Notes under the pieces: model-generated
Database searches by the model: none
What the model was told of the DNA's origin: nothing
What the model saw: the letters and a program-made list of their open reading frames with translations, nothing else
Source of the DNA: Planctomycetales bacterium
GTDB taxonomy: Bacteria > 4484-113
DNA: 55,413 nt
Direction of reading: 5' to 3'
Assembly (NCBI GenBank): GCA_030606285.1
Contig: JAUWGS010000014.1
Coordinates: 1 to 55,413, forward strand
Made by a program: the position numbers and the translations under genes
Shown: positions 1-55,413 of the stretch, piece after piece
Numbering within the stretch: position 1 is the stretch's first letter
Layout: every line of letters starts with the position of its first letter

Positions 1-85
1 CAGAAACCTTCATTGAGTATTCCAACACTGCCTGCACGGTGGCAATTCGCAGTTCAGAATTTACTGATCGCCCTGGTTGTCCCAT
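1..85 (-). CDS. Partial gene: N-terminus of a probable HTH (transposase OrfA-like) protein
   Basis: Only the first 28 codons lie in the window; the gene continues past the left edge. The ATG at 83-85 is preceded by GGGAGG (95-100) at a good distance. The peptide starts MGQPGRSV, followed by residues reading RIATVQAVLEYSMKVS, which resembles the first helix of HTH_28-type domains in transposase OrfA proteins and phage regulators. That identification is inference from a short stretch. The start codon and ribosome-binding site lie inside a hairpin (83-117), suggesting translational control. It follows the repeat-invaded frame at 110-646 on the same strand. Confidence 0.4.
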   Translation of the reverse strand, partial: MGQPGRSVNSELRIATVQAVLEYSMKVS

Positions 86-117
86 CGTAGAGTACCTCCC
101 TTCAAGTCCCTACGATG
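83..117 (-). promoter_or_regulatory. Inverted repeat enclosing the ribosome-binding site and start codon
   Basis: CATCGTAG (83-90) and CTACGATG (110-117) are perfect 8-bp complements separated by 19 nt. In the leftward mRNA the downstream arm contains the AUG of the partial gene and the loop contains the GGGAGG ribosome-binding site. The fold could hide the start codon, or the same palindrome could be an operator. The pairing is seen directly; the function is inferred. Confidence 0.5.
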
Positions 118-646
118 TTACATATGTCCTAGAACAGTACATGTAGGAAGTAGGACGGGAAGAGCCTGTAGGGCGGTCATTTATGGCCGCCGGTCTTCGA
201 TGTGTTGAAGAGGCGGCGGGGATGAATCCCCGCCCTACAGAAGAGGATTCCATCCGGGGCCAGTCCGTGTTCGCGTCAACCGAAGCGGGTTTGCCCGACT
301 GGACATCCGACATCATTCCCGTGAGTGTCTTCGCGCAGGATATGGCGTCCTTGGCGGAGCATTTCTCGATGGCGTCGGGATCGGATGCGCGGGCGAGGTA
401 GAGATTGAGCAGGCCTGCTAGTTGGGCGTGGAGTTTGCCCGAGTCGAAGATAAGGTCCTCACTGAGTACGCCGGGCTGACTAGCCCGGCTCTTAGGAGAA
501 TCCGTGCATTCGTCGTTTTCAGAGCGGCGCTGGTCAGCACCGCGTACTCTATTGGGGGACCTGCTGCCATCAGGAGCGCCAGGTCCCGCCCCGCCACAGG
601 CGGGCAAGCCTACAGGGGATTCGCGCATTTCTGAACCATCACACAT
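110..646 (-). CDS. Hypothetical protein frame containing two palindromic repeats (possibly a decayed gene)
   Basis: A 178-codon frame from ATG 646. Its first third is a direct translation of a palindromic repeat copy (464-549) and nearby repeat DNA, and its last part is a translation of the 166-240 repeat. Only the middle, roughly residues 57-135 (for example KLHAQLAGLLNLYLARA and KDAISCAKTLTGMMSD), has the look of a real helical protein. I do not recognise it. No convincing ribosome-binding site precedes the ATG. It may be a small gene invaded in frame by repeats, as happens with Rickettsia palindromic elements, or a remnant whose frame is open by chance. It lies just upstream of the partial HTH gene on the same strand. 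Confidence 0.3.
   Translation of the reverse strand: MCDGSEMRESPVGLPACGGAGPGAPDGSRSPNRVRGADQRRSENDECTDSPKSRASQPGVLSEDLIFDSGKLHAQLAGLLNLYLARASDPDAIEKCSAKDAISCAKTLTGMMSDVQSGKPASVDANTDWPRMESSSVGRGFIPAASSTHRRPAAINDRPTGSSRPTSYMYCSRTYVTS
166..240. repeat. BIME-like palindromic element (GTAG-hairpin ... hairpin-CTAC)
   Basis: The ends CTGTAGGGCGG and CCGCCCTACAG are perfect inverted repeats. Inside are a left hairpin GGCGGTCAT-TT-ATGGCCGCC (one G-T pair), a small central TCTTC/GAAGA hairpin and a right hairpin GGCGGGGAT-GA-ATCCCCGCC. A GTAG tetranucleotide 5' of each outward hairpin is the hallmark of REP/BIME elements mobilised by RAYT transposases. No RAYT gene is in the window. Related ends occur at about 3119-3192, 8250-8280 and 11847-11958. 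Confidence 0.75.
464..549 (-). repeat. Three-way-junction palindromic repeat, copy with 26-nt insertion between hairpins
   Basis: On the minus strand: outer stem GAGTACG/CGTACTC (7 bp), hairpin 1 GGTGCT-GACC-AGCGCC, a spacer, and hairpin 2 GCCGGGCT-AGTC-AGCCCGGC. Relative to the 60-bp copies, 26 nt are inserted in the spacer (plus-strand 499-524). The outer flank TATTGGGG matches the flank of other copies. It is read in frame by the 178-codon frame at 110-646. Confidence 0.8.
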
Positions 647-726
647 ACTTGAAAGGGCTGATTCCTACCCTCCACTTACTATTATAGCAGATATTGGCAA
701 AAAGCGGACACTGATTTGGGGGGAAT

Positions 727-755
727 TTGACATTTACGTCTGAGCCGGATATACT
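727..755 (+). promoter_or_regulatory. Sigma70-type promoter of the methyltransferase gene (leaderless)
   Basis: TTGACA at 727-732, 17-nt spacer, TATACT at 750-755. Only 6 nt separate the -10 from the ATG at 762, so the transcript should start at or next to the start codon. No ribosome-binding site is seen. Confidence 0.75.
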
Positions 756-761
756 ATTCAT

Positions 762-2276
762 ATGTCGGGGGACATCACAGCTGCATATGAGAGACTTGTT
801 CAGGAAAGCGAGAGTCCAGATGCCCTTCTAGATGCTATAATCGGGGGTAACAAGGACAGCCAATTGACTGATAACCTCTCAAAAACGCAACCAGAAGAAG
901 CCAAGAGCAGCGTGAAGCAACAGGAGCATTTAGCCCTGTTTGATCCTGTAATCCCCAAAGGTGCAGATGCCAATAAACCAAACGGTTCGACATTCAGCGA
1001 TCCTGCATTTAGCAGTAACAAGAACGCTCCTATACATCGATGGGTGCCTTGGATTGCAGGATTCTCTTATGAATTTGTGCAGGATGCTATCGTAAGGCAT
1101 CTACGGCATAAGGGCACGGTCTTAGATCCTTTTGCGGGAGTAGGTACGACGCTCGTCACTGCTGTTCTAGCGGGGCACGATGCGATTGGCTTTGAAATCA
1201 ACCCGTATGCAGCGCTCGCATGTCGCACGAAGCTTAGGTCCTATAGAATCGGCCCCAGAAAACTTAACGATCATATTCTGAGCTTTAACAAGTTCTACAG
1301 CCAAGCGATTAGAGACAACTACTCACCACGTAGTGAAGTGCCTTCCGGTTTCAAGACTCGCTCAGCATTCTACAGCCCTCCAGTGCTGCGCAAAGTGCTG
1401 ATAGTACTTGATTTCATCAAAGCTGTAGAAGATGAAGGCGTGCATGACTTATTCAAGCTTGCATTTGGCTCAACAATGATCAAGTACTCAAACTACTCTT
1501 ACGAGCCAAGCTTGGGAAGACGTTCGGCCGCAGGGAAGAGCGATATAGAGGATTTTCCAGTTGGAGAGACGATTTCGGGGAAACTTCGCGAGATGGTCCA
1601 AGACATTGTGTGGATGCGGCAGAAGATGGACGGAAAAGCTCCATCAGTAGAACTCGTTGCTGAGTCGTTCTTCGATGCTTGGAGCGCACTCGACGCAAAT
1701 ACAGTCGACTTAATTGTAACTTCGCCCCCCTACTTGAACAATTACCACTACAACCGCAACACAAGGCCGCATCTCTACTGGCTTGGATACGTCAGTAAAC
1801 CCAGCGATTCTAAACACTTGGAGGAGCAGAACTTCGGTAAGTACTGGCAGACTGTTCGCGAGCGAGAGAGAATTGAGCTTGACTTCGACCCAGGCAATGG
1901 AGATATTGCGGAGAGCCTTGAATTGCTTCGCGGCAAGACTCCTGAGAAAGGCATATACGGCGGAAACGGTTGGGCGAACTACGCAGCAGCTTATTTCAAC
2001 GACTGCCATAGATTCACCAAAGCGGCGAAATACCTACTGAAGCGAAACGCTACAGCATTGGTTGTGATTGGCAATAGCATCCTGCAAGGAGTCATGATTC
2101 CAACGGATCGCTTCCTAGCAAAGATAGCAGAGTCGGTTGGTTTGCAGGTGATAAACATACATGTGCCAAGGGCAACTCGGGTAGGCAACAGCATAATACA
2201 ATCAGATGTGAGAGTCGCCAAAGCCAAGGATTCTCACCAGTTGTACGAAGCAGTAGTCGAGCTGCGAAAGCCCTAG
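762..2276 (+). CDS. Type II DNA amino-methyltransferase (N4-cytosine/N6-adenine class)
   Basis: Transfers a methyl group from AdoMet to an exocyclic amino group of DNA, protecting sites from the adjacent endonuclease. Motif I is LDPFAGVGTT (residues 121-130), preceded by a motif X-like stretch around 86-102. Motif IV is TSPPY (320-324), about 190 residues later, leaving room for target recognition between them. TSPPY is the amino-methyltransferase signature and is frequent in N4-cytosine enzymes; the PC motif of C5 enzymes is absent. The protein is 504 aa. It is convergent with the Eco29kI-type nuclease gene, the two stop codons abutting inside CTAGCTAG. Base composition is visibly more AT-rich than the housekeeping genes to the right, suggesting transfer. 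The exact target base cannot be read from sequence. Confidence 0.88.
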   Translation: MSGDITAAYERLVQESESPDALLDAIIGGNKDSQLTDNLSKTQPEEAKSSVKQQEHLALFDPVIPKGADANKPNGSTFSDPAFSSNKNAPIHRWVPWIAGFSYEFVQDAIVRHLRHKGTVLDPFAGVGTTLVTAVLAGHDAIGFEINPYAALACRTKLRSYRIGPRKLNDHILSFNKFYSQAIRDNYSPRSEVPSGFKTRSAFYSPPVLRKVLIVLDFIKAVEDEGVHDLFKLAFGSTMIKYSNYSYEPSLGRRSAAGKSDIEDFPVGETISGKLREMVQDIVWMRQKMDGKAPSVELVAESFFDAWSALDANTVDLIVTSPPYLNNYHYNRNTRPHLYWLGYVSKPSDSKHLEEQNFGKYWQTVRERERIELDFDPGNGDIAESLELLRGKTPEKGIYGGNGWANYAAAYFNDCHRFTKAAKYLLKRNATALVVIGNSILQGVMIPTDRFLAKIAESVGLQVINIHVPRATRVGNSIIQSDVRVAKAKDSHQLYEAVVELRKP

Positions 2277-2897
2277 CTAGCGCGCACGCTCAATCTTCGT
2301 GATGATGTCCGCTAGGGTCGGGGACTCACCAGTAAGGCGCTCCACCCAAGATCGTCCCGGGTGCATAACATCCCGTTCGGAACGCGCCTGATTATAGCGT
2401 CCCTTCCCGGGATCGTGATTGCCAAAACCGTCCACAACAGTGTTCCACAAGGGATTAAAGCGACGAATCAGCTCTGCCTCTACTAATGTCACGAGGTCCG
2501 TCTCTACTCCCTCTAATATCATGAAACGGCAGCGGAAATCGTCAATTCCCAGGTTCTCGGCCTGCTCGATGCTCCTGGCATGTTCGCCAAGACGTCCGTA
2601 CAAAGTTCGGAGCTCTTCGTCACGCGCTACTCTCGCGGTGCGCCATCCCTGTGGAACTGCCTTGCCTACGTATATAGGCTGAGTACACTCGTCCTCGTTA
2701 GGTAAGACAGCTTCTTTATACAAGTCAAATGTTCCCATGTAGTACAGCACGTAAACGCCAACACCCGTGAACCTACTACTGGGCGGCAGGCTATGAACAG
2801 GCGTCGCTTTTAGGAATTGAATTGCCTTATCGACAACGCCAACGAACTCGGGCGAGCGAAACGTGTGCAATTTGGTCTCTATAGTACCTTCAGACAT
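2277..2897 (-). CDS. Eco29kI-family type II restriction endonuclease (GIY-YIG fold)
   Basis: A 206-aa endonuclease that should cut unmethylated sites; Eco29kI family members whose specificity I recall cleave CCGCGG. Catalytic elements in order: GVYVLYY with Tyr49, PIYVGKA with Tyr76, RLGEHARSI with Arg102 and His106, EAELI with Glu142, FNPLWN with Asn152, and the family-specific tail DGFGNHDPG and HPGRSW. All expected GIY-YIG catalytic residues are present, so it looks active. The start ATG 2897 lies 8 nt after a TATTAT box (2906-2911), another probable leaderless start. Its partner is the convergent amino-methyltransferase. Specificity is inferred from the family only. Confidence 0.92.
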   Translation of the reverse strand: MSEGTIETKLHTFRSPEFVGVVDKAIQFLKATPVHSLPPSSRFTGVGVYVLYYMGTFDLYKEAVLPNEDECTQPIYVGKAVPQGWRTARVARDEELRTLYGRLGEHARSIEQAENLGIDDFRCRFMILEGVETDLVTLVEAELIRRFNPLWNTVVDGFGNHDPGKGRYNQARSERDVMHPGRSWVERLTGESPTLADIITKIERAR

Positions 2898-3027
2898 AGA
2901 TTTCGATAATACAAAATAGCAGAATCACGGTTGAATTGCCAATAGTCGTCAGCTTAGTCGCGTCAAATCCTACACTCCTACATCTTCCCAATGCACCTGA
3001 TTACGACCTGAGCTGCCCCTTGTCGTT

Positions 3028-3072
3028 TAGTAAACTCAGGGCCCGCTGCGGGCGGGCTAGCCCGGCGTACTC
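3028..3072 (-). repeat. Partial or variant palindromic repeat
   Basis: Minus strand: GAGTACG, the palindrome GGGCTAGCCC, then CCCGC-AGC-GGG, ending in TGAGTTTACT. It shares the outer-stem head, hairpin 2 core and ATTGGG flank with the complete copies but lacks hairpin 1, so it appears truncated or rearranged. Confidence 0.5.
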
Positions 3073-3118
3073 ATTGGGAGCGGAACACTCGCATGCTCGC
3101 GCAGAAAGAGGGCACGGC

Positions 3119-3192
3119 GTGCCGTGCCCCTACAGAAGACGGCGGGGCGCGCTTCGGCTACGCTCAGCGTCTGCGACAGGACCCCGCCCTAC
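3119..3192. repeat. CTACAG-ended repeat DNA (relative of the 166-240 element)
   Basis: Two direct GCCC(C)TACAG motifs (about 3124-3133 and 3186-3194) flank a GC-rich stretch with an ACGCT-CAGCGT palindrome. It abuts the three-way-junction copy at 3210, the same pairing of repeat types seen at 166-549, 8181-8280 and 11773-11958. Confidence 0.5.
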
Positions 3193-3209
3193 AGGGAAGA
3201 CCCCCAACC

Positions 3210-3294
3210 GAGTAGGCTGGGCTTCAGCCTGAGTTCAGCCGAACGGCTGACTAGCCCAGCTACTAAGAGCGGCGCTGGTCAGTACCGCGTACTC
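3210..3294 (-). repeat. Three-way-junction palindromic repeat, copy with extra hairpin in loop 2
   Basis: Minus strand: GAGTACG head, hairpin 1 GGTACT-GACC-AGCGCC, spacer GCTCTTAGTA, hairpin 2 arms GCTGGGCT/AGCCCAGC, tail CCTACTC. A 25-nt insertion (3224-3248) sits in hairpin 2 and creates a new hairpin, TCAGCC-GAAC-GGCTGA (3235-3250). The flanks CCCCCAACC and ATCGGGGG lengthen the outer stem. Confidence 0.8.
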
Positions 3295-3303
3295 ATCGGG
3301 GGG

Positions 3304-3756
3304 CTACAGCGAAAAATACGCGGACACGAGCAACTGTGCAACCTCTTCCAGGAACTCGCGGTCATCTTTACCAAACGCGGATGGGGTGTCGGAGTCGATA
3401 TCAATCTCGCCAATGCACTCTTCGCCGCGCAGCATTGGCACGACGATTTCGCTCTTGGTCTCCGGGAAGCACGCCAGGTACTCATCCTGCGAGTGGACGT
3501 CGTCCACAACGACGGTCTCCTTCTTGCGCGCGGCAAGCCCGCAGATGCCCTGCCCGATATCGATGCTCACATGCCCGGTGGCCTCCGGCCCGTCCCACGC
3601 CTCCAGCACGAGCTTATCGCCCTGCACGAGGTATATCCCCACCCAGTTGTAGTGGGCGACTCTTGAGCGCAGCAACGTTACCACCGCCTGCATGCCCGCG
3701 CCCGACTCCGGATGTTCGGTAATCAGCCCGCGGACTCTCGGAAGCAGTTTGCGCAC
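3304..3756 (-). CDS. GAF domain protein, free methionine-(R)-sulfoxide reductase-like
   Basis: A single GAF domain of 150 aa. The core (residues 65-110) reads IGQGICGLA ... VDDVHSQDEYLACFPETKSEIVVP, close to fRMsr proteins, which reduce free methionine-R-sulfoxide using cysteines of the GVCG and IACD motifs. Cys72 and Cys96 occupy these positions, but YLACF is also common in non-catalytic GAF domains, so activity is uncertain. The start is a GTG at 3756 without a clear ribosome-binding site. It is divergent from purB, separated by about 60 bp holding the purB promoter. Confidence 0.7.
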   Translation of the reverse strand: MRKLLPRVRGLITEHPESGAGMQAVVTLLRSRVAHYNWVGIYLVQGDKLVLEAWDGPEATGHVSIDIGQGICGLAARKKETVVVDDVHSQDEYLACFPETKSEIVVPMLRGEECIGEIDIDSDTPSAFGKDDREFLEEVAQLLVSAYFSL

Positions 3757-3780
3757 ACGCGGATTATAAGCCAGATTCCG

Positions 3781-3810
3781 TTGACTTTGCCTGTTGCGGG
3801 CGGATATACT
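3781..3810 (+). promoter_or_regulatory. purB promoter (leaderless type)
   Basis: TTGACT at 3781-3786 and TATACT at 3805-3810 with an 18-nt spacer; 8 nt separate the -10 from the GTG start at 3819. No PurR or PurBox-like element was recognised. Confidence 0.65.
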
Positions 3811-3818
3811 CAGCGGAA

Positions 3819-5504
3819 GTGATTGACCGGTACACCAGGCGGCAGATGGGGCTTATCTTCAATGAGCGCCACAGGTTCGACCTCTGGCTGAAGCTCGAAC
3901 TTGCCGTTGCCGAGGGCTGGGCCCGCCAAGGGCGCATCTCCCAAGATGATTACAAGCGGATGCGCACAAAGGCGCGCTTCAACCTAAAGCTGATGCAGGA
4001 TTACGAGCAGAAGGTGGAGCACGAAGTCGTGGCATTCGTCTCCACCGTCGGCGAGTCGCTGGGCGACCTCTCGCGCTACTTCCATCTCGGCCTGACCAGC
4101 TCGGACGTTATGGACACCGCGCTCAGCCTGCAGATGCAGGAGGCGTGGGCCATTCTCCTGCCTGAAGTCGAGCAGCTCATCAAGCATCTCGGCGCGCTGG
4201 CGATGAAACACCGGCGCACCGTGATGATCGGTCGCACGCACGGCATTCATGCAGAGCCGATAACGTTCGGCCTGAAGGTGCTGGTGTGGCACCAGGAGCT
4301 GAAGCGGGCGCTTGCGCGTATGGAGCGGGCGCGTGAAGAAACGGCGGTGGGTAAGCTATCCGGCGCGGTGGGCAACTATGCTCATGTCCCGCCGGAACTC
4401 GAAGAATGGGTTCTGGCGAAGCTGGGGCTGAAGGCGGAGCCGGTGTCCAACCAGATCGTGCAGCGGGACCGCCACGCGTACGCGCTGTGCGCGCTCGCTA
4501 TTCTAGGCGGCACGCTGGAACGCATCGCCGTGGAGATTCGCAGCCTCCAGCGCACCGAGATCGGCGAGCTCGCGGAGCCGTTCATGGCGGGCCAGAAGGG
4601 GTCGTCGTCCATGCCCCACAAGCGCAACCCGATACTGTGCGAGCGCGTTTCGGGCATTGCGCGGATGCTTCGCGGCTATGCGCACGTGGCGCTGGAGAAC
4701 CAGCCGCTGTGGAACGAGCGCGACATCTCGCATTCCAGCACCGAGCGCGTGACCCTGCCCGACGCGTTTATGCTGGCAGACTACATGGTGGCGAAGATGC
4801 AGTTCGTCATCGAAGGGCTCGTGGTCAACCCCAAGCGGATGGAAGAGAACGTTGGCGCGACCCGCGGACTTATCTTCTCGCAGAATCTCATGCTGGCGCT
4901 TGCCAGACAGGGGCTGTCGCGCGAGGAAGCCTACAACCTCGTGCAGAAGCCGGCGATGCAGGCGTTTGAAGAAGGCAAGCACTTTTACGCGCTGGTGAAG
5001 GACTCGCGCGAGATCCGGAAGCACCTGAGGCTAAAGGAACTCTCGGACGTTTTCAGCGTGGAGCCGCACCTCAGGCACGTGGACGACATCTTCCGCCGGG
5101 TTGGTCTGCTGGAAGCGCCCAAGCCTCCCGCGAAGCCAAAGGCCAAGCCGCCAGCAAGGCCGGAAGCGAAGCCTGGTGCGCGTGAGCGCAGAGCGCCGCC
5201 ATCTCGCAGGCCTCCTCCTCGCAAGCCTCCGTCCGATGAGCGAGCTGAAAAACCGGCGAAATCTGATGCCGAAAGGCCGGAAGCCAAGCCCGGCAGGCGC
5301 AGAGCTTCGTCGACCCGCAGGCCGTATGCCAGCGAAGCTCCGGCTAGCGAGCAGCCAAAAGAACCGGCTAAACTGGATACCGAGAAATCCGCCGCCGAGA
5401 CTGCCAAAAAGCGCCCCGTGAGACGCGGCAGGCGCGGCGGCCGAAGGCGCTCCGCCTCGACGAAATCCAATAAACCATCAGGCAGTACTCAGGAGACTTC
5501 ATAA
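3819..5504 (+). CDS. purB: Adenylosuccinate lyase with long basic, proline/alanine/lysine-rich C-terminal tail
   Basis: Cleaves SAICAR to AICAR and adenylosuccinate to AMP in purine synthesis. The N-terminus (IDRYTRRQMGLIFNE) matches the usual start of bacterial PurB, supporting the GTG at 3819. The fumarase/aspartase signature GSSSMPHKRNP is near residues 262-272; an upstream conserved motif is GRTHGIHAEP. The catalytic body ends near residue 430, the usual family length. A further ~130 residues are low-complexity, rich in Pro, Ala, Lys, Arg and Glu, ending with RRGRRGGRRR and a Ser/Thr tail, like an RNA- or nucleic-acid-binding disordered region. First gene of the purB-purC-purS operon; its stop overlaps the purC start (TAATG). 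Confidence 0.95.
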   Translation: MIDRYTRRQMGLIFNERHRFDLWLKLELAVAEGWARQGRISQDDYKRMRTKARFNLKLMQDYEQKVEHEVVAFVSTVGESLGDLSRYFHLGLTSSDVMDTALSLQMQEAWAILLPEVEQLIKHLGALAMKHRRTVMIGRTHGIHAEPITFGLKVLVWHQELKRALARMERAREETAVGKLSGAVGNYAHVPPELEEWVLAKLGLKAEPVSNQIVQRDRHAYALCALAILGGTLERIAVEIRSLQRTEIGELAEPFMAGQKGSSSMPHKRNPILCERVSGIARMLRGYAHVALENQPLWNERDISHSSTERVTLPDAFMLADYMVAKMQFVIEGLVVNPKRMEENVGATRGLIFSQNLMLALARQGLSREEAYNLVQKPAMQAFEEGKHFYALVKDSREIRKHLRLKELSDVFSVEPHLRHVDDIFRRVGLLEAPKPPAKPKAKPPARPEAKPGARERRAPPSRRPPPRKPPSDERAEKPAKSDAERPEAKPGRRRASSTRRPYASEAPASEQPKEPAKLDTEKSAAETAKKRPVRRGRRGGRRRSASTKSNKPSGSTQETS

Positions 5505-6217
5505 TGAAATGGGAAAAAGGCGAAATGCTCTATGAGGGCAAGGCCAAAAAGCTCTACGCGACCCAAGATCCCGATTACCTGATCGCCGAGTTCAAGGACG
5601 CCCTAACTGCATTCAACGGCAAGTTAAAGGCCGAGCTCGCCGGCAAGGGTGAGTGGAACAACCGCATCTCGTCCGCGATTATGGGCTACCTCAACGAGCA
5701 GGGCGTGGATACGCATTTCGTCGAGCAGATCTCGTCCCACGAGCAGATTGTGAAGAAGCTCAGAATGGTGCCGCTCGAGTCCGTGGTGCGCAACGTCATT
5801 GCCGGTTCATTGCACAAGCGCACCGGCATGCCCGAAGGCACTCCGCTCAGCCGTCCTATCGTCGAGTACTTCTGGAAGAAGGACGAGCTCGATGATCCCA
5901 TGATGTCGCATGACCTCATCCTGGCGCTGGAGATCGCCGATGAGGAGCAGCTTATGGCGTTCCACGAAACATCGCTGCGCATAAATGACCTGCTCGGCGC
6001 GTATATGGATGAACGCGGGATCCTGCTGGTGGACTTCAAGCTGGAGTTCGGCTACTTCCACGGCGATGAGTTGACCGTGGGAGACGAAGTCACGCCGGAC
6101 ACCTGCCGCCTCTGGAACAAAAAGGACATGGTGAAACTGGACAAGGACCGCTTCCGCCGCAAGCTGGGCAACGTCGCGGAAGCGTATCAGGAAGTGCTCG
6201 CGCGGGTGACAGCATAA
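5504..6217 (+). CDS. purC: Phosphoribosylaminoimidazole-succinocarboxamide synthase
   Basis: Makes SAICAR from CAIR, aspartate and ATP, the step before PurB. A 237-aa protein of normal family length, with the typical opening LYEGKAKKLYAT, the motif VPLESVVRNVIAGS, and DFKLEFG near the C-terminal third. The start ATG overlaps the purB stop (TAATG), with AGGAGA about 8 nt upstream inside the end of purB; its stop overlaps the purS start in the same way. This points to translational coupling within one purine operon. Confidence 0.97.
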   Translation: MKWEKGEMLYEGKAKKLYATQDPDYLIAEFKDALTAFNGKLKAELAGKGEWNNRISSAIMGYLNEQGVDTHFVEQISSHEQIVKKLRMVPLESVVRNVIAGSLHKRTGMPEGTPLSRPIVEYFWKKDELDDPMMSHDLILALEIADEEQLMAFHETSLRINDLLGAYMDERGILLVDFKLEFGYFHGDELTVGDEVTPDTCRLWNKKDMVKLDKDRFRRKLGNVAEAYQEVLARVTA

Positions 6218-6486
6218 TGAGATTCGCCGGCATCGTTTCTATCAGATTGCGTGAAGACCTGCTGGACCCGCAGGGCAAAGCCGTAATGACCGGACTAGAA
6301 CAGCTTGGCTTTGAGACCGTTGAGGACGTCCGCGTGGGCAAGCAGCTAAGAGTTGTCTTTGAGGCCAAAGACGGCGAAGAGGCAATGGCGCGCTTAGAAG
6401 AGATGTGCACCAAGCTATTGGTGAATCCGGTCACCGAGGACTACGACACGGTGGTTGTGGCCGAAGGCGAGCCCGAGCCGGACTGA
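6217..6486 (+). CDS. purS: Phosphoribosylformylglycinamidine synthase subunit PurS
   Basis: A small 89-aa subunit that bridges PurL and PurQ in the three-part FGAM synthase of Gram-positives, cyanobacteria, archaea and relatives; Proteobacteria use a single large PurL instead. Recognisable from the N-terminal beta strand, DPQGKAV, the GFETVEDVRVGKQ stretch and the closing NPVTEDY motif. The start overlaps the purC stop (TAATG). purQ and purL, which often follow, are absent here: the next gene is comM with its own promoter, so they must lie elsewhere. Confidence 0.93.
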   Translation: MRFAGIVSIRLREDLLDPQGKAVMTGLEQLGFETVEDVRVGKQLRVVFEAKDGEEAMARLEEMCTKLLVNPVTEDYDTVVVAEGEPEPD

Positions 6487-6499
6487 GATTTCCGGGCCC

Positions 6500-6528
6500 T
6501 TGACATTCTTTTTCCCGGGGGCTATACA
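6500..6528 (+). promoter_or_regulatory. Sigma70-type promoter of comM
   Basis: TTGACA at 6500-6505, 17-nt spacer, TATACA at 6523-6528, the best promoter match in the window. The leader is about 70 nt and carries GGGGAGG just before the start. A second -10-like TACAAT is at 6546-6551. Confidence 0.75.
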
Positions 6529-6602
6529 GGCGTAGAGTTATATGCTACAATGGTAAACATACTAAACTTGTGTGAACCAACCTATCTGGGGAGGCAAGTG
6601 AT

Positions 6603-8138
6603 ATGTTTGCCAGAATTGAAACTGCGGCGCTAAAGGGGCTTACCGCCCGCGAGGTGTCCGTCGAGGTGGACATCAAGCGGGGGATGAGCGATTTCAGCCT
6701 TGTCGGGCTGCCCGACGCCAGCGTGAAGGAAGCCGAGAAGCGCGTGGAGTCCGCAATCCGCAACTCCGACCTGGAATACCCCTATGCGCGAACGACGATC
6801 AATCTCGCGCCGGCGGAGGTGCGCAAGACCGGCTCGTGGTACGACCTGCCGATTGCGTTGGGGATGCTTATGGCGTCGGGACAGGTGCCGACCGCCGCCT
6901 TAGACGACACGGTGACGCTGGGCGAGCTTTCATTGGACGGCAGCCTGCGGGCGGTGCCGGGCGTGCTTTCAGCCGCGCTGATGTGCAACAAGCGGAAGCG
7001 GTCGAAGATGTTAGTCCCGGCGGGCAACTCAGCCGAAGCGTCCTGCTTCGACGGGTTGACGGTATATCCGGTGAACCACCTGGCGGAGGCGGCGAGTTTT
7101 CTGCGCGGCGACATGCAGATTGAGCCGCAGCCCGTGATGTCCTTCACTGAGCTTTTAAAGCATGCGGCGTTTGAACTCGACTTCGCCGATGTTAAGGGGC
7201 AGGAACACGCCAAGCGCGCGCTGGAAGTCGCTGCGGCGGGCTGCCACAACGTGCTGATGATGGGCCCGCCGGGCTCGGGCAAGACGATGCTCTCGTCGCG
7301 CATGCCGTCGATTTTGCCGCCGCTTACGCAGGAAGAGGCCATTGAAGTCTCGTCGGTATACTCCGTTGCCGGACTGCTGGGCGAGGAGCGGCACCTTGTC
7401 ACCACCCGCCCCTTCCGCCATCCGCACCATACCATCTCCGGCCCCGGGCTCATCGGCGGCGGGACGATCCCGCAGCCCGGTGAGATCTCGATGGCCCACA
7501 ACGGCGTGCTGTTCCTCGACGAGATGATGGAGTTCCCCAAGGGCCTGCTAGAGCTGCTTCGCCAGCCGATGGAGGACGGCCAGATAACCATCTCGCGGGC
7601 GCAGCTTTCCTCCACGTTCCCCTCGCGCTTCATGCTGCTGGCCGCGACCAATCCCTGCCCTTGCGGGTACTACGGCGACCCAACGCGCCCCTGCCGCTGC
7701 ACGATGGGCGAGATACTCAACTACCGCAAGCGCCTGTCGGGGCCGCTGCTCGACCGCATCGACATCGTGCTGGAAGTGCCGCGCCTGACGATTGAGAAAA
7801 TCACCGGCCCGTCGGGGGAAACCAGCGCGCAGGTGCGCGAGCGGGTGCAGAAGGCGTGGACGCGGCAGCAAAAGCGCTTCCGGATGCGCCCCAAGCAGCG
7901 GCTGAATTCGCAGCTTCGCGCGGGGGATATCGAAAAGGCGTGCGTTTTAGACGAGGCGAGCACGAATCTGCTGAACCGGGCGCACGACCGGCTGGGCCTG
8001 ACGACGCGGGGCTACCAGAGCATCAAGCGGGTCGCCCGCACCATCGCCGACCTGGACGGAGCCGAGGTCATCAAGGTCTCCCACCTCGCCGAAGCCATCC
8101 AGTACCGCGCAGGGGAGGAACGGCTGAGGAATTTGTAG
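6603..8138 (+). CDS. comM: YifB/ComM family Mg-chelatase-like AAA+ ATPase
   Basis: A 511-aa protein. The N-terminal ~190 residues form the Lon-S5-like ChlI domain (KRGMSDFSLVGLPDASVKE). Then comes the AAA+ core with Walker A GPPGSGKT (about 221-228), Walker B LFLDEMMEF and sensor ATNPCPCGYYGD, and the C-terminal Mg-chelatase subdomain (LNRAHDRLGLTTRGYQSIKRVARTIADL-type region). In naturally competent bacteria ComM is a hexameric helicase promoting branch migration during transformation; in others the role is less clear. The start ATG is preceded by GGGGAGG and a strong promoter. It is monocistronic: a repeat region follows. Confidence 0.95.
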   Translation: MFARIETAALKGLTAREVSVEVDIKRGMSDFSLVGLPDASVKEAEKRVESAIRNSDLEYPYARTTINLAPAEVRKTGSWYDLPIALGMLMASGQVPTAALDDTVTLGELSLDGSLRAVPGVLSAALMCNKRKRSKMLVPAGNSAEASCFDGLTVYPVNHLAEAASFLRGDMQIEPQPVMSFTELLKHAAFELDFADVKGQEHAKRALEVAAAGCHNVLMMGPPGSGKTMLSSRMPSILPPLTQEEAIEVSSVYSVAGLLGEERHLVTTRPFRHPHHTISGPGLIGGGTIPQPGEISMAHNGVLFLDEMMEFPKGLLELLRQPMEDGQITISRAQLSSTFPSRFMLLAATNPCPCGYYGDPTRPCRCTMGEILNYRKRLSGPLLDRIDIVLEVPRLTIEKITGPSGETSAQVRERVQKAWTRQQKRFRMRPKQRLNSQLRAGDIEKACVLDEASTNLLNRAHDRLGLTTRGYQSIKRVARTIADLDGAEVIKVSHLAEAIQYRAGEERLRNL

Positions 8139-8180
8139 GGGCAAAACACGAAAAAACGCCCGCGTAATCGTTCCCCAATG

Positions 8181-8240
8181 GAGTACGCGGTGCTGACCAG
8201 CGCCGCTCCTAGCTGCTGGGCTAGTCAGCCCAGCCTACTC
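8181..8240 (+). repeat. Three-way-junction palindromic repeat, compact 60-bp copy
   Basis: Outer stem GAGTA/TACTC, hairpin 1 GGTGCT-GACC-AGCGCC, spacer GCTCCTA, hairpin 2 GCTGGGCT-AGTC-AGCCCAGC (8 perfect pairs). Flanks CCCCAATG and GGTTGCGG can extend the outer stem. It lies between comM and the convergent 427-aa gene, and is followed at about 8250-8280 by a GCCGCCCTACAG-ended fragment of the second repeat type. Confidence 0.8.
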
Positions 8241-8314
8241 GGTTGCGGAGCCTGCCGAAGGCCGGGTGGCCGCCCTACAGAATACAGCGCGGCTGCTTAT
8301 CGACGCCACCGTAA

Positions 8315-9598
8315 TTACTCACCGTCGCCGCCTTCGTCCTCGCCCTCCGGTTGCGGCTTCAGCGGCGGGTATTCGAATTCCTCGTACCTGGTGAGCCGAT
8401 GCTCGACTTTCTCGATATCACCGAACTCCCTCAGCCTCATATAATCGGAAAAGCTCACGAGGTCTCGCCAGGTCTTGCGACTATGCTGTTTGACCATTTC
8501 CTCTAGCTGCTCGCTGTGTCCGCTCCTATCACATATCGCATTTTGCAGCAGAAGATGAGTCTCTTTGATTTCCAGGCACGCTTGAACTCCCTTAGCGTTA
8601 CCCGCGCCCGCATACGCTTCGGCTGCCCGCTTATTGAGCAACCGTATCAGGTTGCAGGTCACAAGGCCCCGGATGCTCCCCTGTGCAGGTTCAAGACGTG
8701 CCAGGCGTACGACGAGCCGCTTGAGTTTGGAAAGCGCAGCAATAAACTCCTCGTCCGACATCTCGTCAGCAATGTACGCGTAGGTGTGCCTGATCTCTAA
8801 ATAATCCGGCTGAATCGGATCCAACACTATGTACCGACAAATCAGCACGGAAGGGACGGTCTCCGTCTGCACCACCCAGTGGTCGTAGATTACTTCTGTC
8901 AACGGAGCGACGGGAAAACTGAAGTTTTCAGCTGTCAAAGCCTCGTCTATCAGCGACAGTGTTTCCTCAAGTTCACCCCGTTCAGCCGCCGCAGTAGCAG
9001 CCAGCAGGCTGATGAAACCGTTTTGCGGCTGCAACCTTCGGAGATCGCTGACGCGCTGAACGAATTCGTCGGTATCGGGGTCCAGGCTTCGACAAGACCT
9101 GTAAGCGATTGGGGCATAGCTATCGTTGAATGAACTCATCTTGTTATGCGCGGCTTCAGCCTCACGCTCAGCCTCTTCCTTCGAAGGCTTCGCCGGGCCT
9201 GCGAACGACGAAACCGAATCCCAAAATAGCCAGCGTTCGAACCAGTATTCCGGGTTGTCAGAATACTGCTCGGCTTGGCCCGAAAAGAAGACGCGCAGCC
9301 GGTCCATGGCAAGCTCCGTGCTAAAGGCCATGGAAGCGAAACCTGACAGCTCTTCCAGCGGGTACATACAGCTACCGTAGAGCAACCACATATTCTCTTC
9401 GACAATCCGCAGACCGCTCTCCATCTTCCAGACCTTCTTGCCGACTTCGCTGAGTTCTGGTGGCGGGTCGATTGGCTTGGGCGTTCTTTTCTGGGAGCGG
9501 GTGTGCTGGACAATCACGCCAGAGCCGAATCCCAGCCCGAAGCACAGCGCAACTGCCGCGACTACGCCGATAATCGTGCCTATCCTGCGTGCTCGCAT
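8315..9598 (-). CDS. Membrane-anchored protein of unknown function, probably helical-repeat
   Basis: 427 aa. Residues about 7-30 form one transmembrane helix (IGTIIGVVAAVALCFGLGFG) after a basic MRARR start, so the protein is probably held in the inner membrane with its body outside. The rest is alpha-helical and Glu/Leu-rich, with spacing like TPR proteins (for example LLAATAAAERGELEETLSLI), but no clean repeat was defined. The C-terminal tail EGEDEGGDGE is acidic. I do not recognise a family. The start ATG lies 6 nt from a TATAAT box (9605-9610), suggesting a leaderless mRNA. The next two leftward genes, transcribed toward it, are also exported. Confidence 0.75.
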   Translation of the reverse strand: MRARRIGTIIGVVAAVALCFGLGFGSGVIVQHTRSQKRTPKPIDPPPELSEVGKKVWKMESGLRIVEENMWLLYGSCMYPLEELSGFASMAFSTELAMDRLRVFFSGQAEQYSDNPEYWFERWLFWDSVSSFAGPAKPSKEEAEREAEAAHNKMSSFNDSYAPIAYRSCRSLDPDTDEFVQRVSDLRRLQPQNGFISLLAATAAAERGELEETLSLIDEALTAENFSFPVAPLTEVIYDHWVVQTETVPSVLICRYIVLDPIQPDYLEIRHTYAYIADEMSDEEFIAALSKLKRLVVRLARLEPAQGSIRGLVTCNLIRLLNKRAAEAYAGAGNAKGVQACLEIKETHLLLQNAICDRSGHSEQLEEMVKQHSRKTWRDLVSFSDYMRLREFGDIEKVEHRLTRYEEFEYPPLKPQPEGEDEGGDGE

Positions 9599-9604
9599 GC
9601 AGCC

Positions 9605-9610
9605 ATTATA
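9605..9610 (-). promoter_or_regulatory. -10 box (TATAAT) 6 nt before the 427-aa gene
   Basis: A consensus TATAAT on the minus strand with only GGCTGC between it and the ATG. No good -35 is seen at the usual distance. It also falls just beyond the stop of the upstream STN-like gene, so it could give the downstream gene its own leaderless transcript. Confidence 0.5.
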
Positions 9611-9638
9611 GCTTTAGCGTTGGAAACTACACTCCCGC

Positions 9639-10532
9639 CTATTCAACTCTGTCCGGCCAGATGACTATCTTTTCGAGGTTCACCGCGGTGAGGATGAGGT
9701 CGAGCGCGAGGTCGAACGGCACGTTCTCCAGGTTCATCGTCAGCGACCCGATGCCCTCGCGCGGGATGGTGGCCTGGAAGACGTCGGCTCCGCGAAACTC
9801 GCCGGGAAGCGTGGCGCTTGCGGGAGGTGGCGGCAGCTCGCCGCTGCCCGGGCCGCCGGGACGCCGCCTGCCGCCGGTAGGATCGTCGCTCCAGTAGGGG
9901 TCGAGGATGATGGTCACGCCGCTGATCTCGCTCATGAACATCAGCACTTCGCGGAAGTCCGCGCCGTTTAGATTTAGGTTCACCAGGATGTCCGAATACC
10001 TATACTTCGTCTCGAACGGCGGCAGCCGGTAGTCGCCCTCGGCGTAACCCCCGCCCACCCCCATGCGCGGATAGTCCTCGTCGGTAGCGATGGCGCGCGA
10101 AGCGCTTCCCTTCAGCGGCTCGTCGGTGCCCTGCGTGATGACGAGGATCACGTTCTCGCGGTCGGGCAGCGCGTCGCTCGTCGGCGCTTCGGAAAGCCCA
10201 AACGTCCCGCCGGCAAGCGAGCGCGAGACTGCCACCTCAGCGCCGCCTTCCGCGGGTGTTATCTCGATGCGCTGCGCCCAGTATCCGTCGAGCAGCTTGC
10301 GCACCGGCTCGTCCACCGCCAGGCCTTTCACGCGGAAGCGCACCTTGAGCTTCGTCTCCGTTACGTCAGAGTATTCGCTGCCCGCGAAATACAGGCAATC
10401 CAGGCCCTGGCGGCTCATCATCACGGCCTTGCCCGGAATGATTGTCGTACGCGCACTGTCGCGCGCAGCGAATGATGCAGTGGCCAAAAGCGCCACCGCT
10501 GCGACAATTGTTACTATCAGGATGTTTCTCAT
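9639..10532 (-). CDS. Exported secretin-N/STN-like domain protein without a secretin channel
   Basis: 297 aa with signal peptide (residues 1-23, ending SFAA). Near residue 178 the sequence becomes ILVNLNLNGADFREVLMFM followed by SEISGVTIILDP, and at the end LTMNLENVPFDLALDLIL, the two halves of the STN/secretin N0-type fold seen in PilQ, GspD and TonB receptors. A Gly/Pro-rich insertion of about 50 residues separates the halves. The protein stops right after this domain, so there is no beta-barrel secretin. The N-terminal part (25-170) is not recognised. It lies 34 bp downstream of the DUF4384 gene and is probably co-transcribed. A role as periplasmic adaptor is inference. Confidence 0.7.
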   Translation of the reverse strand: MRNILIVTIVAAVALLATASFAARDSARTTIIPGKAVMMSRQGLDCLYFAGSEYSDVTETKLKVRFRVKGLAVDEPVRKLLDGYWAQRIEITPAEGGAEVAVSRSLAGGTFGLSEAPTSDALPDRENVILVITQGTDEPLKGSASRAIATDEDYPRMGVGGGYAEGDYRLPPFETKYRYSDILVNLNLNGADFREVLMFMSEISGVTIILDPYWSDDPTGGRRRPGGPGSGELPPPPASATLPGEFRGADVFQATIPREGIGSLTMNLENVPFDLALDLILTAVNLEKIVIWPDRVE

Positions 10533-10566
10533 GGTTTACTCACCATCCTTCATCACAGCCCAAAAA

Positions 10567-11682
10567 TCAGTCCACGCCGATGTTGAGCGCCGTCAGGTGC
10601 GCGCGCAGCTCCACCCGGCGGACTCTCAGCCCTCGGCTGGCGAACGGGTCGACTCTCAGCACGACGCGATTGCCACCGTACCGGATGTAGCCGTCAAGCG
10701 CGAATATCTCCGGCGGGTTGTCGTCGTAAAACTGCCAGTGGCGCGGCTGGTAGTCGTGGGTCACGGTCACACCGTTGAAGCGTATGCGAAGCGATGACCC
10801 TGCGTCATCGCCCAGCAGCCACCCGCCCAGCGATTCATCCACCGACATATACAGCAGCAAATAGATGTTCGGCGTGTGGACGGGGATGTCCTCCACGATG
10901 AACGTCAGCTCCATATCTCCGCCCGGCTCGACCAGCCAGTACTCGGCAGGTCCCAGCTCGGTAAAGCCGCTAAAGATCCCGGCGTCGGTGTAAACGGTGA
11001 GACCGCGCGAGAGGATCGCGTTGCCGTAAGGCTGGACGTACAGGTAACGGTCGCCCATCTCCCGGCTGTACCACGTGTGCGGCCAGCGGTAGAACGGGTC
11101 GTCGTCCACGTAATCGTAGGGGTAGCGCCCGCGCACGCTTTCGCGCACGCTAATCACCAGCCACTGCTCGCGGATGACGTTATACAGGCGCGCTTCCGGC
11201 GTGAATGGGTATTCGCACAGAGTCTTGAAGCTCGCATAACCGAGCGGAATGGAACTGAGCACGGCGCGCAGGTAGTCATCGCCCGCGGGTTCGCTGATCT
11301 CGGCGCTGAACGAGTAGCGGAAGCCTTCGCTTACGGCGCGGTTTTTCAGCACGACGCGCGCGATTCCGTCCGGCGCGTAGTCAATGATGCTTACGTATCC
11401 GCCGCGCCCGCCTTCAAACAGGATATCCAGCCTTTCGCCGACGGCCCACTCCTCGCGGTTGACTGACGTCTTGAACTCAAGGCTCGTGCGCGTGGAGTAA
11501 TCGGGGAACTTGTCCGGCGGATGGTAGTTGACGACCGGCCGCTCCGCCAGTTCCTGCGGCGTTATGCCTTTGACCGCGAACGAAGACTCGTCGCCGCGCA
11601 GGAAACGCTCCGCGCGCAGCGGCATGGCGCACAGAAGCAGAACTGAAATGCACGCGAACGCAACTGTCAGCGACCTCACCAT
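10567..11682 (-). CDS. Exported DUF4384 domain protein
   Basis: 371 aa with a signal peptide (MVRSLTVAFACISVLLLCAMPLRA). Residues about 55-150 fit DUF4384: after SLEFKTSVNREEWAVGERL comes a beta-sandwich core with GYVSIIDYAPDGIARVV. DUF4384 domains occur in secreted proteins and near caspase-like or kinase genes; their molecular role is not defined. The C-terminal half has many Tyr and Trp residues (for example YYWPHTWYSREMGDRYL-like stretches) and looks beta-rich. First gene of a probable operon with the STN-like protein. Upstream lies the 11683-12084 repeat region. Confidence 0.7.
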   Translation of the reverse strand: MVRSLTVAFACISVLLLCAMPLRAERFLRGDESSFAVKGITPQELAERPVVNYHPPDKFPDYSTRTSLEFKTSVNREEWAVGERLDILFEGGRGGYVSIIDYAPDGIARVVLKNRAVSEGFRYSFSAEISEPAGDDYLRAVLSSIPLGYASFKTLCEYPFTPEARLYNVIREQWLVISVRESVRGRYPYDYVDDDPFYRWPHTWYSREMGDRYLYVQPYGNAILSRGLTVYTDAGIFSGFTELGPAEYWLVEPGGDMELTFIVEDIPVHTPNIYLLLYMSVDESLGGWLLGDDAGSSLRIRFNGVTVTHDYQPRHWQFYDDNPPEIFALDGYIRYGGNRVVLRVDPFASRGLRVRRVELRAHLTALNIGVD

Positions 11683-11772
11683 CGCCCACCATTCTAATAG
11701 ACGCAGCGCACAATGTCTTGTTCGCAGGCCGCAGGTGGGTAAACCTGGAGACCGCCGCTCCGCACTCGCGCT

Positions 11773-11832
11773 GGGTAGGCCGGGCTAACCAGCCCGGCGA
11801 TTAGGAGCGGCGCTGGTGAGCACCGCCTACCC
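11773..11832 (-). repeat. Three-way-junction palindromic repeat, 60-bp copy with compensatory changes
   Basis: Minus strand: outer stem GGGTAGG/CCTACCC (other copies GAGTACG/CGTACTC), hairpin 1 GGTGCT-CACC-AGCGCC, spacer GCTCCTAATC, hairpin 2 GCCGGGCT-GGTT-AGCCCGGC. The A-T pair at position 2 of the outer stem has become G-C on both arms, and loop 2 differs while the stem is intact. Flanked by GGTTGGGG as in the other copies. Confidence 0.8.
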
Positions 11833-11846
11833 GGTTGGGGGCTTCT

Positions 11847-11958
11847 CTGTAGGGCGGCAACGCTCCGTCGCCAAAGTTGCTCTGGCGCGTCGGAGACTTG
11901 TATGCCGCCGTGACTCATCCCCAAACAAGACGGCGCGGTACAAGTCCGCGCCCTACAG
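11847..11958. repeat. GTAG...CTAC inverted-end element, 112 bp
   Basis: Begins CTGTAGGGCG and ends CGCGCCCTACAG, the same ends as the 166-240 element. The interior differs (GCAACG ... CGTCGGAGAC ... GACGGCGCGG) but has several GC-rich inverted segments. It lies 15 bp from a three-way-junction copy. Confidence 0.65.
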
Positions 11959-11967
11959 AAGATAAAG

Positions 11968-12029
11968 AGCCGGGCTGGTGAGTCGCCGACGCGCCATAGC
12001 GCTATGGCGACGGCGCGCCCGGCGTACTC
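11968..12029. repeat. Variant palindromic repeat with 18-bp perfect palindrome
   Basis: Shares the GCCGGGCTGGTGAG start and GGCGTACTC end with the three-way-junction family, but the centre is replaced by CGCCATAGC-GCTATGGCG (11992-12009), a perfect palindrome flanked by further complementary GTCGCCGACG/CGACGGCGCG blocks. Confidence 0.55.
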
Positions 12030-12084
12030 ATGGGATGGCGGGCAAGTCCCTACGGGGGAAGGTGCAGCATCGAAGCTGAGCTCC

Positions 12085-12675
12085 CTACTTGGTCGCCAGT
12101 CCTACGAAATGGCGCAATACCGTCAGGTCGTCGGTCATTTCCGGGTGGAACGTCAGGCCCAGGACGTTGCCCTTGCGCACTGCGACAATCTCGTCTCCCA
12201 GCCAGCCGAACGGCTCTGTGGGCTGCACCATGTGGGTTATCGCGGGCGCGCGGATGAACACTCCCGGCACCGTGCGTTCATCGCTGTCCAGCCGCAGGCG
12301 CACGCTTTGCTCAAACGAGTCCACCTGGCTGCCGTAGGCGTTGCGCGAAACGGTGATATTGAGAAGCCCCAGCGGAGCCACCTTCGAAGCTTCCTCGTCG
12401 AGCACCTCTGCGAGCATTATGATTCCGGCGCAGGTGCCCATCACCGGAGTGCCCGCCTGAGCCATCTTGCGCACGGCAGGCCAGAGCCCGTTTTCGTAAC
12501 CCAGAAGGGTCATCGTGGAGCTTTCCCCGCCAGGGATAACCAGCGCGTCCAACCCAGCCAGCTCCTCCGGCGAGTGAACCAGGCGCGTGCCGGCTCCCGC
12601 GCGATGGAATGCGTGCTTATGCGCGGCGAAGTTGCCCTGTAGCGCAATGATACCGATTGTGGGTTTGCCAGGCAC
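12085..12675 (-). CDS. pdxT: Pyridoxal 5'-phosphate synthase glutaminase subunit
   Basis: Hydrolyses glutamine and channels ammonia to PdxS for vitamin B6 synthesis. Class I amidotransferase triad: Cys82 in GTCAG, His177 and Glu179 in FHPEMTDD. The glycine-rich PGGESST (49-54) and the oxyanion region are normal, as is the length (196 aa). The start is a GTG at 12675 giving the usual opening KPTIGIIALQGNF. pdxS, often directly upstream, is not in the window. Divergent from the lipoprotein gene at 12781. Confidence 0.95.
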   Translation of the reverse strand: MPGKPTIGIIALQGNFAAHKHAFHRAGAGTRLVHSPEELAGLDALVIPGGESSTMTLLGYENGLWPAVRKMAQAGTPVMGTCAGIIMLAEVLDEEASKVAPLGLLNITVSRNAYGSQVDSFEQSVRLRLDSDERTVPGVFIRAPAITHMVQPTEPFGWLGDEIVAVRKGNVLGLTFHPEMTDDLTVLRHFVGLATK

Positions 12676-12780
12676 AGGTAGCTCTTTTGCAAAGGCTTCG
12701 GAAGTAATCTATACTGAACCTGAGACAATTTGCAAGCGTTGGGGTAAAATTACTCTAGCCCTGCGGGTAAGGAGAAGGCT

Positions 12781-15192
12781 ATGATAAATAACAGGACATA
12801 CCTGTATCTGTGCATCGTATTCATACTCATCTTTATGGCGTCGTGCGGCGGCGGCGGCAGCAAATCGCTCGCTCCCGCGGTCACTACCCCACCAGCGGCG
12901 ACGGACACAGGCGGCGATGAAAACGCCGCGAAGCCGCCGTCGCCCTCCCCATACACGGAGGCACCGCGAACGGTGACGGACACCGAGTATGTGCTGGTCA
13001 AGACCGGCGACACGCCAGAGAAGTTCGCACCCATTGCCGCCAAGTTCGGCTACGAGGTGGAATACAAGAGCGGGCACTGGCTGAAAGTCCGCGTGCCCGA
13101 CGGAGACATCGATTATGCCATCACCGAGCTGCGCAAGGAGTACCACGTCTTCGACGTCCAGCCGCTGCGGCACTACATAATGCCCCGCGAGGAGTCGGCG
13201 CCGGTTCAGGATGTCAGGCTCGCGAGTTACCTGCCCTTCGATACTCTCTACAACGACAGAGCTATTCTGCCAACGGGCGCAACTGCCGAAGGTGACATCA
13301 CGTACAGTTCCTATTTCGCTCAAAGAACATACATGGCGCCGATGGGATTCGAGGGAGCCTGGGATGTCGCCTGGCGCGACGATATACTAGCAGTCCCCGT
13401 AACCATCGCGGTGATTGATGCCGGCATTTGGCACGACCCGGATGACGAAGGTGTGCATGTTGAGCTACAGACAGCCCGACTTGATGCAGCAAGTGCCCGG
13501 ATTTTTGGCGATGGCACTCCGCCAGATACTGCCGACTACTTCTACGAACTCGACGTGGAGAGTGCGCCCTACCGCACAACGGGCCACAGGCTTGCGGGTC
13601 TCTTCCTTTCTGTTGTGAACGACCCCACACGCGTAGACTGGAGCATGCAGGTGGGCGACCCGCCGCAGGAGGCGCATTTCATTGCGAGCCTCACGCCCAT
13701 CACTCCGTTCGCCAACGTGATGATAATCAAGACCGGCCACATCGACGGCGAGAATTGGGCTTTCTCCGATGTTGAGCTTATAGAATCCATCAACCACGCA
13801 GTGAGCAACGGAGCCAACATCATCCTGCTGGGAATGTGGACGCCGACAGAGTCTATGCCTCCGGTTTCGGCTCCGCTGCAGGACGCCATTACAGCAGCTC
13901 GCGACGGTGATGTTCTGGTTATTGCTCCCGCGGGTATGGCGCAACTGGACACCGAGGATCCGGACGTGGAGAACTGGACCTGGGGGGTTCCTGGCGAAGT
14001 CGCCGGAGTCACACCTGCTGCCGGCACCGGTGTCATCTCTGTGATGGGTACGGGCTTTGAGCAGCTCGATATGGACGCTGATCCCCCACCGAATCCAGGC
14101 TATGCAAATTCTCTCATCGCGAATATCGGTGACGCCTGGAACGAGATCGCTGAATTCTCGTACACCGGCGGCACGATGGCTGCGGTCGGCTGGGGGACAA
14201 CCTGGTCGGGGAATTTCTACAATGTCGGCATCAACGTGAACACGAGTCCCGGCGGACCTGGTAACGTCGATGTTGCTTACGCAGCAGCGTATGTTGCGGG
14301 TGCCGCGTCCATTGCGTATCAGGCGCTGGTGAACGCTGCCGCTCCGGATCCTCCACCAGCGGACATCGACACAATCATAGAGAACCTGTTGCTAGACGAG
14401 GCTCTCACGCTACCCGATAGCGAGAAGTTCCTCGCCGCAGGCAGAGTCGCGCATGTCGCTGCCAACGGCGGTTACGATAAGTACATCGAGTCCGTTGACA
14501 TCTTAGAGTACCCCCACACATCCCTCTCTGGCGCGGCCAACGACCAGTTCGGCAACCGCTACCTCGAAGTGGGCCAGGAGACCCAGCTCGCAGTGGGCAT
14601 GACCTCAAACGGCGGCGACTATGAAATCGTCGTTGTTTGGGGCGATGGCACCATCTATCCCGAAGGCGCCACTTCCCCTATCACGGAGGAGGACTTTGAG
14701 CCCTATACGCCGGGCGACCCGCTGGATCACACCTACACAGTCGCCGGAAGCTACGAGTTGACCATTCTGGCGCACGAGGCCGTGAACGACACTTACGACG
14801 AGCTGTCCTTCTGGGTGTTCGTATACAACCCGCTGAGCGCCAATATCCAGATAACCAACGTACTGGGTGGTGTAGGCACCAACCTGCTGGTGGAAGAGGC
14901 TTACCAGGCTGTGAGCAACGTAAGCTACGAGCCGGTGACCGGCAATGATATCGAATGCGACTGGGACTTCAACTGGGACGGCGTTGCAGCCAACTTCAGC
15001 GACTCAGATGATCCTGATTTCATCGCCGACTCCGAGAACCCGATAATCTCCTACGGCGCCGATCCCGGCGGAGGTGGCGTGACAAACTATCTCGACATCG
15101 GCCCCGGCGACTACACCATCGGCCTGCGCGTGACCCAGACCCGCCGTCCGACGGTGTACAAGCAGATTGATGTGAGCGTAACGACCGAATAG
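12781..15192 (+). CDS. Lipoprotein with degenerate subtilase (S8) domain and PKD-like C-terminus
   Basis: 803 aa. Lipoprotein signal MINNRTYLYLCIVFILIFMASC, lipidated at Cys22, then a Gly/Pro/Thr-rich linker. Residues 40-140 resemble an I9/fervidolysin-type propeptide. The S8-like domain keeps Asp213 (IAVIDAGIW), and His269 is in a shortened motif (TGHRLAG). The serine motif GTSMAAPHVAG is replaced by a segment ending AAAYVAG, with Ala499 at the catalytic serine, and the oxyanion PAGN is PAGM (Met386). Proteolysis is therefore unlikely; it may be a surface binding or scaffold protein. From about residue 585 there are PKD-like beta domains (VVVWGDG, DHTYTVAGSYELTI). The start has AAGGAG upstream. 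A GC-rich hairpin terminator follows. Confidence 0.8.
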   Translation: MINNRTYLYLCIVFILIFMASCGGGGSKSLAPAVTTPPAATDTGGDENAAKPPSPSPYTEAPRTVTDTEYVLVKTGDTPEKFAPIAAKFGYEVEYKSGHWLKVRVPDGDIDYAITELRKEYHVFDVQPLRHYIMPREESAPVQDVRLASYLPFDTLYNDRAILPTGATAEGDITYSSYFAQRTYMAPMGFEGAWDVAWRDDILAVPVTIAVIDAGIWHDPDDEGVHVELQTARLDAASARIFGDGTPPDTADYFYELDVESAPYRTTGHRLAGLFLSVVNDPTRVDWSMQVGDPPQEAHFIASLTPITPFANVMIIKTGHIDGENWAFSDVELIESINHAVSNGANIILLGMWTPTESMPPVSAPLQDAITAARDGDVLVIAPAGMAQLDTEDPDVENWTWGVPGEVAGVTPAAGTGVISVMGTGFEQLDMDADPPPNPGYANSLIANIGDAWNEIAEFSYTGGTMAAVGWGTTWSGNFYNVGINVNTSPGGPGNVDVAYAAAYVAGAASIAYQALVNAAAPDPPPADIDTIIENLLLDEALTLPDSEKFLAAGRVAHVAANGGYDKYIESVDILEYPHTSLSGAANDQFGNRYLEVGQETQLAVGMTSNGGDYEIVVVWGDGTIYPEGATSPITEEDFEPYTPGDPLDHTYTVAGSYELTILAHEAVNDTYDELSFWVFVYNPLSANIQITNVLGGVGTNLLVEEAYQAVSNVSYEPVTGNDIECDWDFNWDGVAANFSDSDDPDFIADSENPIISYGADPGGGGVTNYLDIGPGDYTIGLRVTQTRRPTVYKQIDVSVTTE

Positions 15193-15220
15193 CGTCGGTT
15201 CGGCATTTCACGCGAAACAA

Positions 15221-15246
15221 AAGCGGCCCCTTTACCGGGGCCGCTT
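15221..15246. terminator. Bidirectional hairpin terminator between convergent genes
   Basis: AAGCGGCCCC-TTTACC-GGGGCCGCTT, a perfect 10-bp stem with a 6-nt loop. A-rich and T-rich bases flank it, so it could act on both strands. It lies between the pseudo-subtilase gene and the small exported protein gene. Confidence 0.8.
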
Positions 15247-15267
15247 TGCGTTATAGCACTATCGAAG

Positions 15268-15492
15268 TTATTCAGCCTGCGCAGCCTTCTCTCCCCGCAG
15301 CTTATCCATCGTGTTGGGTGTTGCCTTAAGAAAAGCCGCAAACAGCGCGTCCACACGCGCTGGTGACAAGTAAAAGATGGAGTACTCTTCGGCAGCGGTG
15401 TCAGTATCCGTATCAGACTGCGCATAGCCCGGCTGCGGAATCAATACGGCGACAGCCGCCAGAACGGCTATCCACGACATCTTAGCGTGCAT
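15268..15492 (-). CDS. Small exported protein of unknown function
   Basis: 74 aa. Residues 1-24 are a clear signal peptide (MSWIAVLAAVAVLIPQPGYA, cut before QSDTD). The mature ~50 residues begin with a TDTDTD acidic stretch followed by SIFYLSPARVDALFAAFLKA, an amphipathic helical segment. GGGAGGAAGTGAA precedes the ATG, which supports real translation. It is convergent with the lipoprotein gene and shares the hairpin terminator. No family recognised. Confidence 0.7.
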   Translation of the reverse strand: MHAKMSWIAVLAAVAVLIPQPGYAQSDTDTDTAAEEYSIFYLSPARVDALFAAFLKATPNTMDKLRGEKAAQAE

Positions 15493-15513
15493 TTCACTTC
15501 CTCCCTTATTGAC

Positions 15514-15585
15514 AGCCGGCGATCGGACTTGAACCGATGACCTGCTGATTACGAATCAGCTGCTCTGCCTCTGAGCTACGCCGGC
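15514..15585 (-). tRNA. tRNA-Thr (anticodon CGT)
   Basis: Cloverleaf on the minus strand: acceptor GCCGGCG/CGCCGGC, D arm TAGCTCAGAGGCAGAGCA, anticodon stem CTGAT/ATCAG around loop TTCGTAA (anticodon CGT), and T arm with GGTTCAAGTCC. 72 nt; the CCA end is not encoded. Confidence 0.95.
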
Positions 15586-15668
15586 GCGCACCCAATTATA
15601 ACCAAAATGCGCCTTCCTATCAGCATCGGGCAGCCTCTGCTAGAATCAGCGCGGGAGGAGCGTGCGTT

Positions 15669-17291
15669 ATGAAGCTCTATCTCGCACAGATAAACACGAC
15701 CGTCGGCGATTTTGCAGGCAACACGGAGCGGATCATTCAGGCGTGCAGCGACGCTGAATCGCGCCAGTGCGACATGGCGCTGCTGCCGGAGATGGCGACG
15801 ACGGGATATCCGCCGCGCGACCTGCTGTTTCTGAACGACTTCCTGGACAGAAGCGACGCGGCAGTGCAGGAAATCGCTATGGCCAGCGCAATGTGGCCGG
15901 AGCTTTCGGTCTTCGTCGGCTGCGTCGTGCGCGCGGACGGCAAGCTGCAAAACGCCGCCGCGGTGATCAAGGACGGCAAGCTGCTGGGCCATATCGCGAA
16001 GACGCTTCTGCCGACCTACGATGTGTTCGACGAGCTGCGCTACTTCCAGCCCGCGACCGCATGGCTGCTCCCGACGTGGCGGGGCACGCAGCTTGGCGTC
16101 ACCATCTGCGAAGACCTGTGGGACGAGGACTACGACGAAAAAGTCGTGCCCCGGCTTACTGGAATGGGCGCGAACGTTATTCTCAGCATATCGGCGTCGC
16201 CGTTTTGCGCCGGGAAATGGAACGAGCGCCGCGAACTCCTGCGCCGCCACGCCACTCAGAGCAAAGTCCCGCTCGCATACTGCAACCTAGTCGGCGCGCA
16301 AAGCGAGCTCATCTTCGACGGCGGGTCAATGGCAGTGGGGCGCGACGGGCGGCTGGTCGCCGCAGCCAAGACCTTTGAAGAAGACGCAGTCGTAGTGGAA
16401 TACGATCCGGCGACCGGCGACTTCGTGGGCGAAATCGAGGAGCTGTCGGTTGCGTTCGAGGAAGAAGCGTTCAGCGCGCTCGTGCTCGGCGTCCGCGACT
16501 TCCACCATAAGCAGGGATTTACCAAATGCGTCATCGGCCTTTCAGGCGGCATAGACAGCTCGCTCCTGGCGGTAATTGCGGCGCGCGCGTTGGGGCCGGA
16601 GAACGTCCTGGGCGTGGCGATGCCCAGCAGCATAAGCGGCCCCGAATCCGCAGAGGATGCGCGGGTGCTGGCCGGCAACCTGGGCATCGAGTTCGCCGAG
16701 ATGCCTATCGAAGATTCGGTGAAGTATGCGGAGGAGCGATACACGCGCAAGTTCGGGCTTTACGCGCATCCCGAGACGCGCGAGAACCTGCAGGCGCGCG
16801 AGCGCGGCAAGATACTGATGGAAATCTCCAACGACCAGAACCGGCTGCTGCTCGCCACGGGCAACAAGACCGAGTACGCGCTGGGGTACTCCACGCTCTA
16901 CGGCGATATGTGCGGCGCGCTCGCGGTAATCGGCGACCTGAACAAGGCGGAGGTCTACGCCCTGTCGCGGTGGGTCAACTCGCGTTTCGGCAACCCGATA
17001 CCGCAGCGCGTCATCACCAAGAAGCCCTCGGCGGAACTTGCGCCGGGGCAGGTGGACCCGTTCGACTACGACGTGGTGTCGCCGCTCGTGGACGCGCTGG
17101 TGGAGGAGCAGGCATCGCCCGAAGAGCTGGTGCGGCGCGGATTTTCGGAAGGCGAGGTGCGGCGCTGTGCCAAGCTGCTCTTTATGAGCGAGCACAAGCG
17201 CTGGCAGGCGCCGCCGGCGCTGAGAGTCAGCCGGCGCGCATTCGGCCGCGGACGACAGATGCCGCTGGTTAGCAAGTACATACCCGAGTAG
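15669..17291 (+). CDS. nadE: Glutamine-dependent NAD+ synthetase
   Basis: Amidates deamido-NAD to NAD using glutamine-derived ammonia. 540 aa with two domains. The N-terminal nitrilase-type glutaminase has its triad at Glu41 (LLPEMATTGYPPRDLL), Lys111 (KTLLPTYDVFDELRYF) and Cys147 (TICEDLW). The C-terminal synthetase has the PP-loop SGGIDSS at about residue 292 and the late motifs TGNKTEYALGYSTLYGDM and KKPSAELAPGQ. GGGAGGAG precedes the ATG, and a TAGAAT -10-like box is about 25 bp upstream. The closing RFGRGRQMPLVSKYIPE-like end is normal for the family. Followed by the DinB gene 22 bp later on the same strand. Confidence 0.97.
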   Translation: MKLYLAQINTTVGDFAGNTERIIQACSDAESRQCDMALLPEMATTGYPPRDLLFLNDFLDRSDAAVQEIAMASAMWPELSVFVGCVVRADGKLQNAAAVIKDGKLLGHIAKTLLPTYDVFDELRYFQPATAWLLPTWRGTQLGVTICEDLWDEDYDEKVVPRLTGMGANVILSISASPFCAGKWNERRELLRRHATQSKVPLAYCNLVGAQSELIFDGGSMAVGRDGRLVAAAKTFEEDAVVVEYDPATGDFVGEIEELSVAFEEEAFSALVLGVRDFHHKQGFTKCVIGLSGGIDSSLLAVIAARALGPENVLGVAMPSSISGPESAEDARVLAGNLGIEFAEMPIEDSVKYAEERYTRKFGLYAHPETRENLQARERGKILMEISNDQNRLLLATGNKTEYALGYSTLYGDMCGALAVIGDLNKAEVYALSRWVNSRFGNPIPQRVITKKPSAELAPGQVDPFDYDVVSPLVDALVEEQASPEELVRRGFSEGEVRRCAKLLFMSEHKRWQAPPALRVSRRAFGRGRQMPLVSKYIPE

Positions 17292-17313
17292 CCTGACATC
17301 GAAGGGGGAAACG

Positions 17314-17784
17314 ATGGAACTCATTGAGCTTTATGAACGGGTGGAGCGCAACGCGCGGCCGCGAATGCTGGAAAACCTTGAGCAGCTGTCCGCTGAAGAG
17401 TTCGTCCGCGAGCTGCCGACCATCGGCTGGGGCAGCATCCGCAACTCGCTTGTGCACATTCCCTCCTCCGAGCACTTCTGGATTAAGCGCATCCTCCAGG
17501 GAAATGCGGACGCATCGTTTGGCCGCTACGAAGACTACGCGAGTGTCGCGGACGTGCGCGCGAAGTGGGAGGAAGTCGCCTCGGAGACAAAGCGCTTTCT
17601 GCGCGGGCTCACACCGGAGCAGCTTAGCGAGATCAAGACCTATCAGTTCATCGACAGCACGATGGACCTGCGCATAGATTACGTCGTCCACCACATCCTC
17701 ACGCACGAGTTCCACCACAAGGGGCAACTGATGATGGCGCTGCGCACACTGGGCTACGAGCCCAAGGAAACAGACCTGCTGTAG
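17314..17784 (+). CDS. DinB family protein (metal-binding four-helix bundle)
   Basis: 156 aa, the length of single DinB/YfiT-like domains. The metal-binding histidine triad is His48 (NSLVHIPSSE), His131 and His135 (HEFHH), the pattern used by bacillithiol or mycothiol transferases and other DinB proteins. The substrate cannot be told from sequence. GGGGGAA precedes the ATG. It sits between nadE and der; der appears to have its own -10. Confidence 0.85.
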   Translation: MELIELYERVERNARPRMLENLEQLSAEEFVRELPTIGWGSIRNSLVHIPSSEHFWIKRILQGNADASFGRYEDYASVADVRAKWEEVASETKRFLRGLTPEQLSEIKTYQFIDSTMDLRIDYVVHHILTHEFHHKGQLMMALRTLGYEPKETDLL

Positions 17785-17812
17785 GCCGCGCTGAAAAGCA
17801 CCGCCAATCCGC

Positions 17813-17818
17813 TACAAT
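17813..17818 (+). promoter_or_regulatory. -10 box (TACAAT) 8 nt before der
   Basis: TACAAT followed by CATCTCGC and the ATG of der. CTGAAA at 17791-17796 is a plausible -35 with a 16-nt spacer. No ribosome-binding site is seen, so der is probably translated from a leaderless mRNA. Confidence 0.5.
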
Positions 17819-17826
17819 CATCTCGC

Positions 17827-19230
17827 ATGGAACGCGCGCGTGAACTTCCGCTTATCGTTATCGTTGGGCGCCCCAACGTGGGCAAGTCCACGATATTCAA
17901 CCGGCTGATCGGCCACCGGCTCGCCATCGTGGACGAGCTGCCGGGCGTCACGCGTGATTTAGTCACCGCTGAAGCCGAGTGGGACTGCCGGAGGTACATA
18001 GTCTGCGACACCGGCGGCATCGGCAGCGAGAGTGAGGACCCGCTGCATGAGCTCGTGGCCGAGCGCGCCTGGGATATAGTCGAAGACGCAGACATCGTAA
18101 TCTTCACCACCGACGTGCGCGCGGGTATTTCCGAAGGGGAGATGGAGCTTCGACGCGCGCTGGTGCGGCTAGAAAAGCCGATCATTCTCGCGGTCAACAA
18201 GGTGGAAAACGAGAAGCTCGAAGCCCAGGCCGCCGAGTTCTACGGCATCGGCATTGAGCCAGTCGTGTTCATCTCCGCGCTCAGCGGGCGCGCCTTCGAC
18301 GAGCTGTTGGACGCAGTCAACGACGCCATTGACACTGATGCGTATCCGCGCGCGGTTGTTCGGCCCGGCGCGGAAGAAGAGCACGATGATGGCCAGCCCG
18401 ACATCCGGCTGATAGTTCTGGGCAAGCAGAACGTGGGCAAGTCGTCGCTGGTCAACTCACTTCTGGCTGAAGACAAGGTGATGGTCTCCGAGCTTCCGGG
18501 CACCACGCGCGACGCTATCAGCGGCAGCTTCATCTACAAAGACCGCGCCTTTGAGCTGACCGATACCGCGGGACTGAAGAAGATCACGCGAATGGACGAC
18601 GTGGACTACTACTCGTTCACCCGCGCGGATACGGCCACGCGGGGCGGCGAGATATGCCTGCTGATGCTGGACGCCGAGCGCGGCATCGAAGATATGGACA
18701 AGCGCGTCGCCCGACGCATCGAGGAGTACGGGCGCGGGGTCGTCATCACGGTGAACAAGTGGGATCTGATGACGCAGGACGAGGCAGCACGCGATGCCTA
18801 CGCGGGCTACGTGCGCCGGAAGCTGGCAAAGCTCACCTGGGCGCCGGTCGTGTTTACCAGCGCGGTCGAGGCGACGGGACTGGAGGAGTTGCTCGATGCA
18901 GTGCTTTCCGCGCATGAGAACTTCAACCGTACGCTCGACGCCGACGCACTGCGGCAGGTGATTGACGAGGAGACAACGATCTATCCTCCGCCGGTGGTGA
19001 AAAACCGCAATCTGATCCTCCACGACGTCGAGCAGGTGCGGACATGTCCGCCGTCCTTCGCCTTCGAGGTCAACGACGTGAAGCTGCTCCGCAAGGCGTA
19101 CCGCAACTTCCTGGAGAACACGCTGCGCAAATACTTCCAGCTGGACGGGACGCACATCAGGCTCTATTTCCGTCGGACGGACAAGCCGGCAAAGAAGCGC
19201 AAGCGCGGAAGCCGCAAGCCTCGCCGCTAG
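17827..19230 (+). CDS. der: Ribosome-associated double GTPase Der (EngA)
   Basis: Essential GTPase for 50S subunit maturation. 467 aa with two tandem G domains and a C-terminal KH-like domain. Domain 1: G1 GRPNVGKST, G3 DTGGI. Domain 2: G1 GKQNVGKSS, G3 DTAGLKK, G4 NKWD. The KH-like domain carries RNFLENTLRKYFQLDGTHIRLYFR and a basic tail. Oddity: the G4 of domain 1 is NKVE (residues 124-127) instead of NKxD, an Asp-to-Glu change in the guanine-specificity residue. The stop overlaps the convergent DUF721 gene stop in CTAG. Confidence 0.97.
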   Translation: MERARELPLIVIVGRPNVGKSTIFNRLIGHRLAIVDELPGVTRDLVTAEAEWDCRRYIVCDTGGIGSESEDPLHELVAERAWDIVEDADIVIFTTDVRAGISEGEMELRRALVRLEKPIILAVNKVENEKLEAQAAEFYGIGIEPVVFISALSGRAFDELLDAVNDAIDTDAYPRAVVRPGAEEEHDDGQPDIRLIVLGKQNVGKSSLVNSLLAEDKVMVSELPGTTRDAISGSFIYKDRAFELTDTAGLKKITRMDDVDYYSFTRADTATRGGEICLLMLDAERGIEDMDKRVARRIEEYGRGVVITVNKWDLMTQDEAARDAYAGYVRRKLAKLTWAPVVFTSAVEATGLEELLDAVLSAHENFNRTLDADALRQVIDEETTIYPPPVVKNRNLILHDVEQVRTCPPSFAFEVNDVKLLRKAYRNFLENTLRKYFQLDGTHIRLYFRRTDKPAKKRKRGSRKPRR

Positions 19231-19601
19231 TCCTGCTTGTCGGGTTTCTTCCCCTTGGTCTCGGTCATGCGCCGCATCGCGTCAATCTGGCTCTTCGGCC
19301 GGAGCTTCACCCGCACTTCATCCACGTGCAGCCCCAGCACTTCTTCGATTTCCTGAGGCAACTCGCGTGCGCGCTGCTTCAGCGCTTTAAGCGCGGTTGT
19401 GTTGGCGGCGTAAAGCAGCAGGATTTCCCTGCCTTCTTCCTGCAGCAGCGCGGCGGGCGCGGAGAGCGCCTGCAGGCTGTCGTCCACTAGCGAGAAGGCG
19501 GCGAGAAGCTGGCGCTTGCGGTCGGCCTTGCGCTTTTTGCCTTCCGGCAGCGAATCCCAGTACGACCGGAGAAGGTCACCCAGCGAGCTGTCCTTTGGCA
19601 T
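19227..19601 (-). CDS. DUF721 (DciA-like) family protein
   Basis: 124 aa. The layout fits DUF721: N-terminal helices (LGDLLRSYWDSL), a central strand region (REILLLYAANTTALKALKQRA) resembling the hydrophobic ssDNA/KH-like core, then EIEEVLGLHVDEVRVKLRP. DciA proteins load the replicative helicase in bacteria lacking DnaC/DnaI. This family match is moderate, by pattern only. Last gene of a leftward operon with the isochorismatase-fold and metallophosphoesterase genes; only one base separates it from the preceding stop. Confidence 0.5.
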   Translation of the reverse strand: MPKDSSLGDLLRSYWDSLPEGKKRKADRKRQLLAAFSLVDDSLQALSAPAALLQEEGREILLLYAANTTALKALKQRARELPQEIEEVLGLHVDEVRVKLRPKSQIDAMRRMTETKGKKPDKQD

Positions 19602-19602
19602 T

Positions 19603-20247
19603 CTACTCCTTGATAATCTTATTTAAGCGCCTGAACATCGGATGGTTCTTGTCCCGCGCCCATTCGAAAGCCACAGACTCATACGAAGTCACCGTAGCGC
19701 CCATTTGCAGCATCGAACGAAGCGCCCACTTCTTGTTCGCCGCGCTGCGGCTGCCAACGCAGTCGTGGCAAACGCGCACGTAGTATCCCAGCGGCAGCAA
19801 TCCCATTACCGTCTGCAGGACGCACACGTGGCTTTCGATGCCTGCGACAATCACGTCAATCGGGCGCGGCCTCAGCCTGTCGTCTACAATCAGCCGGCTC
19901 TGTTTTTCCGTCATCTTCTGGTCCAGCTCGACGAGCTTGTTCAGGAAGGACGGTTCCAGGTTGCACGAAAACGAATCTTTCGTGAAGAAGTGCTTCTCCG
20001 TTTGCAGGGCATCAAACGTCTCCCTGACCGGCGGCGTGGACTTGCCCAGGCCCTGCGGGTACTGCTCGGTCAGCAGCACCGGCACTTCAAAGATGTCGGC
20101 GATACGCATCAGTTTGAGCGTGTTCGCCACAACTGAGTCGCTATCGTGGATGAGCGGCAGCAGCCTTTCCTGGAGGTCAATCACCACCAGTATGCTGCTG
20201 TCGGGACTCGCCAGGTGCGGGTCGAACCCTCCGGTGCTTGGCATCAT
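19603..20247 (-). CDS. Isochorismatase-fold cysteine hydrolase
   Basis: 214 aa. The catalytic triad of the family is present: Asp24 (LVVIDLQERL), Lys90 (TKDSFSC) and Cys142 (GIESHVCVLQT). The family includes isochorismatase, nicotinamidase and the YcaC/ISOC group; the EQYPQGLG motif resembles the YcaC/ISOC2-like branch, whose substrate is not settled. A 20-residue basic insertion (about 109-129, KMTEKQSRLI then RLRPRP) is unusual. Start ATG 20247 overlaps the upstream stop (ATGA), so it is translationally coupled to the metallophosphoesterase gene. Confidence 0.85.
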   Translation of the reverse strand: MMPSTGGFDPHLASPDSSILVVIDLQERLLPLIHDSDSVVANTLKLMRIADIFEVPVLLTEQYPQGLGKSTPPVRETFDALQTEKHFFTKDSFSCNLEPSFLNKLVELDQKMTEKQSRLIVDDRLRPRPIDVIVAGIESHVCVLQTVMGLLPLGYYVRVCHDCVGSRSAANKKWALRSMLQMGATVTSYESVAFEWARDKNHPMFRRLNKIIKE

Positions 20248-20897
20248 TCGTTCCCCTGCTTGAACTCAATCCTGATGCGCTTGTCCACTTCGATGACCGC
20301 AGCGTTCATTCCCAGCAGAGCACCGGGATTCACGAAGTACGTGGTTTCCCACACGTCCAGTCCTTTGGCTTCGTGGATGTGCCCCGAAAGGACCAGGCGC
20401 GGACGGTGCTCCGTGACCAGCTTCAGCAGGCTCAAGCTACCCACGTCACCTACGCTCGCAATCTGGTCGCGGAAGCCGCGCACCGGCTGATGCAGCACGA
20501 GGACATCCGTGCCTTCTATCAGCGGCTCCAGCGTCCGGGCGAAATCCTCATCAGGCTCCTCAAACGGCGTCGGACTGGGACACGTAATGCTGCCGCCCTT
20601 ACCGGCGAATCTCAGGTCGCCGAGCAGGACGGCGTGATTGTGCAGGTTGGTTATGCCGTCGATCTGGTCGATAAGCAGAAGCACTTCCCTCGGGTCGCAG
20701 TTGCCCGGAATCACCAGTGTCGGCACGCCGAAACTCGCCATATCGCGCATCACATCCCGCGCGAAGCTCAGCGGCTCAAACGTGATGAAATCGCCCAGGA
20801 AGATGACTACATCAGGCTTTACCGCATCTGCAAGCTCGCAGAACCAAGCCTTCGCCCGGGCGTTGTTGTGCAGATCAGAGCCAACAAGGAGCTTCAT
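20244..20897 (-). CDS. Calcineurin-like metallophosphoesterase
   Basis: 217 aa, YfcE/MJ0936-like size. Metal-binding motifs in order: SDLHNN (D8, H10), FLGDF, PGNCD (where GNHE is more usual; Asn kept, His replaced by Cys), LHQPV and SGHIHEAKG, with NPGAL near the end. The GNCD form is common in this subgroup (phosphodiesterases acting on unknown cyclic or ester substrates). First gene of a three-gene leftward operon; ATGA overlap with the next gene. Divergent from the 206-aa membrane protein gene. Confidence 0.88.
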   Translation of the reverse strand: MKLLVGSDLHNNARAKAWFCELADAVKPDVVIFLGDFITFEPLSFARDVMRDMASFGVPTLVIPGNCDPREVLLLIDQIDGITNLHNHAVLLGDLRFAGKGGSITCPSPTPFEEPDEDFARTLEPLIEGTDVLVLHQPVRGFRDQIASVGDVGSLSLLKLVTEHRPRLVLSGHIHEAKGLDVWETTYFVNPGALLGMNAAVIEVDKRIRIEFKQGNE

Positions 20898-21043
20898 ACC
20901 CCATCAACATCCTTCGCAAGGCATTCCCCAGGCATACTCCCAAAGGTGATGGAAGCGTCCGTTTCGTGTCTGGAGAAGCACGCCATAGCGGTTCAAGCTG
21001 GGCGATTATAACACAGGGAAAACCTCCGCCACGTCCGCACTGG

Positions 21044-21049
21044 TATAAT
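21044..21049 (+). promoter_or_regulatory. -10 box (TATAAT) 8 nt before the 206-aa membrane protein gene
   Basis: Perfect TATAAT followed by CTTACCTG and ATG. No -35 of note and no ribosome-binding site, consistent with leaderless transcription. Confidence 0.5.
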
Positions 21050-21057
21050 CTTACCTG

Positions 21058-21678
21058 ATGACTATGACTACTGTGCTACCGGTGCTGCAAGCGATAGCGG
21101 CGCTCGCTACCGTCGTGCTGTGCGTGTTCGTAATCCTCGCCGCCGTCAGGATGCAGAAGCTGGCGAAGGCCCTGGACGATTCGGGTAAGGAGTTCATCGA
21201 GAACATCGCCGCCCTCAGCAGGATGGCGCGTGAGCGTGAAATCCCGCTGAAAGCCGCCGGCACACTGGAGGATCTCGCGCGCGCGGCGCAGCACGTCGCC
21301 ACGTGGGCGGAGACCTGGGCCGACAAGGGATCGAGCGTCATGTCCCGGATGGACGATTGGCTCGCCGACGAGAACACCACTGCGGTGCCCGCGGAGGCGC
21401 GGGAACTGCTTGTCCGCGGCAAAGAGCTGGTCGAAGACTTGAGCGGAACCTCTAAAGCGCTGAAGCGAGTCGTCTCCGCGCCTGTGGAGACGGTGTCTCG
21501 CGTCTCAGACACCGTGCTGCCGCTGGTGGAGGACGCGCGCCAGAAAGTGGAACAGATGCGCTGGTTTCTGGATGCGATAAAAACCGGCTTCAGCGTGGGA
21601 TGGGAGGAGCTGCGCAAACCAGATGAGGACGGCGCGCAAGGCCAGCCGGATAAGGAATCCCCGTCCGGTGAGAACTGA
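21058..21678 (+). CDS. Membrane-anchored coiled-coil protein (DUF948-like)
   Basis: 206 aa. An N-terminal transmembrane helix spans residues ~6-29 (LPVLQAIAALATVVLCVFVI), followed by a long charged helical region with heptad-like spacing and the run ELVEDLSGTSKALKRVVSAP. This architecture matches DUF948 proteins, which often sit beside YtxH genes as here. Function unknown; probably envelope-associated. Its -10 lies 8 nt before the ATG. Confidence 0.65.
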   Translation: MTMTTVLPVLQAIAALATVVLCVFVILAAVRMQKLAKALDDSGKEFIENIAALSRMAREREIPLKAAGTLEDLARAAQHVATWAETWADKGSSVMSRMDDWLADENTTAVPAEARELLVRGKELVEDLSGTSKALKRVVSAPVETVSRVSDTVLPLVEDARQKVEQMRWFLDAIKTGFSVGWEELRKPDEDGAQGQPDKESPSGEN

Positions 21679-21700
21679 GAATACGCCATCGGCAGCGTGT

Positions 21701-21706
21701 TATAAT
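21701..21706 (+). promoter_or_regulatory. -10 box (TATAAT) upstream of the YtxH-like gene
   Basis: TATAAT located 27 nt before the start, leaving a short leader carrying AAAGGAGAG. Unlike its neighbour, this gene has a conventional leader. Confidence 0.5.
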
Positions 21707-21733
21707 TTCTGGGCTGCAAAAGGAGAGAACGAT

Positions 21734-22087
21734 ATGGATAAACACGAAGAGGAAACCACCAGGAATATCGGGTTACTGGTTGCGGGCTTCGCGCTTGGCG
21801 CGCTGGTCGGAACGGTGATGGGCCTTCTGTTTGCGCCCAAGTCCGGGCGTGAACTTCGCGAGGAAATCAAAGAAAAGAGCTCCGAGTACTACGGTGTAGC
21901 CAGGGAAAAGGGCACTGAGTACTACGACAAGGCTAAGGAGAAGATGTCGACTGCTTACGACAGCAGCAAGGATCTCGCCGAAAAGGCCAAGGTCAAAGTC
22001 TCCGACGCCGCGTCTAAAGTGAAAAAGGCGGTCGACGCAGGCGTTGAGTCCGCCCGCAAAAAGATGGATACCGGCAAGGGCAAATAG
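21734..22087 (+). CDS. YtxH-like membrane protein
   Basis: 117 aa from the ATG at 21734, which has AGGAGAG at the right distance. One transmembrane helix (residues 10-32, GLLVAGFALGALVGTVMGLLFAP) is followed by PKSGRELREEI, the YtxH signature, then a Lys/Glu/Ala helix with repeated YYDKAKEK-type units. YtxH-like proteins are small general-stress or envelope proteins of unknown mechanism. It pairs with the upstream DUF948-like gene. Confidence 0.85.
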   Translation: MDKHEEETTRNIGLLVAGFALGALVGTVMGLLFAPKSGRELREEIKEKSSEYYGVAREKGTEYYDKAKEKMSTAYDSSKDLAEKAKVKVSDAASKVKKAVDAGVESARKKMDTGKGK

Positions 22088-22132
22088 CCGCTGTAGCGGC
22101 CTGCTCTTGCCTTAGGACCCTCGTAGCTAAAA

Positions 22133-23044
22133 GTGGCAAAAAAGAAGCTGATAATCCTCTCACGGCGACCGGAACTCCCGTCAGTCGTGCTGCTCGTGGA
22201 AGCCGCACAGCGCCTCAATGTCACGCCCGTCATTCTAAGCATTGACGAAGTGATTGTAGAGCGGGTGGCGAAAGACGTTCGGAGCGTGGTGATTCGCACC
22301 CAGGACGGGGCGCTCCTCTCCCCTCCGGCGCTCGTGCTGCCGCGCATAGGGTCCATATCCGACGAGTACTCCCTGACTGTGCTCAGAGCTTTCGAAGCCG
22401 CGGGGTTTGCGGAAGTCAACAGCGCCGGGGCGCTGATGCACGTGCGCAACAAAGTAACGGCACTCATCGAGCTTGCGTCCGCGGGCTTTCCGGTGCTGCC
22501 GTTCGCCCTGCTGCGTACGCCCAGCGATGTTAGTGCCGCCGCAAAGAAGCTGGGCGGGTTCCCGGTAATGGTCAAGTTCATTCGTGGCGCGCAGGGGCTT
22601 GGCGTTATGAAGGCGAGTGATGCCGCCACCGCCGAAGCCATCGTTGGCGCATTCAACGCGCTCGGCTTCGACGTCTACCTGGAACACTTCTGTCCTCCGC
22701 GCAGAAGCCGTGACGCGCGCGTGCTCGTCGTGCGCGGCAAGGTGCTCGCCGCGATGGAGCGCGTGCGGGGACGCAACGATTACCGGGCGAACGTGCACAA
22801 GGGCGCTAGACCGAAGAGCTACGAGCCTACGGAGGGCGAGTGCGCACTGGCGGTCAGGGCTGCGCGCCACTTCAAGCTGGGACTTTGCGCAGTGGATTTT
22901 TTACGCACACCCGACGGCGATTTCATCCTTGAGGTCAACGCCAGCCCCGGCTTCACCGGCATAAGCAAAGCGACCGGCAGGGATGTTGCGGAAGCAGTCC
23001 TGCGGAAGCTGCTCGGCCTGCGCAAGAAGGCCGCTCGCAGCTAA
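22133..23044 (+). CDS. RimK-type ATP-grasp ligase
   Basis: 303 aa. ATP-grasp core: VNSAGALMHVRNKVTAL (entry), GGFPVMVKFIRGAQGLGV (ATP-binding lysine and Gly-rich loop), EHFCPPRRSRDARVLVV, then the Mg-binding DFLRTPDGDFILEVNASPG. This order is that of RimK/LysX/glutamate ligases, which join an amino acid to a carboxylate such as a protein C-terminus or pterin. The RDxRVxVV and NASPGF motifs favour RimK-like, but the acceptor is unknown. The start is a GTG at 22133 with no evident ribosome-binding site. Its stop overlaps that of the convergent MBL gene. Confidence 0.85.
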   Translation: MAKKKLIILSRRPELPSVVLLVEAAQRLNVTPVILSIDEVIVERVAKDVRSVVIRTQDGALLSPPALVLPRIGSISDEYSLTVLRAFEAAGFAEVNSAGALMHVRNKVTALIELASAGFPVLPFALLRTPSDVSAAAKKLGGFPVMVKFIRGAQGLGVMKASDAATAEAIVGAFNALGFDVYLEHFCPPRRSRDARVLVVRGKVLAAMERVRGRNDYRANVHKGARPKSYEPTEGECALAVRAARHFKLGLCAVDFLRTPDGDFILEVNASPGFTGISKATGRDVAEAVLRKLLGLRKKAARS

Positions 23045-23670
23045 AACTGCCCGGTCAGGAAAGGATTGCCCCCTGCTTCGACACCCACGGTGGTAGTAGG
23101 CCCGTGCCCCGGAAAAACCACAGTCGCGGGAGGGAGAGTCAGCAGCTTGTCGCGGATGGAGGACAGAAGCGCCTTCTGGTCGCCGCCCGGGAAGTCCCAT
23201 CGTCCGATACTTCCCGCGAACAGCGCATCGCCGGAGAAGACTCCTGCCGAGGTCACGAAACCGACGTGCCCCGGTGAATGGCCGGGAAGGTGCAGGACGG
23301 AAAGCTCCTCCTCGCCCAGCTTGAAAACATCGCCCTCTTCGCAGTAACGGTCGGCGTGGGGCGAAGGCTCCATGCGTGGGAAACCCCATTCCTGCGCGGC
23401 CTTCGGCGAGCGGTCGAGAACCGGCTCGTCCAGCTTGTGATACACGAGAGGCACGTCCCACAGCCGGCGGTAGAGCGCATTGAGCCAGGAATGGTCGAAG
23501 TGGCAGTGCGTGTTGAAGATAAACTTGGGCGTTAGCCCCGAAGCTTCATCGGCGACGCCTTCCGCGTCCATCCCCGGGTCGATGAGCGCCGCTTCGCGCG
23601 TCACGCTATCCCAGACCAGGTAGACATTGGTCGCAAGCGGGCCGGTCACGAAGGTTTTGACCTTTAGCAC
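23041..23670 (-). CDS. MBL-fold metallo-hydrolase (glyoxalase II-like)
   Basis: 209 aa from a GTG at 23670 (protein opening MLKVKTFVTGPLATNVYLV); a longer upstream frame is poor. Zinc ligands of the glyoxalase II-type fold: THCHFDH (HxHxDH), HSPGHV, FSGDALF and PGHGPTT. This subgroup contains hydroxyacylglutathione hydrolase-like enzymes acting on thioesters; substrate not assignable. A TAGAAT box (23679-23684) lies 8 nt before the GTG, another probable leaderless start. Convergent with the RimK-like gene. Confidence 0.88.
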   Translation of the reverse strand: MLKVKTFVTGPLATNVYLVWDSVTREAALIDPGMDAEGVADEASGLTPKFIFNTHCHFDHSWLNALYRRLWDVPLVYHKLDEPVLDRSPKAAQEWGFPRMEPSPHADRYCEEGDVFKLGEEELSVLHLPGHSPGHVGFVTSAGVFSGDALFAGSIGRWDFPGGDQKALLSSIRDKLLTLPPATVVFPGHGPTTTVGVEAGGNPFLTGQF

Positions 23671-23742
23671 GGCGCAGTATTCTAGCGCATCGGCGGACAC
23701 GCGGCACTGACTAGCGCAGCTTCGAACAGGACTTAATCCGGA

Positions 23743-23794
23743 GTGGTGACCTCCAGGTCGCCACACCTTAATCGCGCGGTCTAGAGACCGCGCG
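23743..23794. repeat. Double hairpin element downstream of the PFOR gene
   Basis: Two adjacent hairpins: GTGGTGACCT-CC-AGGTCGCCAC (23743-23764, one G-T pair) and CGCGCGGTCT-AG-AGACCGCGCG (23773-23794, perfect 10-bp stem). They lie between the leftward PFOR stop and the MBL gene. No T-run follows, so they may be a Rho-assisted or RNA-stabilising element or a dispersed repeat. Confidence 0.65.
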
Positions 23795-23824
23795 TCCGGG
23801 CTGTACGGCGCGCCACCCGTTCAG

Positions 23825-26800
23825 TTACGATGCGGCAGCCGCTTCTTTTACCTTGACGGCGAACTCGGAGTAGTCCATTTCGGCAAGGGCCTTGTAGAAG
23901 AGCCAGCGGCGATGAACCGAAAGCTCAGCCTTTGCGAGCAGTATTTCACCCTCCTCGGGGAACTCGCGCAGCAGCCGGCGGAAGCGGTTTTCTTTCATTG
24001 CGTAGTCACGGAACGTGTATTTTGGCTCCTTCATATCAAGCTGGAGCGGGTTCTTGCCCTCTTCAATGAGCCTGGGGTCGTAGCGGTAGAGCGGCCAGTA
24101 GCCGGATTCGATCGCGAGCTTGCCCTGCTCGCCCACGGTTTGCAGGGGGAACCCGTGCTCGATGCAGTGGCTGTAGCAGATGACGAGCGAAGTGCCGGGG
24201 AAGGATTCGGCTTCCAGCAGCGCTTTCACAAGCTGTCCGGGCTTCGCGCTGTAACAGACGCTGGCAACGTAGGCCGAGCGATAAGCCATTGCCATCAGTC
24301 CCAGGTCCTTCTTGGCAGTCTGCTTGCCCGCGCTGGCGAATTTCGCCACTGCGGACATCGGCGTGGCCTTGGAGCGCTGCCCGCCGGTGTTGGAATAGAC
24401 CTCGGTGTCCAGAACCAGCAGGTTGACGTCATCGCCGGACGCAAGCACGTGGTCCAGGCCGCCGTAGCCGATGTCGTAAGCCCAACCGTCTCCACCGACT
24501 CCCCACACGGACTTCTTGACGAAGTACGGCAGCATCTCCTTGAGGTAAGCCAGCTTCGCCGTGTGCTTGCCGTTGGCGCGCTCAACGATGATTTCAAGCT
24601 CGGCCACGATTTCCTGGTTTGTCTTGATTGCGGCGGGATCGGCGTGCTGCTCTTCCAGAGTGTGCAGCTTCGCCAGACGGTCCTTGACCTCACCCGGAAT
24701 GTCGCTATCTGCCAGAAGCCGTTCGCGCATAGCGTAGGCCTTCGCGTGCAGCGCGTTCACCGCCAGCCGCATTCCGTAACCGAACTCGGCGGTGTCCTCG
24801 AACAGCGAACTCGACCAGGCCGGCCCGTGCCCCTGGGCGTTGACGCAGAACGGTGACACGGGGGCTGTGCCACCCCAGATGGATGAGCAGCCGGTAGCGT
24901 TGGCCTGCATCATCCGGTCGCCGAAAAGCTGGGTTACCAGCTTCATATACGGGGTTTCGCCGCAGCCGCCGCACGCGCCGCTAAACTCAAGCAGCGGCCG
25001 CTTGAACTGGCTGCCTTTGGCGGTGCTTATCCTGATGAACTTATCATCCGTCTCCGGGAGGCGCAGGAACTCTTTAACCGTTTCCTGGTCGTCTTCGAGC
25101 ACCTCGCTCTTTAGCACTATTTCGAGAGCCTTGCGCCCGGTTTCCTTCTTATCCACCTTCTCCTTGCCGGGGCAATATTCCACGCAGGCCGAACAACCGG
25201 TGCAGTCGTCCGGGAACACCTGCACGCGGTAGACGTCGTTCTCCGTGGCCTGCTTGTCCTTGTAGGCCATCGTGATGTAAAGATCATCGGAGAGCTGTAT
25301 GTCGGACTTGGAGTGGACCTTCACTCTTATCGCCGCATGCGGGCACACAAACGAGCAATAGCCGCACTGGATGCAGAACTCGGGATTCCACTTCGGCAGG
25401 TGGGTTGCGATGGAGCGCTTCTCGTACTGGGAGGTCGCGGTGGGGAAAGCGCCATCCGCCGGCATACGGGACACGGGAACGACGTTGCCTTCCTGCTTGA
25501 TCACGGGATCGATGACTTCGTCGTAGAATTCGTGGATGACCGGATCTTCGATTTCAATCGGCTCCATGTCCGCGCCGGAAACCGTAATCTTTTCCGGCAC
25601 CGGGACCTCAACCACCATTTCCATGCCTTTGCGGAACGCGGCGATGTTCATATCCACGACATCCTGCCCCTTGGTGGCATACGACTTGCTGATTGCACCT
25701 TCGATTGCCTTCGTGTAGACGTCTTCGGGCATGACGCCGGAGACTTTGAAGAACGCCGCCTGCATCGTCGTGTTGATCCTTCCGGGAATGCCGAGTTCTT
25801 TCGCTATCTCATAGGCGTTGATGCAGTAGAGCTTAAGCTTCTTATTTGTGATGGTCTCCTGCTCGCGCCGGGGCAGGCTGTCAAAGAGCTTGTCCGGCGG
25901 CACGTAGGTGTTTATCAGGACCGAGCCGCCTTCCTTGACGCCCGTCAGCACGTCAATCCGCCCGAGGAAGCTCTCTGCGTGAACGGCTACGAAATCGGGC
26001 TTCGCGATGAGGTACGTGCTCTTAATCAGCTCGTCGGAGAACCGCAGGTGCGAACAGGTCACCCCGCCGGCTTTCTTGGAGTCGTAGACGAAGAACCCCT
26101 GCACGTACTTGTCCATTTTCTCGCCAAACACCTTGATGGTGTTCTTGCTGGCGCCGACGGTGCCGTCCGCGCCGAGGCCGTAGAACTTGGCGCGGTACGT
26201 CGAAGGATGCTCGGAATCAATCTCCTCCGAGAAGTCGAGCGAGAGATGCGTCAAGTCATCTTGAATGCCAACGGTGAAGCCCGTGAACGGGTCCTTGCTC
26301 CAAGCGTGCTTGAACGCCGCTTTGACCATTGCCGGCGTGAACTCCTTGGAGCTGAGGCCGTAGCGCCCGCCGATGACAAGCGGCATCGTCTCGAACTTGC
26401 CCTGGCGCGTGCCTTCGACGCACGTGTTATTCAAGTCTAGATACAGCGGCTCACCATCGCTGCCCGGCTCCTTGGTGCGGTCCATCGCCACTACTACTTT
26501 CACGGTATTCGGCAGGGCTTCCAGCAGATGCTTGGACGAGAACGGGCGGTAGAGGCGCACTTTTATGAGCCCGCACTTCTTGCACTCCGTCTCGTGCATG
26601 TAGTTCACCGCTTCTTCTGCCGCATCCGCACCGCTGCCCATAATGACCATCACAACTTCGGCATCCGGCGCTCCGTAGTAGTCAAACAGCTTGTACTGGC
26701 GTCCGGTAAGTCCGGCGAACTTGTCATACGCCTCCTGCACGATCTCGGGGCACTTGTCGTAATACGGGTTGACCGTCTCACGGCCCTGGAAGTAGAGGTC

Positions 26801-27466
26801 GGGATTCTGAGCGGTACCGCGCATCGTCGGGTTCTCAGGCTTGAGCGCGCGATGGCGGACGGCGACGATATCTTCTTCGTCAATCATCTCCCGCATCACA
26901 TCGTACGGAATCTCCTCAATCTTCTGGATCTCGTGTGAGGTGCGGAAGCCGTCGAACGCCTGCAGGAAAGGTATGCGGCTTTTCAGTGTCGCCCGCTGCG
27001 CCACCAGCGCATTGTCCGTCACCTCTTGCGGGCTGCCGGACAGCATGATGCCAAAGCCAGCGGAGCGGGCGCACATGATGTCCGAGTGGTCTCCGAAGAT
27101 GGACAGCGCCTGGCACGAAATCGAGCGCGCCGAGATGTGGAATACGGTGGGCGCCAGCTCGCCCGATATCTTGAACATGTTGGGGATCATCAGCAGCAAT
27201 CCCTGCGAAGCGGTGAACGTGGTCGCCAGCGCGCCTCCGGTCAGCGCGCCGTGAATAGCCGCGGACGCGCCTCCCTCGGACTGCAATTCCACTACGGTCG
27301 GGATCTGTCCCCAGACGTTCGTACGGCCGTGCGCGGAGTAATCGTCCGCCAGTTCGCCCATCACCGACGAAGGCGTGATGGGATAGATAGCGACAACTTC
27401 GTTTGTGGCGTGAGCCGTATAGGCTGCTGCGGTGTTGCCATCGATAGTTACGTGCTTTCCAGCCAT
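23825..27466 (-). CDS. nifJ: Pyruvate:ferredoxin (flavodoxin) oxidoreductase, fused single-chain type
   Basis: Oxidatively decarboxylates pyruvate to acetyl-CoA, passing electrons to ferredoxin; oxygen-sensitive and central to anaerobic metabolism. 1213 aa from ATG 27466, chosen because AGGAGG precedes it; a TTG seven codons upstream is unlikely. Domains in order: pyruvate-binding/transketolase-like I (ITPSSVMGELAD), gamma-subunit-like, EKR-like linker, two [4Fe-4S] ferredoxin motifs (CIQCGYCSFVCP near 697; CTGCSACVEYC near 754), and the TPP domain with a further cluster cysteine set (CGGCGETPY near 830, GDGWAYDIGYGG). Length and order match NifJ. A -10-like TACAAT (27506-27511) and a CRP/FNR-type palindrome (27600-27619) lie upstream. 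Confidence 0.97.
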   Translation of the reverse strand: MAGKHVTIDGNTAAAYTAHATNEVVAIYPITPSSVMGELADDYSAHGRTNVWGQIPTVVELQSEGGASAAIHGALTGGALATTFTASQGLLLMIPNMFKISGELAPTVFHISARSISCQALSIFGDHSDIMCARSAGFGIMLSGSPQEVTDNALVAQRATLKSRIPFLQAFDGFRTSHEIQKIEEIPYDVMREMIDEEDIVAVRHRALKPENPTMRGTAQNPDLYFQGRETVNPYYDKCPEIVQEAYDKFAGLTGRQYKLFDYYGAPDAEVVMVIMGSGADAAEEAVNYMHETECKKCGLIKVRLYRPFSSKHLLEALPNTVKVVVAMDRTKEPGSDGEPLYLDLNNTCVEGTRQGKFETMPLVIGGRYGLSSKEFTPAMVKAAFKHAWSKDPFTGFTVGIQDDLTHLSLDFSEEIDSEHPSTYRAKFYGLGADGTVGASKNTIKVFGEKMDKYVQGFFVYDSKKAGGVTCSHLRFSDELIKSTYLIAKPDFVAVHAESFLGRIDVLTGVKEGGSVLINTYVPPDKLFDSLPRREQETITNKKLKLYCINAYEIAKELGIPGRINTTMQAAFFKVSGVMPEDVYTKAIEGAISKSYATKGQDVVDMNIAAFRKGMEMVVEVPVPEKITVSGADMEPIEIEDPVIHEFYDEVIDPVIKQEGNVVPVSRMPADGAFPTATSQYEKRSIATHLPKWNPEFCIQCGYCSFVCPHAAIRVKVHSKSDIQLSDDLYITMAYKDKQATENDVYRVQVFPDDCTGCSACVEYCPGKEKVDKKETGRKALEIVLKSEVLEDDQETVKEFLRLPETDDKFIRISTAKGSQFKRPLLEFSGACGGCGETPYMKLVTQLFGDRMMQANATGCSSIWGGTAPVSPFCVNAQGHGPAWSSSLFEDTAEFGYGMRLAVNALHAKAYAMRERLLADSDIPGEVKDRLAKLHTLEEQHADPAAIKTNQEIVAELEIIVERANGKHTAKLAYLKEMLPYFVKKSVWGVGGDGWAYDIGYGGLDHVLASGDDVNLLVLDTEVYSNTGGQRSKATPMSAVAKFASAGKQTAKKDLGLMAMAYRSAYVASVCYSAKPGQLVKALLEAESFPGTSLVICYSHCIEHGFPLQTVGEQGKLAIESGYWPLYRYDPRLIEEGKNPLQLDMKEPKYTFRDYAMKENRFRRLLREFPEEGEILLAKAELSVHRRWLFYKALAEMDYSEFAVKVKEAAAAS

Positions 27467-27599
27467 TTCTTCCTCCTGGGTCGCCAAAGCGACGCGAAGT
27501 TAGGTATTGTAGCTTACGCCTGGTGTGGTGAAGCTCATCTCATACTGAACCGGGCTTTGTGGAAACGCAACTGAGCGCTCCACCAACAGTCGCCAACCA

Positions 27600-27619
27600 C
27601 TAGTGACGGATATCACTAG
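27600..27619. promoter_or_regulatory. CRP/FNR-geometry palindromic operator
   Basis: CTAGTGA-CGGATA-TCACTAG: two 7-bp perfect half-sites with a 6-bp spacer, the geometry of CRP/FNR family sites (TGTGA-N6-TCACA). It lies about 135 bp upstream of the PFOR start codon, where redox control would make sense. The protein that binds is not known. Confidence 0.45.
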
Positions 27620-27787
27620 CAGTCAAACGGCGAAATCGCAGCCCTGACATCCAGCCCTACAATAATATCACAACGGGCGAACTGATGCCACGACCTCAGG
27701 GCTTTGGGCCAGAGACCGCGAGGGCATACCGCCGGTTGTGAAATGCCACACAAGCAGGTCCGGCGCCCTGCATTTGGGGACATCAGG

Positions 27788-27793
27788 TATAAT
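27788..27793 (+). promoter_or_regulatory. -10 box (TATAAT) of the DivIVA-like gene
   Basis: Perfect TATAAT 26 nt before the ATG at 27820, leaving a short leader with a GGGGG run as weak ribosome-binding site. No clear -35. Confidence 0.5.
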
Positions 27794-27819
27794 CTGAACC
27801 GGTCATTTGGGGGCCGCCT

Positions 27820-28356
27820 ATGCTTACTATAAACGACGTCGAGAAGTACAAGTTCGGATCGGCAATGTTTGGCTACAGCCGGTCGGATGTTGACGAGTTC
27901 GCGTCTCTGGTTGTGGAGTCCTTGCAGCACTACGTTGACGAAATCGAGGCGCTGAAGAAGCGCATCGCTGGCGCTGAGGCCGAGATTGAGCGTTACCGGG
28001 CCAGCGAAGCGACGCTGCGCGACAGCATCGTCCTCGCCCAGAAAAGCCGCGACGAGATAATCGGCAACGCGCAAAAAGAGGCGGAGAACATCCTTGCGGC
28101 GGCGCGAGTGAAGACTGTGGAGCTGACCGCCAAGCACGCTGAAGTCACTGCCGCCCGCGAACGATTCGAGTATGAGTTCTACGGGCTGCTGAAGGGCTTC
28201 ATCCAGACTCTGGAAGCGAACAACCCGAAACTCGCGCGGGACGCTGCTCCCGAGTCGCCACCGCCCGATCCCGAAGGCGATTCTGGGGAATCGGCGAACA
28301 AGGCCGAGGAGCCTTCGTCTGGCGAGGTTGTCTTCCCGGAGGAAAGCCCGCACTAG
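27820..28356 (+). CDS. DivIVA domain-containing coiled-coil protein
   Basis: 178 aa. The N-terminal ~60 residues fit the DivIVA membrane-targeting domain (FGYSRSDVDEFASLVVESLQ, then a heptad-rich helix). The coiled coil continues to about residue 135, including ALKKRIAGAEAEIERYR and a NAQKEAENILAAARVK helix. The C-terminal ~40 residues are disordered and Pro/Glu-rich. DivIVA proteins mark poles or septa in Gram-positives, cyanobacteria and some deep-branching diderms. It is followed 55 bp later by an HD protein on the same strand. Confidence 0.75.
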   Translation: MLTINDVEKYKFGSAMFGYSRSDVDEFASLVVESLQHYVDEIEALKKRIAGAEAEIERYRASEATLRDSIVLAQKSRDEIIGNAQKEAENILAAARVKTVELTAKHAEVTAARERFEYEFYGLLKGFIQTLEANNPKLARDAAPESPPPDPEGDSGESANKAEEPSSGEVVFPEESPH

Positions 28357-28411
28357 AGCCGGTAGACCAGAAGCGCGCGTAAACCGGAATCCTTCATTGG
28401 AGTCTTGCGAA

Positions 28412-29113
28412 ATGCCATCAAAACACAGAGCTGAACCAGAGGCACAATCGGCAGCGAGCCTCTATGAAAAACTGTACCAGGACCCGGAAGTGCGCGAGTA
28501 CGTCCGGCTGTCGGACGAGGCAATGGCAGCCATCGGCTACACCGAGCACGGCCTGCGGCACGTCACCCAGGTTGCTACAAGCGCCGCAAGGATTCTCACC
28601 GAGCTGGGGCACCCCGAGGAAGAAGTTGAACTCGCCAGGACCGCCGGGCTGTTGCACGATATAGGCAACCTCATCGCGCGGGAGGACCACGAGCAGAGCG
28701 GCGCGCTGCTGGCCTATCCCATCCTGCTGCGGCTGGGATACACACCCCGCCAGGCAGGAATCGTGATGGGTGCTATCGGGAACCACGAAGTGATAGGCTT
28801 CCCGCTTGTTAGCGCCGTTAGCGCCGCCGTTACCATCGGGGATAAGGCGGATGTGCACCGCTCACGGGTGCGCGACTACCACGAGGAGCTCGAGGATATA
28901 CACGACGATGTCAACTATGCCTGCGTTGAGTCGGCGCTCACTGTGGACAACGAGCAGTCGGTTATCACGCTTGAACTCAAGATTGACACCGAGATCGCCA
29001 CGGTGATGGAGTACTTCCAGATCTTCACCGAGCGCATGATGATGTCCAACGAAGCTGCCCGATACCTGGGTTGCGAGTTCCACCTCATCATAAACGGCAC
29101 AAAGCTCTCGTAA
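28412..29113 (+). CDS. HD domain phosphohydrolase
   Basis: 233 aa from ATG 28412, chosen because TTGGAG lies about 10 nt upstream; longer frames overlap the DivIVA-like gene. The HD superfamily metal motif is HGLRHVTQV, LLHDIGN, then NHEV and a late GDKADVHRSRV. This pattern suits a small metal-dependent phosphohydrolase acting on nucleotides or signalling molecules. The C-terminal region (LTVDNEQSVITLELKIDTEI) is beta-rich, typical of a clade with this tail. The substrate is not determined. Convergent with lpxD, ends 2 bp apart. Confidence 0.82.
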   Translation: MPSKHRAEPEAQSAASLYEKLYQDPEVREYVRLSDEAMAAIGYTEHGLRHVTQVATSAARILTELGHPEEEVELARTAGLLHDIGNLIAREDHEQSGALLAYPILLRLGYTPRQAGIVMGAIGNHEVIGFPLVSAVSAAVTIGDKADVHRSRVRDYHEELEDIHDDVNYACVESALTVDNEQSVITLELKIDTEIATVMEYFQIFTERMMMSNEAARYLGCEFHLIINGTKLS

Positions 29114-29115
29114 GC

Positions 29116-30153
29116 CTACTTCTTCCGGGCGCGCTTGAGCTTCGTCATCTCAGCTTCCAGAGCCTTTATCTTTTCCGTGAGTTCCGGCAGCTTGTGCGTT
29201 AGCGCCAGCACCCGCATAGCCTGCTGGTGCGGTTTTGCCGGATAGCCGGAGACACTGCTGCGCGGCGGGAGCGAGCTGAATACACCGCTCTGTCCGGCCA
29301 CTTTGCTGCCTTCGCCAATCTCAATGCCCCCCACAAATCCCGCCTGGCCTCCCAGATAGCACCGGGGGCCTATCTTCGTTCCGCCGGAAATGCCGACCTG
29401 GGCGGCAATGAGCGTGTATTCGCCTATCTGGACGTTGTGCGCCACCTGCACCAGGTTGTCGAGCTTGCTGCCCCGCCCGATGCGGGTCTCGTCCAGCGCT
29501 GCGCGGTCGATGGCGCAGTTGGCACCTATCTCCACCTCGTCTTCGATGACAACGCGCCCGACCTGCGGGAACTTGCGGTGGCCTTCTTCGGTGCTGACGA
29601 AACCGAACCCCTGCGAGCCTATCACTGTGCCCGAGTTGATGATGCAACGCGCGCCGATCTCACAGTCCTCCAGTACCGTGACGTTCGGGTAGAGCAGCGT
29701 GTGCTCACCGACAACCACTCTTTCGCCGATGAAGCAGCCCGGACCGATGATCGCCCCCGCGCCTATCCGCGCCGTCTTCTCCACGACGGCGTACGTGCCG
29801 ACGCTCACTCCCTTCCCGAGCCGGGCCTTCTCGTGAACGAATGCGCGCTTGCTCACGCCCCTGCGGTGTGGCTTCTTCTTGCGCCCGAGGAAGTGCTCCA
29901 TCACCATCACGAACGCCAGCCGGGGGTTGTCCACGATGATGGCGTTGGTGAAGTAGCGGGCAAGACGCGATGTGGTGATGACCGCGCTGGGCTGGCTATC
30001 CTTGAGCAGCCTCCGGTCTCCACTGTGCTCAATGAAGCCGATGCTATCAGGCTGCGCCCGTTCAGGCGAGCAGAAACCCTTGATGACCAGAGAGCCGTCG
30101 CCTTTGACCTTGCCGTCGACAAACCTGGCCAGTTGTTCCAGCGTCGCTTTCAT
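29116..30153 (-). CDS. lpxD: UDP-3-O-acylglucosamine N-acyltransferase
   Basis: Third step of lipid A synthesis, so the cell should make an LPS-type outer membrane. 345 aa: an N-terminal uridine-binding domain (residues 1-100), a left-handed beta-helix of hexapeptide repeats (100-300), and a C-terminal helix (LTHKLPELTEKIKALEAEMTKLKRARKK). The catalytic histidine is His239 in VQVAHNVQIG; EIGANCAIDRAA also matches the family. The start ATG overlaps the stop of the upstream OMP gene (ATGA), indicating coupling in a bamA-omp-lpxD operon. Confidence 0.96.
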   Translation of the reverse strand: MKATLEQLARFVDGKVKGDGSLVIKGFCSPERAQPDSIGFIEHSGDRRLLKDSQPSAVITTSRLARYFTNAIIVDNPRLAFVMVMEHFLGRKKKPHRRGVSKRAFVHEKARLGKGVSVGTYAVVEKTARIGAGAIIGPGCFIGERVVVGEHTLLYPNVTVLEDCEIGARCIINSGTVIGSQGFGFVSTEEGHRKFPQVGRVVIEDEVEIGANCAIDRAALDETRIGRGSKLDNLVQVAHNVQIGEYTLIAAQVGISGGTKIGPRCYLGGQAGFVGGIEIGEGSKVAGQSGVFSSLPPRSSVSGYPAKPHQQAMRVLALTHKLPELTEKIKALEAEMTKLKRARKK

Positions 30154-31520
30154 ATCCTCACTCCCACCGATGCGAAAAGCTCATCCCGGAAGTCAGTGGT
30201 CACTTTGAATTCGTAGTAGTTCCGGAAGATGTATGTAATGCCGTACTCGTTCTCGTTCTTAAGGCGGGACTTGACGTAGTGCTCGGCGGAAAAGTAGAAA
30301 TCCGGCAGGACGTTTAGCTGGCCGCGAAGCACCGTGCTGTTCATCTTAAAATCGTAGCCCGCCTCGAGCATCGCCTTATTCTCCGCGCGCAGCCCGATGC
30401 CCAGTTGCGGGCGCAGCTCGAATTCAGCCGGATAGAACGTGCCGTGAAACCACACGTCGCTCGCCGGGCTTATTCGAAGCCCTGTGGTGAAATCGAAGCG
30501 CGCCTCGTCTTCCTCCCGGTTGAAATCCACCCGCCCGCTGGCGCTCAGCCTGACGCGCTGGGATTCCACGGCGAAAACCAGCGATATGTCATCCCGCACG
30601 ACGAAGAGCTCCGCCGATGCCGCTGGCTTCAGCAGGTTCACATCCGGTGCAAACACGGCTTCAGCCGCGAGATAGTCGCAGATCTCCTCGGCTCTGCTGG
30701 CAACGAAGTCCGTCGGCAGCCCCCGAAGGCTTTCAAGATTCGCCGATACGAAGCTGCCCACGTCCGCAAGCTGCAGATTGAGCATTGTGCTCGAACGTAG
30801 CTTGACGAAATACCGGTTCACAACGCTAACCCCTTCCCGCGGTATCAGGGTCACATAGACGCTCGTTGTGGTCTCCGGCAGCACCAGTACGAGCGTGTCG
30901 AATCCCGCATAGTCCTCCCTGGCAGACAGATAGTCCCTCACCTGCCGGATGGCCATTCGCTCTATCCAGTCGGCATCACTGTAAGGGGTTCCGGCCAGGC
31001 TATCGGCCAGGGACGCGGCGAGGGAGTTCCGGTCGGCTTCAGTAATAGACGCCAGAAACGGCGTGTCCGATGTGAAGCGGAAGTAGACAGTGAAGCTCTC
31101 GATGGTCTTGCCCTGAAGGGCAAGCTGCAGTCGCACCAGCGTAATCTCACCCGGCACGATGTCCAGTTCCTTCAGCTCCATTCCGCGCTTGCCGAGCACC
31201 AGGTCGAGCACGCTGAATAGCGTGCGCGTGATCTGTTCCTGGTTGTCCTCTAGCCGCTGGAGGGAAGCTCCAAGCTGGTCGACGATTGCCAGGCTGAGCG
31301 TTCGCTCAATGGCCTCCTCAACTTCCGCCGCGACCGCCGCGCCCGGCTGCCCTTCCAGCCATTCCAGCTCCAGCTTAATCGCTGTGATGGCAGGCGGTTC
31401 TTCCTGTGCGTAACTGGAACCCGGTGAAACTAGAACGGCCAGCAGAACAATTGCCGCGCCCAGCGCTACAGCCGGCAGAAGCGTGCCGGATGGGTGATAG
31501 CTTGCTCCTCGAGAGTGCAT
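30150..31520 (-). CDS. Outer-membrane beta-barrel-like protein of unknown family
   Basis: 456 aa with a long signal peptide (hydrophobic ~15-37, cut near SYAQEEPP). The first half (40-260) has alternating alpha/beta segments with a POTRA-like look. The second half (about 300-456) is a run of amphipathic beta strands (RVRLSASGRVDFN, FDFTTGLRISPASDVWFHGTF, ELRPQLGIGLRAENKAML), as in a small barrel. It sits between bamA and lpxD, the place held by skp/ompH in many diderms, and overlaps lpxD by 4 bp. I do not recognise the family; a chaperone or OMP partner role is inference. Confidence 0.6.
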   Translation of the reverse strand: MHSRGASYHPSGTLLPAVALGAAIVLLAVLVSPGSSYAQEEPPAITAIKLELEWLEGQPGAAVAAEVEEAIERTLSLAIVDQLGASLQRLEDNQEQITRTLFSVLDLVLGKRGMELKELDIVPGEITLVRLQLALQGKTIESFTVYFRFTSDTPFLASITEADRNSLAASLADSLAGTPYSDADWIERMAIRQVRDYLSAREDYAGFDTLVLVLPETTTSVYVTLIPREGVSVVNRYFVKLRSSTMLNLQLADVGSFVSANLESLRGLPTDFVASRAEEICDYLAAEAVFAPDVNLLKPAASAELFVVRDDISLVFAVESQRVRLSASGRVDFNREEDEARFDFTTGLRISPASDVWFHGTFYPAEFELRPQLGIGLRAENKAMLEAGYDFKMNSTVLRGQLNVLPDFYFSAEHYVKSRLKNENEYGITYIFRNYYEFKVTTDFRDELFASVGVRI

Positions 31521-31550
31521 CGTATTTCAGCCAACCTCGGGCTAGCGATA

Positions 31551-33317
31551 CTAGAACATCTCGCCGATACCGAAATGGAGCCTCGCGCCGCCCTCCCTGA
31601 GATCCCAACCCATATCCAGCCTGATGGAGCCCAGGCCCAGCGCGGGTACCCGGAAGCGGATGCCGACTCCAGCGCTGAATGAGCTGTCGGTTTCCGAGAA
31701 GCTCTCGCCGACCCAGGCCGCATCGGCGAAGACCACACCGGTGAAGGTCTTTTTCTTGTCCAGCGGAAAACGGTACTCACCGTTGAGCAGCATCATCTTG
31801 GTGCCGGTGAGGTTGTCTTCCGGCAGGCCGCGCACTGAGTTTACGCCGCCGACCCGAAATTCCTCGAACACCGGGACATTGCCCTCCGCGAGTCCCACCT
31901 TCGCACGCAGCGCAATGGTGTTCTTCTCCGCGTGGGGTATGAACACCCGTCCGTCAGCGGCGTACTTGCGGAAATCAAAGTCCCCGCCGAATCCCGCAAC
32001 CTGCACGCTGGTGCCCAGATAGGTGCCGTCATGGGTGACGAACACATTGTCGCGGGCATCGTGGGTCAGCCCGAACGTAACACTGCGCGTCTGCCCCGTC
32101 TGCTCAAGACGCCGCCGCCTTTCAACGCCGTACTCACGGAAGGGATCGCCCTTGATGACCTTGTAGTCGTAGTCCGCAAGCCCCAGCGAAACGCTTCCCG
32201 ACAGCTCGTCAGTCAGGCGCCGTCCCCAGGTAAGGCTGCCGCCGACGCTGTCCACGTCAATCTCGCTTTCAATCGCAGAGTCGGGATTGCGCTGCTGCCG
32301 GTAGTTGAGGTCGTAAAGGCTGGCGGAGAAGAAGCTCTTCTCGTTCAGGTACGGGTCGGAGTAGTCAAGCTGGTAGCCCGGATTGTTCTTGCTGAATACA
32401 ATGAGGGCTGAGATGGTCTTGCCCTCGCCCCGGAAGTTGCGCTCACTGTAGGAGAGAGTTCCCTGCACACCGTTGACGGTCGAGTAGCCAAGGCCGACTC
32501 CGGCCTGTCCGGTCGCCGCTTCGACGAGCGAGAATCTGAGAATGATATTGCCGCCCGTAGGCGCAGGATCCATCGTGGGCTCAACCTGCTCGAAGATGCC
32601 CAGGTTGTAGAGATCCTGCATGGCTTTCTCCGCATCATCCTTCTTCAGTACCTCGCCGGCCTTTATCCGGCGTCCGACAACCATCCGAAGAAGCCCGTCC
32701 TTAGTTTTCTCGTTGCCCTCGAAAACGATGTCCTCGACGACTCCTTCAGCTACGGTGATGTAAACCGTCCCGGCGTCTTCCTCCAGGGTGCTTAACGCGA
32801 ACTCCACGATATACGCGCCAACGTATCCGTCCTCGGCATAGCGGCCCAGGACTCCCAGCGAGATGTCATCCTCCAGCTGCCGCAGGTTAGTCACTTCGCC
32901 GGGCACCTGGGTGATGTACTGCATCAGCTCCTCGTCGGTGTACAGTGTGTTGCCGTCGAACGCAACACTCCTGAAAGGAGGGTTTTCGAGCACACGAATG
33001 AGCAGGATAGTAAGCCCTTCGTGGTAGTCCAGCGTAAGCTCCGGCGGTTCCTGGAAGTAGCCGGTTTCGTACAGGTACTGGCTGTTCCGGTTAAGTTCGC
33101 TGAGCACCGTGCCCGTGATCTCCTGGCCCACCTTGATGGACAATGCATCGAGAACTACGGCCTGCTCAAGGTTCACCAGGCCCGTTATCTGGATGTTGTC
33201 GACCACGACGCCTTGCGCGTAGCACGGGGGAACTGGTGCCGCCATCTCAAGCGCGAAGACCAGCAACGAACAGAACGCCAGTTTTAGACACCTCATATGC
33301 GGGGGTTGACTCGCCAT
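31551..33317 (-). CDS. bamA: Outer membrane protein assembly factor BamA (Omp85), short form with three POTRA domains
   Basis: Inserts beta-barrels into the outer membrane. 588 aa (proteobacterial BamA is ~800). Signal peptide, then three POTRA domains at about 33-105, 106-185 and 186-262 (VDNIQITGLVNLEQ; FRSVAFDGNTLYTDEELM; VEDIVFEGNEKTKDGLL). The 16-strand Omp85 barrel follows, with the lid-loop motif VRGLPE (VNSVRGLPEDNLTG) and a terminal Phe. Three POTRAs is the cyanobacterial/Terrabacteria arrangement. AGGAGGG abuts the first ATG too closely; the ATG at 33296 gives a cleaner signal peptide and may be the true start. Confidence 0.95.
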   Translation of the reverse strand: MASQPPHMRCLKLAFCSLLVFALEMAAPVPPCYAQGVVVDNIQITGLVNLEQAVVLDALSIKVGQEITGTVLSELNRNSQYLYETGYFQEPPELTLDYHEGLTILLIRVLENPPFRSVAFDGNTLYTDEELMQYITQVPGEVTNLRQLEDDISLGVLGRYAEDGYVGAYIVEFALSTLEEDAGTVYITVAEGVVEDIVFEGNEKTKDGLLRMVVGRRIKAGEVLKKDDAEKAMQDLYNLGIFEQVEPTMDPAPTGGNIILRFSLVEAATGQAGVGLGYSTVNGVQGTLSYSERNFRGEGKTISALIVFSKNNPGYQLDYSDPYLNEKSFFSASLYDLNYRQQRNPDSAIESEIDVDSVGGSLTWGRRLTDELSGSVSLGLADYDYKVIKGDPFREYGVERRRRLEQTGQTRSVTFGLTHDARDNVFVTHDGTYLGTSVQVAGFGGDFDFRKYAADGRVFIPHAEKNTIALRAKVGLAEGNVPVFEEFRVGGVNSVRGLPEDNLTGTKMMLLNGEYRFPLDKKKTFTGVVFADAAWVGESFSETDSSFSAGVGIRFRVPALGLGSIRLDMGWDLREGGARLHFGIGEMF

Positions 33318-33368
33318 CCCTCCCTCCTGGAATAGTTCGAGGTCTAGGAATTATAGCAGTGTAGAGCG

Positions 33369-33965
33369 CTATTTCTCAAATTCGCTCTCAAGTGCCGACA
33401 GCAGAGCAAGCGCGTCCAGCCCCGGATCACCTGGAGTCACTGACGCCGGAGCTGTGGATGGCGAAGAATCCACGGCCGGTGCAGCAGTGGGTTTCTCCTC
33501 CGATACTGCCGGCGCGACGACCCTTGCCGGGCTGCTGGCCGGTGCCGTTTTGCGGGGACGCACATAGGACCTGGCCACCCGGGTGTTCGCGGCGCTCTTC
33601 AACGCCTGAGAAGCGGAGGATGACACCACGCCGCCCAAAGGCAGCTCTGAGGACGCTTTGACGAAAACCACATCACGCTGGGAGGCTATGGTAATCGCCT
33701 CCTCAAAGCTGTGGCGGGACGCGTCAGGCAGTCCAATGAAGCGCAGCATCCCCAGAGTAAGTGCGATGATGGCAACCAGGATGGTCATCGCAGCAAGATT
33801 GCGCTTCCATTGCGTAGCGCCTGCAGCCCTCTCGCGGAGCACGTGCCGGATCTCCGCCTCCATAAGGTGGAGTTTTCGGTCCAACTGCTCATCGTCGTGA
33901 GAGTGGGCTTCCACCTCACGCCACCAGTGCGACAGCCGGTTTATCTTCTCATCCCGTTTCATCAC
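33369..33965 (-). CDS. Single-pass membrane protein of unknown function
   Basis: 198 aa. A charged N-terminal region (residues 1-55, DEKINRLSHWWREVEAHSHD) is predicted cytosolic, one transmembrane helix follows at ~60-82 (AAMTILVAIIALTLGMLRFI), then an Ala/Ser/Pro/Thr-rich, probably disordered extracytoplasmic tail. No recognisable domain. It lies 51 bp upstream of bamA on the same strand and may belong to the same transcription unit. Confidence 0.65.
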   Translation of the reverse strand: MMKRDEKINRLSHWWREVEAHSHDDEQLDRKLHLMEAEIRHVLRERAAGATQWKRNLAAMTILVAIIALTLGMLRFIGLPDASRHSFEEAITIASQRDVVFVKASSELPLGGVVSSSASQALKSAANTRVARSYVRPRKTAPASSPARVVAPAVSEEKPTAAPAVDSSPSTAPASVTPGDPGLDALALLSALESEFEK

Positions 33966-34071
33966 CGTGCATCCCTATTATCGTGAAGGAATGACGCAAG
34001 GTTAAACATGGCGCAACAGGTTGCTTATGCTAGAATTAGTGGCTAGTGTCACACCGGTGACGGGGGAGCGT

Positions 34072-36279
34072 ATGAACCGACCCTTGATGAGAATCTTGCT
34101 GAGCGCCGGGGTCCTTGCTCTGGCTGCTGTCCTCATTCCCGCAGTGCCAGCCCGAGCGGAACTGGTGAACGTAACCATATTGCACACGAACGACACGTGC
34201 GGCCGTGTGCAGTCCTACTACTACCGGAGCACGAAGCCTCTGGGAGGGTATGCCAAGCGCGCTATGTTCTTCCAGGCCAAGCGCCCGCACGCAAAGATGA
34301 ACTGGCTCACGCTGGACGCGGGCAACGTCCTGGGTTATACGCCACTCTCATACTACCTGAAGGGCGAGGCCGACACGCAGTTGATGGCTATGCTCAACTA
34401 CGACGGATGCGGCCTGGGCCCGATGGATTTCATCATTGGCGGGACCGAGCTATCCACCCGGATCAACGAGAGCGGGCTTCCATTCATCTGCGCGAACGTT
34501 CTGGAGGAAGCGAGCGGGAAGTACCTGGGTGAGCCATTCAAGATTGTGGCCTTCGATGGATTCCGGGTGGCCCTGCTGGGCCTCGCAGACCCCACCACAC
34601 CGTCGCAGCTTCCGTCTGACCGCACACGGGGCCTGACCTTCCGCGACCCGCGCATGGTTGCCGCAGAATGGATACCCCAGCTCAAGAGCCAGGCGGATAC
34701 CGTATTCATACTCTCAACCCTGTCGCTCGCGGACAACATCGCTCTGGCGGTCACCCATCCCGAAGTCTCGGTAATCGTGTCGGGCGGTCAGATGGCTGAG
34801 TTGCAGGTGCCGCTCAAGGTGGACGGCACACTCATCGTGCAGGCCGGACGCTGGGGCTCGAAGGTCGGCGTGCTCAAGCTCACTTTCGAGGGCGACCGGG
34901 TATCGGGCTACAGAATGCGCCACTTCGACGAGCAGCTCGTCGCGATGGACGGCGCCTGGGTTGACAACACAGACTATCTGAGCGTTGTCGCGACATATCA
35001 GGAGCGGCTGCTGAAGGAGCAATTCGCGCTCGTCATCGGCAGCCTGGGCACTGATATGCCCGCCACTAAGATCAATTCCTTTGAAACCAACCTGGGCAAT
35101 CTGTTCGCCGACGCGGTGCGGGCGGCAACCGCAGCCGACATCGCACTGCTGGACGCAGGCGGCTTTCGTGGAGGCTTGAAGACCGGGCCGGTTACCCGGG
35201 GCGACCTTTACCAGGCCTATCCGGGCGACAGCCGCATTGTGGTGGGTACGCTCACCGGCGCGGAACTCGCCGACCTGCTTTCACAGGCGGCAGCAAACGT
35301 CGGGAATGAGGGATTTCTCCAGGTGAGCGGTGTCAGCTTCGGCATATACGACCGTGCAGCCTACAGCATTACCGTTCGCGGACTGGCTGTCAGGCCCGAT
35401 GCGGTATACGAAGTGGCGGTGACCGAGCGGATCGCCCGGGGCATCGAAGGGCTGACCGGAGTGCATCCTCTGAGTGCCCGCAAGCTCTACCCCTACCTCG
35501 TGCGTGACGTTGTCGAGAACTTCCTGAGCGAACACAGCGGCTACACCAACGAACCGGAGGAGCGGATTAGCTACTTCGCCGAGCAGCCTGTCAAGGAGCC
35601 CATCCTCCCGCCCGATCCGCCTGAAGAAGTGGCCGAGCCGGTAGTTGAAGAACCTGCCGAGCCGGTGGAGATCGTGGAAGAGCCGCCGGTGGAAGAGCCT
35701 GCGCCGCTTGAGGAAACGGCGCCGGACGAATACGAGGTAATTGTCGAGGAAGAGGTTGATGTGGGGCTTGTGCCGCTTCCTCCTGAGGAGCCTCTTGAAG
35801 TGCCAGTACCGGTTGAGGAGCCAGCCGAAGAGCCGGTGCCCGAGCCGGCCGTCCCCGAAAAAGTCGAAGGTAATCTTGTAGGATCCACCAGCGTGGAGAT
35901 GGAGGGAATGAGCTACGACTTCTCCGTGCGCGAAGTAACAGTGGAGGGTCAGCCGACATTTGAGTTCACGCTCGTAATGCGAAACTCGGGTGAGAGCCAC
36001 AAGATGCTCAGCTTCCCTACAGGCCAGCACTACGACTTTAAAGTTTACAAGGAAGACAGCCTCCAGTGGAACTGGGCGTACAACCGCTACTTCACCCAGG
36101 AAATCAACTCACTGTCGCTGGAGCCGGGCGAGGAGGTTACTTTCCGCGCCTACTGGGACGGCGCGACCAATAACAGGGTCCCGCTGCAGGAGAACCTTTA
36201 CCGGTTCGTCGCGGAGGTGACTACGACCCCGCAGCAGGAAGTATCCTTCATCGCGCTGTACACGCCGCTGGCCATTTGA
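34072..36279 (+). CDS. Degenerate 5'-nucleotidase (UshA-like) with BsuPI-type C-terminal domain
   Basis: 735 aa from ATG 34072, which follows GGGGGAG and gives a good signal peptide (MRILLSAGVLALAAVLIPAVPARA). The first domain has the UshA metallophosphatase fold, but the metal and catalytic positions are changed: DTC (Cys43 for His), DAGN (Asn85 for Asp), GPMDFI (117-118 Pro-Met for Asn-His of GNHEFD), LSTLS (Thr216 for His) and SGGQM (Gln240 for His). The 5'-nucleotidase C-terminal domain (ETNLGNLFADAVR, FLQVSGVSF) is kept. After a Pro/Glu/Val-rich linker (~520-615) comes a BsuPI/intracellular-proteinase-inhibitor-like domain (SVEMEGMSYDFSV ... SLEPGEEVTFRAYWDG). Probably a non-enzymatic exported binding protein. 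A TGATG overlap couples it to amj. Confidence 0.82.
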   Translation: MNRPLMRILLSAGVLALAAVLIPAVPARAELVNVTILHTNDTCGRVQSYYYRSTKPLGGYAKRAMFFQAKRPHAKMNWLTLDAGNVLGYTPLSYYLKGEADTQLMAMLNYDGCGLGPMDFIIGGTELSTRINESGLPFICANVLEEASGKYLGEPFKIVAFDGFRVALLGLADPTTPSQLPSDRTRGLTFRDPRMVAAEWIPQLKSQADTVFILSTLSLADNIALAVTHPEVSVIVSGGQMAELQVPLKVDGTLIVQAGRWGSKVGVLKLTFEGDRVSGYRMRHFDEQLVAMDGAWVDNTDYLSVVATYQERLLKEQFALVIGSLGTDMPATKINSFETNLGNLFADAVRAATAADIALLDAGGFRGGLKTGPVTRGDLYQAYPGDSRIVVGTLTGAELADLLSQAAANVGNEGFLQVSGVSFGIYDRAAYSITVRGLAVRPDAVYEVAVTERIARGIEGLTGVHPLSARKLYPYLVRDVVENFLSEHSGYTNEPEERISYFAEQPVKEPILPPDPPEEVAEPVVEEPAEPVEIVEEPPVEEPAPLEETAPDEYEVIVEEEVDVGLVPLPPEEPLEVPVPVEEPAEEPVPEPAVPEKVEGNLVGSTSVEMEGMSYDFSVREVTVEGQPTFEFTLVMRNSGESHKMLSFPTGQHYDFKVYKEDSLQWNWAYNRYFTQEINSLSLEPGEEVTFRAYWDGATNNRVPLQENLYRFVAEVTTTPQQEVSFIALYTPLAI

Positions 36280-37145
36280 TGACGCCAGGACCGGATACAG
36301 TGGTTATCATCGACCGGGCTGTCATCGCCGTCGCCATCCTCATCGGACTTATGGCGATGGTTGACACGCTCGCGCTCACCATCCGCACAAGCGGCGCGAT
36401 AACAAAACGACTGGCGACCTCGCTGGCGCTGTTCAACCTCGTCATCGTTTTCGCGCGATTGTCCAACCTAATCCAGGCGCCGATTGTCGGCAACATGGCC
36501 GACAAGACCGTCGTATTGGATCCGGTTATACAGGATGCGCTGATACAGGGACTCCTCTGGAAGATCCACGTCATCATCCTCGCCACGACCATCGGAACAG
36601 CCCTCGGTGCTTTGCTTTCGCCGACGTTTATGCGCATCTTCGTGCGGTTGATTGAGGTATTCGACAAGGTCAAGACCCTACCGAGGGTGATGCTCTACCT
36701 GCTCAACCCCCGGCGCTGGCTGAGGCTCCCGCATTACCTTGCCCGCCCCTTTACGCCGCGAACCCGGGACTACCTGAAGGGCCTCCGCCGTATCCCGCTG
36801 GATTTCATTGCGTTTCACGTCCTGGTCACGGCGTTTTACACCGTGGGCGTTCTGTCCACTATCTATGCAGCCGCGCTTGAGCCATCGCTTCGTGCCACGA
36901 GCGTTACGCTTTCCGGCATCGTCAACGGCATAGCCACACTGCTGCTGTTCATACTCGTAGACCCGCCCGCGGCGATGATCACAGACCAGTGCATCAACGG
37001 CACGCGGCCAGTCGAGGACGTCAAGGTGATGAATATGTATCTCGTGATTGCGCGCTTTCTGGGCACGATCCTCGCCCAGTTCATAGTTGTGATAACGGCG
37101 TACTGGGTCACGCTGGTCGCCGGCTGGGTGAACCAGGTGTTCTGA
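36279..37145 (+). CDS. Amj-family lipid II flippase
   Basis: 288 aa integral membrane protein with about six to eight transmembrane segments (for example AVIAVAILIGLMAMVDTLAL, LATSLALFNLVIVFARLSN, IVNGIATLLLFILVDPPAAM). The DTLALTIRTSGAITKRLA stretch followed by ALFN..IVFARLSNLIQAPIVG resembles B. subtilis Amj/YdaH (DUF2837), the alternate to MurJ that flips the peptidoglycan precursor lipid II. The family call is by pattern recognition. The start ATG overlaps the preceding stop (TGATG), and miaA begins 4 nt after its stop, so the three genes are likely co-transcribed. Confidence 0.75.
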   Translation: MTPGPDTVVIIDRAVIAVAILIGLMAMVDTLALTIRTSGAITKRLATSLALFNLVIVFARLSNLIQAPIVGNMADKTVVLDPVIQDALIQGLLWKIHVIILATTIGTALGALLSPTFMRIFVRLIEVFDKVKTLPRVMLYLLNPRRWLRLPHYLARPFTPRTRDYLKGLRRIPLDFIAFHVLVTAFYTVGVLSTIYAAALEPSLRATSVTLSGIVNGIATLLLFILVDPPAAMITDQCINGTRPVEDVKVMNMYLVIARFLGTILAQFIVVITAYWVTLVAGWVNQVF

Positions 37146-37149
37146 GCGA

Positions 37150-38160
37150 ATGGATGCAGACAAGTCTCAGGTGCCAGCCATTACAGGCCCGACTGGCTGC
37201 GGCAAGACCGGGCTTGTGCTGGCCCTGGCAGAGAAAATCCCCCTGGAAGTCGTTTGCTGCGACTCGCGCAAGGTGTACCGCGGCACCGACATCGGGGCTG
37301 CCAAGCCGACTGCTGAACAGCAAAGACGCGTGGCGTTCCACCTGCTTGACCTTGTTGAGCCGCAGGAAAGCTTCTCGGTTCAGCAGTACGTGGCTGCCGC
37401 CCTGCCGGTCATTGCGGACGTCCGCGCCAGGGGTAAGCTGCCGGTCATCGAAGGCGGAACCGGCCTGTACCTTGAAGCCCTGAGGGGTGGATACGACTTC
37501 GGCGGCGCGCCGCCCGTGCCGGAGCTGAGAGCCGTTTTCGCTGGGCTGTGGGAAAGCGACCGTGAATCGCTCGTAGCCCGGCTTCAAGAGCTGTTCCCCA
37601 GTGTGAAGAGTGAAATCGATTTACACAACCCGCCGCGCGTTATCCGGTTCATTGAGAGAAAACTCGTGGCCGAACTGACGGACAGCGAAGTCGGACGGTC
37701 GCTGGCAAAGCTAGGACTTGCAGTAGCGGAAGACGCCGTCACGAGCGCTCGCCGGGAAGCTGCGGGACGCGCTCCTGCAGCGGAACCGCTTGACGTGCGC
37801 GGATACGTTCTCATAACTGAACGTGAAGTTCTGAGAAAACGCATCGCACAGCGCACCGAGGAAATGCTCAACGGCGGGCTGATCGAGGAAGTCGAGGCTC
37901 TGCTGAAAACAGGCGTCCCGCCTGAAGCCCAGGTGTTCGCCGGCATAGGCCACAGCGATGTGCTGCTCTTTCTGGAAGGACGGGTATCGCGGGAAGAACT
38001 CGCGGAGCTCATCACCGTGCGTACTCGCCAGTTCGCAAGGCGTCAAGACACCTGGAATCGCAACCGCTTTGGAGACTTCCGGCAGGTGCCGCATACGACT
38101 CCTGAGGAACGCGCAACCGCCCGGAAGCTTCTGGCAAGCGAATTCTCTGCGCTGCTCTGA
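37150..38160 (+). CDS. miaA: tRNA dimethylallyltransferase
   Basis: Transfers a dimethylallyl group to N6 of A37 in tRNAs that read UNN codons. 336 aa. P-loop GPTGCGKT (residues 13-20), then CDSRKVYRGTDIGAAKP (DSRQVYRG is typical; here Lys replaces Gln), EGGTGLYLEAL, the HNPPRVIRFIE motif (variant of NPRRVxRALE) and the C-terminal RTRQFARRQDTWNRN (typical RQYAKRQxTWFR). Lies 4 nt after amj. Next downstream is dtd, convergent. Confidence 0.95.
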   Translation: MDADKSQVPAITGPTGCGKTGLVLALAEKIPLEVVCCDSRKVYRGTDIGAAKPTAEQQRRVAFHLLDLVEPQESFSVQQYVAAALPVIADVRARGKLPVIEGGTGLYLEALRGGYDFGGAPPVPELRAVFAGLWESDRESLVARLQELFPSVKSEIDLHNPPRVIRFIERKLVAELTDSEVGRSLAKLGLAVAEDAVTSARREAAGRAPAAEPLDVRGYVLITEREVLRKRIAQRTEEMLNGGLIEEVEALLKTGVPPEAQVFAGIGHSDVLLFLEGRVSREELAELITVRTRQFARRQDTWNRNRFGDFRQVPHTTPEERATARKLLASEFSALL

Positions 38161-38162
38161 GC

Positions 38163-38612
38163 CTAGCGGAACTCGCGGGAATCCAGCACGATTGTCACGG
38201 GCCCGTCGTTTACCAGTTCAACTTCCATCATCGCGCCGAACACTCCCGTTCGCACCGTGAGCCCTCGCTCAGTCAGCGCTCCGGCCAGGCGCTGCACCAT
38301 CTCCGCAGCCGGTTCCGGCGCCATCGCCGGCATGAAGGAAGGGCGGTTCCCTTTCTTGATGTTCGCGCATAGCGTGAACTGGGACACGAGCAGGATCTCC
38401 GCTCCGACGTCTGTGGGCCCGAGGTTCATCCGACCTTCAGCATCAGCAAACACGCGGAGCTGGGCGATGCGCCGCGCCATCCATTCGAGGTCCTTGTCGT
38501 CGTCGTACTCGAAAACGCCCGTTAGCACGAGGAATCCGGGGCCGATTGCCGCCACCGTTTCGCCGACGACGCGAACCTCCACCCGCTGCACTCTCTGTAT
38601 GACCGAACGCAT
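38163..38612 (-). CDS. dtd: D-aminoacyl-tRNA deacylase
   Basis: Removes D-amino acids from mischarged tRNA. 149 aa, the usual length. Both active-site motifs are present: SQFTL (residues ~77-81) and the cross-subunit Gly-Pro motif NDGPVT (near 135). It starts MRSVIQRVQ as expected. Last gene of the secD-secF-recJ-rsh-dtd operon; its start lies just beyond the rsh stop. It converges with miaA, with only 2 bp between stop codons. Confidence 0.97.
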   Translation of the reverse strand: MRSVIQRVQRVEVRVVGETVAAIGPGFLVLTGVFEYDDDKDLEWMARRIAQLRVFADAEGRMNLGPTDVGAEILLVSQFTLCANIKKGNRPSFMPAMAPEPAAEMVQRLAGALTERGLTVRTGVFGAMMEVELVNDGPVTIVLDSREFR

Positions 38613-38613
38613 A

Positions 38614-40887
38614 CTATCCTCCGCTAACGCTCTCGTGGTGGCGCTGGACCAGGATCACATCCTCGATCTGGCCGATAACCTTCACGACCTTGTTTAGCTG
38701 CTCTGTATCCCACACCTCTACCATCAGGTAGAAGACTGCATTGCCGTCGCCGTGGGACACGGTGGGCTGGATGTTGATGTTCCCTCCGGTGAGATTAACT
38801 GATAGCTCGGAGAGTTCCCGCATGATGTCGAAGAGCAATCCCACGCGGTTGAGCGCAACGATTCGCAGAGTTGCCGGATAGAACTTGTCCAGCGCGTCTT
38901 CCGACCATTGCACCGGGATCGCAGTCAGCTCCACTTCGTCGGCGATGGCGGGGCAGCGGGCGTGGTGCACATCAACCCTGTGCTCCTTGCGATTGTCCAG
39001 CCCGAGTATTTCGTCGCCGGGAATGGGCGTGCAGCAAGGCGCAAGCTCCACTTTACGGCGCAGCGGCTTCCCGCCCTTTCGGACGATTCCAAGCTCGCTC
39101 GCTAGGCCTACTGCGGGAGTAAACGGCGCTTCAGGCTCACTGTCGGGCCGCAAGGACCTCTTCATCGCCTTCTCGACATACACGTGCTTCAGCTTCTGCA
39201 CAACCTCTTCCGCCATGAGATTGCCGGTGGCTATCCGGTCAAACATGTCGTCAATCTTTCTCACGCGCAGGGACTTGACCAGCGCCATCAGATTGACGTT
39301 TGCCATCAGGTTCAGCGGGTACAGCCCGCTCTTCGCGATCTGCTGGCGGAGCAGGAACCTGCCCATCTGCACCCGTTTGCGCCGGGGCTGGTCGCGGAAC
39401 CAGCGCTTTATCTTCACGATACTCTTCGGGCTCCGGACGATGTTGAGCCAATCCGGCTGCGGCCTGGGAACTCCCTCCTTGTTCTTCACAACCTCCACGA
39501 CATCGCCGTTCGTAAGCGTGTAGTCGAGCGGAACATCCTTGCCGTTAACCAGCGCGCTCTCGGTTGAGTGGCCCAGGTCTGTGTGGATGTAGTAAGCGAA
39601 GTCAATGGGTGTTGCGCCTTCCGGCAGCGAGACGACCTCGCCCAGGGGTGACAGAACGAGCACTTCGCCCTTGGTCAATGACTCGCGGGTCTTCTCCACG
39701 AAATCGCGGGAGTCGAGGTCCTGCTCCGACAGGTCCGCGATGAACTCGAACCACGAGAACGTCTCGCGCAACTGGTAGGGAGAAGTGTGCCCCTTGTATC
39801 TCCAGTGCGCGGCAACGCCATGCTCCGCAAGGTCATCCATCTGCTCCGTGCGGATCTGCACTTCGCTTATCTGGCCGTTCTCGCCCATGATGGTTGTATG
39901 CAGGCTCTGGTAGCCGTTGCTCTTCGGCGCGGCAATGAAGTCCCGGAAGCGGTTGAACAGCGGCCGGTAGATGCCGTGGATCACGCCCAGCGCCCGGTAG
40001 CAGTCGAGCTCTTCGCCGCCGAGCACGACTCGAATCGCCATCAGATCGTAGACCTGGTCGAGAGGCATCCCTCGATCCCTTATCTTGCGCCAGGTGGAAT
40101 ACGGGGTCTTGATGCGGCCGATTACATGCTTGACTTCTATTCCCGCAGCAGTGAGTTCGCTCTCCAGCCTCTTTTTCGTAAGCTCGTAAGAGGCCGTCTT
40201 GCGCCCCACCATCTTGTCGAGTTCGCGCACCACCCACTCGTGTTCCCTCGGATGCAGCAGCTGGAAGCAGATGTTCTCCATTTCGTGAGCCAGCTCGTGC
40301 AGACCGAGCCGTCGCGCCAGTGGCGCGTAGAAGTCGAGCGTTTCCTTGGCGTTTCGCTTTGCGCGGTCCTCCGGCAGGGCCTCTATCGTGCGCATATTGT
40401 GCAGCCGGTCGGCCAGCTTGACCACCAGGACTCTCAGGTCTTCCGCCATCGACACGAACAGCCGCTGCAGATTCCGCGCCTGCTCGTCGCTCATCGTGCG
40501 GCCGACGAAGCGTGAGAAGAGGTCAATGCGGTGGATCTTGGTGAGTGAGACGACAAGGTCGGCGACTTTCGCCCCGAAGCGCCGCTCGATTTTCTTCGGA
40601 CGCACGCTCGTGTCCTCAACGGTATCGTGGAGCAGCGCCGCAACGATGGAATCCTCGTCCATGTTCAGGCGGGCACAGGTAAGGGCAACGTTCACCGGAT
40701 GAAAGATGTACGGCTCACCACTCTCCCGATGCTGCTTGGCGTGGGCCGCCGACGCAAGCTTGAAGGCTTCCTCCAGCTTGGTAGCGCCTGCACCGGGATT
40801 GCGCTGCACATAATCCTCGACGAGCTGATGGAAGAGGTCTTGCACCCCTGATTTCTCGTCCCTTGCTTGAGGTCGCACCTTTGCCAT
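38614..40887 (-). CDS. Bifunctional (p)ppGpp synthetase/hydrolase (RSH)
   Basis: Stringent-response enzyme of 757 aa. Order: HD hydrolase domain with intact LLHDTVEDT and LADRLHNMRT; synthetase domain with KTPYSTWRK, YDLMAIRV, GYQSLHTT and EVQIRTEQMDDLAEHGVAAHW; TGS domain (LSPLGEVVSLPEGATPIDFAYYIH); zinc-finger/helical region; C-terminal ACT (LRIVALNRVGLLFDIMRELSEL). The HD residues are kept, so it should both make and degrade (p)ppGpp; the synthetase also looks complete. It lies between recJ and dtd as in Firmicutes, but apt is absent. Confidence 0.96.
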   Translation of the reverse strand: MAKVRPQARDEKSGVQDLFHQLVEDYVQRNPGAGATKLEEAFKLASAAHAKQHRESGEPYIFHPVNVALTCARLNMDEDSIVAALLHDTVEDTSVRPKKIERRFGAKVADLVVSLTKIHRIDLFSRFVGRTMSDEQARNLQRLFVSMAEDLRVLVVKLADRLHNMRTIEALPEDRAKRNAKETLDFYAPLARRLGLHELAHEMENICFQLLHPREHEWVVRELDKMVGRKTASYELTKKRLESELTAAGIEVKHVIGRIKTPYSTWRKIRDRGMPLDQVYDLMAIRVVLGGEELDCYRALGVIHGIYRPLFNRFRDFIAAPKSNGYQSLHTTIMGENGQISEVQIRTEQMDDLAEHGVAAHWRYKGHTSPYQLRETFSWFEFIADLSEQDLDSRDFVEKTRESLTKGEVLVLSPLGEVVSLPEGATPIDFAYYIHTDLGHSTESALVNGKDVPLDYTLTNGDVVEVVKNKEGVPRPQPDWLNIVRSPKSIVKIKRWFRDQPRRKRVQMGRFLLRQQIAKSGLYPLNLMANVNLMALVKSLRVRKIDDMFDRIATGNLMAEEVVQKLKHVYVEKAMKRSLRPDSEPEAPFTPAVGLASELGIVRKGGKPLRRKVELAPCCTPIPGDEILGLDNRKEHRVDVHHARCPAIADEVELTAIPVQWSEDALDKFYPATLRIVALNRVGLLFDIMRELSELSVNLTGGNINIQPTVSHGDGNAVFYLMVEVWDTEQLNKVVKVIGQIEDVILVQRHHESVSGG

Positions 40888-40901
40888 CAGATTCTCAGCT
40901 A

Positions 40902-42611
40902 TTATACCTGCGCTCGCTCAGAAGCGGATTCTTCGTCCGCCATCCCGATCAGACCGAGCTGCAGCCCGACACGGTTCTGGTAGTTATCAAGGTCAAGCTC
41001 AACATCCAGATCGCACGTCGTCCCCTCGCGCAGTCGGTCTGCCAGATGGGATTTCCTGAAGCCGATGACGCGCAGCAGCGATGCTCCACTCCGCTCAATA
41101 CTGAGCATAAGATGTGTCCTGTCCTGGCCCACGAGCCTTGCTCTTTCCACCCGTGCATTGCGTAGCCTGATACGCGGCGGCGGGTGTCCCTCCCCGAACG
41201 GGTAAAGGCGCATCAATGCAGGCACCAGCTCATCGCCCAATTCGGCGGGCTCCGCCTCGTACTCGAACGGTTCATCGCGCTTCTTCCCCGCCAGTCGGAC
41301 GACTTCCGTATCGTGCAGCAAGCTCCGCAGCCCGGGAACCGCCGCTGTCGAGACGGTCATGCCTGCAGCCGCAGCATGCCCGCCTAGCCTTGTGACCACG
41401 TCCCGGGCGGGTTCCAGCGTCGCCAGCAGATCAACCCCCGAGGGTGCGCGCCCGCTGCCGACGGAAACGCCATCCTCGGCGTCCAGGTCGGAAAGGACGA
41501 GTGTCGGCCGACCGAAAGCCTCGGCGATTTTCGCGGCAACGATACCGATCACTCCCTGGTTCCACTCCGGCTTGTACAGCACAAGCACAGCCGCATCCTC
41601 GTGCGCCAGGGCTTGTTGCGCGGCCTCGTCGTAGATCCTGCCCTGCAAGTCACGTCGCTCCCAGTTCAGGCGCACAAGTTGCGCGGCGAGAGTCGCCGCC
41701 GCCTTTTCGTCGCGGGTTAGAATAAGCTCAGCAGCCAGCCGTGCGTGAGCCATCCTCCCCGCGGCGTTTAATGTCGGCACGAGCTTGAACGCAAGGTCGC
41801 GCCATGTAAGAAACTCCATTGCGCCGAGTTGCAGCGCTTTGAGCATGGCACGCAGGCCCGGATGCGGTGACTGCGGTATCTGTTGCATGCCGACGTGAGC
41901 CAGAATGAAATTATCCCCTACCAGTGGCACAACGTCGCCTATCGTCCCCAGGGCTGCGAGATCGAGGAAGTTGTTGTCCGCGAGCGACGCGTCCTCCCCT
42001 TCCGCCGCCAGCCATTCGCGTGCGAAGCAATACGCCATCCCTGCGGTGCACATCGGGTCGATGCCGTCCTGAAGGTGCGGATTGATGAGCGGCATATCAG
42101 GCACTTCACCGACCGGCGCGTGATGGTCCAGGCAGACAACAGTCAAGCCATGCTCGTGGGCAAGGTTTACCTCTTCATTGTTTGACGTGCCGCAATCGAG
42201 GGCGAACAGCACCTTGTAGCCCATCTCCGGCGCACGCTGGACAATGCGCCTGTGAAGCCCGTATCCCTCGTTGAACCGCGAAGGCAGGAAGTAGCCTGAC
42301 TTCAGCCCGAGCTGCTGGCTGACGAGGAATAGCGTGCAGACGGCAAGGACGCCGTCCACATCGTAGTCGCCGTAGAACAGCACAGGCAGCTTCTCCGCAC
42401 GGGCGCGCCTCAGCTGCTCCAGGATTTCGGGCAGTGCCGAAGCCGCCCCAAGCCCGTTTAGTTCCTCAAGCCGGGGTGATAGATAGGGCGTGCTGACAGA
42501 AGGATCGTCTTGCCAGCGCGCTGCGAACAGGCGCGCAAGCAAAGGGGGAAGGTCGTGTTCATCAGCAAGCTCACGTTCCAGTTCCCCTCGCGCTTCTTGC
42601 CCGGAGAGCAC
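40902..42611 (-). CDS. recJ: Single-stranded-DNA-specific exonuclease RecJ
   Basis: 5'-3' ssDNA exonuclease in recombination and mismatch repair. 569 aa with DHH and DHHA1 domains. Metal motifs: YGDYDVDGV (DHH motif I), ALDCGTSNNEE, VCLDHHAP (DHH), and SVGSGRAPSGVDLLATL with GGHAAAAGMTV in DHHA1, followed by the OB-type C-terminal part. The start is a GTG at 42611 with AGGAG 6 nt upstream. It is 8 nt after secF and 14 nt before rsh on the leftward strand, forming one operon. Confidence 0.96.
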   Translation of the reverse strand: MLSGQEARGELERELADEHDLPPLLARLFAARWQDDPSVSTPYLSPRLEELNGLGAASALPEILEQLRRARAEKLPVLFYGDYDVDGVLAVCTLFLVSQQLGLKSGYFLPSRFNEGYGLHRRIVQRAPEMGYKVLFALDCGTSNNEEVNLAHEHGLTVVCLDHHAPVGEVPDMPLINPHLQDGIDPMCTAGMAYCFAREWLAAEGEDASLADNNFLDLAALGTIGDVVPLVGDNFILAHVGMQQIPQSPHPGLRAMLKALQLGAMEFLTWRDLAFKLVPTLNAAGRMAHARLAAELILTRDEKAAATLAAQLVRLNWERRDLQGRIYDEAAQQALAHEDAAVLVLYKPEWNQGVIGIVAAKIAEAFGRPTLVLSDLDAEDGVSVGSGRAPSGVDLLATLEPARDVVTRLGGHAAAAGMTVSTAAVPGLRSLLHDTEVVRLAGKKRDEPFEYEAEPAELGDELVPALMRLYPFGEGHPPPRIRLRNARVERARLVGQDRTHLMLSIERSGASLLRVIGFRKSHLADRLREGTTCDLDVELDLDNYQNRVGLQLGLIGMADEESASERAQV

Positions 42612-42619
42612 TATTGCTC

Positions 42620-44077
42620 CTAGCGCCGGCGCGGCTTCCTTTTCTTCTTCAGCTTCTTCTTAGCCCTGGCAGCTTTGTCCGGAACTGCCGGACTAGGCTT
42701 TTCCCCAGGCGCTCTGCCGGCTTCAACTGTCCCCGGCGCTTCGGCGGGCTTGAGCTCTATCGTCTCCGCCTTTTCTTCTTCCTCATCCACCACAACCTCA
42801 TCTTCATCGAACGTTCCGAGCGCGGCCTGCTCCTGCGCCGCCAGAAGGTCGATGGTTCGCGGGATGCGCGCCTTTCTCTCCTCGCGGGTGAAGAACAGCA
42901 CGATCGGCGCGGCGATGAATACGGACGAATACGCACCAGAGATCATTCCGAAGAGCATCGCCATACTGAAATTGTATATGGCCGCACCTCCGAAGAGGAT
43001 TAGCGCTATCAGCATCACTATGACCGTGCCAACGGTCATAACGGAGCGGGTAAGCGTCTGCGTCAGGCTCAAATTGATAATGGTCGGGACGTTCATCTGT
43101 GGGAAGTTGCGCAAGTTCTCCCGGATCCGGTCGTAGATGATGATGGTGTCGTTAATGGAATACCCGATGATGGTCAGGATGACCGCGATGAAAAACGAGT
43201 TGACTTCGAGTTTCAGTATCGCGGTGCCGGTGAGGGCAATCGCCACGTCGTGCACCAGCGCGACGACTGCCGCAATGGCAAACACGATGCGGTTGAAGCG
43301 GATGAAGATGAAGACCATTATCGCCAGCGTACCGAGTATCAGCGCGATAATCGCGTTCCTGATAAGCTCCCCGCCGACGACCGGCCCCACATAGTCCCGT
43401 GCAAGAACCTGCACGCCGCCGCGCTCCACGGCTTCTTCCGCTACCGGCTCCTCGGCGCCATCCCCAGGTAGCGCTTCGTCGTCCGCCACCCCTGCCGCCG
43501 CCTCGTCCTCTTCCTCAGCCTCAGACGCTTCGACATCTTCTTCCAAAGGCTCCGCATCCGTTGCGGCTTCGTCTTCGGCCGCCGCCTCCAGCGGGGCCTC
43601 TTCCTCGGAAACTGGCGGTTCGACCTCCTCGGCAGGTGCGACTTCCTCCTCCTCGATGGTGCTGACCGTGGGCTTGCCGCCACCATACTCGGCGGCGATT
43701 TCGTCGATCATCCCGCCTATCTTCACATTGCGAACCGCATTCTGCTCAGCTTCCGTCGCTGCATCACCGGTGTCGATGCGCAGGCGGATTTCCACCTCGC
43801 GGGGGTCCTTTCGGCGCAGCTGGACTACCGGTTCGCCCGCGGAGTATTTGCCAGCGATCTCGGCGATTGCACGCGCATTGCCGGGCTCATCAAGCTTCAG
43901 CGCGATGAAGCTCCCGCCGGTGAAGTCGATGCCGAGAAAGAGCGGGCTCCCGATGGTGCGGCTGTTGCCGATCATCGTGGCAATGCCGATAGCGATGACT
44001 ACTACCGAGATGAGAAGCCACAGCTTATTGTATTGGACAAAGGGAATTAGCCTGTAACGATGGAGGTTCTTGAGCAT
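42620..44077 (-). CDS. secF: Protein translocase subunit SecF with acidic insertion and basic tail
   Basis: Membrane partner of SecD that uses the proton gradient to complete export. 485 aa (SecF is usually ~300). TM1 (22-37) and the periplasmic P1 start (FLGIDFTGGS) are normal. Residues 141-218 are an inserted stretch rich in Glu, Ala and Asp, placed just before the conserved VGPVVGGELI that begins the membrane core; TM2-6 follow (VALVHDVAI, GYSINDTIIIYDRIRE). A long C-terminal cytosolic tail ends in a Lys/Arg cluster (AKKKLKKKRKPRRR). Ribosome-binding site GGGGAA. 9 bp after secD in the same operon. Confidence 0.95.
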   Translation of the reverse strand: MLKNLHRYRLIPFVQYNKLWLLISVVVIAIGIATMIGNSRTIGSPLFLGIDFTGGSFIALKLDEPGNARAIAEIAGKYSAGEPVVQLRRKDPREVEIRLRIDTGDAATEAEQNAVRNVKIGGMIDEIAAEYGGGKPTVSTIEEEEVAPAEEVEPPVSEEEAPLEAAAEDEAATDAEPLEEDVEASEAEEEDEAAAGVADDEALPGDGAEEPVAEEAVERGGVQVLARDYVGPVVGGELIRNAIIALILGTLAIMVFIFIRFNRIVFAIAAVVALVHDVAIALTGTAILKLEVNSFFIAVILTIIGYSINDTIIIYDRIRENLRNFPQMNVPTIINLSLTQTLTRSVMTVGTVIVMLIALILFGGAAIYNFSMAMLFGMISGAYSSVFIAAPIVLFFTREERKARIPRTIDLLAAQEQAALGTFDEDEVVVDEEEEKAETIELKPAEAPGTVEAGRAPGEKPSPAVPDKAARAKKKLKKKRKPRRR

Positions 44078-44086
44078 CGGTTCCCC

Positions 44087-45382
44087 TTATGCGTAGAGAC
44101 TTGTCTTCTTGACGCTTTGAGTGAACAGCGACAGTATGAAGCGGGTGATGAAGACCGCGCTGAACATCGAAATGAGAATACCTATCGACAGTGTTATGGC
44201 GAACCCTTTCACCGGCCCGGTTCCGTAGAAGAACAGCACCAGCGCCGCGATCAGCGTGGTAAGGTTCCCGTCCAGGATGGCAACCCACGCACGGGCGAAC
44301 GCGGCCTCAAGCGCAGCCCCGAGCGTTTTGCCCCATGCAAGCTCCTCCTTGAGCCTCTCGAAGATTATGATGTTGGCGTCTATCGCCATACCAATGGATA
44401 AAATAAAGCCCGCGATGCCGGGGAGCGTCAGTGTCACGCCCAGCAGCGAGAGGAAGCCGAGAGTTATCAAGACGTAAAGTACCAGGGCTATGTCCGCAAC
44501 CAGGCCCGGCAGCCGGTACATCGCCAGCATTATCAGCAGGATAATTGCAAATCCCGCTATGCCCGCAATCAGGCTGGTGTCAATGGACTCCTTCCCCAGG
44601 GTTGGGCCGACCACGCGGCTTTCCAGAACCATTACCGGAACAGGCAGGGCGCCGCCCTTGAGCTGCTTGGCCAGGAGAGTCGAGCTCTGAACGTTGAAGC
44701 CGCCCTCAATGATGCCCTTGCCACCCCAGATGGCAGTCCGGATGACTGGGCAGGAAACAACCTTCTTGTCCAGGGCTATCGCCATGTAGCGGTTCACGTT
44801 ATTCTGGGTGAACCGGCCGAACGCTTCGGCACCCGCAGGCTTGAACTCAAAGCCCACTGCGGGCCGCCCCATCGAATCCCGTGTCGGGAATGCGTTGTTA
44901 AGCTCCTTGCCCGTCACAATTACGGGAAACTCCGTCTCGGATTCCGTGATGTCGAAGCCGTCATCGAGCGGATTGTCACCAACGTCAATGAACTCAAGGA
45001 GCGCGGTGTCCCCGATTAGCTTCAGGATCTGGTCAACCTCGCTCTCGCCCTCTCCCAGGTCACCGGATTCCGCTTCGCCGGCCTTCCTCAGGCTGGGCAC
45101 CTGCACGAGCACGCGGTTCGTCCCAACCCTGGTAATGGTGACCTCCCGCTGTCCCTGCGGATCCACGCGGTTGCGGATAACCTCAATCAGCCCGCTGATG
45201 TCGTCCACGGTCACCGGTTGGCCCGCGGGCGGAACGGCCTTCAGGAGCACTGACACGCCGCCTCTGAGATCAAGCCCCAGCGTGATGATGTCGAAGTTGT
45301 TCGTATAGCGGTATATGGGCTGGATCAGCGCGATGACAAGTACAGCCGCGATTAACAGGAGATTGGCCTGCCATTGGTTCAT
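44087..45382 (-). CDS. secD: Protein translocase subunit SecD, short form
   Basis: 431 aa. TM1 (LLLIAAVLVIALIQPIY), then the first periplasmic domain with the hallmark LGLDLRGGVSVLL, a P1 base with VRNRVDPQGQREVTITRVGTN-type sequence, and a five-helix RND-like membrane core (VVGPTLGKESI, SIGMAIDANIIIFERLKEEL). GGAGAGG precedes the ATG. First gene of the secD-secF-recJ-rsh-dtd operon, with promoter TTGTGA-N17-TATTAT upstream. Confidence 0.97.
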   Translation of the reverse strand: MNQWQANLLLIAAVLVIALIQPIYRYTNNFDIITLGLDLRGGVSVLLKAVPPAGQPVTVDDISGLIEVIRNRVDPQGQREVTITRVGTNRVLVQVPSLRKAGEAESGDLGEGESEVDQILKLIGDTALLEFIDVGDNPLDDGFDITESETEFPVIVTGKELNNAFPTRDSMGRPAVGFEFKPAGAEAFGRFTQNNVNRYMAIALDKKVVSCPVIRTAIWGGKGIIEGGFNVQSSTLLAKQLKGGALPVPVMVLESRVVGPTLGKESIDTSLIAGIAGFAIILLIMLAMYRLPGLVADIALVLYVLITLGFLSLLGVTLTLPGIAGFILSIGMAIDANIIIFERLKEELAWGKTLGAALEAAFARAWVAILDGNLTTLIAALVLFFYGTGPVKGFAITLSIGILISMFSAVFITRFILSLFTQSVKKTSLYA

Positions 45383-45409
45383 ATCCTCTCCAGGAATTGC
45401 TGAACCGCT

Positions 45410-45438
45410 ATAATATCACGACGCTCCTCGCGTCACAA
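45410..45438 (-). promoter_or_regulatory. Promoter of the secD operon
   Basis: On the minus strand TTGTGA (45433-45438), 17-nt spacer, TATTAT (45410-45415). It leaves a leader of about 25 nt with GGAGAGG before secD. Confidence 0.55.
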
Positions 45439-45505
45439 GACGATTATGCCTTTCCGTCACGATAATAGGCTGGCGTGCAGGTAATAGACTCGGTACTGCA
45501 AATGA

Positions 45506-45994
45506 GTGAACGACAGAAGCTATAACATGGACGAGCAGAAAAAAACCGCAGCAACCAAGAAAACCCGGACCTTCCACTACCACATTGACCTGAAATGGCT
45601 TGAAGGGTGTAGGGCGGAACTGGACCCCGGTGAAGGCAAACCCAAACTTCTCGTCGGTGCACCGGTTGAGTTCAAGGGAGAGCCGGGCAACATATCGCCG
45701 GAGGACATGATGGTCAGCTCGCTTTCGGTCTGTCAGATGAACACCTTCGTCGCCTTCGCGCACCACAAGAGCCTGGAGTTCACTGCCTACATGGATTCTG
45801 CGGATGGAGTGATGGAGGTTATCGACCGAAAGCTCAGATTCACCGGAGTTACACTTCGCCCCACCGTAACCGTTACCCGAGAAGACGACCGGGAAACCGC
45901 GCTCAAGCTCCTGGAGGACGCCCACCATTCCTGCGCAATAAGCAACAGTGTGAACTTCGAGGTGATTGTTGAAACCAGGGTGGTTGTTGCCTGA
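45506..45994 (+). CDS. OsmC family peroxiredoxin-like protein
   Basis: 162 aa. The two redox cysteines of OsmC/Ohr proteins are present: Cys76 (SSLSVCQMNTF) and Cys143 (HHSCAISNSV), along with the SPEDMMVSSL motif, so it likely reduces organic hydroperoxides with a dithiol donor. The start is uncertain: GTG 45506 or ATG 45527; neither has a clear ribosome-binding site, and residues before FHYHIDLKWL are not part of the domain. Divergent from secD, convergent with the DUF47 gene. Confidence 0.85.
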   Translation: MNDRSYNMDEQKKTAATKKTRTFHYHIDLKWLEGCRAELDPGEGKPKLLVGAPVEFKGEPGNISPEDMMVSSLSVCQMNTFVAFAHHKSLEFTAYMDSADGVMEVIDRKLRFTGVTLRPTVTVTREDDRETALKLLEDAHHSCAISNSVNFEVIVETRVVVA

Positions 45995-46066
45995 TTATAA
46001 AGAGGCACCGGCGCGGTTCACGACCCCTCGGCTCAAGGACTGCTCATTCGGAACCGCCGGCGGGAG

Positions 46067-46699
46067 CTATCCTCCCTTGACGGTCACGCCCTGCAGGATG
46101 TCGCAGACGTCCTCGGTCGCGTCGACGGCGTCCTCGACGATGGCATAGATTTCCCGCCACTTGATTAGCTTCAAGATGTCTCGCTCTTCCTCGAAAAGCT
46201 CCGCGATGGCCTCGCGGTACACGCGATCAGCCCTCTTCTCGTAGTAAATCACCTGGTCGCAGTGGTGATCCAGCTCCTTGTACTTCTTCGGCTTGTTCAG
46301 CAGAGCGACCGCCTGCACCAGCTCCGAGGTTGCGCTGTGGAGCTGCTGCGTCATCACCTTGAAGTGCCCCGGCGTCGTGTCCAGCTTGTAGAGCACCATC
46401 CGTTCGATGAGGCCGTCGGTAATGTCCAGCACGTCGTCAATCGCCTGGGCGAGGTCCGTAATGTCTTCGCGGTCTATCGGGGTTACGAGGCTGACGTTAA
46501 GCAGCCCGATTATTTCTCTGGTGATGCGGTCGCCCTCATGCTCCAGGTGGTTGATTTCGGTCGCCTTTTCAGGGGCGAGCTGGATATCCCCCGCCACCTG
46601 CTCAAGGATTTCCGTCGCTTTGAGCACGTTTTCAGCTGCCTGCTTCATCAGCTCAAAGAAGCGATCCTCACGGGGAAACAGTGTCATTGCCAGTCTCAT
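46067..46699 (-). CDS. DUF47 family (PhoU-like) protein, partner of Pit
   Basis: 210 aa all-helical protein of the TIGR00153/DUF47 family, related to PhoU, that regulates or assists Pit phosphate transporters. Key stretches: EINHLEHEGDRITREI, IDREDITDLAQAIDDVLDITDG and WREIYAIVEDAVDATEDVCD, which carry the acidic metal-binding positions. GAGGGG precedes the ATG. It lies 10 bp after the pit stop on the same strand, so a pit-DUF47 operon is clear. Confidence 0.93.
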   Translation of the reverse strand: MRLAMTLFPREDRFFELMKQAAENVLKATEILEQVAGDIQLAPEKATEINHLEHEGDRITREIIGLLNVSLVTPIDREDITDLAQAIDDVLDITDGLIERMVLYKLDTTPGHFKVMTQQLHSATSELVQAVALLNKPKKYKELDHHCDQVIYYEKRADRVYREAIAELFEEERDILKLIKWREIYAIVEDAVDATEDVCDILQGVTVKGG

Positions 46700-46709
46700 T
46701 TCACACCCC

Positions 46710-47756
46710 TCATTTCACCGCTGCGGGCAGCACCGCCACTGCCAGCTTGAACACTATCGCAGAAAACAGCGCGGCTGCGGGAATGGTCAGTATCCACGCC
46801 CATAGAATTCTACCAAACAGTCCCCATCGCACGGCCGTCAGGCGCTTGATCGCACCCACACCCATTATCCCTCCGGAAATTGTATGGGTTGTGGAAACCG
46901 GAATGCCCAGGTAAGCCGTGCCCAGGATGGATGTCGCCGCGGCTGTCTCCGCGCAGAAGCCTTCCATTGGGCGCAACTTGGTGAGCCGCACGCCCATCGT
47001 CTTGATTACCTTCCAGCCGCCGATCAGTGTACCTAGGGCGATTACAGCATGCGCCGCGAGAACTACCCAGTTGGGGACAAAACCGCTGCTGTCGAAGGTT
47101 GAACGGAAGAACCAGTTTCCGTGCTCGATCGAAGTAATTCCCCCGGTCAACAACAAGATTGCGATAATCCCCATCGTTTTCTGCGCATCACCCGTGCCAT
47201 GCCCGAGGCTGAATAGTGCCGCGCTTACGAGCTGTAATCGTTTGAACCATTTGCCCACCCGTCTGCGGTCGAACCGGTGGAACAGCCAGCTCACCGCCCA
47301 CATATTGAAGGACGCTAGCGCCATGCCTACCAGAGGCGAAACCACCATGAATATGGCGATTAGCCAGATGCCCCTCCAGACAACTAGTCCCAGCCCTCCA
47401 TGCATTATGCCCGCGCCGAGAAGGCCGCCCACCAAGGCGTGGCTGACGCTTATGGGGATGCCGAACTGCGTCGTAATGACGGTCCAGACGATAGCTCCCA
47501 CCAACGCTGCGAGGATGACTATCGTGGTTATACCGTCAGGGTCAACCACGCGTTTGCCGATGGTGTGGGCAACTCTAAGGTCCATGACCACGACCGCGGC
47601 GAAATTCCAAAACGCAGCCCAGACGACAGCGTGGAATGGTTTCAGCACGCGGGTGGCAACAACGGTGGCGATTGAGTTTGCGGCGTCGTTGACGCCGTTC
47701 ATGAAGTCAAAGAACAGGGCTAAAAAGACCCCGACGAATACCAAAATGGTGAGCAT
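46710..47756 (-). CDS. pit: PiT family inorganic phosphate transporter
   Basis: 348 aa, ten to twelve transmembrane segments. The two PiT signatures are present: FDFMNGVNDAANSIATVV near the N-terminus and SLGHGTGDAQKTMG with GFCAETAAATSILGTAYLGIPVSTTH near the C-terminus. It imports phosphate, or metal-phosphate, with protons. First of a two-gene operon with the DUF47 regulator. The start is ATG 47756. Confidence 0.95.
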   Translation of the reverse strand: MLTILVFVGVFLALFFDFMNGVNDAANSIATVVATRVLKPFHAVVWAAFWNFAAVVVMDLRVAHTIGKRVVDPDGITTIVILAALVGAIVWTVITTQFGIPISVSHALVGGLLGAGIMHGGLGLVVWRGIWLIAIFMVVSPLVGMALASFNMWAVSWLFHRFDRRRVGKWFKRLQLVSAALFSLGHGTGDAQKTMGIIAILLLTGGITSIEHGNWFFRSTFDSSGFVPNWVVLAAHAVIALGTLIGGWKVIKTMGVRLTKLRPMEGFCAETAAATSILGTAYLGIPVSTTHTISGGIMGVGAIKRLTAVRWGLFGRILWAWILTIPAAALFSAIVFKLAVAVLPAAVK

Positions 47757-47921
47757 TCGCGGCCGGATTATAGCACGCTATTACCGGATGTAAGCAGGGA
47801 ATCCAGCATTAAAGGGAATGTTGCTGTGAAAGGATGAAACGTTCTTAATCTAGGCGCACCGGCTTGTCCGGCAACTCCCCCGGAACGCCCGTTAGCAGAA
47901 CGATGATTGAGGTTGATGGAG

Positions 47922-47978
47922 GAGTTGCGTATTACGGACACGAGCCAATCAGTGAAAGTCTCGCAACTCTATCCGTAA
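47922..47978. other. Interleaved complementary segments (pseudoknot-like) upstream of pit
   Basis: GAGTTGCG (47922-47929) pairs with CGCAACTC (47962-47969), and TTACGGA (47932-47938) pairs with TCCGTAA (47972-47978), in the order a-b-a'-b', the arrangement of an H-type pseudoknot. It lies between tRNA-Phe and pit, in DNA that would be transcribed leftward. The complementarity is seen directly; any function is speculative. Confidence 0.35.
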
Positions 47979-47998
47979 ACTCGTCCAGAACCTCACTA

Positions 47999-48071
47999 TG
48001 GCGAGGGACGGAATCGAACCGCCGACACAGGGATTTTCAGTCCCCTGCTCTACCAACTGAGCTACCTCGCC
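47999..48071 (-). tRNA. tRNA-Phe (anticodon GAA)
   Basis: Cloverleaf on the minus strand: acceptor GGCGAGG/CCTCGCC, D arm TAGCTCAGTTGGTAGAGCA, anticodon stem GGGGA/TCCCT with loop CTGAAAA (anticodon GAA), and T arm GGCGGTTCGATTCCGTC. 73 nt, discriminator A, CCA not encoded. Confidence 0.96.
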
Positions 48072-48231
48072 ACCCGGTACAGGCAACGGGATTATACACA
48101 GAACGCTCAGTTCATGTAAAGCCGCGCAGGGTCAAGCGTCAGGCCGAAAGGCGCGCTGATTCTGCTGCGGAATTACGCCGCAACAGCTCCCAGCAACGTG
48201 CTAGAATGTTGCCGCAACCGCGGAGGGAAAG

Positions 48232-48615
48232 ATGATGAAGGCGCTGAAAATGGTCGTGCTTCCGGTTAAGGACTGGGAAAAGGCGCGCAAATGGTATACG
48301 GAGAAGCTCGGCTTCAAGCCCGTCTACGAAGCGCCCAATGACCGCTGGGGCGAGTACGCAATTGGCGACGGCTCGGGCGCAACGCTCGGCCTGTGGGGCC
48401 TGCCCGAAGGCTACACCGTGGTGCACGGCGACGGCCTGAAGAACATCGCTCCCCAACCCTACATCCAGGTGGACGACCTCGAAGCGACCGTGGACGAGCT
48501 GACGAAACGCGGAATCGAGTTTGAACAGGTCGTTTCGGAGGAAGAATTCAGGACGGCGCGGTTCGCCGACCCCGAAGGGCATGTGCTCTACCTCTACGAG
48601 TACGCGGAAGAATAG
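48232..48615 (+). CDS. VOC (glyoxalase/bleomycin-resistance fold) family protein
   Basis: 127 aa, one two-module VOC domain: VVLPVKDWEKARKWYTEKLGFKPVYE ... ADPEGHVLYLYEYAEE. The ending EGHVLYLYEYA with Glu is the usual metal-ligand side of the second module. The enzyme type (glyoxalase, dioxygenase or binding protein) cannot be decided. CGGAGGGAAAG precedes the ATG; a TAGAAT box lies ~25 nt upstream. Second of three rightward genes around tRNA-Phe; not obviously linked to neighbours. Confidence 0.85.
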   Translation: MMKALKMVVLPVKDWEKARKWYTEKLGFKPVYEAPNDRWGEYAIGDGSGATLGLWGLPEGYTVVHGDGLKNIAPQPYIQVDDLEATVDELTKRGIEFEQVVSEEEFRTARFADPEGHVLYLYEYAEE

Positions 48616-48669
48616 CCAGCGCCGGCAGAGCGGCTGTACGCCTGCCACGGGATGAGCCGGCCAAGGTGC

Positions 48670-48675
48670 TACAAT
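48670..48675 (+). promoter_or_regulatory. -10 box (TACAAT) 7 nt before the cyclase-STAND-TPR gene
   Basis: TACAAT followed by TCCTGTC and the GTG start at 48683. No ribosome-binding site, consistent with a leaderless mRNA; no -35 recognised. Confidence 0.45.
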
Positions 48676-48682
48676 TCCTGTC

Positions 48683-51600
48683 GTGGGCCCTGGGGAAGCA
48701 GTCGGAGTGCACAAAGAGCGTACTGCGTTCATCCTCTTCACTGACATTTACCGCTCCACGCAGCTCTGGGAGAAGTTCCCGCGCGACTTTAAGACCGTCC
48801 TTGAAAAGCACAACACGGCCGTTGAAGAGACCGTCCTGTCCCACGGCGGCGAGATAATGAAGAACCTGGGCGACGGGTACATCGCCATCTTCGGCAGTGC
48901 CGACACCTGTGTCGCCAGCGGCGTCAAGATACAGGGCAAGCTTGGTACCTTGCCGGAACTGCCCGACGGCTCGGACGTTCTGGTGCGAATCGTGTGCCAC
49001 GCCGGTCCGCTGTATCCACTCGCAACGGGCCGGGGATATTTCGGCAGGTCCCTCAACCGCTCCTCGCGCATGTGCCAGGTGTGCCATCCAGGGCAGATGC
49101 TGATATCCCAGGCCGTCAGGCTGTTCATTGATGAGCTTCCTGAAGGAGCTAGAGCGGTTGACCTGGGGTTCCACCGACTGCGAGATCTGGGGGAGTCCGA
49201 GCACCTGTATCATCTCGACCACCCCGAATTCAAGTTTCACGACTTCCCGCCCCTCCCCACGCTGGAGTACCGGCCAAACAACCTGGTCATCCAGCCAAAT
49301 GAGTTCATCGGCCGCGCACGCGAAGTCCTGGAGCTGAGGAAGCTTCTGGTCGAGGACAAGCGGCGGCTGATCACAATCACGGCGCCTGGAGGTTACGGGA
49401 AGAGCCGGTTGGCAACGCAGCTCTGCGCCAATCTGCTTGAACACTACGAGAACGGTGTCTTCGAAGTGCTGCTGTCGCCGATTCGGGAGCACACGAGGAT
49501 AGTCGCAGCCACCGCAAACGCCCTGGGGTTCCAGTTCTACGACCCGTCCGAGCCGGCACACCAGCTCACCGACTACCTGCGCGAGAAGCAGGTACTCCTC
49601 CTGTTCGACAACTTCGAGCATTTGACAGAGGGCAAGCAGCTCATCCCGGAGATACTGGAGAAGGCCCCCGATGTGAACGTGCTCGTCACCTCGCGGGAGC
49701 CCCTGCGCCTGCGGGCGGAGATGATATTCCGGCTTAACCCATTGCTGCTGGCGCGGCGCGACGAGGCTGCAATGGATGAACTCGCCGATGCGGTTGCGCT
49801 CTTTGTCGAGAGGGCATCGCTGGTAAAGCACGACTTCGCTGTCACCGAAGAGAACCTGAGTTTGGTGCAGAGGATTTGCGAAAAACTGGATGGCGTGCCC
49901 CTGGCAATCGAGCTGGCGGCGGCCTGGTCGGATTTCTTCTCGCTTCCTGAACTCCTTTCGCAGGTCGAGCGTCAGCTTGGGCTGACGGCAAGGACGGACG
50001 ATGTACCGGAGAAGCACCGGAGCATCCGCGCGAGCCTCGACTGGTCGTACAGCTTGCTGCAGGACAGCGAAAAGCGGGTCCTGCGCGCGGTGTCCGTATT
50101 CCAAAACGGCTTCTTCCTTGAAGTGGCTAGGGCTGTCGTGCAGCGGGAAGACCTGCTGCACGTGCTGGCCGAATTGTGCGACAAGAGCTGGCTCTTCTCC
50201 AGGGATATCGAAGGGCAAAGCAGGTTCTTTTTACGCGACGCTGCTGCGAGGGAATACGCGCTCGAGATCCTGAGGCGATCCGACGAATGGGAAGAGACAG
50301 TGATCGCTCATTCAAGGTGCTACGCCGGACTGCTGGAAAAGGAGGGAAGCGCACTAGACGGAAAAGGGCAGCTCGAAGCGATCAAGGCCATCGGCCTGGA
50401 ATTGGAGAACATCTGCGAAGCCCTGGACACAGCCGTGCGGAGGGATGACGCGGGCCTGCTGCTGCCCTTTGCGCGCTACCTGCACGAATACCTAATCATG
50501 GTCGGCGGCTTCCAGGAAGCGGTGGAGCATTACCGCCGGATACTGGATGCAGCTATTCACTTCGAAAGCAGCCTGGTGCTGCTTCACGCGCACCTCGGAC
50601 TCGGCGATGTTCTGCTGCACCTCGGACGGTACGACGAAGCGCGGAAGGAGTGCCTGGATGCGCTGGAGCTGGCTGAGTATCTCGATGACCCCCATGCTCT
50701 CGCCTCGGCGAAGAACGTGCTGGGCGATGTCGAACTCTTCAAGGGCAACTACGGCGCGTCCCGAAATTTCCACAACGAGAGTCTCGCCATCCAGCGAGCT
50801 GCGGACGATCGCAGCGGCGTTGCCTGTTCACTGCACGCGCTGGGTTTTGTGGAGTTCACCGAGGGCAATTACCCCGCCGCTAGGTCCCTTTACCAGGAGA
50901 GCATTGCCACCCGGCGGGAGATTGGCGACCGCCACGGCATGGCGCAGACCCTGAACCGGCTGGGTAACATGGAATACTACGCGGGTAACTACGATGCCGC
51001 GCGATCCTGCCACACGGAGAGCCTCGCCATTCAGCGGGAGTTAGGCGACCGTTACGGCATCGCCCAGAGCCTGAACAGCCTGGGCAATGTTGCGTTCTGC
51101 GAATGCGACTATGCCGCAACGCGCAGGTTATACGAAGAAAGCCTTACCATCAGGCAGGAGATTGGCGACCGTTTCGGCATCGCAGCTTCCCTCAATAACC
51201 TAGGGAACGTTGAATACTGTGAGGGCAACTACGACGCCGCGCGGTCCACCCACCTCAAGGGCCTAGCTATTAAGCGCGAGATTGGCGACCGTAACGGAGT
51301 ATCGTTTTCCCTCAACAACCTGGGGAACATTGCCGTCAGGCAGAGGGACTACGCCCAGGCAGGCGAATGGCTGAAAGAGGCACTGCAGATCGCCAAAGAG
51401 ATAAGCAGCATCATAGCGATTATCGCTCCGCTAGCAGTCAGCACCGGCCTCTTCGCTGCAACAGGCGATCTCAACGCGTGCGGAATCCTCGCGCACGGCG
51501 CGCTGCTTCAGGAGAAGAAACTGGGAACGCCCTTCGACCCAATGGATCAAAGCATGCTCGACGAGGGGATGGACAAGCTGAGGGAATCCTTCCCCGCAGA

Positions 51601-51694
51601 TGAGCTTAAAACGCTCAAGTCCCGCGCCGAGAAGATGAGCCTGGAAGATCTGGTGGACTTCGCGCTGGAAGCGTTGTCGGAAATGAAAGCCTAG
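48683..51694 (+). CDS. Class III nucleotidyl cyclase - STAND ATPase - TPR signalling protein
   Basis: 1003 aa. Residues ~12-180: class III adenylyl/guanylyl cyclase with metal Asp21 (LFTDIYRST) and Asp64 (NLGDGY), Lys60, and transition-state Asn125/Arg129 (LNRSSRM), so probably active. Residues ~200-500: STAND/NB-ARC-like ATPase with the FIGRAREVLELR entry, Walker A APGGYGKS (~234-241), Walker B LLLFDNFE and LVTSREPLRLR. Residues ~550-960: TPRs, including a run of 40-residue repeats (GNYxAARSxHxxSLAI-type) with exact 120-bp spacing from 50741. This architecture resembles bacterial AfsR/MalT-type regulators fused to a cyclase: the TPRs would sense a partner, the STAND switch would gate the cyclase. 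The signal is unknown. The start is a GTG 7 nt after a -10. tRNA-Ser begins 2 bp after its stop. Confidence 0.88.
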   Translation: MGPGEAVGVHKERTAFILFTDIYRSTQLWEKFPRDFKTVLEKHNTAVEETVLSHGGEIMKNLGDGYIAIFGSADTCVASGVKIQGKLGTLPELPDGSDVLVRIVCHAGPLYPLATGRGYFGRSLNRSSRMCQVCHPGQMLISQAVRLFIDELPEGARAVDLGFHRLRDLGESEHLYHLDHPEFKFHDFPPLPTLEYRPNNLVIQPNEFIGRAREVLELRKLLVEDKRRLITITAPGGYGKSRLATQLCANLLEHYENGVFEVLLSPIREHTRIVAATANALGFQFYDPSEPAHQLTDYLREKQVLLLFDNFEHLTEGKQLIPEILEKAPDVNVLVTSREPLRLRAEMIFRLNPLLLARRDEAAMDELADAVALFVERASLVKHDFAVTEENLSLVQRICEKLDGVPLAIELAAAWSDFFSLPELLSQVERQLGLTARTDDVPEKHRSIRASLDWSYSLLQDSEKRVLRAVSVFQNGFFLEVARAVVQREDLLHVLAELCDKSWLFSRDIEGQSRFFLRDAAAREYALEILRRSDEWEETVIAHSRCYAGLLEKEGSALDGKGQLEAIKAIGLELENICEALDTAVRRDDAGLLLPFARYLHEYLIMVGGFQEAVEHYRRILDAAIHFESSLVLLHAHLGLGDVLLHLGRYDEARKECLDALELAEYLDDPHALASAKNVLGDVELFKGNYGASRNFHNESLAIQRAADDRSGVACSLHALGFVEFTEGNYPAARSLYQESIATRREIGDRHGMAQTLNRLGNMEYYAGNYDAARSCHTESLAIQRELGDRYGIAQSLNSLGNVAFCECDYAATRRLYEESLTIRQEIGDRFGIAASLNNLGNVEYCEGNYDAARSTHLKGLAIKREIGDRNGVSFSLNNLGNIAVRQRDYAQAGEWLKEALQIAKEISSIIAIIAPLAVSTGLFAATGDLNACGILAHGALLQEKKLGTPFDPMDQSMLDEGMDKLRESFPADELKTLKSRAEKMSLEDLVDFALEALSEMKA
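50741..51340 (+). repeat. Five tandem 120-bp coding repeats (TPR units)
   Basis: Units begin at 50741, 50861, 50981, 51101 and 51221, with a sixth degenerate unit from 51341. Each encodes a ~40-residue TPR with the recurring GNY...AAR, ESLAIxREIGDRxG and SLNNLGNVEY core. The exact period and high DNA identity suggest recent duplication or gene conversion. Confidence 0.85.
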
Positions 51695-51696
51695 CG

Positions 51697-51784
51697 CGGA
51701 GGGTGTGGGATTCGAACCCACGGTACGCTTTTGGCGCACACACGCTCTCCAGGCGTGCACCTTCGTCCGCTCGGTCAACCCTCC
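51697..51784 (-). tRNA. tRNA-Ser (anticodon GGA)
   Basis: Class II tRNA on the minus strand: acceptor GGAGGGT/ACCCTCC, D arm TGACCGAGCGG, anticodon stem CACGC/GCGTG with loop CTGGAGA (anticodon GGA), long variable arm TGTGCGCCAAAAGCGTACC, T arm GTGGGTTCGAATCCCAC. 88 nt, CCA not encoded. It lies 2 bp from the convergent signalling gene's stop. Confidence 0.96.
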
Positions 51785-51987
51785 ACAGACGGGCAGGCCC
51801 CTCGTCGGCGGGCAAGTCCTCCGCCCCCCCGATTCTAACACAGCACGATTCGCGATTGCCCTCTGATACCGCTTTACAAAGCCCGCCGGCGGTGCTATTG
51901 TCACTTGCGGTAAGCAGGTAAGCTCGCAAAGGGCGGGCGCAAGAAAAACTGCGGTCGAGAAAGGACTCGCAGGAGAGGGCTGACAGT

Positions 51988-53040
51988 ATGCCTCACAAGT
52001 CCCCGGCTAAACGTGTCGAACAGAGCGAACGCCTCAACTGGTTCCACCAGCAGGTCGCGGACGGGAATCATCCGACCGCTACCAGGCTGGCGGAGCATTT
52101 CAACATCAGCGTAAGCACGGCGCAAAAGGACATCGAATTCCTTAAAAAGGCGCACCGCGCGCCGCTGGCGTACGACCGCAAGCATCACGGCTTCCGTTAC
52201 ACGGATCCCCTGTTCATCCTGGAACTCGGTGAGCCCTCGCCGGAGGCGAAGCCCGCTGCGAAGCGTGCGCGCAAGGATCCCGTCGAGAGTGGCCTGGAGC
52301 AGGGCGAACTCGTCACCATACTCGTGGCTGACGCTTTGCGCAAGCAGTACCGCACGTCGCCCTTCAACGATTCCGTCCGGAGCGCGTTCGACAAGGTCGC
52401 CGCATTGCTCGGCGAAAGCGCATCCTACGACCGGGAGAGCCTGGATCGCATAATCGAGCTTGACTTGGAGCCGTTCCCCACGCTCGACCTCGGCATCTTC
52501 GACGCGCTGCTCAAGGCCATCGCATGGCGCGAGACGGTGGTGCTCAAGTACTTCTCCGGCCAGAAAGCCACCGTGACCAGCAAGCCCTGCGACCCGCTCC
52601 ACGTCATCAACTACAAGGACAACTGGTACCTCGTCGCCTTCTGCCACGAAAAGCAGGACTACCGCGATTTTTTAGTAAACCGCATCCTCTCAATCGAGTT
52701 CACGGACACCAACTTCCAGCCCTACACAAACTTCAAAATCGAAAAGCACAAGCGTGACTCCCAGCTCTTCCGGGGCATGGAATCGCCGGTGGAAGTGGTG
52801 ATGGAGTTTGACAAGTTCGCGGCGCACTGGATAAGGCTGCGGCCGGTGCACAAGACGCAGAAGATAATCGAGCGCGCCGACGGTAGCCTGGAGATTTCGT
52901 TCAAAGTCTATAGCTACGAGAACTTGCTGCGCTGGGTGCTGTCATTCGGCGAGCATGCGCGCGTACTCGCGCCGCTAGATTTGCAGGAGCGCGTCCACAA
53001 GACCATCAGCCGCATGAACTACCTCTACAACCGCTTTTGA
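51988..53040 (+). CDS. WYL domain transcriptional regulator
   Basis: 350 aa. An N-terminal winged HTH (residues ~12-60, ATRLAEHFNISVSTAQKDIEFLKK) is followed by a WYL domain (~165-270; KPCDPLHVINYKDNWYLVAFCHEKQDYRDFLVNRI) and the WCX C-terminal extension (LLRWVLSFGEHARVLAPLDLQERV). WYL proteins are ligand-sensing regulators, often of DNA-damage or phage-defence genes. AGGAGAGG precedes the ATG. No obvious target gene next to it; the region to the right is repeat-rich and accessory. Confidence 0.9.
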   Translation: MPHKSPAKRVEQSERLNWFHQQVADGNHPTATRLAEHFNISVSTAQKDIEFLKKAHRAPLAYDRKHHGFRYTDPLFILELGEPSPEAKPAAKRARKDPVESGLEQGELVTILVADALRKQYRTSPFNDSVRSAFDKVAALLGESASYDRESLDRIIELDLEPFPTLDLGIFDALLKAIAWRETVVLKYFSGQKATVTSKPCDPLHVINYKDNWYLVAFCHEKQDYRDFLVNRILSIEFTDTNFQPYTNFKIEKHKRDSQLFRGMESPVEVVMEFDKFAAHWIRLRPVHKTQKIIERADGSLEISFKVYSYENLLRWVLSFGEHARVLAPLDLQERVHKTISRMNYLYNRF

Positions 53041-53108
53041 GGGACGCGCCAGATGAGTACAGCCGGGTGCAACGGTGCGCCCCGCCTATTCATGGTCATT
53101 TCCATTTC

Positions 53109-53145
53109 GAGTACGCGGTGCTTACCCGCCTGTAGCTGGGCGGGG
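53109..53145 (+). repeat. Truncated three-way-junction palindromic repeat
   Basis: Starts GAGTACGCGGTGCT like the complete copies, then continues TACCCGCCTGTAGCTGGGCGGG, so hairpin 1 is disrupted and hairpin 2 lost. Flanked by other repeat DNA. Confidence 0.5.
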
Positions 53146-53426
53146 TTTGTTCGTTGTTGGCTGTCGGTTCTTGGTTGTTGGACGATTCGTGGCCTGTAGG
53201 GTGTCCCGCGAAACGCCGGATGCCGCGCCTCCTGCAGGGCGGAGACCTATGCCCCGCCGTCTGGAATCTGGATTTATTGCCAGTGGCACGGGCGTCCCGC
53301 CCGTAATTCGACCTATACCGGAATATAGGCTACTGGCTTCTAGTTCCAGTCTGACGTTTACCCACGCCCGGCGGTCCGGCACCCGGCTCGCCCGTATCCG
53401 GATGCGGCACCAGGCCCTCCGGCGCG

Positions 53427-53534
53427 ATCAGCGGTCAGCCGTCAGTCCTCAGCGGTCAGCAAGACTCCGGAGGATGCTTCGCCTTTTGGTTTTGCCCTTG
53501 CTGGTGACTGAAAGCTGATAGCTGTAGACTGATT
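53427..53534. repeat. CAGC/TCAG-rich dispersed repeat, copy 1
   Basis: Begins GCGATCAGCGGTCAGC, a run of TCAGC/GTCAG units, then AAGACT...TTTGG, and ends GGTGACTGAAAGCTGATAGC. The two ends are partly complementary (CAGCxxTCAG against CTGAAAGCTG), so a long imperfect hairpin can form. A diverged second copy lies 320 bp to the right. Confidence 0.7.
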
Positions 53535-53745
53535 AGCCCGCCAGCTCGTCAACCCGCGCGTCCTCGTCGTATTCCGGCTTCGGCGACCCCAGCACGCGGT
53601 ACTGCTTGCCCACACTCCGCCGCCACGCGCAGCGAGGCTATGGAGTGCCTGCGGCCTGCTACCGCTCTGCCAACTGGATGTTTACCCGCCATAGCCCTGA
53701 GCTTGCGAAGGGCGACGGCGGGCTCTCCACCAGCCGCGCCCGCGC

Positions 53746-53855
53746 GATTCAGCCGTCAGCCGTCAGTCCTCAGCTTTCAGCAAGACTTAGAAGATTCTGC
53801 GGCTTTTAGTTTTTCTCTTGCCGGTGACTGATAGCTGATAGCTGGAAGCTGATCA
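53746..53855. repeat. CAGC/TCAG-rich dispersed repeat, copy 2
   Basis: Same organisation as the copy at 53427-53534: GCGATTCAGCCGTCAGCC, CAGCTTTCAGCAAGACT, a T-rich centre, then GGTGACTGATAGCTGATAGC. CAGCTTTCAG near the start is the complement of the CTGAAAGCTG block found in copy 1. Confidence 0.7.
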
Positions 53856-53963
53856 TCCGGTTTCCCCACGCTCGCCGCGACCTCGACCCGCCCCAGATGG
53901 GGCCGGTCCACCGAGAGCTGTAGTGTGGTTAGGAGCATTGCATCCTCACTCTTGGATTCCAGG

Positions 53964-54113
53964 CTACTTCGAACCGGTTGCCTTTGCGCTGCCCGATGGC
54001 ATGGTCACGCGCGTCACTCCCCCGCGCTTGTCGTAGGTGTAGTCGGTGTTGGAGGGCGTATGGTCGCGGATCCGCGTTACTACCCGCCCCATTGGCATCT
54101 TTCTTGTTGTCAT
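53964..54113 (-). pseudogene. Orphan YD-repeat (RHS-type) fragment
   Basis: A 49-codon frame whose ATG overlaps the stop of the lipoprotein gene (ATGA). Residues 11-43 read RIRDHTPSNTDYTYDKRGGV then TRVTMPSGSA, matching the YD-repeat pattern (YxYDxxGxVTxxTxPxG) of RHS proteins. It has no RHS core, so it looks like a displaced tail, as often found 3' of rhs toxin-immunity pairs. Translation is possible through coupling, but it is too short to be a working RHS protein. Confidence 0.55.
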
Positions 54114-54736
54114 GAAGCCTCCGGTTTCTTACGACCAACGGTACTGGAGATATAGACGACCCTTCCTTCTTGGAGGGTGAACGTCAATACGGCAGCCATG
54201 AAGCCCCTTGGAGCTTTGCAATCGTACGCAACGTGACTATAATATCCAGGTTCCTCAAATAGCCCCTCCTCAGCTGGTACGCCATACGCGGCCCTCACTT
54301 CTTGGTAAGTGCTACCAATGCGGATCCCCTGCCGCGTGACGAGTCCAGTTACCGCCTGTGCTGGCAGGTCCCATGGCACCAGCACGTGTCTATCTTCACC
54401 GAGCCATACTCCGCCTTCTGTACTGAGGGTTATCGACCATGGGGTCACTCTAACGTCCACGACGAAGCCCTCGGGTTGTTTCGTTAGAATGTAGGAATGG
54501 AACTCCCCGTCCTCCTTAGTATCAACGAGCCTACAATCCTCATCCGTCCTAAGCCCGTCTCCGCTGTCAAGAGCTATAAGGTCTACCCCGGTTCCGAAGT
54601 CTTCTAGCGGGATGATTGAAGGTGCAGTGTCCGATGAGTCCACATCATGTCTTTGAGCGTCGTGGTTACTCTCAGAGGCGATCGTGCAAGCGCAGACGAC
54701 GGGGATGCACAGCATCAGTGCCGCAATCAACCGCAT
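54110..54736 (-). CDS. Lipoprotein of unknown function, possible immunity protein
   Basis: 208 aa from ATG 54736; AAAGGAGG precedes it, which excludes longer frames overlapping the upstream gene. Signal MRLIAALMLCIPVVCAC with lipobox-like VCAC (lipidated Cys 15 or 17). The mature part has a beta-rich middle (VDVRVTPWSITLSTEGGVWL) and a final domain GIRIGSTYQEVRAAYGVP ... LTFTLQEGRVVYISST, a pattern like BamE/SmpA-type or similar small two-strand domains. No family assigned. It sits between a Cys-rich protein end and a YD-repeat stub, the position of an immunity gene in RHS loci. That role is inference. It is less GC-rich than the housekeeping genes. Confidence 0.7.
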   Translation of the reverse strand: MRLIAALMLCIPVVCACTIASESNHDAQRHDVDSSDTAPSIIPLEDFGTGVDLIALDSGDGLRTDEDCRLVDTKEDGEFHSYILTKQPEGFVVDVRVTPWSITLSTEGGVWLGEDRHVLVPWDLPAQAVTGLVTRQGIRIGSTYQEVRAAYGVPAEEGLFEEPGYYSHVAYDCKAPRGFMAAVLTFTLQEGRVVYISSTVGRKKPEAS

Positions 54737-54794
54737 GAGTCCTCCTTTCCTTAGCATATCACACCTCCAGTTCATTGGTGCACCCAGCCTCTCC

Positions 54795-55413
54795 TCAGGG
54801 CCTATCCGGCACATCTGGTGACAATGGTGGCCAATCGCACCAGATCCTCGGTGGCTGCATGTTCTCCTCGCCATGCATACGCCAGTTCCAGACGTCCGGG
54901 AGCGGTTCTCCGGGGGGCGGGCAGATATAGGGGTGCTTGAACTTGTGCTCCGGCGCGGGTTCTCCCTTGCAGTTCTTCATTATTGCTCCTGCGTTCTCGC
55001 CCCCCCTCATGGTTGCCATGAGCTTCACTTCAACCTCATACCAGCCAACCGCTTTTCCGGGCTGCACTGCGCCCGTCTCGCTGCACTTGCATCTTGATAC
55101 AAGTGGCACCCGCACGTACAAGTCGTAGTTTCTAAACTGCTCAAGTCCTGGTCCTTGCCCGTGGGCGGCGGGGTCATGACACCAACAACCATTTTGTGCT
55201 ACGCGTCTCCATCCGGACATACCCCTCTGGCAGCAGCAGTCTTCCTCTGGTTCCTCGGGTCCATCTGGTTTCTCGGGGGGTCTATTCATGCAATACGTAT
55301 ACCATTCAGGCGTCTTGATAATACAGCATCCAGTCGTAGGTGAGCAGGGGAAACACTCCGGACATGCTAAGGGTATGCAATCACAGCAGAGCACCCACGG
55401 GTCCGATATCTCC
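54795..55413 (-). CDS. C-terminal part of a cysteine-rich protein, possibly an RHS variable (toxin) tail
   Basis: The frame is open to the right edge of the window, so the N-terminus is missing; about 205 codons are seen. It begins EISDPWVLCCDCIPLACPEC and holds 19 cysteines in total, many as CC, CxC or CxxC (TGCC, DCCC, GCWC, RCKC), with Pro-rich spacers and GAVQPGKAVGWYEVEVKLMA near the middle. Such Cys clusters suggest metal binding or many disulfides. I do not recognise a domain. Because a YD-repeat fragment and a lipoprotein gene follow, it may be the polymorphic C-terminus of an RHS protein, but the RHS core would lie outside the window. Confidence 0.6.
   Translation of the reverse strand, partial: EISDPWVLCCDCIPLACPECFPCSPTTGCCIIKTPEWYTYCMNRPPEKPDGPEEPEEDCCCQRGMSGWRRVAQNGCWCHDPAAHGQGPGLEQFRNYDLYVRVPLVSRCKCSETGAVQPGKAVGWYEVEVKLMATMRGGENAGAIMKNCKGEPAPEHKFKHPYICPPPGEPLPDVWNWRMHGEENMQPPRIWCDWPPLSPDVPDRP

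Follow-up and report, generated by a model that had tools for sequence, protein, structure and literature searches.

The repeats dispersed along the window, by which we mean the whole 55,413-nucleotide stretch that was analysed, very probably belong to a family of GTAG-tagged REPs, and those with the appearance of a three-way junction are, on the same reading, head-head REP heterodimers (REPIN/BIME doublets) in which a type 1 half and a type 2 half carry their tags outward. The spread of REP-type short hairpin repeats is ascribed to a small transposase of single-stranded DNA. The family is a new one of an already known kind, the comparison with the published GTAG-tagged REPs, which have 24 consensus sequences, having been made by description and not by stem/loop sequence. 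The first-pass annotation, which had known of no described family with such a layout, is not supported on this point, since inverted GTAG-hairpin pairs have been published under the names REP head-head dimer, BIME and REPIN (PMC3733652, PMC3116915).

All four copies previously reported in the window (464-549, 3210-3294, 8181-8240 and 11773-11832) were found when these positions were read, refolded and aligned. The alignment contains 51 invariant columns, and the copies match a common profile with nhmmer E values of 1e-20 to 1e-23, which places the family far above chance. Each 60-bp copy consists of two homologous half-units in inverted orientation. Read on its tag strand, a half-unit comprises a C-run, 3-4 nt, the tag GRGTA(G/C), a hairpin of the form GCNGNGCT-NAYY-AGCNCNGC with an 8-bp stem and a 4-nt loop, and TCTT. 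The 5' arm is GCGGYGCT or GCGGGGCT in type 1 half-units and GCYGGGCT in type 2. Half-units are also found alone (53 of the 119 in the genome are singletons), which makes the half-unit the elementary repeat in place of the three-way junction. The CCCCAA/TTGGGG flanks that had been taken to extend the outer stem are present, and are the C-runs found before half-units in general, single ones included. Hairpin 1 varies between the copies (it reads GGTACT in copy 2, and its loop is CACC in copy 4); the paired states reported for hairpin 2 (GCTGGGCT/AGCCCAGC versus GCCGGGCT/AGCCCGGC) and for the outer stem (GAGTA/TACTC versus GGGTA/TACCC) were correctly described.

Table. Half-units and related features in the window, with occurrences of one nested hairpin at other loci (R1, covariance model of the half-unit).
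Feature	Position	Strand	Basis
Copy 1, type 2 half-unit with upstream C-run; tag GAGTAC, GCCGGGCT-GACT-AGCCCGGC, TCTT	456..493	+	R1 match, E=6.4e-10
Copy 1, 26-nt spacer between half-units; spacer class found in 8 doublets	494..519	.	Doublet tabulation
Copy 1, type 1 half-unit; tag GAGTAC, GCGGTGCT-GACC-AGCGCCGC	520..557	-	R1, E=1.2e-9
Copy 2, type 2 half-unit with loop insert; tag GAGTAG, GCTGGGC/..AGCCCAGC	3202..3264	+	R1, E=4.5e-5
Copy 2, 25-nt self-complementary loop insert TTCAGCCTGAGTTCAGCCGAACGGC at fixed point after GGGC	3223..3247	+	Insert listing
Copy 2, type 1 half-unit; tag GAGTAC, GCGGTACT-GACC-AGCGCCGC	3265..3302	-	R1, E=1.8e-9
Copy 3, type 1 half-unit; tag GAGTAC	8173..8210	+	R1, E=3.5e-9
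Copy 3, type 2 half-unit; tag GAGTAG, GCTGGGCT/AGCCCAGC	8211..8248	-	R1, E=2.9e-7
Copy 4, type 2 half-unit; tag GGGTAG, GCCGGGCT/AGCCCGGC	11765..11802	+	R1, E=2.8e-7
Copy 4, type 1 half-unit; tag GGGTAG	11803..11840	-	R1, E=2.7e-10
Fifth half-unit, unpaired; tag GAGTAC, nested GCGCCGTCGCCATAGC...GTCGGCGAC hairpin in loop	11965..12037	-	R1, E=4.6e-4
Probable half-unit remnant (GAGTACGCCGGGCTAG...)	3051..3079	-	Weak nhmmer match, E=0.44
REP of another GTAG family (GTAGGGCGGGG hairpin)	215..238	-	
REP of another GTAG family (GTAGGGGCACGGC hairpin)	3110..3133	-	
REP of another GTAG family (GTAGGGCGCGG hairpin, then GTCTT)	11932..11956	-	
Nested GCGCCGTCGCCATAGC...GTCGGCGAC hairpin, in at least three GTAG REP families	L040 10543-10554; L041 61-72; L137 40-51; window 11965-12037	- (L040)	

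Genomes were searched with a covariance model of the half-unit (R1), as the first-pass annotation had proposed for the source genome and its relatives, and matches were counted at E<0.01. The 2.3-Mb MAG contains 119 such matches, a genome of the same genus 27 and a genome of the same family 11, and none was found with the model in 57 further genomes, four of the same order among them. When 84,980 species were scanned for the exact pattern, the sole match was the congener (G001), the MAG GMC4.metabat2.94 (JAOZQG01). The family is apparently restricted to one bacterial family in a poorly sampled lineage. The half-units are mostly intergenic, with 13 of 64 (20%) inside ORFs of at least 200 codons as against 76% of random positions. 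Where half-units are neighbours, 27 pairs are head-head (tag-outward), one is tail-tail (tag-inward) and six are tandem; the head-head spacers measure 0-2 bp (15 cases), 11-12 bp (3), 26 bp (8) or 18 bp (1). Every one of the 29 tabulated doublets joins a type 1 to a type 2 half, the partner of YGGGC being GGNGC or GGGGC. Intergenic placement, outward tags, unlike halves and preferred spacers are diagnostic of GTAG-tagged REPs in head-head heterodimers (BIME/REPIN).

Three observations concern the sequence around the copies. At window 762-2897 a DNA methylase (N6_N4_Mtase) gene lies beside a convergent Eco29kI-type restriction endonuclease gene, and the two are likely a restriction-modification pair. 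A short stretch that is possibly coding on the minus strand and the region beside it (window 281-450 and 627-747) recur on contig C15 (L043 4520-4690 and 4838-4920), the 627-747 part having further occurrences in the congener, on several of its contigs. No Pfam match was obtained for the ORF at window 110-646.

The hairpin covariation noted at first pass is real. In an alignment of 49 half-units 99.2% of the cells of the hairpin were paired and the covariation score was 0.276, well above the 0.070 of shuffled alignments; with 109 distinct matches, a set that was fitted to the model and so leans towards it, the values were 98.4% and 0.265 versus 0.069. At hairpin pair 17/32 the states C-G, G-C, T-A and T-G were all seen. 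Because the two halves of a doublet differ, covariation can also separate the clover, with its two local hairpins, from a single long hairpin. In the 13 clean doublets analysed, the structure with two hairpins and an outer stem was 93.4% paired and scored above every shuffle, whereas the one-long-hairpin structure was 80.8% paired and its score was reached by 57 of 500 shuffles. Covariation thus supports two local hairpins over a single long one.

In the outer stem itself no clear separate covariation is seen. Its sixth pair is mismatched in 6 of the 13 clean doublets, and the tags match at this position in 15 of 29 doublets, which is the chance expectation from tag frequencies. Such a mismatch rate fits independently varying tags, and the outer stem amounts to the shared tag in inverted orientation; the three-way layout seen at first pass is there, as two inverted half-units whose outer stem covaries little. 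In the half-unit alignments the tag strand has many T-G wobbles and few A-C mismatches. This is a hint that folding takes place on the tag strand, but a weak one, because the wobbles mostly represent a single inherited type 1 state. In DNA folding, copies 3 and 4 each formed a long hairpin on one strand; the opposite strand gave two local hairpins in copy 3 and the full clover in copy 4. Both strands of copy 1 folded into a long hairpin, and copy 2 formed two separate stem-loops.

Among the 119 half-units of the genome, 21 exceed the plain form in length. Self-complementary inserts of four kinds (about 19-36 nt, though some are longer) share one position at the top of the 5' arm, following GCNGNGC. 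The 25-nt insert of the TTCAGCCTGAGTTCAGCCGAACGGC type was met eight times in the stretches examined, always within half-units of the GRGTA(G/C) family, and the GCGCCGTCGCCATAGC...GTCGGCGAC insert is shared with the loops of two further GTAG hairpins, GTAGGGTGAGG... (contig C4) and GTAGTCCAGCCC... (C7 and C29). Loop inserts are unusual, yet they have a precedent, because large self-complementary loops are known in Bradyrhizobium REPs (PMC3733652). It is conceivable, albeit rather unlikely, that the REP loop acts as a fixed docking point for mini-hairpins, and that hairpin-into-hairpin transposition on single-stranded DNA would give rise to ever larger branched REPs. The insert GCGC-CGTC-GCCATAGC was also considered as a CGTC-tagged REP, which it resembles in outline, and this was rejected because published CGTC stems start with A/T pairs.

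Comparison with the congener revealed turnover of the copies. Its genome is syntenic with window 2750-15200, and the doublet that it carries at the site orthologous to copy 3 is longer, having an insert in a loop and a more extended spacer. At this one place GCCGGGCT/AGCCCGGC in the congener stands against GCTGGGCT/AGCCCAGC here, a double change that may also be due to replacement by another copy. The site of copy 2 holds a single half-unit in the opposite orientation, that of copy 4 none (no model match there), and two more orthologous sites also differ between the congeners. A clean pair of empty and occupied sites was not found by synteny with the congener, the intergenic regions being too divergent for exact insertion boundaries. 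In the same-family genome (G002), the site downstream of yifB (contig C61, L130 1-520) contains repeated copies of GGACTACGGGCGTCTCGCCCGTAGCGGAATGCGAG together with a possible remnant of the GRGTA(G/C) half-unit family.

The genome was also examined for a RAYT or Y1 transposase, and it encodes four intact-looking RAYT-like proteins (on contigs C26, C30, C25 and C29) and one fragment. Their HUH motifs read HFH, HLH, HLH and HVH, and a downstream tyrosine is visible in the sequence. Two lie above the NCBIfam REP_Tyr_transpos cut-off, one just under it (76 of 80 bits) and one is weaker; the C25 protein matches the E. coli TnpA-REP, PDB 4ER8 (2.4e-6). Of 10 relatives, 9 have RAYTs, and the majority of these genomes lack the GRGTA(G/C) half-unit family, so that a RAYT alone does not imply the family. 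The C26 and C30 RAYTs are directly flanked by palindromes of other GTAG families, and among the RAYTs listed in ten genomes none is a dedicated REPtron with the half-unit family as immediate flank on both sides. About 470 bp separate the C26 RAYT from a half-unit doublet, the RAYT fragment on C15 (L043 4983-5207, minus strand), which has an in-frame TAG, lies between two half-unit doublets, and the family occurs 0.1-0.25 kb from two RAYTs of the same-family genome (C77 and C57). Because the genome is so rich in REPs, this proximity is only suggestive.

This richness was apparent in the copy-enriched stretches of the genome, where GTAG was followed by a perfect hairpin 201 times, compared with 5-59 times for four control tetranucleotides, 9 times for CTAG and 25 times for GTAC, the last mostly within the half-unit family. 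TCTT followed the hairpin in 74 of the 201 GTAG cases and in none behind the four controls. Several GTAG REP families therefore coexist in the genome. The RAYT genes at L036 4826-5443 and L037 17165-17767 have inverted copies of GTAGGGGCAATTCACGAATTGCCC and GTAGGGGCACAGCATGCTGTGCCC on their flanks, which look like REPs of their own.

The pattern fits the earlier suggestion of propagation through a folded single strand, and the most likely course would be the following. When the tag strand becomes single-stranded, in replication or repair, each half-unit would form its own hairpin, giving the clover. A RAYT (an HUH/Y1 transposase) would recognise tag and hairpin and could nick near CT dinucleotides, for example in the conserved TCTT, whereupon the doublet would be copied or moved to a new intergenic site. 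We infer that a RAYT of this genome acts on the half-unit family, and likewise the cleavage chemistry.

Other explanations were weighed against the REP reading, which has a point against it in that about 40% of 111 half-units carry GTAC instead of the GTAG tag found in about 54%. That the repeats are a structured cis-regulatory RNA or a small RNA family, with hairpins that act in transcripts and not as mobile DNA, appears very improbable. The hairpins covary, as they would in such a family, T-G (in RNA, G-U) wobbles exceed A-C mismatches on the tag strand, some copies lie downstream of genes, and REPs can act as RNA elements too (PMC3733652). Nevertheless, Rfam gave no match except tRNAs in the window and three copy-rich stretches, the gene context is inconsistent (copy 3 lies between convergent genes and copy 4 upstream of the start of a minus-strand gene), and copies have been gained, lost and reversed between the congeners; the geometry, moreover, is one of symmetric doublets.

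We consider it very improbable that selection acts on the whole three-way junction together with its outer stem, for instance as an attC-like recombination site. One strand of copy 4 folds in exactly this manner and the tags are inverted copies of each other, yet copies 1 and 2 fold otherwise on both strands, the copies are dispersed without forming an array, and position 6 of the outer stem is paired in only about half of the doublets, as fits independent tags. A MITE, or what is left of a classical DD(D/E) insertion sequence, bounded by the terminal inverted repeats CCCCAA-GAGTA, is an explanation to which we assign hardly any probability. It would account for doublets of about 76 bp in total with inverted ends and C-runs; however, single half-units exist in 53 cases and are preceded by the C-run as well, the internal hairpins and not the ends only are conserved and covarying, and a consistent target-site duplication was not seen by eye when the copies were read. 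No intact IS bounded by half-unit ends was met in the flanks examined. An attC-like site, a CRISPR and an intrinsic terminator had also been set aside on layout, the copies being dispersed, without a T-run and among genes of mixed orientation.

The REP reading adds a family in a poorly sampled lineage in which several REP types and RAYTs coexist. It opens no new class, and the fold that is read by RAYTs becomes a more testable question, the clover having been proposed in 2011 as the RAYT-recognised form (PMC3116915). Di Nocera et al. 2013 (PMC3733652) described GTAG-tagged REPs that form head-head heterodimers with conserved spacers and fall into subfamilies with complementary stem changes. 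The present half-units resemble them in the unpaired terminal tag, the 6-13 bp stem with complementary changes, the short loop with some large self-complementary ones, the extragenic location, the mostly outward doublets, the preference for heterodimers and the preferred spacers. They differ in that the tag is GTAG or GTAC, the published degeneracy of the GTAG tag lying mainly at positions 2 and 3. The published heterodimers fold separately or as one long hairpin (PMC3733652).

The REPIN of Bertels and Rainey 2011 (PMC3116915) is a replicative doublet for which both long-hairpin and clover folds were considered, the clover being named in the legend of Fig. S11. It shares with the doublets analysed here the inverted REP pair, preferred spacings, compensatory changes and, in DNA folding predictions, two alternative folds; in contrast, covariation here favours the clover where the REPIN paper stresses the long hairpin, and the doublets here are all heterodimers. 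In BIME/TnpA-REP systems (the REPtrons of E. coli, Stenotrophomonas and Marinomonas; PMC8266576) tag and hairpin are recognised in single-stranded DNA and cleavage takes place at CT. A REP and an inverted REP joined by a linker, GTAG before the hairpin, RAYT genes in the genome and a CT near the hairpin, as in the known cleavage sites, are all found here as well, but no RAYT is directly flanked by the half-unit family. With its short, nearly perfect palindrome, the half-unit hairpin is nearer to group-3 REPs than to the bulged REPs of E. coli (PMC8266576).

Follow-up and report, generated by a model that had tools for sequence, protein, structure and literature searches.

Does the right-hand edge of this stretch of DNA carry a polymorphic toxin tail with its immunity gene, and if so, of what kind? 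The window, that is the whole stretch of 55,413 nt that was analysed, is a single contig (C34) of a genome of 36 contigs. A sequence-only reading had proposed that a Cys-rich protein end, a lipoprotein gene and an orphan YD-repeat fragment on its minus strand represent an RHS toxin tail, its immunity gene and a displaced tail. Our analysis indicates that the locus is quite probably a polymorphic cassette of tail and immunity gene from a family of YD-repeat (RHS-like) proteins, in which the tail would be the toxin and its partner the immunity protein. The coordinates of the features are collected in Table 1.

Table 1. Features at the right-hand edge of the window.
Feature	Position	Strand	Basis
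Second piece of trigger-factor-like fragment, split off by a dispersed repeat	53539..53628	-	Repeat comparison in the genome
5' fragment of trigger-factor-like gene, marks 3' edge of the cassette	53855..53938	-	Repeated at six genome sites; intact tig on C8
49-codon YD-repeat stub, displaced remnant, probably non-functional as a gene	53964..54113	-	Same DNA behind two other immunity-like genes, no conserved start codon
Lipoprotein, candidate envelope-anchored immunity protein of tail 1	54110..54736	-	208 aa, MRLIAALMLCIPVVCAC
Shine-Dalgarno AAAGGAGG of the lipoprotein gene	54741..54748	-	Four bases between AAAGGAGG and ATG
Tail 1, Cys-rich C-terminal tail of a YD-repeat protein, 5' part missing at the contig edge	54795..55412	-	205 codons, 19 Cys; start common with C4, then unrelated
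Cys-rich linker common to tail 1 and tail 2	55233..55413	-	97% over 181 nt
Assembly branch point and common junction/linker	55273..55413	-	Sequence identity, 141 nt identical to start of C4

The Cys-rich protein end, here termed tail 1, was found as the sequence-only reading had described it. Its frame enters from the contig edge with the residues EISDPWV, and an open run of this length from the edge arose in 2 of 5000 shuffles of the region. Cysteine accounts for 9.3% of its residues, against a background of 1.5% and a 95th percentile of 5.1% in the neighbouring ORFs. The remark that the segment is unlike familiar toxin domains also stands, with zero matches in Pfam, NCBIfam, PHROGs, PADLOC and PDB. 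Scans of the genome and viral collections found no relatives of the Cys-rich tail and no convincing relative of tail 1 outside the window's own genome; three weak matches in other genomes (E 0.0009-0.008, two of the three with stops) were treated as chance. Structure prediction for tail 1 was poor (pLDDT 44.6).

Comparison of tail 1 with a second contig of the genome, C4, revealed a conserved flank beyond which the C-terminal tails are unrelated. The edge of C34 and the start of C4 are identical over the first 141 nt and diverge right after. The frame on C4 (tail 2) is likewise Cys-rich (183 aa, 19 Cys), and its score against tail 1 past the common linker was below the mean of 1000 shuffles. 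A kinship of the two tails based on their similar Cys pattern was considered and rejected, the shuffle test giving no support. HExxH is absent from both. Each tail has its own lipoprotein gene behind it, and the stop of tail 2 overlaps that of C4, which encodes a different lipoprotein. The frames of both tails and both lipoproteins are intact.

Candidates for the missing 5' part of the gene were seen on two further contigs, C13 and C23. Both end in a YD-repeat/post-YD reading frame homologous to the frame at the C34/C4 edge, and their ends likewise have exactly 141 nt in common. An identical overlap length at both branches is the usual trace of a de Bruijn assembler at a collapsed repeat, and 141 is the largest default word of MEGAHIT. 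Exactly 141 nt at both branches thus implies that one missing, collapsed repeat lies between a pair of 5' arms and a pair of 3' arms, and C13 and C23 look like the 5' arms of the two-copy locus whose 3' arms are C34 and C4. We infer that the arms join in this way, in either pairing; no contiguous sequence in the assembly connects the YD repeats with tail 1. A looser PF05593 search of the window's genome brought up the YD repeats of C13 (31 bits, cut-off 22), a direct search of the same genome at the default threshold having given no match. The post-YD region of C13 ends in ...RVKSPVIGRDMNPMGRGDG...GSSVNN, and C23 carries the same post-YD region without the YD repeats. Since contig C34 stops inside the repeat, a YD core beside tail 1 is not readable in the window. 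The expected YD/RHS core next to the Cys-rich part is therefore supported indirectly, by the 141 nt of C13/C23 and by the one-frame layout in relatives described below, and not in the window itself.

Both 5' arms start abruptly behind unrelated genes, about 60 codons or fewer before the YD/post-YD region, and an N-terminal delivery or secretion domain (PAAR, VgrG, signal peptide and the like) was not found in C13 or C23. Lacking a delivery part, the assembled copies are probably orphan tail/immunity cassettes; the assembly may lack a full-length main gene that includes such a part. A putative common promoter, TGGTATAAT, occurs at C13 and at other cassettes and was not counted as evidence.

The 3' side of the cassette is marked by two kinds of remnant. 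The YD stub, which overlaps the lipoprotein stop by ATGA, resembles a YD repeat weakly (PF05593 17.3 bits, cut-off 22; TIGR01643 15.4, cut-off 15.8). Its DNA recurs on C29 (81% identity) and C15 (95%), which rules out a chance occurrence. Neither site keeps the start codon, and the stub is therefore probably a DNA remnant rather than a functional gene. What had been called an orphan 49-codon YD fragment thus persists as a recurring piece of YD-like DNA, but not as a conserved gene. A different YD-region remnant follows the partner gene on C4 (76% over 55 nt), giving YD remnants behind the partner at C34, C4, C29 and C15. YD or displaced pre-junction pieces lie behind the partner at five relatives, and the proposed order of tail, partner and displaced YD piece thus recurs.

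The trigger-factor-like 5' fragment comes next, at C34, C4, C29, C15 and C8, and is also present at C11. Five of its six sites are behind immunity-like genes, and the C4 copy is a Trigger_N piece of 119 aa. Derivation of the fragment as a copy of the intact tig was rejected, the DNA match being no more than 33 nt. In C34 it is broken: a dispersed repeat, GCTGAGGACTGACGGCTGAC and its surroundings, interrupts it (window 53434-53453 and 53755-53774), and similar stretches are found on C4. Related membrane proteins, 65% identical, are encoded at C29 and C15 without any tail, and C8 carries a further one; these three are orphan immunity-like genes. C11 (L031 4898-5250) is a bare scar of junction-protein remnant, stop and trigger-factor fragment. 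The scar adjoins a frame resembling the start of an IS21-type transposase, by eye only. Directly downstream of the orphan immunity/YD cassette on C29 is a DUF433/DUF5615 pair, probably a toxin-antitoxin module (L009 7136-7770). Elsewhere in the window, positions 48683-51694 encode a 1003-aa protein with adenylate cyclase, NB-ARC/STAND-type ATPase and TPR domains.

These remnants raise the question of whether the whole locus is decayed debris, consisting of 5'-truncated cassettes and remnants without an expressed product. The abrupt starts of the C13 and C23 frames would fit such decay, as would the stub without a conserved start, the stop in the C11 scar and the broken trigger-factor piece. 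We nevertheless consider it unlikely, as both tails and both lipoprotein frames are intact, the ribosome-binding site is strong, and the genes overlap or lie close together. Moreover, orphan rhs fragments of Salmonella lack start and export signals, yet become active after recombination with the main gene (PMC3967940).

The generality of the arrangement was examined in 10 genomes of the class using a profile built from alignment A2. The junction motif IGRDxNPxGRG was present in 14 clear copies and one broken weak copy, distributed over 6 of the 10 genomes. Among named records, junction matches came from the same lineage only, and scans of the genome and viral collections found no viral relatives of the junction alignment. 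The family is apparently undescribed and confined to one little-known candidate phylum, very probably GTDB 4484-113, also named Candidatus Niteriota (PMC11382960). No match to Rhs_assc_core (TIGR03696) was obtained in the 10 class genomes or in the tested proteins. In the relatives, one uninterrupted frame runs from the post-YD region through IGRDxNPxGRG into variable Cys-rich tails with a Cys content of 6-11%. Between copies within one genome, identity over the 150 nt that precede the junction is 63-94% (complete over 141 nt in G000), and the tails differ. This pattern of conserved flank and different tail held within G003, G004 and G009, except for one G009 pair with a common linker. Most junction copies found sit at or beside contig ends; in one (G002:C121, L083 6889-7332) the junction module starts directly behind a tRNA-Arg gene and then meets the contig end.

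HExxH motifs (HEMYH, HEISH, HEYSH and HEFGHSCGLSH) were seen in 4 of 9 tails of the relatives, at G009:C18, G009:C100, G004:C111 and G003:C40. These tails had no Pfam match above cut-off, and those tested had no NCBIfam match. As YD-protein tails without a Pfam family, they are candidate new zinc-peptidase toxins (L060 3283-4632, L057 5879-7567, L080 7225-8790 and L086 2234-4696).

A small gene for a predicted envelope protein was located directly behind the tail in 11 of 11 loci. The partner is a lipoprotein at C34, C4, G003:C38, G003:C40 and probably G004:C111b, a membrane protein at G009:C100, G009:C18, G009:C70 and G003:C15, and a membrane-ankyrin protein at G009:C23 and G004:C111a. An N-terminal hydrophobic segment was predicted in 10 of the 11 partners versus 46 of 161 background ORFs (binomial 3e-5), a count that is indicative because the partner start codons were picked by eye. 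High tail Cys combined with envelope-anchored partners suggests action outside the cytoplasm. The partner lipoprotein behind the short tail of G003:C38 has the motif HEAYH (L059 6085-6636); this second gene may encode the peptidase, and immunity is thus not necessarily the role of every partner.

The lipoprotein gene behind tail 1 was found as the sequence-only reading had described it, with AAAGGAGG as its Shine-Dalgarno. Structure prediction of its product was poor (pLDDT 37.1), and a search of 144 genomes gave no full-length relatives. Its C-terminal domain resembles that of an unlinked lipoprotein on C20 (score 86 versus a shuffled mean of 31), a type that adjoins an LptF/LptG gene and is also present in G002. 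The lipoproteins of the cassettes have this domain in common with the unlinked one, and it is therefore not exclusive to tail/partner loci. This hints that the immunity proteins may be drawn from an envelope lipoprotein family.

The same shared domain has a bearing on whether the tails are instead variable surface or binding domains (adhesin, receptor- or cell-wall-binding) that the lipoprotein docks or folds. A domain in common with a housekeeping-like lipoprotein would suit such a role, and tail 1 and tail 2 are Cys-rich, largely strand-rich and free of a recognisable catalytic motif. We judge this improbable in view of the zinc-peptidase motifs in four sister tails and the two ankyrin partners, which resemble known immunity proteins; the kind of partner also varies by locus, in keeping with specific immunity rather than one chaperone. 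A chance position of an ordinary envelope lipoprotein gene behind an RHS tail is, despite the likeness to the C20 and G002 type, very improbable given the different lipoprotein gene overlapping the tail 2 stop, the envelope-type gene behind every tail and the search of 144 genomes that gave no full-length relatives.

The polymorphic tail/immunity cassette remains our preferred reading. The locus has common flanks, unrelated tails, a recurring gene order and the same layout in relatives. An RHS polymorphic toxin locus, as first proposed, agrees with the common start, the unrelated tails with their own partners and the recurring order, with the qualification that the modules look like 5'-truncated orphans. 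We infer the functional side, namely toxicity, immunity, disulfide bonding, periplasmic action, exchange by recombination and a delivery route, from this arrangement. Behind the common YD/post-YD region and Cys-rich linker would come a variable, disulfide-rich C-terminal domain, probably a toxin whose site of action is the envelope of an adjacent cell, and the lipoprotein from the next gene would probably protect the producer in the same compartment. Tails and partners would be exchanged between the common 5' junction and a constant 3' edge, at which the YD stub and trigger-factor fragment would be remnants of recombination. The orphan pair probably stays silent unless recombination links it to a complete gene or expression begins at its own short frame. 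More tentatively, and with somewhat less than even confidence, tail 1 and tail 2 may be new disulfide-rich toxin domains of the periplasm or envelope that their cognate lipoproteins neutralise, within a phylum-restricted YD-toxin family whose own junction replaces the Rhs core and whose cassettes move as units between the junction and the YD/trigger-factor remnant.

With their different junction, tails rich in cysteine and partners anchored in the envelope, these loci extend polymorphic toxin-type systems to a candidate phylum that has hardly been studied. Should the tails prove to be toxins, they would be candidates for new folds with a site of action outside the cytoplasm. Such genes are missed where repeated flanks break metagenome assemblies within the gene.

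Among known systems, the Tox-MPTase1-5 domains of RHS proteins (PMC3482391) are comparable to the HExxH C-terminal tails of the sister loci. The sister tails differ in being Cys-rich and in each having a membrane or lipoprotein partner, whereas no immunity family is listed for Tox-MPTase1-5 in that work, and tail 1 itself is without HExxH. Ankyrin proteins are a known immunity class, Imm-ank (PMC3482391), to which the two ankyrin partners directly behind the tail at G009:C23 and G004:C111a correspond; in these two a membrane segment at the N-terminus suggests an envelope location, and the lipoprotein partner in the window has no ankyrin repeats. From the Rhs-CT/RhsI modules and orphan pairs of Salmonella rhs (PMC3967940) the present loci differ in having the IGRDxNPxGRG junction and Cys-rich linker without Rhs_assc_core or DPxG(L), displaced pieces derived from the YD or pre-junction region, Cys-rich tails with mostly envelope-anchored partners, and a full-length main gene not found in the genomes examined here. 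The two nonetheless agree in their YD repeats and in a conserved region followed by unrelated tails, as well as in the small gene behind each tail, the displaced fragments, the orphan cassettes without an N-terminus and flanks fit for recombination.
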